A stretch of 35,610 nucleotides of DNA from an uncultured Clostridia bacterium (GTDB lineage Bacteria; Bacillota; Clostridia; Christensenellales; Aristaeellaceae): positions 1-35,610 of the forward strand of contig CALVVZ010000009.1 in assembly GCA_944364075.1 (NCBI GenBank). Reading direction: 5' to 3'. Numbering within the stretch: position 1 is the stretch's first letter; each line of letters opens with the position of its first letter. This document shows positions 1-35,610 of this stretch, in pieces. The translations under genes and the position numbers were made by a program. The notes under the pieces were generated by a model that worked only from the letters and a program-made list of their open reading frames with translations, did no database searches and had not been told where the DNA came from.

Positions 1-4
1 AAAT

Positions 5-49
5 GAAGTCGTGGTTCTCGGCAGTGTGAGTGCCGGGAACCACGGCTTC
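5..49 (-). terminator. Long inverted repeat after the phosphonate genes, possible terminator
   Basis: Bases 5-23 and 31-49 are complementary over 19 positions with two imperfect pairs, separated by a 7-base loop. It lies 40 bases past the stop of the alcohol dehydrogenase gene on the minus strand, where a terminator would be expected. Read on the minus strand it ends in only a short ATTT before the window edge, and the two imperfect pairs are C-A mismatches. On the plus strand they would be G-U pairs, so the hairpin folds better as plus-strand RNA. It may be a terminator for either strand, or an intergenic repeat. Confidence 0.4.
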
Positions 50-88
50 CTGTACCGGGGGATTATTGAGCGGTTACGTTCTGATGCC

Positions 89-1209
89 TTATAGGCGTAG
101 GATTTTGCGATACAGGAGCGCAATGGTATCTTGATCCATTCGCAGGGGAAAATTCTTCAAACGAACAGGATTTACGCCATGGACAAGGAGAGGCAAATCT
201 GCTTCTACGGCTTTGGGAGCTGGTAACGCCAACCGATCAACAATCTGGCCAAATAGCTCTGCCGCCTGTTCCGGCGTATGGGGCACTTCATGGTCTCGGC
301 CAGCCGTACAAAAACGTCGTGCAAATAGGCTTCTCCCCGCGGATCAATGCAACGCTCCGGATTCGCCAGCATAAAAGGCCACAGCTGTCGTACGCAAAGC
401 GCTGCAGCATGTCCATGAGCAATGCCATACAAACTGGTAAGTTTGTAACACATAGCATGTCCAGCAGTCGTTTGGGTAATATTAATGGCTTTTCCCGCCA
501 GGTTTGCCGCATGCAGCATCTGCGTATTACCTTGATCTTCGTTACGTAGGTAGCTATCCATACTTTCCAAGATCCGGGTGAGCGCCTGCCTTGCGTATGC
601 TTCGCTTTTTTGGGTTGCATTCAGTGACCGAAATGCCTCCACCGCATGGCAAAAGGCGTCCATCATCGTCGCATGCCGTTGATACTCGGGAAGCGTTTTT
701 AATACGCTTGCGTCCAGCAAGACTGCATCAGGAATACACTGTTCACTGGTAATGGACTGTTTCTCACCTGCAGCATAAACAACCGCATATCTCGTTGCCT
801 CGCTTCCAGTTCCAGCTGTGGTAGGTACAGCAAGAAACGGAAGTTCTTCTATTGGAGCAGGCTGAAGTAAGTCCAAGCCGGCAGGATTTTGCCGTCCATA
901 AAGGCGAATGCACTTTGCCACATCGATAGCGCTGCCGCCCCCTATCACTGCGATACCATCACAGTGTTTCCCTTGCAGTAGCTCAATACCCTTGCTTACC
1001 GACTCCACTTGAGGATTGGGGCAAAAATCCGAAAAAGGAACAACCCTGATGCCAAGCCTCTGCGTTAGGCTATCCAGATACTTCCCGATGCGCAACCGCG
1101 AGATCCACGGGTTGCATACCAACAGCAAGCATGATACGCCCTGATCGCGAAGGTATGCATCAACCTCCGTATAATGCTCATCGGCTTGTAAGATTCGTTG
1201 CTTCTTCAT
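89..1209 (-). pseudogene. Frameshifted iron-containing alcohol dehydrogenase, probable phosphonoacetaldehyde reductase
   Basis: The reading frame matches group III iron-dependent alcohol dehydrogenases, which reduce aldehydes with NAD(P)H. It shows the nucleotide-binding GGGS at residues 90-93, the VPTTAGTGSE stretch near 128-137, and the metal-ligand pattern D184, H188, H251, H265. After about residue 307 the frame breaks. The family-like C-terminus continues in another frame from about base 289 down to the TAA at 89. One missing base near 285-292 explains this, and restoring it would give about 373 residues, normal for the family. ATG at 1209 follows an AAGGGGAAGG ribosome site, 11 bases after the PEP mutase stop. 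Known phosphonate clusters use such enzymes (PhpC type) to make 2-hydroxyethylphosphonate from phosphonoacetaldehyde. The substrate here is inferred from the neighbour. The break may be real or a sequencing error. Confidence 0.75.
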
Positions 1210-1220
1210 GCCCTTCCCCT

Positions 1221-3227
1221 TCAAATCTCGTCGGGAATCAGACGAATGATTTCCTTAAACGGCATGCATATATCATCGCATTCTTTCGCCCGATGGCTCT
1301 GCAGAATCAACTGCGCCGCATGCTGCATAGCTGGGAAACCCGTACGTGTAAGCTGATTGGCATAGATCACAATGTTCACGCCGCGCTTTTCAAATTCTTC
1401 TTCAGTCACCTCATTGAACGATGTCGGCACTACCACAATCGGCGTGACCGTGTTTTGCGCACGGAAAGCCTCGACGAAGGCAAAAATCTCAGCGGGGTCC
1501 TTTTTACGGCTATGAATCATGATGGCATCAGCGCCTGCTTCGGCAAAGGCAAAGGCACGTTTGAGCGCGTCCTCCATCCCCCGCTCCAGAATGAGGCTTT
1601 CAATACGTGCGCAAATCATGAAATCCTTGGTTTTTTGAGCACGTTTCCCCGCGCGAATCTTGTTGCAGAAATTCTCAATGCTATCCTGGGTCTGCGCCAC
1701 TTCGGTGCCAAACAGCGAATTCTTTTTCAGTCCCGTCTTGTCTTCAATGATAATCATGCTTACTCCCATGCGCTCCAGGGTACGCACGGTATACACAAAG
1801 TGCTCGGTCAATCCACCCGTATCCCCGTCAAAGATAATAGGCTTGGTTGTCACTTCCATGATATCGTCAATGGTACGGAAACGCGAAGACATATCCACCA
1901 GCTCAATATCCGGCTTTCCTTTTGCGGTAGAATCGCACAGAGAGCTTACCCACATTGCATCAAAGGAACGTGCCTGTCCTTCCTCATAGACAACGGTCTT
2001 TTCTGCAATCAGACCCGTAATACCGGAATGTGTCTCAATGGCTTTGATCAGCGGCTTCAACTCCAACGCCCGCCGAAGACTGCCACGCCGGATATCCGGC
2101 ATGCTCGCAGCAGTGTATACACCCTGCTGACGCGCCTTTTCCTCAGCCGCCGTGTCATAGGCGTACTCGATCAACCGTCCACCGTAGCTGGCCAGAATGT
2201 CCACGACCTCATTGCGAATAGCGCGCTGGAACCCACTACGCCAGTCATCTCCATGCACAACAATATCCGGTTGCAGGTTTTCCAGCACGCTTCTGTAACT
2301 TAGCGACGGTTGCAAAATAACCTGTGATACGCCTTTGATGCTTTTGAGCATCTCTACCCGTTGTTCATAGTTAATCATGGGAAGACGTTTGTACCCCGCA
2401 ATTGCCTGATCGCTTAAGGCACCAATAATTAACCGGCCAAGAGATGCAGCCTTGCGGATAATCGCAAAGTGTCCCGAATGCAGGATATCTGATGAAAAGC
2501 ACATATAAACCACACGCTGCTTTAGCGCTTCCACGCGCTGACCAACTGTTTCCAGTTCTTGCGGCGTATCTACCTCTGCGCATAACATATCCCGTACATC
2601 CAACGGCGTCAGATTCATCGCATCGGACACCGTATTCAATGCGTTTTCTGCATAGCAGGATGTTTCCCCACGCTCACAAAAATCGCAAATGGCATCCAAC
2701 CATTTTTCCCAGTCTGCCTGTTTAAGGAAATATAACGGCTGCGCTGCCAGTGCGCTATCAAAAAACTCAATCCCCACCTTGTCAATATGCCCGTCATGGA
2801 TAACCGCTTTGAAGTCCTTTTGCGGAACAGGCTGGGTAGAGCTGACCACCATGCAGCTGTCAGGACTGTTGAGTACCTTTTCCAGCACTTCACCGTCAAA
2901 AACCAGATCGCCATGCAGCAGTAGCAGGTCGTCACCACGCAATTCATTGCGGGCGAAATAAATGGAATAAATATAATTGGTTTGATCATACAAAGGATTA
3001 TGTACAAATGCGATATGCGAAGCACGTTCTTTGCAGTAATTTATTAACACCTGATGAAACAATCCTGTGGTCATCACAATTTGCTGCACGCCATGAGCGA
3101 CTAGCAAATCCAGCTGTCGGCTAACAATGGTATCTTCAGGCGTCAAAGCAGACATGCATTTAGGGTAGCGGCTTGTAAGCTCCCCCATACGTCTTCCCAT
3201 ACCCGAATTCAAAATAAGCGCCTTCAT
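1221..3227 (-). CDS. aepX: Three-domain phosphonate enzyme: NTP transferase, cytidylyltransferase and PEP mutase
   Basis: This 668-residue protein joins three enzymes. Residues 1-225 look like a sugar-1-phosphate type nucleotidyltransferase (NSGMGRRMG at 7-15, LHGDLVFD near 104-111). Residues 238-365 are a cytidylyltransferase-like domain with the HxGH nucleotide motif (HSGH, 250-253). Residues 390-668 are phosphoenolpyruvate mutase, with DGDTGG (467-472), the diagnostic EDKTGLKKNSLFG (495-507), ARIES (540-544) and AGADAIMIHSRKK (564-576). PEP mutase converts PEP to phosphonopyruvate, the entry step to almost all C-P compounds. The other two domains probably activate a phosphonate with CTP for attachment to a glycan. 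ATG at 3227 is preferred because AAGGAGAGG lies 5 bases upstream; the open frame extends 32 codons further without a good site. The next gene, an alcohol dehydrogenase, fits the pathway. The mutase call is firm, and the substrates of the two transferase domains are inferred. Confidence 0.93.
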   Translation of the reverse strand: MKALILNSGMGRRMGELTSRYPKCMSALTPEDTIVSRQLDLLVAHGVQQIVMTTGLFHQVLINYCKERASHIAFVHNPLYDQTNYIYSIYFARNELRGDDLLLLHGDLVFDGEVLEKVLNSPDSCMVVSSTQPVPQKDFKAVIHDGHIDKVGIEFFDSALAAQPLYFLKQADWEKWLDAICDFCERGETSCYAENALNTVSDAMNLTPLDVRDMLCAEVDTPQELETVGQRVEALKQRVVYMCFSSDILHSGHFAIIRKAASLGRLIIGALSDQAIAGYKRLPMINYEQRVEMLKSIKGVSQVILQPSLSYRSVLENLQPDIVVHGDDWRSGFQRAIRNEVVDILASYGGRLIEYAYDTAAEEKARQQGVYTAASMPDIRRGSLRRALELKPLIKAIETHSGITGLIAEKTVVYEEGQARSFDAMWVSSLCDSTAKGKPDIELVDMSSRFRTIDDIMEVTTKPIIFDGDTGGLTEHFVYTVRTLERMGVSMIIIEDKTGLKKNSLFGTEVAQTQDSIENFCNKIRAGKRAQKTKDFMICARIESLILERGMEDALKRAFAFAEAGADAIMIHSRKKDPAEIFAFVEAFRAQNTVTPIVVVPTSFNEVTEEEFEKRGVNIVIYANQLTRTGFPAMQHAAQLILQSHRAKECDDICMPFKEIIRLIPDEI

Positions 3228-3249
3228 ACGATTCCTCTCCTTTTCAGAT

Positions 3250-3405
3250 TCAAGTGCGAATTTGGATATGACGCGAAATAGCACGGACGCAAATTTTTTT
3301 CGTCGCCTTGCTACTGACTCCAAAGTTCACATTATACGTTTCCTTTATTTGAGTTATCGCAGATTTCCAGCTGCCGTCATCGAGTCGCGTACGCTGCACA
3401 CACAT
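3250..3405 (-). CDS. Possible small protein of unknown function (51 residues)
   Basis: A 51-codon frame starts with ATG at 3405, one base after the TAA of the GtrA-like gene. AGAGGA lies 6 bases upstream, so the start is well placed for coupled translation. It ends 22 bases before the PEP mutase start. The product is basic, with no signal peptide or membrane segment, and I recognise no family. It may be a small real protein or the remnant of a longer gene, since the 180-base gap it fills is unusual in a cluster that is otherwise tightly packed. The evidence is the ribosome site and position only. Confidence 0.35.
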   Translation of the reverse strand: MCVQRTRLDDGSWKSAITQIKETYNVNFGVSSKATKKICVRAISRHIQIRT

Positions 3406-3406
3406 G

Positions 3407-3871
3407 TTAGTTCCTCTTTTGTAACTTATCCAGCCAATTTGCATGCAGCATAGTCCGCTTAGTAATATAGTTCCAAGTCATTACCAACAAGGTTGCCAGT
3501 ATTTTATTGATCATATACATGCTTACAGTGAATCCCAAAATGGTAAATAATATAGCTTCTTCTCCAAATAGCAGTCTAAAAATAAGCATAAATAGTTCAT
3601 TAAAGAGAAGTCCCATTGCACTTGTTAAAAAGAAACCAACTTTAGTGGCATGTCCATTCTTTTTTGCCCCCTCAAATACCCATGCAACGCACATCAAGTA
3701 GTTGATCGCCACTGAACCCATGAAAGCGATGGGCGTTGCTATAAGGGTATCCAGGTGAAACCATTCCTTGAGCATTACCAGAAGAATAAATTCCACAGCA
3801 AAGCAAATTATACCTGTAATCAGAAAGCGGAAAATTTCCTGCATACGCGATGCTTGTTCTGCTCTTTTCAT
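3407..3871 (-). CDS. GtrA-family membrane protein
   Basis: This 154-residue protein has four hydrophobic segments and the GtrA/DPMS-like layout: an N-terminal FRFLITGIICFAVEF helix, then a loop containing INYLMCVAWVF, then two more helices. GtrA proteins are thought to flip polyprenyl-phosphate-linked sugars across the membrane for glycosylation on the outer face. ATG at 3871 is chosen over the longer frame because AAAAGAGGAA sits 7 bases upstream and because the upstream gene's stop is only 19 bases away. The upstream gene is the matching GtrB/DPM1-like transferase, so the pair probably works together. The gene lies in the AT-rich part of the cluster. The family is confident, but the flipped lipid is unknown. 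Confidence 0.88.
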   Translation of the reverse strand: MKRAEQASRMQEIFRFLITGIICFAVEFILLVMLKEWFHLDTLIATPIAFMGSVAINYLMCVAWVFEGAKKNGHATKVGFFLTSAMGLLFNELFMLIFRLLFGEEAILFTILGFTVSMYMINKILATLLVMTWNYITKRTMLHANWLDKLQKRN

Positions 3872-3890
3872 ATGCTGATTCCTCTTTTTC

Positions 3891-4862
3891 TCAACTAACC
3901 ATATGCTTCTGACGATCTTCCACCGTTTGTTTAACATTGTGAATAGATGCCAGAATGTTCATTTGTATTTCAAAACTCTGCCGTGCTTTTTTGCCTTGAG
4001 TATCTAATACAAGACCAATTGCAAAAAACAATAATGCAGCAATCATAATAAACCCAGATACCATAAGCGTAGGAATTCGCGGGACAAGCCCGGTTACGTT
4101 ATACTCAGCCATTACAGGCACAAACATTACAAGTGCTATAATTAGTAATAGAAAGGCAATAATGCTGAAAAAAGGTAAGGGTTTGTAATCCTTTACAAGT
4201 TTTCCAATGGTTTTTAGGACCTTGAATCCATCGGAAAAAGTGTTTAGTTTGGACTCACTACCAGCCGGTCTGTCTCGATAACCAACGGGCATGGAGGACA
4301 GTAACAAGTTCTTATCTAATGCGTGGATGGTCATTTCGGTTTCAATTTCAAAACCCTTTGACATAATCGGAAAACTCTTGACAAATGTGCGACTGAATGC
4401 TCGATATCCCGTCATGATGTCAGTAACATTTCCACCAAAGAAACTGTTAACTAGTTTTCGCACTAATAGATTCCCTAAATTATGGAAAGGACGCTTGTTT
4501 TCGGTAAAATATGTTGAAGATAGACGATCGCCTACAACCATATCAGCGCCTTGCTCTAATACTTGATTGACCATGTCACGGGCATTTTCAGAAGGATACG
4601 TATCGTCACCATCAATCATCAAATAGCAATCCGCATCAATCTCACGAAACATTGTACGGATAACATTGCCCTTTCCCTGGCGGCGTTCGTAACGCACAAT
4701 CGCTCCTGCTTTTCGGGCAATTTCGTCCGTTCCATCCTTGGAATTATTGTCATAAACGTAGATATCTGCTTCAGGTAGAACAGCCTGAAAATCAGCAATG
4801 ACTTTGGCAATGGTTTGACTTTCGTTGTAGCAGGGGATCAGAACAGCGATACTCTTAGACAT
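3891..4862 (-). CDS. GtrB/DPM1-like glycosyltransferase (GT2) with two C-terminal membrane helices
   Basis: The 323-residue protein begins with a GT2 domain: CYNES near residue 11, YDNNSKDGT near 37-45 and the metal-binding DGDD at 84-87. QGKGNVIR and TGYRAFS, typical of dolichyl-phosphate-mannose synthase relatives, are also present. Two strongly hydrophobic segments follow in the last third. Such enzymes transfer a sugar from a nucleotide donor to undecaprenyl phosphate on the inner face of the membrane. ATG at 4862 overlaps the end of the upstream DUF6020-like gene by 8 bases, so the two are translationally coupled. The GtrA-like partner follows 19 bases downstream. Which sugar is used cannot be read from the sequence. 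Confidence 0.9.
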   Translation of the reverse strand: MSKSIAVLIPCYNESQTIAKVIADFQAVLPEADIYVYDNNSKDGTDEIARKAGAIVRYERRQGKGNVIRTMFREIDADCYLMIDGDDTYPSENARDMVNQVLEQGADMVVGDRLSSTYFTENKRPFHNLGNLLVRKLVNSFFGGNVTDIMTGYRAFSRTFVKSFPIMSKGFEIETEMTIHALDKNLLLSSMPVGYRDRPAGSESKLNTFSDGFKVLKTIGKLVKDYKPLPFFSIIAFLLLIIALVMFVPVMAEYNVTGLVPRIPTLMVSGFIMIAALLFFAIGLVLDTQGKKARQSFEIQMNILASIHNVKQTVEDRQKHMVS

Positions 4863-7455
4863 CAAAATTATCTCCCTTCGTGCTGCTTATTTCGCAGTGC
4901 TCTTCGCTATCCAAATATACTTTCCGTTGATATAAAAATGTTACCAATGCTAATGTAATTACGCCTAGTTGAATAAAATAGATGTATCTAAAGCTTTGAT
5001 GATACAGCACCAATATCATAGCAACAATATTACCTAGAAGAGGTGCTGCCACATACCAAAGTTTGTTTAGTCGGTGCCTGTTCCAATAAAGGAATAAAAC
5101 AAATAGGAAAATCAAATATGCACCGCTTCGCCATAATAGCATGTCAGATAGCTGATCTTCTGCTCTCTCTCCCGGAAAAGCCCAGTATACCCATGCCCGA
5201 TATGTATCGGCAATCCTGTTATGAACGTAGTAGCCATCTCCATTTTCAAAGCCCTGGAATGCTAGGCCAACTTCATCATTGACAAAGATACCATCAAATA
5301 TTCGTGCATTAAAACTGTCTTCGTCATCTGGCTGTGAGACATCCCACATAATGTTCATACCATCTAGACGATCCTTAATTACAATATCTGGATATTTACT
5401 CAGAGCTTCAAAATAGATCTGGAAAGCTTCCTTTGCTCCAAAGGATGACAAGTCCATTTTGTTTTCACCACCGCCCCAGAGGTAATCATCGTGGCCCTTG
5501 AAACGTGAATAATAATTCTTCCAGTTTTCCATACTCATCACATCTTCAAGACGCGTCATTGTTTCGTTTGAAAGATGCTTGTCTTTATTCAGACAGGAAC
5601 CCACACCGCAAAACATCGTCACAAAGCTGGAAACCGGATTGGGCGCAACCTGCAATAAAGAGAAAACAGGCCCCTCAAATATGGCAATTATAATGCAGGC
5701 AGATGCCAAACAAGTCATCGCCCTTACCTTGATCATATGCCAGTGTCTGATCGTCATAATCAAAAGCACACAGGACATAAAAGCAAATGGAACTATTCCG
5801 TTATGCCGTAATTCCTTCAAAAGCACCATAGCAACGGATAATTCAACTAAAAATATCGGTTTGCGCAACATTTTGACGTCCATAATTATTTTAAATAGAA
5901 GAACCATTGCCCAAACCAGTACATAAGTAAAAGGGAAATCTTTCAACGGACTAATATTGGGAACTGCATTATTAGGCAATAATGCAAACAATGCGACGGA
6001 AAAAAATATGTTTCGGGCCTTTATACCACATGCATAAGGAATTCTTGCTACTTGTCCAATTAGGAGCGAGAAAAGGACAAGTTGAATTGCTACATTTATA
6101 GAAGGATGATCAACCAGTAAGAGTCCTGCCTTTATAAGCAAGGTATGCATAAGAGGATGCCAGTTGTCGTATACGTTGGTTCTGGCTTGCATCAGCTGCG
6201 AAACCGTATCTGATGGAAAACCACCTGGGAAAAAGCCAATAAAGGATATGGATAAAACGCCTAGCGCAATAAGGGAGGACAGTACTGCGACTGTGCGCTC
6301 GCTAAGTCTCCTGTCGGGTATAGTATGCAGTTCTGCGCTCCTTCCTACTTTTTCCATAATTGATAAAATCGCAAGAATAACAGGATAAAACCATAATGTT
6401 CCCAGGAGCAAATAGGCACAGCGATCGTAGGAGAAAGACATATAATTGCCTTGTAAGAATAATCGGTAGCCAAAGGATGCAAAAGAAGCATATAGACTTA
6501 CAAGAAAAACCCAAATCCACTCGCCACGTCTCTTTGCTATGCAACAGTCGTTTTTCTCCGCCTTGTACAAAATGAACAGCACTGCACAACCCAAGCCGCC
6601 CAAGACCAGACAAACTGAGGCTGCCGGTTTTATATAAGAAGATAAGAGGAACAATGCAACCGTAACGCTACAATAAATCAAACATTTCCACAGATAGCTT
6701 CTACTCATCAGGATAAAGATGACCGCTGTGCTTGCTGCAAGCACTAATAGGAAGGATAGCGCACAAAGTATCCACCCCATTACAGAAAGTGACTCATCGA
6801 ACTCAAAGACATACTGGCCTCCTGACGGAGTGTTTGCCGCAGCAAATAAGTTAACATCGTAACGTAGCTGCGGACTCAACTGAATCGTGCAATATCCGCA
6901 CCAAGAGTGTGACACAAATTCCATCTCGATATGAGGGTGTAATCCGGTATTCAGCACAATGGTTTGTGATTCTATGTCTTCAGAAAGAGTTGCCAAAAGC
7001 GCTTCACCATTTATCTGCCATCCAGCAGGGAGCGGGTCTACTGACGTTAAGTCAAACTCAGAGCCATCTTCAAAATATACGTGATTAAGCCATACTTCAT
7101 TACTATTTGATCCTTCAGGAACGGTAGAATAAGCAGTAATGGTAATTTGTCCATCTTGTGTATACTGATACCATTTTGCGCTTAGCATCGTGTCAAGTGG
7201 GATCAGCAACATTACTGCTAGTGCAAGAGAAAAACTAAGAAAAAGCAGTTCTCCTCTTCTGGAGGTACTTTTCCAGTTTCGCGCAAAAAGCCTGGAAATT
7301 CCTACGTATCCAATGCCTGCAAAAAAGCCAACAACCGTATAGCAATATGAATGCCACGTTTGAAATGTATCCAATATAAGTGGTAAAATGACACCGCCAA
7401 TTACTGCTCCCAGGGAATACTGTAACCATAGCGTTCGTTGCTTAGAATTTTTCAT
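4855..7455 (-). CDS. Large polytopic membrane protein, DUF6020-like, candidate GT-C glycosyltransferase
   Basis: The 866-residue protein has three N-terminal hydrophobic segments and a polar outer loop at about 93-222, which is rich in beta-type sequence and contains the cysteine pair CGYC. About ten further membrane helices follow. The FPGGFPSDT, then NWHPLMHTLL, motif at 409-440 matches what I know of DUF6020 proteins, a family of polytopic proteins found in Firmicutes glycan loci. The topology resembles GT-C enzymes that use lipid-linked sugars outside the membrane. Its neighbours, GtrB-like and GtrA-like, are what such an enzyme needs. ATG at 7455 follows AAAGGGAG by 8 bases. The DNA is very AT-rich compared with flanking regions, consistent with transfer. 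The enzymatic role is inference. Confidence 0.75.
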   Translation of the reverse strand: MKNSKQRTLWLQYSLGAVIGGVILPLILDTFQTWHSYCYTVVGFFAGIGYVGISRLFARNWKSTSRRGELLFLSFSLALAVMLLIPLDTMLSAKWYQYTQDGQITITAYSTVPEGSNSNEVWLNHVYFEDGSEFDLTSVDPLPAGWQINGEALLATLSEDIESQTIVLNTGLHPHIEMEFVSHSWCGYCTIQLSPQLRYDVNLFAAANTPSGGQYVFEFDESLSVMGWILCALSFLLVLAASTAVIFILMSRSYLWKCLIYCSVTVALFLLSSYIKPAASVCLVLGGLGCAVLFILYKAEKNDCCIAKRRGEWIWVFLVSLYASFASFGYRLFLQGNYMSFSYDRCAYLLLGTLWFYPVILAILSIMEKVGRSAELHTIPDRRLSERTVAVLSSLIALGVLSISFIGFFPGGFPSDTVSQLMQARTNVYDNWHPLMHTLLIKAGLLLVDHPSINVAIQLVLFSLLIGQVARIPYACGIKARNIFFSVALFALLPNNAVPNISPLKDFPFTYVLVWAMVLLFKIIMDVKMLRKPIFLVELSVAMVLLKELRHNGIVPFAFMSCVLLIMTIRHWHMIKVRAMTCLASACIIIAIFEGPVFSLLQVAPNPVSSFVTMFCGVGSCLNKDKHLSNETMTRLEDVMSMENWKNYYSRFKGHDDYLWGGGENKMDLSSFGAKEAFQIYFEALSKYPDIVIKDRLDGMNIMWDVSQPDDEDSFNARIFDGIFVNDEVGLAFQGFENGDGYYVHNRIADTYRAWVYWAFPGERAEDQLSDMLLWRSGAYLIFLFVLFLYWNRHRLNKLWYVAAPLLGNIVAMILVLYHQSFRYIYFIQLGVITLALVTFLYQRKVYLDSEEHCEISSTKGDNFDV

Positions 7456-7746
7456 CTGCAGGACTCCCTTTCTGAAGAAGATACTACAACCTGTATGTAG
7501 CATAAAGATTAATTCTAGCTACTAGCCTTGATAAGCGCAACAACCTAATATAATAACATACAATACTTTTCTAACAAAGCTGTAAGCCATATTTTCATGT
7601 GCATTAACTTAGGAATACAAATACCAGAAAGCAGTAGAAGCAAATGAAGCATATCTGCAACGTTGAAAGTATTGTTGACCAAGCTACTATCCATGTTAGA
7701 TAAATAGCTCCTAAAGATAGCATTAATGTCCGGGCACTATGTAAAA
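7456..7746. other. AT-rich gap inside the glycan cluster
   Basis: This 291-base stretch separates the GT2-GT4 fusion from the DUF6020 block. It has a candidate minus-strand promoter (separate entry) and no convincing terminator. A 49-codon minus-strand frame runs from ATG at 7694 to TAG at 7545 and would encode a hydrophobic peptide, but its AGGAGC site is 12 bases away and the promoter lies inside it, so I do not call it a gene. An overlapping hydrophobic frame (7604-7822) is also open. This may be a decayed membrane-protein gene. Confidence 0.5.
7550..7577 (-). promoter_or_regulatory. Candidate sigma-A promoter for the DUF6020-phosphonate block
   Basis: On the minus strand TTGTTA (bases 7572-7577) and TATTAT (7550-7555) are separated by 16 bases. 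The start would lie about 85-90 bases before the ATG at 7455. The region is AT-rich, so chance matches are likely. Its position in the only large gap of the cluster supports it. Confidence 0.4.
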
Positions 7747-9783
7747 TCAAGCCTTTATATTTACTCCTAAGCACTGTACAAAATACCTCCTGAACATATT
7801 TACAATCTTTCCCCAATCCCATTGCTGAATCTGCGCAAGGTTCTCCTGAGAAAGCTGCTCAAGCTCGTCTGGATGGTCAAGCAGCTTGCGTAGGGTGTCT
7901 GCCATACATGTTACGGTACGTTCCTTAAGCACATATTGCATCTGTTTCGGGCCAAACAACTCAGGCACTAACCCTACGTCCGTAGTAATAACAGGAACAC
8001 CGCAGGCCATAGCTTCCAAAATAGGGTTCGGCGTCCCCTCATGCAGAGAAGCACACGCATAAATGTCAATGCCATGATAGAAGTCAGGCATTTGCTCGTG
8101 TGGAATCAAACGGTCTACGCGATCAGAGGTAATGAGTTCAATGTCATATCCTTCAGCAATTAATTGCTGTATAGCAGGCTGAATGATCGTGTGGATGCCT
8201 TTGAGGTCATTCACAGCCCACTTGCTATTTCCAACCCAACCAATTCTCAGCGTCCGCCCTGTAGCGTTCTGAAAACGCTGTAAATTCTCTGGCTTAAAAA
8301 GGGATAAGTCTACACCATCGCACACAATGGTATCTGGTTTGCGCACAATGGCCGGATTTGCATCATAAAGCCTTTTCAATCGTTTTGTGGATACCGTATA
8401 ATGTGTAACAATGCTGTTCGGATCACTAAAAAGCTTCTGAGTAAAGTGAGCTTCTTCGCCTTCCAGCAGCAGATGATCATATACGCCTACAGAAATAACC
8501 TTGTTTTGCACATAACGCTGAAAGAACGCTTCCTTGGTCAATCCCAAGGCCTGAATTTTACTTTGCGTATATGCAGAATGAAAATCAGAAGCCAAAGGTC
8601 GCCACAAAAAATGAATCATCTGGCTATCTTTCGCCAACAATAAAATATCGGCAAGGTTATCAACATTTGAAAGATAAAGTTGCTGAAAAATAAACCTGTC
8701 CGACAAATGCTTAACTACCTGCTGAGCAACATGATCCAAAGCCCAGTCTGGTTTGTCAATAACTAAGGTAATAGTAGGCCGAGGCTTCGTTGCATTATCA
8801 GTGCTCGACTGACCCAATATTTCTTCATGACGCTTTTTTAACCAAGTATCTATACTGGGATTCCATACACAAAATCCATGCTTTTTTTCGAAGACTTCGG
8901 CCGATTTTTTTAACGGATTAAAAGCAAAACGTTGGACTTCATAGTTGGTATCGGATTTGGTTTTAGGTTTTGCATGGTCATGGATAAGACATGCAATACC
9001 ACATGTACCAATTTTCATGCCTTTCTGAAACAAGCGAACAGAAAGCTCTGTATCTTCAAATCCTACAAACATGTCTTTCTCATAGCCATCACATGCCAGA
9101 AAAGTATCTCTCTTGATAATACTAGCGCCACCGCACAAAAAAGTGCACAGGAAGGGTTCATGCTCCTCGTTTATTGGCACATTCTTACGAATAAGCACAC
9201 TGCCACCGCCTGCGCTTACACGTTGATTGATATTATCAATGTATAAATGCCCTCCGTATAAGAAGGAATCATGTCCTTCCTGGTTCAACAAGGGCACATT
9301 CATAAAATGACAGCCCAACTGTGCAATGTCTTTCTGAATTTTAGGTAGCGGATTTCCTACTAGGTAAATGTCATTATCAATTGAAAAAAGCCAAGATGTT
9401 TCTGCTGCAGCAAAAAGCCGATTTCTCCCAGGTCCCACACCATAGTTTTTCTTAAATTCCAGAATGCGGCAACGGTAGGGAACCTGCTTACATGCCAAAT
9501 ATAATCTTTCCAATTCTTCCGGTTCGGAACCATTATCGCCAATCAGAAATTCCCCGGCAAACCCAGGAATATGTTGAGCGATAGAATTCATGAGCCGTAT
9601 AGTGTAATCGGAACGATTCATGGACAGAACAGCAAAGGTTAGATTCTCACCATTAATGCCAATATTATCCAGAGAAACGAGATGTTCCGTACTTTCCAGG
9701 CCAATCAGTGCATGTTCCTTAGATGTGAAGTATGGAAGTGATTCAACATGCCAACCTTTTTCAAAGTCCTTCTTGATATCCAC
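7747..9783 (-). CDS. Two-domain glycosyltransferase, GT2 plus GT4
   Basis: The 678-residue protein has an N-terminal GT-A domain (about 45-290) with GDNGS near 82-86, a DND metal motif at 136-138, and the FLCGGASIIKRD and GFEDTELSVRL stretches seen in GT2 enzymes. The C-terminal half (about 340-678) is a GT-B fold GT4 domain with RIGWVGNSKW and the donor-binding E-x7-E motif in HEGTPNPILEA. It could therefore add two sugars in turn. GTG at 9783 is chosen because the GAGGAGG site directly follows the upstream stop codon region, 12 bases before the start. A longer TTG-started frame overlaps the previous gene without a ribosome site. It is the last gene of the first transcription block. Confidence 0.88.
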   Translation of the reverse strand: MDIKKDFEKGWHVESLPYFTSKEHALIGLESTEHLVSLDNIGINGENLTFAVLSMNRSDYTIRLMNSIAQHIPGFAGEFLIGDNGSEPEELERLYLACKQVPYRCRILEFKKNYGVGPGRNRLFAAAETSWLFSIDNDIYLVGNPLPKIQKDIAQLGCHFMNVPLLNQEGHDSFLYGGHLYIDNINQRVSAGGGSVLIRKNVPINEEHEPFLCTFLCGGASIIKRDTFLACDGYEKDMFVGFEDTELSVRLFQKGMKIGTCGIACLIHDHAKPKTKSDTNYEVQRFAFNPLKKSAEVFEKKHGFCVWNPSIDTWLKKRHEEILGQSSTDNATKPRPTITLVIDKPDWALDHVAQQVVKHLSDRFIFQQLYLSNVDNLADILLLAKDSQMIHFLWRPLASDFHSAYTQSKIQALGLTKEAFFQRYVQNKVISVGVYDHLLLEGEEAHFTQKLFSDPNSIVTHYTVSTKRLKRLYDANPAIVRKPDTIVCDGVDLSLFKPENLQRFQNATGRTLRIGWVGNSKWAVNDLKGIHTIIQPAIQQLIAEGYDIELITSDRVDRLIPHEQMPDFYHGIDIYACASLHEGTPNPILEAMACGVPVITTDVGLVPELFGPKQMQYVLKERTVTCMADTLRKLLDHPDELEQLSQENLAQIQQWDWGKIVNMFRRYFVQCLGVNIKA

Positions 9784-9800
9784 GGTATGCCTCTGCCTCC

Positions 9801-11384
9801 TCAGATATCCTTGCCGAATAGTTTCCAAATGCGACGTTTGATCGGAAAACCAATGTTTAGTAACTTAAATCCGCGAGATGACTTGATTAAAGATAGCTCT
9901 TGCTGCAAATGAGTTTTCTCTTCGATAGTACGCTGAAGTTCCTGCTTAATTTGATTTGAAACAGCCTGATATTCATTACTAACTCTTTCCAATTCAGCAC
10001 GGGTTTTCCAGAGCGAATCGGAAAGTACTTCCTTCTCTTTGCAAGTAAGCTCCCAGAACATGGATATTCGCTGTCGCTCCAATCCACCGATATGTGCATC
10101 GTGTGCTGCCTGTTCTTTGATATATCCGCAATAAGACTGACTGTCCTCCAATTGTCCTTGTAAAGCATCAATGGTTTGCTGCATTAGTCGTTGCAGCTCT
10201 TGCTCATGCTCCGCTGCAGCCTGTGCCTGTTGAGCCATTTGTTGCCGCAATTCCTGCTCATGCTGGGCTGCAACCTGCGCCTGTTGCTCCATCTGCTGTT
10301 GTAGTTCCTGCTCATGCTGGGCCGCAACCTGCGCCTGTTGAGCCATTTGTTGCCGCAATTCCTGCTCATGCTGGGCTGCAACCTGCGCCTGTTGCTCCAT
10401 CTGCTGTTGTAGTTCCTGCTCATGCTGGGCCGCAACCTGCGCCTGTTGCTCCATCTGCTGTTGTAATTCCTGCTCACGGGCTGAAGCACGTTCGGCTTGC
10501 TGCTGAAGTTGCGCTCCTAATTCTTCTGCACGCGTTACCAAACGTCCGGCAGCTGGTAAATCATATTGTTCCCGGAGCCAAGTCTCAGTATCTTCTTCTG
10601 TTGTCTGGACAAGGCCCTCCCTGGGATATGCCACCATATTTGTACCTATACCTTTGGCCGGCCCCCATACAGCTACATAGTAGTTGCTGTTCCAATGATT
10701 AAGATAGCGATCTCCTGCTAATTGCAAGGCTTGGTCTGATACTTGATGATCAAAAAGGGACAACATATTTTCTGGTATCTGGGCAAGCTGATGATCTCCC
10801 GGAGGTAAGGTGCTGCGTTCCAGGGGAATGGTCATGTATCCACCTATGCCAAAGGCTAAGAAATATCGCACACTGGTTCCAAGAATTGGTTCAACCATTT
10901 CTTTAAAGTCAAAATAGGTATATTGTCTCTTATGAAATGGATTATCGGGTGCTCCAAACTGCTTATAATATGGATCATTCGGACAGGACATGATAACGAT
11001 GCCGCCGGTTTTCAGGACACGTTTGATTTCCCGTAAGAATGCCTCGGGGTGTTCCAGATGTTCTATAGTTTCAAACGAACATACCATATCAAAAGAAGCA
11101 TCCTCAAAAGGTAGTTCTTCGCAAGTATGACATTGAAAATGAATATCCTTTTGAGCAAAAAGATTGGTCGCTTTTTCAATCGCCTGTTTATCAATGTCAA
11201 TCGCTTCAACCGACTGCGCTCCCCATTTTTTGAGAAGAGACGCACCATAGCCCTCACCGCAAGCGGCATCAAGCACACGCTTTCCTCGTACGGAACCACG
11301 CGCCAATGCATAACGCGACAAATGAATAGCTGCCTCTAAGGAGCTATACGCCGCCCCTTCTCCGAAATCAAGACGTTCGATCAT
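9801..11384 (-). CDS. SAM methyltransferase with a long repeat-bearing coiled coil, WbdD-like layout
   Basis: The first 245 residues of this 527-residue protein are a class I methyltransferase: motif I VLDAACGEGYG (37-47), acidic EAIDID (60-65), SFDMVCSFETIEHL (97-110) and GGIVIMSCPN (127-136). Residues about 285-500 form a glutamine-rich coiled coil containing five 18-residue repeats (308-397). A basic, aromatic tail follows (SSRGFKLLNIGFPIKRRIWK), possibly membrane-binding. In E. coli O9a WbdD, a methyltransferase-kinase caps the growing O-polysaccharide and its coiled coil sets chain length. The arrangement here is similar, but there is no kinase domain. The ATG overlaps the upstream stop (ATGA), indicating coupled translation. 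The methyltransferase call is firm; the cap-and-ruler role is inference. Confidence 0.9.
   Translation of the reverse strand: MIERLDFGEGAAYSSLEAAIHLSRYALARGSVRGKRVLDAACGEGYGASLLKKWGAQSVEAIDIDKQAIEKATNLFAQKDIHFQCHTCEELPFEDASFDMVCSFETIEHLEHPEAFLREIKRVLKTGGIVIMSCPNDPYYKQFGAPDNPFHKRQYTYFDFKEMVEPILGTSVRYFLAFGIGGYMTIPLERSTLPPGDHQLAQIPENMLSLFDHQVSDQALQLAGDRYLNHWNSNYYVAVWGPAKGIGTNMVAYPREGLVQTTEEDTETWLREQYDLPAAGRLVTRAEELGAQLQQQAERASAREQELQQQMEQQAQVAAQHEQELQQQMEQQAQVAAQHEQELRQQMAQQAQVAAQHEQELQQQMEQQAQVAAQHEQELRQQMAQQAQAAAEHEQELQRLMQQTIDALQGQLEDSQSYCGYIKEQAAHDAHIGGLERQRISMFWELTCKEKEVLSDSLWKTRAELERVSNEYQAVSNQIKQELQRTIEEKTHLQQELSLIKSSRGFKLLNIGFPIKRRIWKLFGKDI
10194..10463 (-). repeat. Five tandem copies of a 54-bp coding repeat
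   Basis: Units run 10194-10247, 10248-10301, 10302-10355, 10356-10409 and 10410-10463. Units 2 and 4 are identical base for base. Units 3 and 5 are identical except at the end encoding the RQQMAQQ or QQQMEQQ variant. The unit is in frame and encodes 18 residues of the type ELQQQMEQQAQVAAQHEQ. Eighteen residues equal five alpha-helical turns, so copy changes would lengthen or shorten a straight helix without breaking it. Near-identity between copies points to recent slippage or recombination. Confidence 0.95.
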
Positions 11385-12520
11385 TGTTCTACTCCCTTTC
11401 TGTGATTGGGTTGATTGATGAAAGCGTCAAATTCCTGCAATGCGGATTGACTGCCCTGGAAACCGGCAACACCCAGGCGCAAGCGGTCTGCCAATGCCTG
11501 ATCCGTGCAGAATCTTTGAATCGCCTGCGCAGCGTCAGAAGGATCAAAGCCACAGAGCAAGCCATTTTCACCATGACGAATATGCTCACGTGCGCCGGCG
11601 CTGTCGGTAGCAATGGGAGGAATCCCTAAGAGCATAGCTTCCGCCATCGCCAGTGGCCAAGCCTCATAATCGGACAGAAGTATAAACGCATCTGCCTGAC
11701 ATACATAAGGATAAGGATTTTCATGAAACCCCAGAAGCTGAAACCTTGTTTCCAATCCATATGCCGCAATTTGCTTTCGAAGTGACGAGAGCAATGAAGC
11801 ATCCGGCGTACTTCCAATACATAACCACGTAAAGTCTAACCCTTGCTGTGCCAGAAGGCGGGCAGTATCCACCATGCGCTGGTAACCCTTTTCAGCCCGT
11901 ACATTTGCCACGGTAATCAATTTAACGCCATGCGTTGGGAATGCCGGAACTTCCGTGGTGTGTTGCGCCAGCCTCACCAACGCTTCCCGATCCAAACAGT
12001 TGTGCAGGACAACACTCTTGTGACACAGAAATGGGTAGCGTTTCATGGCCCGTTGGCGTGTTCCTTCGGAAACAAAGATATACCATGCATAGGTATAGAA
12101 CGTGTCAAAGAACGTTCTGGGTTGGAAACTTGGTGCAGCGGTAATGTCTGTGTGGATCCATACACATTTGCATCGGGCTTGCACATAGTTCCCAACCCAG
12201 TCAGGAGAGCACCATTCACCGTAGCTGAACGCGAAGTCGTACACCTTGTCGCGTACAAAAGCACGAGCGACCTCTCCTCCCAGAAGAAACTCCTGTGTGG
12301 TCAACTGCAGTCGCTTTGGCTGATTTTCCGCGCCTGCATCACACAGGCGGACCCAAGCAGGAACTTGATCCAATAACGCGTTTGTAGCATTTGGCATATT
12401 GAGCACCAGCAGGTCCGCCTCGTATCGCTCAGAGGATAATGCGGATAACAGGTTGATAAGCGCCGTTTCCGCACCTCCCCGATATAGCTGAGTGATAACA
12501 AAGAGCAGAGACGTCTTCAT
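11381..12520 (-). CDS. GT4-family glycosyltransferase
   Basis: The 379-residue protein has a GT-B fold. The N-terminal acceptor domain opens with LLFVITQLYRGGAETALINLL, the glycine-rich start seen in GT4 enzymes. The C-terminal donor domain has LITVANVRAEKGY and the E-x7-E motif (E286 to E294 in YEAWPLAMAEA). It resembles the first half of the next upstream protein (GGAETxLxNLL, YDxAxSYGEW, WIHTD), so the two are probably paralogues that arose by duplication. The enzyme should add a hexose or similar sugar from a nucleotide donor to the lipid-linked chain in the cytoplasm. It starts 5 bases after the upstream stop and overlaps the methyltransferase gene by four bases. Confidence 0.9.
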   Translation of the reverse strand: MKTSLLFVITQLYRGGAETALINLLSALSSERYEADLLVLNMPNATNALLDQVPAWVRLCDAGAENQPKRLQLTTQEFLLGGEVARAFVRDKVYDFAFSYGEWCSPDWVGNYVQARCKCVWIHTDITAAPSFQPRTFFDTFYTYAWYIFVSEGTRQRAMKRYPFLCHKSVVLHNCLDREALVRLAQHTTEVPAFPTHGVKLITVANVRAEKGYQRMVDTARLLAQQGLDFTWLCIGSTPDASLLSSLRKQIAAYGLETRFQLLGFHENPYPYVCQADAFILLSDYEAWPLAMAEAMLLGIPPIATDSAGAREHIRHGENGLLCGFDPSDAAQAIQRFCTDQALADRLRLGVAGFQGSQSALQEFDAFINQPNHRKGVEQ

Positions 12521-12525
12521 TCCTT

Positions 12526-14883
12526 TTATTCATCCCCCTTGCCAAACAGCCGCTCCAGTTGTCCAATAATCTGCGCGGAATTGTCCACTTGCGCTCCACG
12601 CAGGTTATCGCGCCATTGCACCAAATGTTCCGGTTGCGTGAGTATCATACATAGCGCCTGCTCAATAGCCTGCTCATCATTCTCCACCAGCAAACCATTC
12701 TGATCGCTACGTACCTGCTCGGGAATCCCGCCTACCTTGGTAGCAAGCACAGGCGTCCCAAGTATTAATGCTTCGTCAATGGTCACGGGTAATCCTTCAT
12801 ATTTGGAAAGTAATGCAAATAAATTAGCGGCTTTCATGAGCGGATAGGGATTTTCCAAATTGCCCAGGAAAGTAACGTGGCTTTCCAGCTTCAGTTTTCG
12901 GCAAAGCGTTTGCCACTCGTGTAGCATCACGCCGTCACCCGCAAAGTACCAGTGAAAGCGCAGACCTTCCGCTTTCAGGCGCTGCACCACCGACAGGATC
13001 CGCTCCACCGCCTTTTCGCGATCCATTCGGCACACCGAAACAATATTGATTGTATCCGGCTGAAATCCCGGTACAGCCAAGGGCGCCTCGGATTTTTCCC
13101 TGATTTCCGCCACCGGCTGCAGATTGCGAATCACCAGCACTTTGTCTGCCAAATGCGGATACTTCTGCACAAATCCGCGACGGCTCAGCTCCGTAAGACA
13201 AACCACATGGTCAAAGCGCTTATACATCTCCCCATCGTTGGCTGTAATCTGCCGGGTCCAGTCTGACCAATCGCTCCACAGGGCGTAGTCCGTATGAATC
13301 CATTGAATTTTCCGAGGATGGCGAAGTTCAGACACTTGTTGCCGCAGCTGGGAACCTTCGCTGAGCACACAAACGGTGTCAAACCGTTCAAAGTACTCCC
13401 GGGTCCTTTCCCCCGCCAGGCGCTTCATGGCCCATTCTTCCTTGCCGAGCTTGCGCAACACGCCAAACATCAGCCGTATGGCGCGTTGCCGCAAGGTATA
13501 TCCCCGGCCAAAAAGGACTTTCCATATTTTCAAAGAAAGGCAGCTGATGCCGTTGCAGGTTTCCAGATCCATGATAGGTATGCCTGAAAACAGCCGCTTG
13601 CTGCGCTCGTCCGGAGGTTCCATGCTGAACACCGTGATATCAAAGGCATTCCGCAAGGCATGAATCTGCGTAGCTGTCACTCGCTGCACGCCGCTCACAT
13701 AGTTGATGTTGTCGCTGATATACAGTAAGCTGGGCCGCCTTCCGGCACAGCATGCCGCAAGCTCTGTTTCGAATTCCCGCACGGCAATGCTGCGGGTCGA
13801 AAATCCCTCCAAATTCCGGCGTATACGTGCCTGTAGCGGCTTGTCGGACAAAAAGCGTTGAATAGACGCAGCAATCGCCTGAGCCGAAAAATCACATAAA
13901 ATCCCGGTTTCTCCGTCAGCAAGCTGTTCCAGAGCGCCGGAGGTTTTCGTAGCGATGACCGGCACGCCCAACACTTTAGCCTCGGAAATCACCATGGACC
14001 AGCTTTCAAAATCGGACAGCACGCACACCGCATCGGCAGCTCGCATCAGCCGATATGGGTTCTCCTCTGCGGGCAAGCACAGAAAGTTTTCCTGCAATCC
14101 ATGGCGTTTGACCGCCGCACGAATCTGTCCCAGTAGCGCCGTATCCGTATCGCTACCAATGTTCACCCATGTAAAGGATAAGCCGCGCTTTTTCAGCAGC
14201 GCCATAGCCTCCACCTGACGCAGGTGATTCTTCTCTCGGCGGAAATTGGCCACCGTAATCAACAACGGTTTTTTCCAGGCATCTGCCTCCGGCGCAGGCT
14301 GCTCGGCCTGGAAGCGTATGGCATCATCATCGCACAAATTATGCACTACGGCCGCTCGGCCTTGCAGCATGGGATAGCGCAGAAGCGCTTCCTGCATGGA
14401 GCGCTGGGAAGGGAACAGATAGAGACTTATTTCATGATGGAAACGGAACATGATCTCCGCATTAAAGAACTGTGCCTTGTCGATGTCTGAGTGGATCCAT
14501 ACAATCTTACGATCCGCGCATACATGCCGGGCAACAAATTCGGGGGAAATCCATTCACCATAAGAGATGGCGACATCGTAATGCTTTCCACGCACAAAAC
14601 GATAGCATGCATCCCGGTAAAGCTGTTTACCGGAGGCGTCCCGCACAATGCGTGAAAGCGCCTTTTTCAAAAAAGCGCGGCCATGCTCATTTTCGGCTGC
14701 ATTGCACAAGTTTACATAGGCAGGCACGCGAGGCAGCAACGACACCGCCTCGGGAAGGTCCAGTTGGTCATAGACCAGCAGATCAACCTGATGTTCCTGT
14801 GGGGACAGGGCGTTGAGCAGGTTAACAAGGTTGGTTTCTGCCCCGCCTTTATATAGCTGATTGATGACGAAAAGAATTTTCAC
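12526..14883 (-). CDS. Double GT4 glycosyltransferase (two GT-B domains in tandem)
   Basis: The 785-residue protein holds two complete GT4 units. The first (about 1-370) starts KILFVINQLYKGGAETNLVNLL and has ESWSMVISE as its E-x7-E. The second (about 385-785) starts LLYISDNINYVSGVQRV and has EGLPVTIDE. The start is GTG at 14883, with AAAGGGGG 6 bases upstream; an ATG slightly earlier would overlap that site. The first half resembles the following single-domain GT4. Two catalytic halves suggest sequential addition of two residues, or synthesis of a disaccharide repeat. The upstream ABC ATPase gene ends 36 bases away. Confidence 0.9.
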   Translation of the reverse strand: MKILFVINQLYKGGAETNLVNLLNALSPQEHQVDLLVYDQLDLPEAVSLLPRVPAYVNLCNAAENEHGRAFLKKALSRIVRDASGKQLYRDACYRFVRGKHYDVAISYGEWISPEFVARHVCADRKIVWIHSDIDKAQFFNAEIMFRFHHEISLYLFPSQRSMQEALLRYPMLQGRAAVVHNLCDDDAIRFQAEQPAPEADAWKKPLLITVANFRREKNHLRQVEAMALLKKRGLSFTWVNIGSDTDTALLGQIRAAVKRHGLQENFLCLPAEENPYRLMRAADAVCVLSDFESWSMVISEAKVLGVPVIATKTSGALEQLADGETGILCDFSAQAIAASIQRFLSDKPLQARIRRNLEGFSTRSIAVREFETELAACCAGRRPSLLYISDNINYVSGVQRVTATQIHALRNAFDITVFSMEPPDERSKRLFSGIPIMDLETCNGISCLSLKIWKVLFGRGYTLRQRAIRLMFGVLRKLGKEEWAMKRLAGERTREYFERFDTVCVLSEGSQLRQQVSELRHPRKIQWIHTDYALWSDWSDWTRQITANDGEMYKRFDHVVCLTELSRRGFVQKYPHLADKVLVIRNLQPVAEIREKSEAPLAVPGFQPDTINIVSVCRMDREKAVERILSVVQRLKAEGLRFHWYFAGDGVMLHEWQTLCRKLKLESHVTFLGNLENPYPLMKAANLFALLSKYEGLPVTIDEALILGTPVLATKVGGIPEQVRSDQNGLLVENDEQAIEQALCMILTQPEHLVQWRDNLRGAQVDNSAQIIGQLERLFGKGDE

Positions 14884-14919
14884 AGGCATCCCCCTTTCTG
14901 CACAGTAACAAGGCAAGCC

Positions 14920-15654
14920 TTATTCCCATGCGCCTTCGTAAGCCTGGCAAACTTCCTGGGCTGGGCCGTACATACGCACATGCCCTTTATCCAGCCATAG
15001 GGCTTTGGTGCAGAGTTTTTCAATCTGAGACGTGGAGTGGGAAACAAACAGCATCGTTGCGCCGGAATGAATCAGCGTTTCCATACGCGCAAAGCTCTTT
15101 TCCTGGAATTTGTAGTCACCTACGGAGAGGATTTCATCCAGAATCAGAATGTCCGGGACATTCATCGTTGCAATAGCAAACCCCAGACGCGCCGTCATAC
15201 CAGAGGAGAAATTCTTGATTGCAATATCGGCAAAGTCCTCCAGTTCGGCAAACTTCAGGATCTCGTCATAGTGCTGCGCCATATACTCGCGAGAATAGCC
15301 CAGCACCGCACCGTTCAGGAATATATTTTCCCGGGCGGACAGCTCCGGGTCGAAGCCGGCGCCCAGCTCGATCAGCGGCGCAATGCTTCCATAGGTTTCC
15401 ACCGTACCGGAAGTCGGCTTCAAAATCCCGCTAATCAGCTTAAGCAACGTACTTTTGCCCGAACCGTTCAAACCCACAACGCCTAGCGCGTCGCCCTTTT
15501 CCAATTCGAAGGATATATCCTGCAGCGCCCAGAACGGCTGCACAGAGATTTTATGCTTGAGCACGCGAATCAGGTATTCCTTGATGCTGTCTACCTTTTC
15601 ACTGCTCATATTGAACATCATGGAAACATGATCGACCCGCACGCTTACGCTCAT
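14920..15654 (-). CDS. Polysaccharide ABC exporter, ATP-binding subunit (Wzt/TagH/RgpD-like)
   Basis: The 244-residue ATPase has Walker A GLNGSGKST (61-69), the signature segment FSSGM (149-153), Walker B DILILDE (168-174) and the switch histidine H206. The IELGAGFDPELSARENIFLNG stretch is typical of the teichoic acid, O-antigen and rhamnan exporter subfamily. It ends right after the nucleotide-binding domain, so it lacks the C-terminal carbohydrate-binding domain that O9a-type Wzt proteins use to recognise a capped chain. It would power export of a finished lipid-linked glycan. AGGAGG lies 7 bases before the ATG, and the partner permease gene ends 12 bases upstream. Confidence 0.95.
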   Translation of the reverse strand: MSVSVRVDHVSMMFNMSSEKVDSIKEYLIRVLKHKISVQPFWALQDISFELEKGDALGVVGLNGSGKSTLLKLISGILKPTSGTVETYGSIAPLIELGAGFDPELSARENIFLNGAVLGYSREYMAQHYDEILKFAELEDFADIAIKNFSSGMTARLGFAIATMNVPDILILDEILSVGDYKFQEKSFARMETLIHSGATMLFVSHSTSQIEKLCTKALWLDKGHVRMYGPAQEVCQAYEGAWE

Positions 15655-15666
15655 GTCGGCACCTCC

Positions 15667-16473
15667 TCAAATGTAAAGCACAAAGCGATCCTGCCTACGG
15701 TAAAATACCGCCAGTCCAATCGCAAGCATAATCAGGCTTACGACAATGCAGGCCAGATTTTCCAACACGCCCGGGACCTGGCCATACAAGATCAGATTGC
15801 GCATGTAGGAGACGTAATGATACATGGGGTTGAACTTCATCAGCGTCAGAGCTGCTTGCGGCAAGATCTCCACGGGATAAAAGATTGGTGTGAAGTATGT
15901 CCAAGCCAGGATAAATACTCCGTAGAAATGTGCAATATCCCGGAAAAAAACCGTTAGGGCAGCCAGCAGCATACCCAATCCTACGGCAAAAATGAACGTG
16001 TAAAAAATAGGAATAGGGAGCAGCAGCAACGTGGGATAGAACGGAGCCTGTGTAAGAATCATCACAATCACCATGGCAATCAGCGAGAAAGCCAGGTTGA
16101 CCAGGCTGGAAAGCACACATGCGATGGGAAACAAATACTTCGGTAAATAAACCTTTTTGATCAATGAACAGTTGGAGAGGATCGAATGCATCGCATTGGA
16201 GGTTGCTTCGCTATTGAAAGAGAAGATCAACGATCCGCTCAGATAGTAAATTGGGAAATTAGGGATGTTTTGCTTAAAAATGGTTGAAAAAACCACCGTA
16301 ATAACGCACATCATCAGCAACGGGTTCAGCACTGTCCAAACCAAGCCCAATATGGATTTGCGATAACGCACCTTGATATCGCGCACCACCAGTTCCCGAA
16401 GCAGGTTGCCATATTTGCGGAAGGCCTCCACCAGGTTGGTGACGCGAAGCCACAGCCATGCAAACAAATTCAC
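15667..16473 (-). CDS. Polysaccharide ABC exporter, ABC-2 type permease (Wzm/TagG/RgpC-like)
   Basis: The 268-residue membrane protein has the ABC-2 signature. An amphipathic N-terminal region with ELVVRDIKVRYRKSILGLVW is followed by six hydrophobic segments, with YFTPIFYPVEILP and FNPMYHYVSYMRNLIL in the usual places. It should form the membrane channel with the next-gene ATPase and move an undecaprenyl-linked polymer outward. The start used is GTG at 16473, only 3 bases after GAGGAG. A TTG two codons later would have better spacing, so the exact start is uncertain. The preceding GT2 gene ends 11 bases upstream. Confidence 0.94.
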   Translation of the reverse strand: MNLFAWLWLRVTNLVEAFRKYGNLLRELVVRDIKVRYRKSILGLVWTVLNPLLMMCVITVVFSTIFKQNIPNFPIYYLSGSLIFSFNSEATSNAMHSILSNCSLIKKVYLPKYLFPIACVLSSLVNLAFSLIAMVIVMILTQAPFYPTLLLLPIPIFYTFIFAVGLGMLLAALTVFFRDIAHFYGVFILAWTYFTPIFYPVEILPQAALTLMKFNPMYHYVSYMRNLILYGQVPGVLENLACIVVSLIMLAIGLAVFYRRQDRFVLYI

Positions 16474-16484
16474 TCACTCCTCTA

Positions 16485-17456
16485 TCATGATTCTTTCCGT
16501 GCCAAATGCGCAACGCAGCGAAAAATCTTCTCGCCTGGCAGCGTCAGTATGGCTGCGCAGCGATTCTTAATGCGGGCATGGGGTGTAGTCAGCACGCGGA
16601 AGCTGAGACGGCGCATACGATGCCAAAGTTTGCGCGCCTCCTGCTGCCATACGGGCGTGGCAGGAAGCGCCAGATACACCTGGCATAAGCAGCTGAACAG
16701 CCTGCAATCTGCAGCTGTCTGGCACTCCGGACAGTTCTCCTCCACAAAGGCCCGGAGCTGTTCCATTGCCCGCAGTTCGTCCAGCCGCCGGGGGTCAAAT
16801 TCGCCCATCATAATACTGGCAGGACGCAAGCGGTAACCGTAAAGCACGCGGCCGGTCCACGCCACGGTGCGCGCGCGCCATAGCAAACGGTAAACTGTGG
16901 CCAGGTCCTCGAAAAGCCATCCTTCCGGAAACGGACAAGCTTGCGCATCCGCCGTTCGGTAAAGCTTCCCGCACGCACTGGTATCAAAGAGACGTTGATA
17001 CAACATATGTTCCAACGCCTCCCGGCCGGAAAATACCGCCTCCTGACCATCACGGCCGTTGGAACGGAATGGCGTTTCCGGCGGACGAAAGCGGCGCATG
17101 GGGCACACCGCAATATCCGCTCCCTGACGCTCCATCAGAGACCACAGCGTTTGCACGCATTCAGGAGCAATCAGATCATCCCCATCCACATAGGTAATAA
17201 GCTCGCCCTGGGCAGCAGCAGTGCCTGTGTTGCGGGCAGCAGCCAGCCCTCTGTTAGGCTGGTGGATCACGCGGACACGCCGGTCCGCTTGCGCATAAGC
17301 ATCCGCTATGGCTCCGCAGGCATCGGGGGAGCCGTCATCCACCAGCAGCACTTCCAAATGCGGATAGGTTTGCGCCAGGATGCCATCCACGCAAGGTCCC
17401 ATGGTATCCGCCACGCCATAGAGCGGAACAACCACAGAAATCAACGGTTGTTTCAT
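16485..17456 (-). CDS. GT2-family glycosyltransferase
   Basis: The 323-residue protein shows a standard GT2 A-type domain in its first 230 residues: ISVVVPLYG, LLVDDGSPD (37-45), QPNRGLAAARNTG (66-78), the catalytic metal motif DGDD (91-94), and WLFEDLATVYRLL in place of the usual ED acceptor motif. The remaining 90 residues are basic and helical, with no clear membrane span. It should transfer one sugar to the lipid-linked acceptor on the cytoplasmic side. The ATG overlaps the upstream GT4 stop codon (ATGA), so the two are coupled. Confidence 0.92.
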   Translation of the reverse strand: MKQPLISVVVPLYGVADTMGPCVDGILAQTYPHLEVLLVDDGSPDACGAIADAYAQADRRVRVIHQPNRGLAAARNTGTAAAQGELITYVDGDDLIAPECVQTLWSLMERQGADIAVCPMRRFRPPETPFRSNGRDGQEAVFSGREALEHMLYQRLFDTSACGKLYRTADAQACPFPEGWLFEDLATVYRLLWRARTVAWTGRVLYGYRLRPASIMMGEFDPRRLDELRAMEQLRAFVEENCPECQTAADCRLFSCLCQVYLALPATPVWQQEARKLWHRMRRLSFRVLTTPHARIKNRCAAILTLPGEKIFRCVAHLARKES

Positions 17457-18592
17457 GGCCGTATCCTCCTGCAGGGCTTGTTCCGCACACTTTCCAGCAT
17501 CGCGGTATAGTATTTCAGCAGGCGGCGCGCCGTGTCGCGTATATCAAAACCGCTTTGGGTCACGCTGGCATAAGCGTTGGCGCGTTTTTCCCCGTCGGCA
17601 TGTGCAAGCACCGCGTCCAGTGCCTGTATCCATGCCGAGGGGTCCAAGGGCAGAAACGTAACATCCCCTCCCACCGCCGCCTCCATCGATACATGGTCTG
17701 ACACAAGGCAAGGCAGTCCATTTGCCTGCGCCTCAACGCATACCACGGGAACACCTTCATAGAGGCTGGGCAGCATAAAGACGTCCATGACGCTATACAA
17801 CCGCCACGGATCATTCCGCACGCCCGCAAAGCAAACAGCATCGCTGACTCCCAGCCTTTCCGCCTGCTCTCGAGCACTGCGAATCCCTTCGCCGCCTCCC
17901 GCCAGCAGCAAATGCGTCTGGGGGTGGGACGCATGGCACTGCGCAAAACACTTCAACAAAAACCCATGGTTCTTCTGCGGCATGAAGCGTCCGATGTGTC
18001 CTATCACCTGCTTTCCCTGCAAGCCCAGTTCCTGACGGATCTGTTCGCGCTGCAACGGATCATAGCGAAATTTGCATACATCAATGGCATTGGGCAAAAT
18101 GGTCACACGGCCCGCATCAACCCGCCTGTTTCCGAAGAGCCAACGGGCAGCTTTTTCCCCGCAGGCCATGTACGCCGTAGCAAACCAGGTTGCGGTAGGA
18201 CGAAGCAATAACTTGATGAACGCCCGAAAACCCTCTCCCCGATCCGCCGTACTGTGATTATGGCTCACGCGCACCGGAACGCCAGCCAGCCAGGCGGCAA
18301 ACAGCGTAAGCACATTCAGCGTATTCAGGTGCGCATGCACCACCTGGTACCCTCCGCTACGAAACAAGCGCACAAGGGCAATCACTCGCGCCAGGGGATG
18401 CGCGCTGGAAGGAACATAATGATAGGCGATACCTCGCTGAACCATGTCCTCGGGCGGTGAATGCTCGGAGGTAGTATCCACAAACAAGTCAAAGCTGACG
18501 GCAGCAGGATCTGAAAAGCGGCAGTAATTGTTTACCACGTTCTCTACACCCGCAGCCGCCAGTTTGCCGATTACCTGAGCCGTTTTGATCAT
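17453..18592 (-). CDS. GT4-family glycosyltransferase, EpsF/CapM-like
   Basis: The 379-residue enzyme has the acceptor-domain features GVENVVNNYCR (15-25) and VVHAHLNTLN (84-93), and the donor-domain features HIGRFMPQKNHGFL (199-212) and E279 to E287 in YEGVPVVCVEA (the E-x7-E motif). This pattern is common in enzymes adding the second or third sugar in Bacillota exopolysaccharide loci. It directly follows the initiating phosphotransferase gene (26-base gap), so it may add the second sugar. The donor sugar cannot be read from sequence. Confidence 0.92.
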   Translation of the reverse strand: MIKTAQVIGKLAAAGVENVVNNYCRFSDPAAVSFDLFVDTTSEHSPPEDMVQRGIAYHYVPSSAHPLARVIALVRLFRSGGYQVVHAHLNTLNVLTLFAAWLAGVPVRVSHNHSTADRGEGFRAFIKLLLRPTATWFATAYMACGEKAARWLFGNRRVDAGRVTILPNAIDVCKFRYDPLQREQIRQELGLQGKQVIGHIGRFMPQKNHGFLLKCFAQCHASHPQTHLLLAGGGEGIRSAREQAERLGVSDAVCFAGVRNDPWRLYSVMDVFMLPSLYEGVPVVCVEAQANGLPCLVSDHVSMEAAVGGDVTFLPLDPSAWIQALDAVLAHADGEKRANAYASVTQSGFDIRDTARRLLKYYTAMLESVRNKPCRRIRP

Positions 18593-18618
18593 GCCCTCGT
18601 CTCATCCTTCCTCGCGCG

Positions 18619-20013
18619 TTACAGGGCGGCGCGTCCTGATCCGCCGATCTGTTCCTGATTGATCATGCCGCCCAGAAGCGTTCTGGCCAGAATTTGCAGG
18701 TCCAGTAAAAAGCTCCAGTTTTCAATGTACCACAGGTCATGCTCCACCCGTGCGGGAATGCTGGTATCACCGCGCAAGCCGTGGATTTGTGCCCAGCCGG
18801 TCATACCGGGCCGAACCTGGTACTTTACCATATACAGAGGAACTGTCTCGCGAAAACGCTCGACAAAATAAGGAATTTCCGGGCGCGGCCCTACAAGGCT
18901 CATATCGCCGCGAAGCGTATTCCACAGCTGAGGCAGTTCGTCAATGCTCGTCTTACGCAAAAAAGCCCCGAGCTTGGTGCGCCGTGCGTCCGTCTGGGTC
19001 GACCATGCAGTATCCTGCGCATTGTTCACATGCATACTGCGGAACTTATACATAACGAATGGTTTTTTGTTTAATCCAATCCGCTGCTGTTTGAATAGCA
19101 CAGGACCCGGACTCGTCATCTTGATGGCAATTGCCACCGCCAGGAGCAAGGGGCTGGCAACTATCAGAAGCAATGCGCTGGCAACAACATCAAAAGAACG
19201 CTTGATAAAAGCATTTAGGGGTTCATCCAGCGGCGTTGTACGCAACTGGATCAGCTTCAGATTGCCTATGGTATCAATGGTAGGGCGTGTCGGAATCACA
19301 TCGTTATAAAATGGTACAACGCTGATTTTTGTACCGCACTTCTCACATACGCGAATTATATCTGTTGTGACAAAAAGCTCCGTTGGCTCCAGTGCCATAA
19401 TCACTTCATCAATTCCGGTTCCGTAGAGAGCGCCTTCCAATTGCGCAAGCATGTCCTTGTCGGGCGTAAGCATCTGCTCCACATGAATACCAAGATCCGG
19501 CCTGGCGTCCACATTTTCCTTATATCGCTTGGCTAAGTCTCCCCCGCCTACCACCAGGATGTGCTTCAGATTATAACCGCGCGCACGGATCTTCCGGAGC
19601 AGCAGCCGCACAAAAAAACGCTTACCTATTAGCGCTGCGCTACTGGTTGCAAAATATACCGCCAGCACGCCGCGCGAGAAATCCTCCAGACGAAACAGGT
19701 ACAGCGCCGAGGCTGCCGTCACCAGTGCGATCCCATTGCCCGCCAGTATCCTCCGGTACACCCGTCCTGTTCCGTGTACACGGCTTGTACGATAGATCCT
19801 GAAAGCCGAAAGCAACGCTACCGTCCACGCTGCATATACAATTGCAATGAACAGTCCTTTTCCTGTTATCCTGTCCAAGGCAGCCAGGTTGTCTTCCGTT
19901 TGCCGGATCACATCCAACCATAGCCAGGCAGAAAATAGATAACATAGCAGTATCAGCACACCGTCCGAAAGGACGTTCAAACGGTTGAGCGTCTTTTGAT
20001 ATTTCTGAATCAT
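18619..20013 (-). CDS. Undecaprenyl-phosphate sugar phosphotransferase (WcaJ/EpsL-like initiating enzyme)
   Basis: The 464-residue protein has four N-terminal membrane segments, a soluble Rossmann-like central part (HILVVGGGDLAKRY, 151-164) and a C-terminal bacterial sugar transferase domain. That domain contains KRSFDVVAS (271-279) with the re-entrant hydrophobic helix, MYKFRSM (321-327), the catalytic SIDELPQLWN (356-365) and GPRPE (375-379). Such enzymes place a sugar-1-phosphate (often glucose, galactose or a bacillosamine-type sugar) on undecaprenyl phosphate to start glycan synthesis. It is the first gene after the long leader, consistent with its role. GCGGAG lies 4 bases before the ATG. 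Confidence 0.93.
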   Translation of the reverse strand: MIQKYQKTLNRLNVLSDGVLILLCYLFSAWLWLDVIRQTEDNLAALDRITGKGLFIAIVYAAWTVALLSAFRIYRTSRVHGTGRVYRRILAGNGIALVTAASALYLFRLEDFSRGVLAVYFATSSAALIGKRFFVRLLLRKIRARGYNLKHILVVGGGDLAKRYKENVDARPDLGIHVEQMLTPDKDMLAQLEGALYGTGIDEVIMALEPTELFVTTDIIRVCEKCGTKISVVPFYNDVIPTRPTIDTIGNLKLIQLRTTPLDEPLNAFIKRSFDVVASALLLIVASPLLLAVAIAIKMTSPGPVLFKQQRIGLNKKPFVMYKFRSMHVNNAQDTAWSTQTDARRTKLGAFLRKTSIDELPQLWNTLRGDMSLVGPRPEIPYFVERFRETVPLYMVKYQVRPGMTGWAQIHGLRGDTSIPARVEHDLWYIENWSFLLDLQILARTLLGGMINQEQIGGSGRAAL

Positions 20014-20875
20014 ATTTCTCCGCCTTCTGCGCTTCCGTATTCTGGTTCATTCGCCAGAGCCCGTTGATCGGTTGCCACTTGATTTCCGGTGCGCCTGATC
20101 TGTCCTTGCTCCGGCTTAACCAGTTCCTGTATCAATCAGTCTTCTTCCTTTCCATGCATCCAACGTCTTACTCTGCTTTGGTATGGTTGCAGTACAGCAT
20201 CATTGAAGAGCAGCATGAACTTTTACACCGCTTCAAGAGGCATAGCCAGATGGCCGCTTTTCTGATGCCGCTTTTCAGATCAGCATTGACACACCAGTTG
20301 ACCACCTCCAGTCCCTTTTCATGTTGCGGAGATGGCCGGCGTCTTGGTTCGTACTACTGAATGTGGGTCCGTAAAACGGTAAAACCCATACGGGATATGT
20401 CCGCTTGCCTTAACTTTTCCTAGGCATGCATGGCACCTCTGCATGTCAAACTTCAGCCATGGGAAATGCCTTTCTATTTGTGTTTTACGTAATTCAATTG
20501 CATTCAACGTTCTTTGCATACAAGCTATTGGAAACGCCGTCTGCATTTGGCTCATCGCAAGTGCATTTGCTGTAAAAAATGCGATCGCATGGTATTCGTA
20601 CAGCGCTATCAATGGAAAGCACTCGCCTCCGTTCCGTTAATTCGCTTATACGTCCCTGCAGCCGCTAGCATAACCAAGCCAGTGCAGATTCCATCACAAC
20701 GTGATCATTTCTTGTTTGCATGCTGCTTGCCTACACAGGACACCCTTTCTTCTTTGCACCATCGCCTGCATAAAAATCATCCGCAAGGCCCATTTCATCA
20801 GGGCAGCCATTGACATGCGGCAGCAAAACGAAAAGAAGAAATTGAACTGAAGGCCCGCGCCTTTCAGTTGGGCTT
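20014..20875 (-). other. Long untranslated leader of the glycan operon
   Basis: About 850 bases separate the candidate promoter from the first glycan gene, and none of the short frames inside has a good ribosome site or a recognisable product. A bulged hairpin spans 20364-20388: TGGGT pairs with ACCCA, and CCGT with ACGG, around an AAA loop, with a 4-base bulge on one side. Another hairpin sits at the predicted transcript start. Long leaders with processive antitermination elements (NusG-paralogue LoaP targets, or the eps-associated RNA of Bacillus) are known before glycan operons. I cannot match either from memory, and no loaP gene is in the window. Confidence 0.45.
20845..20869 (-). other. 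Hairpin at the expected transcript start, followed by a pyrimidine-rich run
   Basis: AACTGAA and TTCAGTT (bases 20845-20851 and 20863-20869) pair around a GC-rich loop that can extend the stem with GG-CC pairs. Read on the minus strand it is followed by a run of T and C (TTTCTTCTTTTCGTTTT), the layout of an intrinsic terminator. It begins almost exactly where transcription from the adjacent promoter should start. It could therefore be a 5' stabilising hairpin, an operator, or a terminator for transcripts coming from further right. Confidence 0.45.
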
Positions 20876-20905
20876 ATTATAGCATATGCCTTCATGAAAT
20901 GACAA
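20876..20905 (-). promoter_or_regulatory. Sigma-A promoter with extended -10 for the glycan operon
   Basis: On the minus strand TTGTCA (20900-20905) and a perfect TATAAT (20876-20881) are separated by 18 bases, and TG lies one base before the -10 (TGCTATAAT). This is the best minus-strand promoter in the 1.2-kb gap, about 860 bases before the first glycan gene. Confidence 0.7.
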
Positions 20906-21223
20906 GGCTGCGCCGAAATTTCACAGGAAATGGCATGCAATCAAAAAGTCATCCGGCACCCTTCCAGTCGAAAGTCGGCATTGTACAGGCATTCTATGCG
21001 CGCTTTCTAAGCTAAGAATAACTTTTAGGCGCAGATTTCCGCTGACGGATTGCCAGGTGATCGAACCGCCGTCAAAGGACCCTAAATCAGTTTAAGCGTC
21101 CTGCATCCCTTTTTGACGCGCCCTAACGCGGCCCTGCGCTCTCATTTGCCCTTGATTTGCAGCTATCTCACATGCATAGGCGCCCCACAGCCCGGGTATG
21201 CTTTTCCCGAAGGGAGGGAAAAC
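20906..21223. other. Gap between the glycan promoter and the YdcZ-like gene
   Basis: No gene is seen. An imperfect palindrome (TTCTAAGCTAAGAA) lies near 21006-21019. I found no convincing plus-strand promoter for the gene that follows. Confidence 0.4.
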
Positions 21224-21658
21224 ATGCTGGGATTTCTCTTTTCATTGATTGCAGGCGCCGCAATGAGCTTCCAGGGCGTTATGAATACCCGCCTGGGAGA
21301 CAAGGTAGGCGTATTGGAAACCAATGTTTTTGTGCAAGGGACCGGCCTTGTCCTGGCTCTGGTCATTATGCTCGTTTTCGGCAAAGGCAATCTGGCCCTG
21401 CTGCCTCAAGCGCCATGGTATGCATGGCTGGGCGGGCTGCTGGCGCCGGTGATCACCGTAACGGTGATGCTGGGTATGGGGATGCTCAATCCCTTGCTGG
21501 CAGTCTCCACCATCCTGATTGCGCAGCTGGGCGTGGCGGCGTTGATCGATAGCCTGGGCTGGCTGGGCACCAACCCCACGCCTTTCACCTGGCATAAAAT
21601 CGTGGGATTGGTACTGATGTGCGCCGGGGTTGTGCTGATGAAGCTCAAGAGCGCGTGA
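21224..21658 (+). CDS. YdcZ/DUF606-type small membrane transporter
   Basis: The 144-residue protein is almost entirely hydrophobic, with about five membrane helices. It carries the motif GAAMSFQGVMNTRLGDKVG (11-29), characteristic of DUF606 proteins in the drug/metabolite transporter superfamily. These half-size proteins probably work as dimers, and their substrates are mostly unknown. ATG at 21224 has AGGGAGGG 4-5 bases upstream; a longer GTG-type frame lacks such a site. The gene is followed by a strong terminator, so it is a single-gene unit divergent from the glycan operon. Confidence 0.9.
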   Translation: MLGFLFSLIAGAAMSFQGVMNTRLGDKVGVLETNVFVQGTGLVLALVIMLVFGKGNLALLPQAPWYAWLGGLLAPVITVTVMLGMGMLNPLLAVSTILIAQLGVAALIDSLGWLGTNPTPFTWHKIVGLVLMCAGVVLMKLKSA

Positions 21659-21703
21659 CCTTCCGTTTTCGATAGGTTCCTTTCATAAACCCATTCTTTT
21701 TCT

Positions 21704-21732
21704 CCTTCCGCCGCAAGCGGAAGGATTTTTTT
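21704..21732 (+). terminator. Intrinsic terminator after the YdcZ-like gene
   Basis: CCTTCCGC (21704-21711) and GCGGAAGG (21717-21724) form a perfect 8-bp stem with a 5-base loop, followed by A and seven T. It closes the YdcZ-like gene 45 bases after its stop. Confidence 0.95.
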
Positions 21733-21738
21733 GTCGCA
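21730..21738 (+). promoter_or_regulatory. Candidate Spo0A box before the spoIIA operon
   Basis: TTTGTCGCA matches the Spo0A box consensus TTTGTCGAA at eight of nine positions. It lies about 75 bases before the predicted start of transcription. A second copy of the GTCGA core, in reverse orientation, is at 21762-21766. In Bacillus subtilis spoIIA is activated by Spo0A~P from such boxes. The site overlaps the T-run of the preceding terminator, so part of the match may be coincidence. Confidence 0.4.
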
Positions 21739-21776
21739 CGGTTCTTTTCACAGCGCATAACTCGACCTTTTTCGAG

Positions 21777-21806
21777 GCAGGATATGACATGTGTACGGAA
21801 GAACTT
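21777..21806 (+). promoter_or_regulatory. Sigma-H type promoter of the spoIIA operon
   Basis: GCAGGATAT (21777-21785) fits the sigma-H -35 consensus RnAGGAwwW completely. GAAGAACTT (21798-21806) fits the -10 RnnGAATww with one difference, and the spacing is 12 bases. It lies 31 bases before the first gene. In B. subtilis the same operon is transcribed by sigma-H RNA polymerase. Confidence 0.65.
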
Positions 21807-21837
21807 CCTACGCATTACTGGAAACAGGAGGTAAAGC

Positions 21838-22149
21838 ATGCTGCGTTCCTATTGCAAGCAGGATGCGCTGGTGGTCGCCCTGGATGGGGAACTGGACCAT
21901 TACTGTGCCCAAAGCATCCGCCGCCAGCTGGATGAAATGCTGGCGGACCCTTCCGTCCGGTATCTGGTGCTGGACTTTGATAAACTCACCTTCATGGATT
22001 CATCGGGCATCGGCGTTATTCTGGGCCGCTACCGTATCCTTCGGGATCGGGGCGGCAAGATGGCCGTATGTCATATGAATCCCCACATCGCCCGGATTTT
22101 CCATATGTCCGGGATGGACCGCATCATTCCGGAGCTGGACCGGGCATAA
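21838..22149 (+). CDS. spoIIAA: SpoIIAA, anti-sigma F factor antagonist
   Basis: The 103-residue STAS-domain protein has FMDSSGIGVILGRY (52-65). The DSSG motif at 54-57 contains the serine that the partner kinase phosphorylates. When unphosphorylated in the forespore it binds SpoIIAB and frees sigma F. The length and strand pattern (VVALDGELD near 12-20) are typical of the family. AGGAGG lies 7 bases before the ATG. It is first in a three-gene operon, followed after 13 bases by spoIIAB. Confidence 0.96.
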   Translation: MLRSYCKQDALVVALDGELDHYCAQSIRRQLDEMLADPSVRYLVLDFDKLTFMDSSGIGVILGRYRILRDRGGKMAVCHMNPHIARIFHMSGMDRIIPELDRA

Positions 22150-22162
22150 GGAGGAATGCTTG

Positions 22163-22600
22163 ATGACACGTAACCGTATGGAGCTTACCTTTCCTTCCCT
22201 GGCGGAAAACGAGTCTTTCGCCCGCGTAGCGGTAGCCGCCTTCGCTGTGCAGCTTAGCCCCACCCTCAGCGAAATTGCCGACCTGAAAACCGCGGTTTCC
22301 GAAGCGGTGACCAACGCCATTGTCCACGGGTATGAGTGGCGGCGCGGCGATATTACCCTGCGGGTCAGCTATGACGAGCGTGGAGAGATGACCGTGGAAA
22401 TCGAAGACCATGGACGTGGCATTCCCGATGTGGCCCAGGCCATGGAACCCTTTTACACCACCCAGCCCGAACAGGAGCGCAGCGGTATGGGCTTTTCGGT
22501 GATGCAGACTTTCATGGATGATTTGGAGGTCGTCTCTCATCCCGGCGAAGGTACCCTGGTGCGCATGCGCAAACGAATCGCCGCCGGGGTTCGGGCGTGA
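22163..22600 (+). CDS. spoIIAB: SpoIIAB, anti-sigma F factor and serine kinase
   Basis: The 145-residue GHKL-type ATPase has the N box EAVTNAIVHGY (47-57), the G1 box EDHGRGIPD (81-89) and the G2 box RSGMGFSVM (106-114). It holds sigma F inactive and phosphorylates SpoIIAA. ATG at 22163 is spaced 8 bases from AAGGAGG and is preferred over the TTG one codon earlier. Its last codons overlap the GTG of sigF in a GTGA, so binding partner and target are made together. Confidence 0.96.
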   Translation: MTRNRMELTFPSLAENESFARVAVAAFAVQLSPTLSEIADLKTAVSEAVTNAIVHGYEWRRGDITLRVSYDERGEMTVEIEDHGRGIPDVAQAMEPFYTTQPEQERSGMGFSVMQTFMDDLEVVSHPGEGTLVRMRKRIAAGVRA

Positions 22601-23298
22601 CCCCGGACTTCACAAAGGATACCATTTCCCCCGAGGATCGCCGCTACGCGGAAACGGCGGAGGATCATCTGCCCCTGGTCCGGATGCTCTGCCGCCGCTT
22701 TGCGCCGCTGAACCGCGAACGGGAGGAGCTGTACCAGCAGGGCTGCGTCGGATTGATGAAGGCATTGAACCGCTTCGATCCCACCATGGGAGTGAAATTC
22801 TCCACCTATGCCGTTCCGGTGATCCTGGGGGAAATGCGGGCGCTGACCCGCGTCAACGCGCCCTGCCATATTCCTCGGCAGGACCGCGAGCTTCGTGCCC
22901 GGGTGCGTCGGGCGGAAGCCCTGCTGCGCCAGGAAAACGGCCGGGAACCTACCGTCACCGAGCTGGCGCAGGCCCTGCGCATGGAGCCGGCCGAACTGAC
23001 CCTGGCCATGGAGGAAATCGCCACCGTGCCACTGGACGCACCTTTGAACGGAAGCACGCATTCGGTAGCCGAATTGATCCCTGATCCGCAAGGGGAAAAC
23101 TGGCTCAATAAGCTGCTCCTGCGGGACCTGCTGGAGCGTCTTCCCATGCGTGAGCGCAAGCTGTTGTACCTGCGCTGGCGTCAAGGATTGACCCAGGCAG
23201 AAACCGCCCGCGCCCTGGGTATGACGCAGGTGCAGGTATCCCGGACGGAGATGCGCCTGAAAAGCCAGCTGCGCAGGCAATGGCTGGACAGCGGCTGA
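22597..23298 (+). CDS. sigF: RNA polymerase sigma factor F, forespore-specific
   Basis: The 233-residue sigma-70 family protein has region 2 (LYQQGCVGLMKALNRFDP, then KFSTYAVPVILGEMRALTR, about 45-90), region 3 in the middle and region 4 with a helix-turn-helix (GLTQAETARALGMTQVQVSR). Size and context, directly behind spoIIAA and spoIIAB, identify it as sigma F, which starts forespore gene expression after septation. It starts with GTG overlapping the spoIIAB stop and has no strong ribosome site of its own, so its translation probably depends on spoIIAB. Confidence 0.96.
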   Translation: MTPDFTKDTISPEDRRYAETAEDHLPLVRMLCRRFAPLNREREELYQQGCVGLMKALNRFDPTMGVKFSTYAVPVILGEMRALTRVNAPCHIPRQDRELRARVRRAEALLRQENGREPTVTELAQALRMEPAELTLAMEEIATVPLDAPLNGSTHSVAELIPDPQGENWLNKLLLRDLLERLPMRERKLLYLRWRQGLTQAETARALGMTQVQVSRTEMRLKSQLRRQWLDSG

Positions 23299-23336
23299 CA
23301 TTCTTTCTCCCTGTGAAATTTTGTAATTTACACCGC

Positions 23337-23366
23337 AGGAATCCTATTTCGGGACGCGAATATACC
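23337..23366 (+). promoter_or_regulatory. Weak sigma-H-like promoter candidate before the MATE gene
   Basis: GCAGGAATC, starting two bases earlier at 23335, resembles a sigma-H -35. CGCGAATAT (23355-23363) resembles its -10 with an 11-base spacer; the AGGA and GAAT cores are both exact. The match is weaker than the spoIIA promoter and may be chance. Confidence 0.25.
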
Positions 23367-23409
23367 ATGCCAATTCCTTTATTTTTGTTGCAAAGGAGCG
23401 TCCGTTACC

Positions 23410-24777
23410 ATGCCTGCCCGCACCAAAGACATGACCCGAGGCAATCCTACGCGGCTTATTTTGACCTTTTGCCTGCCCATCATTGCGGGAAATCTGTTTC
23501 AGCAGCTTTACAGTCTGGTGGACACCCTGGTCATCGGCCAGGTGGAGGGGGTGACGGCGCTGGCTGCCGTCTCCTCCGCCGGGTGGCTGGACTGGCTGGT
23601 GCTGGGTCTGGCCATGGGTCTGGCCCAGGGCTTTTCTATCCAGGTTGCCCAATGCTTCGGTGCAGAAGATTATGACGGCCTGCGCTGCGCCGTGGGACAA
23701 AGCATCTTGCTGGCTGCCGGCGTGGTGGCATTGCTCACCGTGCTCTCCCAATCTCTGCTCTATCCCACGCTGGTGTTGCTCCGTTCTCCTGAAAATACCA
23801 TTGACCTCACCTGCCAATACCTGCGCATCATCTTCAGCGGCATTACGCTGGTGATGGGCTTTAACCTGCTATCGGGCATCCTGCGTTCCCTAGGTGACAG
23901 CCGAACGCCCCTATACGCCATGACAGCGGCAGCCATATGCAACATCGTGCTGGATATTCTTTTCGTGGCGACCTTCCGCTGGGGCGTAGCGGGCGTGGCC
24001 ATTGCCACGGTGATTTCCCAGGGAGTCTCCTGTCTGATCTGCCTGGCTGCGCTAAGAAAGATTCCTTTTCTACGTCTTTCCCGTGCCGACCTGCGGCCCG
24101 ATGCAAAAACCATGCGCAGCCTGTTACGCCTGGGGCTCCCGGTATCCTTTCAGAACGGTATCATTGCCATTGGCGGACTGGTGCTGCAAGGCGTGGTAAA
24201 CAGCTTCGGCTTTATTTTCATGGCCGGCTTCAACGCCGCCACACGGCTCACCGGGTTGATCGAGCTGGCCGGTTCCTCCCTTGGCAGCGCTATGGGCACT
24301 TTCGCCGGGCAAAATCTGGGCGCCGGCCGTTTGGACCGGGTACAGCTTGGCCTGCGCCGCGCTTCCCAGATCGCCGTGGGCATGGCGCTGTTTGTGGCAG
24401 CGTGCATGCTTCTGTGGGGCAAGCAGTTGCTGTCGTTGTTCATTAACGATCAGCCGGAGCTGGTGGATCAGGTACTCACGGTGGGATACCGTTACCTGAG
24501 CGTCATGAGCCTGGGACTGTTCATGCTCTACCTGCTCTTTGTTTACCGTTCCACCCTGCAAGGGCTTGGCGACACCATGATCCCCATGGTTTCCGGCATG
24601 GTGGAGCTGGCCATGCGCATTGGCTGCGCGCTGCTGCTGCCATTGTTGGTCGGCGAATGGGGCGTTTATATTGCGGAGATCTCCGCCTGGATTGGCGCTG
24701 CCATCCTGTTGATCTGGGGGTATTACCACAGAATGCGTCATCTTCGCGCTCGCATTTCCGCCAAAGCCGCGCTGTAA
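23410..24777 (+). CDS. MATE-family multidrug/cation exporter
   Basis: The 455-residue protein has twelve hydrophobic segments in two homologous halves, with the MATE patterns LPIIAGNLFQQLYSLVDTLVIG near the start and GLPVSFQNGIIAIGG at the beginning of the second half (about 240). These exporters use a sodium or proton gradient to expel organic cations and other compounds. AAAGGAG lies 11 bases before the ATG. It follows sigF by 111 bases without an obvious terminator, so it could be read through from the spoIIA operon or use the weak promoter in the gap. Confidence 0.94.
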   Translation: MPARTKDMTRGNPTRLILTFCLPIIAGNLFQQLYSLVDTLVIGQVEGVTALAAVSSAGWLDWLVLGLAMGLAQGFSIQVAQCFGAEDYDGLRCAVGQSILLAAGVVALLTVLSQSLLYPTLVLLRSPENTIDLTCQYLRIIFSGITLVMGFNLLSGILRSLGDSRTPLYAMTAAAICNIVLDILFVATFRWGVAGVAIATVISQGVSCLICLAALRKIPFLRLSRADLRPDAKTMRSLLRLGLPVSFQNGIIAIGGLVLQGVVNSFGFIFMAGFNAATRLTGLIELAGSSLGSAMGTFAGQNLGAGRLDRVQLGLRRASQIAVGMALFVAACMLLWGKQLLSLFINDQPELVDQVLTVGYRYLSVMSLGLFMLYLLFVYRSTLQGLGDTMIPMVSGMVELAMRIGCALLLPLLVGEWGVYIAEISAWIGAAILLIWGYYHRMRHLRARISAKAAL

Positions 24778-24938
24778 CCGTCCGGCCTGTGATCGATCCG
24801 GCCAACCAGAGGCCGTCCAAAGTTGTAAGGAATGGATGCTGCAAACAAAATCAACGACCCGCCAAAGTGCTGTTTTTCATACATGTAAAACAGCGATCGC
24901 AAAGCAGCTTAGCTTTTCTAAGAAAAACCCAGCGCGCA

Positions 24939-25004
24939 GACAAAGTATTTGATTTCGAAATTCTTACGAGTTTTCATTGCATACTTGCAAACGCAGGGGT
25001 TTCG
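24939..25004 (+). repeat. Dispersed intergenic repeat, copy 1
   Basis: This 66-base segment starts with GACAAAGTAT and ends with a run containing CTTGCAAACGCAG and TTTCG. A second copy of 67 bases, with the same ends and order, is at 35544-35610. It carries no coding frame and continues into the two hairpins to its right. Confidence 0.6.
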
Positions 25005-25145
25005 CGCCTGCGGGCGCGACCAAAGGGCTTTCCGATCGCCCTTTGGAAACCTTCGGCCCCATACGCTATGAAATAATTGCAAGTTAGGAAGCTTGAAGTT
25101 TCAGTGTTCTTGTATATGAAAAAAACATGCCTTTTTCGACGGTCC

Positions 25146-25180
25146 GCGCCCCTTCTTTCTATGGGAGGGGGCGCTTTGTT
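25146..25180 (+). terminator. Terminator-like hairpin before the secreted-protein gene
   Basis: GCGCCCC (25146-25152) and GGGGCGC (25168-25174) form a 7-bp GC stem, followed by TTTGTT. It is about 370 bases past the MATE stop, so it may end an unannotated transcript from the preceding gap or insulate the promoter to its right. Confidence 0.5.
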
Positions 25181-25192
25181 ACAATTCAGCCG

Positions 25193-25220
25193 TTCAGACG
25201 CTCCTGGATTATGCTATAAT
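25193..25220 (+). promoter_or_regulatory. Extended -10 promoter of the secreted-protein gene
   Basis: A perfect TATAAT (25215-25220) is preceded by TGC, giving an extended -10. A weak -35, TTCAGA (25193-25198), lies 16 bases upstream. Transcription would start about 45 bases before the ATG at 25271. Confidence 0.65.
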
Positions 25221-25270
25221 GAAAAAAAGACGCCTTCCGGCGCAGCCTACAATGAAAGAGGTAGTTCATA

Positions 25271-26740
25271 ATGAGAAAAAGCATACTTGCCCTGATGCTC
25301 AGTTTAACGCTTCTCATGCTTCTGCCCTGGGTCTGCGCATCGGCCAACCAGTGGGGGCTGTCCAGCGAACTGTACGACGCCGTTTCCAGCGCCGGCAACA
25401 CCTGGGATAGCTACAACAGCACCAAGGCGCAGACGTCTGGAACCGTCGCGATCCTGGGCTCGCGCTACCATAACGTGCTCATGTGCCTGGTGGATGGCAC
25501 GCTCCGCACCTATACCAAGGCGGTGTATCAGCCTGATGACCAAGCAGAGCGTGTCACCCTGGATGCGGCAGGAAACGGCTTTGTCCTCTCTTATGGGCCT
25601 GCGGAAAGCTACACCTTCACCTTAAACGCGGAAGGATACCTGCTGGAAAAAGCGCAGGTAGGCGATCTGACCTTGACCGGTTGCTGGAATGAGGAAGGTC
25701 AGGATATTTACCGCTACGAAGCCGTCCAAGGCGCAGAGAGCGTTGTATGGTACTCCACGCAGCACCTGGGGGATTTCAATATTTCCCTATTCCCCCGCAG
25801 CATTTCAGAGATCCGCCGGATGAACGTGCTTCAGGGCGCCCTGAAGGACGGCAGCAGTCTTTTCCCGCGCTCAGACGGGGATGTGCCTTCCATCGGACGC
25901 TATGCGCAGGTGGGCCAGGGCACGGAGGCCGTTTATTCCGCCCCCTATGGCGAAAACGCGTGGCGTGCCGCGGACGGCAAAGCAGCCGTGGGGTTGAACG
26001 GCGAATTATGGCTTCTGCGCACATTTTATGACGACTTCACCGGAGAGGCCTATGCGTGCATCCGCTATGCGGTCAGCCAGCGCACCCAGCGTATCGGCTA
26101 CATCCGCGGCACCGTGCTGGAACCGGACGCCGATACCGCCTGGGCGGAAGACAGCACCTCCTGGCGGCCCTATGACGAGTTGCTGAACGTAAGCCTGCGC
26201 GCCGTCTGCGATACCTACCTGACCGACGACCCGGATGTATCCCAGTATCCGCAGTTTGATGTACCTGCTGGCACGCTGTTCAACTGCATGGCACTGTACG
26301 GCGAATCCTATGCCTATGTCGGCGCGGAGGTCCGCGACGGCCAGTTTGTGGATGGCGGCGCCATCGTATGGGGATTTGTCCCTCTGCGGGATCTGGAACC
26401 TCTCTACGCCCAGGAAGCTTCCCAGTCCGTTCGTGATCGCCTGATCGGCACATGGGCCATTACCGCGGGCGGCAACATGATCGACGATCCCATCACATTC
26501 TTCGCCGATGGCACCTATCAGGCTTCCGTCACACAGGGAACCTGGACCGTGCGCGAATACAACGCCTTCTGCAACCTGTACTGGAATGATCCGCCCTATG
26601 AGCTGTGGCTTACGGAGGAAGATACCGGCCGTGTGACCGTGCGCGGGCTTTCCTTTGACAGCAACGGCTTCTCCCTTTCCAACAGCGAGGGCAGCGGCGG
26701 CTACGAGCCTGCCGTTCTGCTTCCCGGCAACAATGGATAA
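25271..26740 (+). CDS. Secreted protein of unknown function
   Basis: The 489-residue protein starts with a clear signal peptide: MRKS, a 17-residue hydrophobic core, and probable cleavage after ASA at about residue 25. There is no lipobox cysteine and no later membrane anchor, so it should be released or loosely held. The mature part is acidic and rich in aromatic residues. A stretch near 215-280 (AVYSAPYGENAWRAADG to RIGYIRG) looks like an SH3-type module. The last 95 residues (LIGTWAI, then ITFFADGTYQ and TWTV) resemble a lipocalin-like repeat found in many Clostridia secreted proteins. I recognise no catalytic motif. AGAGG lies 9 bases before the ATG. It is a single-gene unit and meets the minus-strand operon 10 bases after its stop. 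Confidence 0.85.
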   Translation: MRKSILALMLSLTLLMLLPWVCASANQWGLSSELYDAVSSAGNTWDSYNSTKAQTSGTVAILGSRYHNVLMCLVDGTLRTYTKAVYQPDDQAERVTLDAAGNGFVLSYGPAESYTFTLNAEGYLLEKAQVGDLTLTGCWNEEGQDIYRYEAVQGAESVVWYSTQHLGDFNISLFPRSISEIRRMNVLQGALKDGSSLFPRSDGDVPSIGRYAQVGQGTEAVYSAPYGENAWRAADGKAAVGLNGELWLLRTFYDDFTGEAYACIRYAVSQRTQRIGYIRGTVLEPDADTAWAEDSTSWRPYDELLNVSLRAVCDTYLTDDPDVSQYPQFDVPAGTLFNCMALYGESYAYVGAEVRDGQFVDGGAIVWGFVPLRDLEPLYAQEASQSVRDRLIGTWAITAGGNMIDDPITFFADGTYQASVTQGTWTVREYNAFCNLYWNDPPYELWLTEEDTGRVTVRGLSFDSNGFSLSNSEGSGGYEPAVLLPGNNG

Positions 26741-26750
26741 GTGCCAGGTT

Positions 26751-27398
26751 TCACCGCCCGGCTTCCAGTTGGTCGCGCAAGCGGAACATCTCCCGCTCCA
26801 GCCGTTTGGTCTCCCGAGCGATACCTGCCGCGTCCAGAACGCCCTCATCCGTATCCAGGATAAACGGTTCGCCTACGATGCAACGGAACCGTTTGCCAAA
26901 AAAGTAATGGTATTCCCCATTATGATACACCGGTAGCAGCGGCGCGTGCGCCATGTAGGCCAGCGTCACTGCGCCCGGCTTGAAGGGCTGCATCTGCTTT
27001 TGAAAATTGCACTTTCCTTCCGGGCAAATATAAACATGCTCCCGGTCTTTCACCAGGATTCGCTTGCATTGGCGCAGCCAATCCACCGTCACATGGTCCC
27101 GGTCCACGGAAATGCAACCCAGGCGGCGCAACAGCCAGCCAAGGGCCGGTTTTTCCATAAATTCCCTGGCGCTCACGCCATGGATCATCCTGCCGGGAAA
27201 CAGCGTACACAGCGCCGCGCCATCCATGCCGCGCACGTGGTTGCTGACCATAATCATCGGCATACGGAACGCTTCCTCCCGCGCCCGCGCCGTGGCATAG
27301 GATATTTTCGGGCGGAACGCCAGACGGATCAGTCCCATCAACAGCCAGCGGATTCCATGGTTCAGCGCATTGTTGGCCGCGCGCAAAAAGCCGTTCAT
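26751..27398 (-). CDS. 1-acylglycerol-3-phosphate acyltransferase family protein (PlsC-like)
   Basis: The 215-residue protein carries the acyltransferase HX4D motif, H54 to D59 in SNHVRGMDG, and the second motif in the variant PEGKC (126-130) in place of the usual EGTRS. One hydrophobic N-terminal segment (about 15-30) would seat it on the membrane. PlsC enzymes acylate lysophosphatidic acid to phosphatidic acid. The changed second motif leaves room for another acyl acceptor. The ATG overlaps the stop of the upstream HAD gene (ATGA). It is the last gene of the ilvE operon, and no terminator is visible before the convergent gene. Confidence 0.9.
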   Translation of the reverse strand: MNGFLRAANNALNHGIRWLLMGLIRLAFRPKISYATARAREEAFRMPMIMVSNHVRGMDGAALCTLFPGRMIHGVSAREFMEKPALGWLLRRLGCISVDRDHVTVDWLRQCKRILVKDREHVYICPEGKCNFQKQMQPFKPGAVTLAYMAHAPLLPVYHNGEYHYFFGKRFRCIVGEPFILDTDEGVLDAAGIARETKRLEREMFRLRDQLEAGR

Positions 27399-28237
27399 GC
27401 GTCCTCCTTATCCAATACAAAACGTCGCACCGCTTCCGCCACCCCAAAGCGGTCATTGGCCAGCGTGCGGTATTTCGCTGCGGCCTTCGCGCCGGGCGTG
27501 GCGTTTTCCATGGCGACCCCCACGCCGGCACAGGCCAGCATGGGAATATCATTCTCATGATCCCCCAGCGTCATCACCTGGTCCATGGACAGGCCCAAGC
27601 GCTTCGCCAAGGCTGCGACGGCGGCTCCTTTATTCACGCCACAGGCCATGATTTCCAGGTTATTGCACCAGCTGCTGCTGACCTCCACCCCAGGCATGCT
27701 GCGGGCGATTTCCCCGCGAATCGTTTCCAGCACGCCGCTCATGGCTTCGTCCACCACCACCATTTTATGGACGCCACGCGATGCGATCTTCGTCAAGCCC
27801 TCCGCAAGGCTGCTGTAGATATGCGTATGTCCGCCGGGGCGGCGCAGATTGGTTCCCACATTGATTTCCCAGTCCTCGCTGGGCACGGCGTTGATGACCA
27901 GGTCATTTCCGCTGAACAATTCAAAATGCAATCCAGAAAAACGGTTGAATGTCTGGCAAAGGGCCTCCACGTCCTCCTTGCGCATGGTGCGGCTGCTGAC
28001 GCAGCAACCGTGCGGGACATCCAGGCAGTAACTTCCATTCAGCGCCAGGATATGCGCGTTCACCCCGGCATCCGAAGCAAAAAAACTCATATCCTCCGGC
28101 ATGCGGCCGCTGCACAGCGCCACATGAACGCCGCGTGCGCTGGCTTGCCGCAAGGCAAGCAGATTCGGCTCCGGTATACCCTTCGTGCCATGAATCAAGA
28201 GCGTTCCATCCATGTCCGTAGCGATCAATCGTATCAT
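27395..28237 (-). CDS. Cof-type HAD-superfamily phosphatase
   Basis: The 280-residue protein has HAD motif I DMDGTL (D8, D10), CSGR as motif II, an inserted IIB cap domain in the middle, and the motif IV region GDHENDIPML preceded by GVNKGAA. This is the typical Cof/YwpJ layout, and such enzymes hydrolyse sugar phosphates or flavin-type phosphates. ATG at 28237 is preferred: GGGAG is 7 bases upstream, whereas the ATG two codons earlier is only one base from it. It lies 23 bases after the pseudouridine synthase and overlaps the acyltransferase gene. Confidence 0.92.
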   Translation of the reverse strand: MIRLIATDMDGTLLIHGTKGIPEPNLLALRQASARGVHVALCSGRMPEDMSFFASDAGVNAHILALNGSYCLDVPHGCCVSSRTMRKEDVEALCQTFNRFSGLHFELFSGNDLVINAVPSEDWEINVGTNLRRPGGHTHIYSSLAEGLTKIASRGVHKMVVVDEAMSGVLETIRGEIARSMPGVEVSSSWCNNLEIMACGVNKGAAVAALAKRLGLSMDQVMTLGDHENDIPMLACAGVGVAMENATPGAKAAAKYRTLANDRFGVAEAVRRFVLDKEDA

Positions 28238-28260
28238 GGTCATACTCCCATTGCAGCGTT

Positions 28261-29121
28261 TCAGAAGGGGCAGGGAATGGTGAAGGTCCGGCCTTCCACC
28301 TCCGGCAGACGGCCACCTGTCTTCAGCGTCAGGCGGGTAGCGCAGAGCATTAGCCGCCTCGCCTTTTGGGCCCGGTTGAAAGCGCGATCCCCGTAAACAT
28401 CGTCCCCCAGGAGCGGATGTCCCAATGCGGCCATATGCGCGCGAATCTGATGGGTGCGCCCGGTAATCAGTTCCACCCGTAGGCGGCTCACCGGCCCGGC
28501 TTCCAGGGTTTCATAGGCCGTAGCAATGGGTTTGCTACCCGGCGTCTCATGATCGCAGATGGTCACCCGAGCCGCAACGGCATCCTTGGTCAGGTAGGCC
28601 CGGCACAAGGCTTGAGGTGGCTTTGGAATGCCCCGCACCAGGCAGGTGTATTCCTTCTGGGGAAGGCGTTCACGGAAAGCGGTCTCCAGAATCTCCTGCG
28701 CCTGCGGAGTCTTGGCAAACAGCAGCAATCCGCTGGTCTGATTGTCCAGGCGATGCACCGGCTGCGGCGTAGTTACGCCGCCCTGTTGCCGGATATACCG
28801 AGCTGCCAGATCCGTAAGCGTTGCACCGCCTCCGTCATCCTCGGTGACGGAAATGCCCGGCCGTTTGTTGATCAGCAGCATATGATCGTCCTCATATACC
28901 ACATCCAACGCCGGCGTTTGTTCCATTACGTACACCTGCGCCAGTTCCCCGCCCCGCACCCGGAGCTCGGGCCTGACGCGCTTTCCGTCCAGCTTCACAT
29001 CCCGATGGATAAAAGCATCCCGAAGCGCCCAGGACGGGAGCTCCGGGAAAGTACGGCGCAGCGCAGCGTCCAACCGCTGACCGGAAAGCGCCGGATCAAT
29101 ATGTGTTTGATAGCAGGCCAT
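28261..29121 (-). CDS. RluA-family pseudouridine synthase
   Basis: The 286-residue protein has an N-terminal S4-like RNA-binding domain (about 11-66) and the catalytic motif HRLDNQTSG, with the nucleophile at D126. LITGRTHQIRAH and GDDVYGD, characteristic of the RluA class, follow. It converts specific uridines to pseudouridine in rRNA or tRNA. The target site cannot be assigned. The ATG shares one base with the TGA of the upstream gene (TGATG), so the genes are coupled. Confidence 0.94.
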   Translation of the reverse strand: MACYQTHIDPALSGQRLDAALRRTFPELPSWALRDAFIHRDVKLDGKRVRPELRVRGGELAQVYVMEQTPALDVVYEDDHMLLINKRPGISVTEDDGGGATLTDLAARYIRQQGGVTTPQPVHRLDNQTSGLLLFAKTPQAQEILETAFRERLPQKEYTCLVRGIPKPPQALCRAYLTKDAVAARVTICDHETPGSKPIATAYETLEAGPVSRLRVELITGRTHQIRAHMAALGHPLLGDDVYGDRAFNRAQKARRLMLCATRLTLKTGGRLPEVEGRTFTIPCPF

Positions 29122-30158
29122 CAGTGCATCACCGCCGATTTGATCAGCGCCCAGCGGGGCGTCTGCTGATAAATCATCCGAACGCCCTCCAGCATGGCGG
29201 ACGTAGGGACCACCAGCAGCAAAGAGGAAAGTACCTCGTTCATCTCTTCCAGGGAGACGCCCTGCTTGGCCAGCATGCGAAGATCCTCCACCGCTTCCTC
29301 CAGCGTGATCTCAGGACGCACCGCGCCGCGCAGCAGGCCTTGCATCATTTGTGTCAAAGGGATCTCTTCCGGAAAAGCGCCATTGATCGCGCCGATCAGG
29401 ATGGTTTCATTCATTTCAAAAGCAAGTTCCTTATGCCGTACCTCATGGATCAACCGCTCCGGCTCTGCCAAGCCCGGATGGAGCAGCACCATGGCTCCCT
29501 GCTCATCGTAGAAATAGTCATAGGAAGCCCGAAGAAAACGCATGGCCAGATATGTGTCCGCCGTGTCGCCCCCCAGCACATCCGTCAGCAGATGACGCAA
29601 GGGCTGACCATAATGAAGAAATCCACTGATATAAAGCAGGCCGCGTATGGTCGCGTCAAAGCGAAACACCAACTGCCGTATCTTTTCATGCTCCGGCATC
29701 TCCAGCGCGTGGCGCAAGGGAGCAAACAGTGCCTGTGGCAGGCAGAGGATAAACCGGTCCTCTTCCTGACGCAAGAAGCACCACATTCGAGCCAACAAGG
29801 ACTCAGCCGCGGCAGCCTCCTCCACATCCATCAGCTCCGCTTCTCCATCAAAAAGCAGCATGCGTTCCACCAGCATGTGCTCCTGCACTGAAAGCAGCGC
29901 AGCTTCCCGCGGAAGCTGCGCCAGCACGCGACGCTGCAAGCTCTCCACCGTGTGCAGTACGCTTTGACCCTTCTGCTCTCCCGCCTCATAGGACGCGGCC
30001 CAGAGCTGCTCCACATGCGCATCGTCACAGTTGGAAAACAATCCGAAGCTCCGATAGGCTGACAGTCTTTTTTCGCACGCCTCCAGCTGTTGCAGCCGCA
30101 GCACGCTCATGGTCTTATCCGCCCAATTCAGCGTTTGTACATTGCTTTCCCGTTGCAT
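29121..30158 (-). CDS. Conserved-looking protein of unknown function (345 residues)
   Basis: The product is soluble, acidic and leucine-rich, and predicted mainly helical, without signal peptide, membrane segment or metal-binding cysteines. I do not recognise a family. It has a good ribosome site (GGGGAGG, 5 bases before the ATG), ordinary codon use, and is embedded in an operon between ilvE (44-base gap) and the pseudouridine synthase (overlap), so it is a real gene. Nothing in the sequence points to an enzymatic motif. A structural or regulatory role is equally possible. Confidence 0.85.
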   Translation of the reverse strand: MQRESNVQTLNWADKTMSVLRLQQLEACEKRLSAYRSFGLFSNCDDAHVEQLWAASYEAGEQKGQSVLHTVESLQRRVLAQLPREAALLSVQEHMLVERMLLFDGEAELMDVEEAAAAESLLARMWCFLRQEEDRFILCLPQALFAPLRHALEMPEHEKIRQLVFRFDATIRGLLYISGFLHYGQPLRHLLTDVLGGDTADTYLAMRFLRASYDYFYDEQGAMVLLHPGLAEPERLIHEVRHKELAFEMNETILIGAINGAFPEEIPLTQMMQGLLRGAVRPEITLEEAVEDLRMLAKQGVSLEEMNEVLSSLLLVVPTSAMLEGVRMIYQQTPRWALIKSAVMH

Positions 30159-30202
30159 GAAGCCTCCCCGCCCGCCTCGCGTCTCAAGCGGAGGCGATGT
30201 TT

Positions 30203-31270
30203 TCAGATTTTCACGATCCAGTCGTTCTCATCGGGCAGCTTGCCGTACTGAATGCCCGTCAATGTATCGTAGAGTTTCTGGGATACCTTGCCGATCTGTC
30301 CATCGCCGACGGTAAGCTTTTCCCCTTTCCAGCACAGCTCGCCCACCGGTGAAATCACTGCCGCCGTACCGGTGCCAAAGGCTTCGGTCAGCTTGCCGCT
30401 CTTAATGTCCGCAAAGATTTCCGTGATGTCCAAACGTTTCTCTTCCACCTGATACCCCAACTGTCCGGCCAGGGTCAGCACGCTGTTGCGGGTAATGCCG
30501 GGAAGAATGCTACCATTCAAAGCAGGGGTAACAATCCGGTCGCCATAGGCGAACATCATATTCATGGAACCGACTTCTTCCACATACCGCTGTTCCACGC
30601 CGTCCAGCCACAGCACCTGAGCATATCCCTTCTGCGCGGCAATTTCGCCCGCCAGAATACTGGCGGCATAGTTGCCCGCGCACTTGGTAAAGCCCACGCC
30701 CCCGCGCACCGCGCGGACGTATTCATCCTCCACATAGATACCCACGGGCTTGAGTCCCTCGGCATAATAGGCGCCTACGGGAGATAGGATGATGTAGAAC
30801 AGATACGAATGCGCCGCGTGAACGCCCAGCTGCGCGTCCAGGGCAATCATCGTCGGACGGATATACAAGCTGGTTCCCTCCTGATGGGGAACCCAGTCCC
30901 CTTCAATCTCCAGGAGTTTTTTCAGCCCCGCAAAGGCGAGTTCCTCATCCAGCTTAGGCATGCACAGGCGCTCGGCGCTACGCGACATGCGCTTGAAGTT
31001 CTCCATGGGCCGGAACAGCTGTAGTCCGCCGTCCGCACGGCGATAGCATTTTGTTCCTTCAAAAATAGCCTGACCATAGTGCAGCACCATTGCCGCCGGA
31101 TCAATGGAAAAGTCCCCGTAAGGAACCACGCGGGGATTGATCCAGCCCTTCCCCTTTTCATAGTTCATCAGGAACATATGATCCGTAAAAATCTTGCCGA
31201 AGCCCAGCTTGCTTTCGTCCTGAGGCTTGTCCTTCAGGTTCTGGGCCAACGTTACCTGAATATCCTGCAC
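30203..31270 (-). CDS. ilvE: Branched-chain amino acid aminotransferase
   Basis: The 355-residue protein is a fold-type IV PLP enzyme of the long (ilvE_II) class. The PLP lysine is K196 in GVGFTKCAGNYAAS, with YGQAIFEGTK (65-74), GDFSIDPAAMVLHYG (52-66), EVGSMNMMF and GSILPGITRNSVL also present. It carries out the last step of leucine, isoleucine and valine synthesis and the first step of their breakdown. GTG at 31270 is chosen because GGGAGGAG lies 6 bases upstream. An ATG eight codons earlier would put that ribosome site inside the gene. It heads a five-gene operon behind a near-perfect promoter. Confidence 0.96.
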   Translation of the reverse strand: MQDIQVTLAQNLKDKPQDESKLGFGKIFTDHMFLMNYEKGKGWINPRVVPYGDFSIDPAAMVLHYGQAIFEGTKCYRRADGGLQLFRPMENFKRMSRSAERLCMPKLDEELAFAGLKKLLEIEGDWVPHQEGTSLYIRPTMIALDAQLGVHAAHSYLFYIILSPVGAYYAEGLKPVGIYVEDEYVRAVRGGVGFTKCAGNYAASILAGEIAAQKGYAQVLWLDGVEQRYVEEVGSMNMMFAYGDRIVTPALNGSILPGITRNSVLTLAGQLGYQVEEKRLDITEIFADIKSGKLTEAFGTGTAAVISPVGELCWKGEKLTVGDGQIGKVSQKLYDTLTGIQYGKLPDENDWIVKI

Positions 31271-31330
31271 TGCTGACTCCTCCCATGCTTCCATTCTGCC
31301 GGAATGTGATGTTCTTTTGTGACAGCTACT

Positions 31331-31358
31331 ATTATACCTTCCATCTTTTCCGTGTCAA
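31331..31358 (-). promoter_or_regulatory. Consensus sigma-A promoter of the ilvE operon
   Basis: TTGACA (31353-31358) and TATAAT (31331-31336) on the minus strand are separated by 16 bases. The leader would be about 54 bases, too short for a T-box riboswitch. Confidence 0.88.
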
Positions 31359-31492
31359 GTGTCGAAGGATGCTGAAAGCCATGGTATTTCGTGCTTTTTC
31401 TGGTTTTTTGCAGGTGATTCATCAGAGCAAAGGCCGTCTTTCTTCTGCGCTCTTCAACTGCCGGCTTTCTGTGTTTTCTTCCATTCCTGCCC

Positions 31493-31521
31493 TTTACATG
31501 GATAATATAATCTGTTAGAAT
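31493..31521 (+). promoter_or_regulatory. Sigma-A promoter of the NagD-type phosphatase gene
   Basis: TTTACA (31493-31498) and TAGAAT (31516-31521) are 17 bases apart, with TG one base before the -10. The start would be about 30 bases before the gene. Confidence 0.75.
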
Positions 31522-31557
31522 AGAGTGAAAAATTTTGGAAAAAACGGAGGTGACGCA

Positions 31558-32364
31558 ATGAACCTTTCCCCGCAGCAAAAGCGGGCGTTGCTGGCGCCGG
31601 TCCGGTGTTTTTTGTTGGATATGGACGGTACCTTCTACCTGGGAGATCGATTGCTAGACGGTTCGTTGGATTTTCTCAACGCCCTGGAGGCCACCGGTAG
31701 AACGGCGCGTTTCTTGACCAACAACTCCTCCAAGTCGGCCCGCGTGTACTATGACAAGCTGACACGCATGGGCGTAAAAGAAGCCTACCGGCATGTCATT
31801 ACCTCCGGCCATGCCGCAGCGCACTATTGCCTGAAGCATTTTCCTGGCAAAAGCGCCTGGGTACTGGGCAACGACATGCTCAAGGACGAGTTGCGAGACA
31901 TGGGATTGCACATCAGCGAAACCAGCCCCGACTACGTGCTCATCGGGTACGATACGACCCTGGATTACGCGAAAATGACCCGCGTATGCGATCTGGTGCG
32001 CGCGGGACTCCCCTATGTCGCCACGCATCCCGACTTCAACTGTCCAACGGAAACCGGCTTTGCGCCGGACATCGGCGCGATCATCGCCTTCATTGAGGCC
32101 AGCGCCGGCCGGCGGCCGGACGTCATTCTGGGAAAGCCGTACCGCGGCATTGTAGATGAGGCGCTGCAGGTTACGGGCCTTCCCAAGGAAAACCTTGCCA
32201 TGGTGGGCGACCGCTTGTACACGGACGTGGCCACCGGCGTCCATTTTGGTATGACCAGCATCCTGGTACTTTCCGGTGAAACCACTCAGGAAATGCTGGA
32301 TGCCTCAGACATACGTCCTTCGGCGGTATTTGGCCGGCTGAGCGACATGATACCCTACCTATAA
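31558..32364 (+). CDS. HAD-superfamily class IIA phosphatase (NagD/AraL-like)
   Basis: The 268-residue protein has motif I DMDGT (D21, D23), the NagD-type FLTNNSSKS threonine-asparagine motif, a class IIA cap in the middle, and GKPYRGI followed by MVGDRLYTDVATG for motifs III and IV. Such enzymes remove phosphate from nucleotides, sugars or glycolytic side products such as 2-phosphoglycolate. The exact substrate is not evident. CGGAGGTGA lies 5 bases before the ATG; a longer frame 11 codons upstream would place this site inside the gene. It is followed by the aldo/keto reductase after 29 bases. Confidence 0.93.
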   Translation: MNLSPQQKRALLAPVRCFLLDMDGTFYLGDRLLDGSLDFLNALEATGRTARFLTNNSSKSARVYYDKLTRMGVKEAYRHVITSGHAAAHYCLKHFPGKSAWVLGNDMLKDELRDMGLHISETSPDYVLIGYDTTLDYAKMTRVCDLVRAGLPYVATHPDFNCPTETGFAPDIGAIIAFIEASAGRRPDVILGKPYRGIVDEALQVTGLPKENLAMVGDRLYTDVATGVHFGMTSILVLSGETTQEMLDASDIRPSAVFGRLSDMIPYL

Positions 32365-32393
32365 ACAATCTTACCATATCGAGGTGCTTCTCT

Positions 32394-33524
32394 ATGTTAT
32401 ACAAGCATTTTCCCAAGTCCGGCGCGCTTTCCTCTGCATTGGGGTTTGGCTGTATGCGCCTGCCGTTGACCAACCCCGACGACGCTACCAGCATTGACGA
32501 GACCGAAGCGATCGCCATGATTCGTCACGCCATTGACAACGGCGTAACCTACATTGACACTGCCTACCCGTATCATGGCGGCGCCAGTGAACATCTGGTG
32601 GCCAAAGCTTTGAAAGATGGTTACCGGGAAAAAGTGCTTTTGGCTACCAAGCTGCCGGTATGGAAAGTGGAAAAACGCGAGGACATGATGGCTCTCCTGG
32701 ATGAACAGCTGGCGAAGCTCCAGGTAGACCACGTGGATTTCTATCTGCTGCATGCCCTGAACAAGGAGCGCATCGAAGCCCTGCGCAAGTTGGATTACCG
32801 TACCTTCCTGGACGAGGCTGTCCGTCAGGGGAAGATCCGTTTCCCTTCCTTCTCTTTCCATGACGACTATGCCGCGTTCATGGACATCCTGGACGATTAT
32901 CCCTGGGCGATGTGCCAGGTGCAGATGAACATCCTAGATGGCGAGAACCAGGCGACCCTCAAGGGCATTGAGGAGGCCGGCAAGCGCGGCATTGGCGTGG
33001 TGGTTATGGAACCTCTGCGGGGCGGCCTGCTGGCACAGCCGCCGGAAGCCGTACGCAAGGTATACGACGCCTTTCCCACCCACCGCAGCCCAGTCAGCTG
33101 GGCCTTCCGCTACCTGTACACCATGCCGCAGGTCATCACCATTCTCAGCGGCATGAGCACTATGGCACAGGTGGAGGATAATCTGCGCATCTTTGCCAAT
33201 GCGGTGGAAGAACCTCTTTCCGCGCAGGAAGCGGAGCTCTACGCCCGGGTCAAGGCGACCTATGACAGCTGCCTGCGCACCCGTTGCACCGGTTGCGCCT
33301 ACTGCCAGCCCTGCCCCATGGGGGTACAAATTCCCAAGATTTTCCAAGGCGTGGACCGCGCCGCCCTGCAGGAGGGCGCCTCCTTTCAGGAAGGTTATGC
33401 CAAGGTAGTGGCGGAGGGCGGCGGCGTCGAGCACTGCGTCAAGTGCCGCAAGTGTGAAAACGCCTGTCCGCAGCATTTGCCCATTGTAGATTTCCTCAGC
33501 GCTTTCCATCAGGAGCTGAGCTAA
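32394..33524 (+). CDS. Aldo/keto reductase with C-terminal 4Fe-4S ferredoxin-type tail
   Basis: The 376-residue protein has an AKR barrel in its first 270 residues, with the catalytic tetrad D55, Y60, K86 and H120 and the opening GFGCMRLPL. The last 100 residues carry two cysteine clusters, CTGCAYCQPCP and CVKCRKCENACP, expected to bind 4Fe-4S clusters. This arrangement is common in anaerobic Clostridia. The enzymes are thought to be oxidoreductases linked to ferredoxin or to unknown partners, and the substrate is not known. GAGGTG lies 7 bases before the ATG. A strong terminator follows. Confidence 0.94.
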   Translation: MLYKHFPKSGALSSALGFGCMRLPLTNPDDATSIDETEAIAMIRHAIDNGVTYIDTAYPYHGGASEHLVAKALKDGYREKVLLATKLPVWKVEKREDMMALLDEQLAKLQVDHVDFYLLHALNKERIEALRKLDYRTFLDEAVRQGKIRFPSFSFHDDYAAFMDILDDYPWAMCQVQMNILDGENQATLKGIEEAGKRGIGVVVMEPLRGGLLAQPPEAVRKVYDAFPTHRSPVSWAFRYLYTMPQVITILSGMSTMAQVEDNLRIFANAVEEPLSAQEAELYARVKATYDSCLRTRCTGCAYCQPCPMGVQIPKIFQGVDRAALQEGASFQEGYAKVVAEGGGVEHCVKCRKCENACPQHLPIVDFLSAFHQELS

Positions 33525-33530
33525 CAGGAT

Positions 33531-33580
33531 ACAGGCGGGAGATTGCCTTTCCCTGGGTGCTCCCGCCTGTTTCCCTTTTT
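33531..33580 (+). terminator. Intrinsic terminator after the aldo/keto reductase gene
   Basis: ACAGGCGGGAG (33531-33541) and CTCCCGCCTGT (33560-33570) pair perfectly over 11 bases with an 18-base loop, followed by TTCCCTTTTT. Confidence 0.93.
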
Positions 33581-33625
33581 CGCCGTATGGCGTAGGTCCA
33601 TGGGCAAAGGAAAGAGGCAAATGCC

Positions 33626-34042
33626 ATGTGGGTTGTTTATGCGTTTTTATCGGCGTTGTTTGCCAGCGCCACATCCATTTTGGCCAAAGTGGGTATACGG
33701 GACATTGGTTCCAATCTGGCCACGGCCGTGCGCACAATCGTGGTGCTTGCGCTGGCCTGGGGTATGGTATTCGTCAGCGGACAGCAGCAGGATCTTCACC
33801 GTCTTACCCAGGGGAACAATCTTCTTTTTCTGGTGCTTTCCGGCATAGCCACCGGATTGAGTTGGCTATTCTACTACCATGCGTTGCAGATTGCCCCTGC
33901 CAGTAAGGTCGCGCCCATTGATAAGCTCAGCGTGGTATTCACGGTCGTGCTTGCCGCGCTGTTTCTTCACGAGGCGTTGGACTGGAAAACCTTGCTTGGC
34001 GTCGCGCTCATCGCCGGGGGCACGCTTGTCATGGTGCTTTAA
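33626..34042 (+). CDS. Half-size EamA/DMT-type transporter
   Basis: The 138-residue protein is one EamA repeat unit of about five membrane helices, with the typical end AALFLHEALDWKTLLGVALIAGG. Classic EamA proteins have ten helices from two such repeats, so this would act as a dimer, as is known for small members of the superfamily. The substrate is unknown. AGAGG lies 9 bases before the ATG. The gene follows a terminator and precedes the UMF1-type transporter by 37 bases. Confidence 0.92.
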   Translation: MWVVYAFLSALFASATSILAKVGIRDIGSNLATAVRTIVVLALAWGMVFVSGQQQDLHRLTQGNNLLFLVLSGIATGLSWLFYYHALQIAPASKVAPIDKLSVVFTVVLAALFLHEALDWKTLLGVALIAGGTLVMVL

Positions 34043-34060
34043 TTCGTTCCGATTATTTTG

Positions 34061-34076
34061 AAAGGTCGTGACCTTT
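34061..34076 (+). promoter_or_regulatory. Palindrome covering the ribosome site of the UMF1-type gene
   Basis: AAAGGTC (34061-34067) and GACCTTT (34070-34076) are exact inverted copies around GT. The only Shine-Dalgarno-like AAAGG for the next gene is inside it, so RNA folding (AAAGG with CCUUU) would hide the site. It could equally be a protein-binding operator. Confidence 0.4.
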
Positions 34077-34079
34077 TTC

Positions 34080-35375
34080 ATGCTCAAGCAGTTTACTCGT
34101 GCGGAGCGCGGCTGGATTATGTATGACTGGGCTAATTCTGCCTTTGCGACCATCATCGCGGCGATCATCCTGCCAAACTTCTATACCACGCTTACTGCGG
34201 GAATCCCGGAAGCCGGTCCGCGTTGGGGGTATGCCACCAGCATCGCCACGCTGATCTGTGCGCTGTGCGCTCCCTTCTTCGGAACGCTGGGCGACTACAA
34301 AGGCTACAAGAAAAAGCTTTTTTCGGTCTTTGTATTGCTGGGCGTTGCAGCCACCGCCGCGCTGGCCTTTACCATGGATTGGCAGCTGATGCTGGTGCTG
34401 TATGTGCTCGGCAGCATCGGTTTTAACGCCTCCTGCGTCTTTTATGATGGGTTCTTGCCGGACGTAACCACCGACGCGCGCATGGATAAGGTTTCCACCT
34501 ACGGCTACGGTTTGGGGTACATTGGCGGAAGCACCATTCCCCTGATTCTGTCCATGGCGCTGATTATGCTGGGTGAAAACTTCGGCTTATCCTCCGCCAT
34601 GGCTTGCCAGCTCAGCTTCCTGCTGACCGCTATTTGGTGGCTGGTTTTCACCATTCCCATGTGGCGTCACGTGCATCAGATCCACTATACGGAGCAGCAG
34701 GGGCACGTCATTGCGCAGAGCCTGCAACGCATCCGCACCGTAGGGGCGCAGATACTGAAAATCCGTCCCGTGGTCTATTTTTTGCTGGCCTATTTCTTTT
34801 ACATTGACGGCGTAGGCACCATCATTCACATGGCCACCATTTTCGGAACCAACATGGGGCTTGACAGCAACGCCCTCATCGTCATTTTGCTGGTGGTCCA
34901 GCTTGTCGCCTTTCCCTTCGCCATACTGTACGGGAAGTTCTCCGCCAAGTATGGCGTGCGCAATATGATTCTCTTTGGCATTGGGACATACGTAGTGGTG
35001 TGCTTCGTGGCCCTTGGCCTGGAGCCTTTGCGGCGCCTGGGGCAAACGCCTCTGCTCATTGGTTTCTTCCTGCTCGCATTCCTGGTGGGCACCGCGCAGG
35101 GCGGTATTCAGGCATTGAGCCGCAGTTTCTTCGGCAAGCTTGTACCAGAGGAATCGGCCAATGAATTCTTCGGCTTTTTCGATATTTTCGGCAAGTTTTC
35201 CGCTGTGCTGGGTCCCTTCCTTTTCTCCTTGGTATGGGACCGCACGCAGCTGGTGTATCTGGGAATCATTCCCGTGCTGCTGATGTTCGTTATTGGCATG
35301 CTGCTCTTTTTGAAGGTTCCTACCACCATGAAGAAAATTTCCCTGGACCATTCCAATGATTCCCAACTCCCGTAA
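34080..35375 (+). CDS. UMF1-type MFS transporter (Atg22-like)
   Basis: The 431-residue protein has twelve membrane helices. Its conserved start, RAERGWIMYDWANSAFATIIAAIILPNF, places it in the UMF1/Atg22 branch of the major facilitator superfamily. FFGTLGDYKGYKKKLF (about 73-88) fills the loop between helices 2 and 3. Yeast Atg22 exports amino acids from the vacuole, and bacterial substrates are unknown. ATG at 34080 matches the usual family start, although a GTG four codons earlier is also open. The best ribosome site, AAAGG, lies 14 bases from this ATG and 2 from the GTG, so the start remains uncertain. Confidence 0.92.
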   Translation: MLKQFTRAERGWIMYDWANSAFATIIAAIILPNFYTTLTAGIPEAGPRWGYATSIATLICALCAPFFGTLGDYKGYKKKLFSVFVLLGVAATAALAFTMDWQLMLVLYVLGSIGFNASCVFYDGFLPDVTTDARMDKVSTYGYGLGYIGGSTIPLILSMALIMLGENFGLSSAMACQLSFLLTAIWWLVFTIPMWRHVHQIHYTEQQGHVIAQSLQRIRTVGAQILKIRPVVYFLLAYFFYIDGVGTIIHMATIFGTNMGLDSNALIVILLVVQLVAFPFAILYGKFSAKYGVRNMILFGIGTYVVVCFVALGLEPLRRLGQTPLLIGFFLLAFLVGTAQGGIQALSRSFFGKLVPEESANEFFGFFDIFGKFSAVLGPFLFSLVWDRTQLVYLGIIPVLLMFVIGMLLFLKVPTTMKKISLDHSNDSQLP

Positions 35376-35504
35376 TGTGCCACATATGCCGGCTATATGC
35401 TGGCAAAAGCGTATGCACGCAGCGGAGTCCAGTGCGTCGGCAAAACCCGTAAACGAACGCGCCAGGCTGGAATGTTCCGCCAAGTACTTTCTTGGAAATC
35501 GAAA

Positions 35505-35534
35505 ACGTCGGAGGGAATGCAACCCCTCCGACGT
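35505..35534 (-). terminator. Hairpin at the right edge, terminator for a minus-strand gene outside the window
   Basis: ACGTCGGAGGG (35505-35515) and CCCTCCGACGT (35524-35534) form a perfect 11-bp stem with an 8-base loop. Read on the minus strand it is followed by TTTTCGATTT, so it best serves a gene lying to the right. It could also close the UMF1-type gene, though the plus strand has no T-run after it. Confidence 0.65.
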
Positions 35535-35543
35535 CAGGCTGTT

Positions 35544-35610
35544 GACAAAGTATGTAATCTCATGATTTATGCAAGTTGTGCATTGCATGCTTGCAAACGC
35601 AGAGATTTCG
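35544..35610 (+). repeat. Dispersed intergenic repeat, copy 2 (cut by the window end)
   Basis: This segment matches 24939-25004 in ends, order and length (67 against 66 bases). GACAAAGTAT opens it, and CATTGCAT, CTTGCAAACGCAG and TTTCG close it, with a more variable middle. The copy probably continues past the window end. Confidence 0.6.

Follow-up and report, generated by a model that had tools for sequence, protein, structure and literature searches.

The locus described here raises the question of whether a methyltransferase joined to a long, repeat-containing coil can act as terminator and ruler of an exported glycan, and whether the number of repeats can tune the length of that glycan. 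The gene lies in a stretch of 35,610 nucleotides from an uncultured Clostridia bacterium, indicated hereafter as the window; an earlier interpretation made from the letters alone (the sequence-only reading) had proposed a counterpart of WbdD in which whole repeat units, gained or lost by slippage, would change the glycan in steps. The features of the gene and of its operon are collected in Table 1.

Table 1. Features of the methyltransferase-coil gene and of the surrounding glycan operon (positions in the window).
Feature	Position	Strand	Basis
Methyltransferase + helical arm + basic tail gene	9801..11384	minus	527 aa, ATG start
Class I SAM methyltransferase domain, residues 15-242, motif VLDAACGEGYG	10659..11342	minus	Pfam + structural match
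First long helix (predicted), residues 278-428, 151 aa, about 226 Å if straight	10101..10553	minus	AlphaFold, DSSP
Five tandem 54-bp / 18-aa units, order A A' B A' B', consensus EQELQQQMEQQAQVAAQH	10206..10475	minus	TRF, unit alignment
Second helix (predicted), residues 434-502, beyond H-I-G-G break	9879..10085	minus	AlphaFold model
C-terminal basic helix (predicted), coil-exit motif S-R-G-F-K-L-L, residues 503-527	9804..9878	minus	sequence, AlphaFold
Initiating polyprenyl-phosphate glucose phosphotransferase (WcaJ family)	18619..20013	minus	TIGR03023, 428 bits, cut-off 411
GT4 glycosyltransferase	17453-18592	minus	domain search
GT2 glycosyltransferase	16485-17456	minus	domain search
Wzm-like ABC-2 permease	15667..16473	minus	domain search
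Wzt-like ABC ATPase, 244 aa, without C-terminal carbohydrate-binding domain	14920..15654	minus	ABC_tran only
Dual GT4 glycosyltransferase, candidate polymerase	12526..14916	minus	two GT4 stretches
GT4 glycosyltransferase, start/stop overlap with methyltransferase gene	11381..12520	minus	domain search
GT2 + GT4 glycosyltransferase, immediately downstream of methyltransferase-coil	7747..9828	minus	same neighbour in L070, L071

The N-terminal domain is recognized by the Pfam family Methyltransf_11 on residues 38-132 (E=1.4e-24) and by a structural search whose top row is 3l8d (Z 20.9, rmsd 2.9, 186 aligned). The class I fold is common to many methyltransferases and is silent on the substrate; WbdD is absent among the 50 structural matches listed, which is no evidence of a differing fold. 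The sequence-only reading would fall if the repeats were not helical; in the AlphaFold model a single helix (residues 278-428) spans the entire array, located at residues 304-393 of the 527-aa protein, with pLDDT of about 84-90 across it. The helix is interrupted at residues 429-433, a predicted break that allows a hairpin rather than a straight rod, and the terminal helix is modelled at residues 504-523. Residues 283-500 contain no proline; the array, rich in Q and A, has a weak core. The proposed joining of a methyltransferase to a long helix, here a predicted one, and to a tail within an ABC-exporter glycan operon is borne out by Pfam, by the fold match, by AlphaFold and by the genes of the operon.

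Toward lower coordinates these genes follow the order WcaJ-type transferase, GT4, GT2, Wzm, Wzt, dual GT4, GT4, methyltransferase-coil, and GT2+GT4, and a 4-bp ATGA overlap joins the start of the methyltransferase-coil gene with the stop of the upstream GT4 gene (11381-12520). The role of polymerase would be played by the dual GT4. The same run probably includes, downstream, an 882-aa polytopic protein, an AglJ/DPMS-like GT2, GtrA, and two phosphonate-type genes. In particular, the minus-strand region 3407-7503 encodes the GtrA-type membrane protein, the AglJ/DPMS-like GT2 and the 882-aa polytopic protein, which has no Pfam match, a trio that looks like a three-component system adding a sugar after export. 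On the same strand, positions 205-3323 encode a fusion of three parts, namely MobA-like nucleotidyltransferase, cytidylyltransferase-like domain and PEP mutase, the last recognized by TIGR02320 (397 bits, cut-off 320), and then an iron alcohol dehydrogenase; given these phosphonate tailoring genes at the operon end, the glycan may bear a phosphonate group. A search of the genome of the window (85% complete) for PF14524 (Wzt_C), the carbohydrate-binding domain (CBM) by which a Wzt reads the cap, gave no match, and the same model detected the domain in the partner Wzt of WbdD and in two related genomes used as controls.

The presence of five near-identical 54-bp units encoding 18 residues is confirmed by TRF, which on the window returns 54 bp x 5.1 and also 108 bp x 2.7, with a score of 469; units 2 and 4 do not differ at any of their 54 bases, and the remaining pairs match at 42-52 of 54. 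Chance origin of the repeats is excluded, the highest TRF score among 200 codon-order shuffles being 57 versus 469 observed. Where the same residue is compared between units, the codons are identical in 116 of 150 cases versus 67.6 ± 6.8 expected with random synonymous choice, and the highest count over 2000 simulations was 104; the same protein, recoded, reaches a TRF score of at most 406. Since the likeness of the DNA is above what the protein repeat imposes, the array is considered a recent tandem expansion, in which duplication probably went by a 108-bp A'B step. The array occurs once, and was not found at any other place in the same genome. The peak of its hydrophobic periodicity lies at 3.62 residues, a value that agrees with 18 = 7 + 11, a heptad plus a hendecad. 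The earlier statement that 18 residues make five helical turns holds for an ideal 3.6-residue helix but is not independent evidence: the five-turn arithmetic was rejected as a separate argument because any in-frame periodic unit keeps its own register on gain or loss. For units of 54 bp, recombination or replication misalignment is a likelier route of copy change than short-tract slippage.

A single-sequence search of the genome contigs with the 527-aa protein gave no match, and an alignment of orthologues was required; the viral contigs scanned contained one generic methyltransferase only. Full-length orthologues, comprising methyltransferase plus linker, were found in only two other genomes: L070, from an uncultured Clostridia bacterium (the same place as L032/L063; 45% over 2-254), and L071, from Anoxybacillus sp. 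When the search was carried through relatives, family, order, class, and phylum, one further full-length orthologue only came up, G185, which is L070 itself. Both operons match that of the window, in the order Wzm, short Wzt, GTs, methyltransferase/coil, and GT2/GT4. The protein has 548 aa in L070, about 371 aa in L071, and 527 aa in the window, and the coil span differs by species: it is similar to that of the window in L070 and much shorter in L071, and the window repeat was found in neither coil. The Wzt frame of the Anoxybacillus locus shows an internal stop at about 6696, with homology going on in frame over residues 5-243 and no extension, due either to a pseudogene or to a sequence error.

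Remoter relatives include methyltransferase-coil proteins and WsaE-like methyltransferase-coil-GT2 fusions, mostly located beside a Wzt of at least 400 aa. A short Wzt accompanies, besides the window, six coil-methyltransferase loci (L070, L071, L066, L068, L081, and L137), and PF14524 was not found in the genomes of these six. A coil-exit motif of the type S-x-x-[WF]-[KR] is present in 17 of 34 coil-bearing relatives, a list that is partly redundant, versus 0.5% in shuffled tails.

The comparison with WbdD was based on the E. coli sequences of HS (O9) and IAI1 (O8), read from annotated genomes. The methyltransferase is distant from that of WbdD (25% over 137 aa), and one pairwise comparison with O8 WbdD by hhalign gave E=1.9e-8. 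O8 WbdD, a methyl-only terminator (K. pneumoniae O5), shares with the window protein the methyltransferase, the coil (in the window protein a predicted helix), the exit motif, the basic tail, and the ABC-exporter operon; the exit motif is SRSWR in WbdD and S-R-G-F-K-L-L in the window protein. In contrast, O8 Wzt is a 404-aa protein with a C-terminal extension, whereas the window Wzt has 244 aa, and the coil of E. coli O8 WbdD has no tandem array. WbdD of O9/O9a, a kinase-methyltransferase whose coiled coil is a proven ruler, likewise has methyltransferase, coil, membrane tail, and ABC-exporter operon, but the O9 system includes a kinase domain and the CBM of Wzt, and the window has neither; the Pfam search that detects the kinase in WbdD did not find this family in the window protein. 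The likeness to WbdD put forward earlier stands in part: the O8 domain order and the ABC operon agree, while the kinase is absent and a cap-reading Wzt domain was found neither in the operon nor in the genome.

In O9a, chain length is set by coil length and shifts with coil insertions and truncations (PMC5082667). The coil is described as the marker of the terminator strategy, in which the cap is read by the CBM of Wzt (PMC11231755). In Gram-positive bacteria, the terminal 2-O-methyl group of the Geobacillus S-layer glycan has been linked to the methyltransferase of WsaE; its methylation in vitro is independent of chain length, so that an extra length factor was thought necessary (PMC2943079). 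WsaE, compared here by its description, consists of a methyltransferase and two glycosyltransferases, whereas the window protein stops after the tail and its glycosyltransferases are separate. The WsaE-like fusions L074, L078, and L082 share with the window protein an N-terminal methyltransferase, a coil (predicted in the window protein), and an exit motif in the context of a Gram-positive ABC-exported glycan; the Wzt of L074 and L078 carries a CBM, unlike that of the window. The protein is not classed as a member of the WbdD/WsaE systems, because the cap-reading domain of Wzt was searched for and not found, and O9a-style export gating does not apply, because the Wzt of the operon has no such domain and none was found in the genome.

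Changes by whole units are not confined to the window. In 21 related loci, with the window itself left out and a TRF score of at least 100, five tandem arrays lie in 9.5 kb of coil versus none in the 303 kb outside it (Fisher p = 4e-8), although the loci are few and some are related. The array units in these coils are of 42 or 84 bp, i.e., two or four heptads. A tendency to duplications of this kind may be common to coiled coils at large. The L137 coil, from an Intestinimonas draft genome, contains at 11354-11605 six near-identical 42-bp (14-aa) repeats that vary at just five base positions, four of which are in the last copy; it belongs to a methyltransferase-coil-GT2 fusion accompanied by a CBM-less Wzt and is a second candidate for a repeat-built ruler arm. 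Among 80 relatives checked for copy-number variants of this array, none has the gene at E <= 1e-40. L075 (10771-10944) has exactly one extra tandem 84-bp coil unit (28 aa, four heptads) compared to its orthologues L077 and L084, and other coil gaps between close relatives measure 7 and 11 residues, which are in phase, and also 3 and 4. Change by whole units is therefore real, between species, for coils of this class. A keyword search found no paper on tandem-repeat variation in terminator coils.

The reading that we prefer, and to which we give about an even chance, is that the protein is a membrane-anchored terminator or scaffold of an ABC-exported surface glycan, WbdD-like in its working and closest to the methyl-only O8 type. 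The N-terminal methyltransferase would methylate the growing (non-reducing) end of the glycan, the long helix would hold its active site at a distance from both the membrane and the glycosyltransferases that polymerise the chain, and contact with the membrane and/or the polymerase would be made by the basic tail. The exporter partner has no carbohydrate-binding domain on its Wzt with which the cap could be read. Each unit, if helical, would add about 27 Å (18 residues x 1.5 Å), so that gain or loss of units would make the spacer longer or shorter in steps over evolutionary time. We infer termination activity, an oligomeric coil, ruler function, and an effect on chain length from these features. 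In the O8/O9a/WsaE scheme the CBM of Wzt provides the quality-control half, which is missing here, and the methyl could be mere decoration.

This last point leads to the alternative that survives best, a serious though clearly less probable one, according to which the glycan is O-methylated, internally or at the end, without length control; the helix would be only a scaffold for oligomerisation or membrane anchoring of the glycosyltransferases, repeat number would be near neutral, and length would derive from the ratio of transporter to polymerase. The model for this condition is K. pneumoniae O1/O2a, whose transporter, like that of the window, has no CBM, whose chain length depends on transporter:biosynthesis stoichiometry, and where the O1 terminal pyruvate merely diversifies the structure (PMC11231755). 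The window Wzt is in fact similar over its full length to the galactan (O2a-type) Wzt model, with a score below the curated cut-off. However, O1/O2a is described as a system in which no coil terminator sets the length (PMC11231755), whereas the window and the six short-Wzt loci retain the coil.

Going beyond the preferred terminator reading, it is unlikely that the ruler alone sets glycan length with a cap-blind transporter, whole in-phase helical units being gained and lost, possibly within populations, in a third ABC configuration. A length that may be adjustable inside one population is a reasonable hypothesis. An active contingency locus, as in the sequence-only reading, in which the number of units would shift so frequently among the cells of a population that the glycan is tuned stepwise, is likewise unlikely. 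The recent, high-identity array, the comparable six 42-bp units of L137, and the one-unit difference between L075 and L077 speak for it. Against it, E. coli WbdD is constant in length, at 2127 bp in 48/48 full-length O9 copies listed (taken at even steps through a ranking with 210 genomes at a query coverage of 80% or more) and at 1278 bp in 59/59 full-length O8 copies listed (likewise, with 302 genomes); a routine switch by change of copy number is thus disfavoured for the WbdD family. Since arrays of this kind are absent from E. coli WbdD, it is a control for the family and not for the window array. The exact copy number is uncertain because the source genome is a draft of 271 contigs, 85% complete, and the 270-bp array exceeds typical short reads, but a pure assembly effect, in which the true array would be longer or shorter or two variants would have been merged, as the identity of units 2 and 4 might allow, is very improbable in view of the distinct unit variants in ordered succession, the open frame, and the single occurrence of the array in the genome.

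The published picture comprises two export strategies, a coil terminator with a cap-reading Wzt and a terminator-free system with a CBM-less Wzt, and the combination of coil and CBM-less Wzt in the window and in six other loci falls between them; the ruler and the export gate are thereby separated, and each is testable alone. Repeat-built coils represent a natural length series in which glycan length can be compared with spacer length without engineered insertions, and the copying of an 18-residue block is a way in which nature could lengthen a chain-length ruler.
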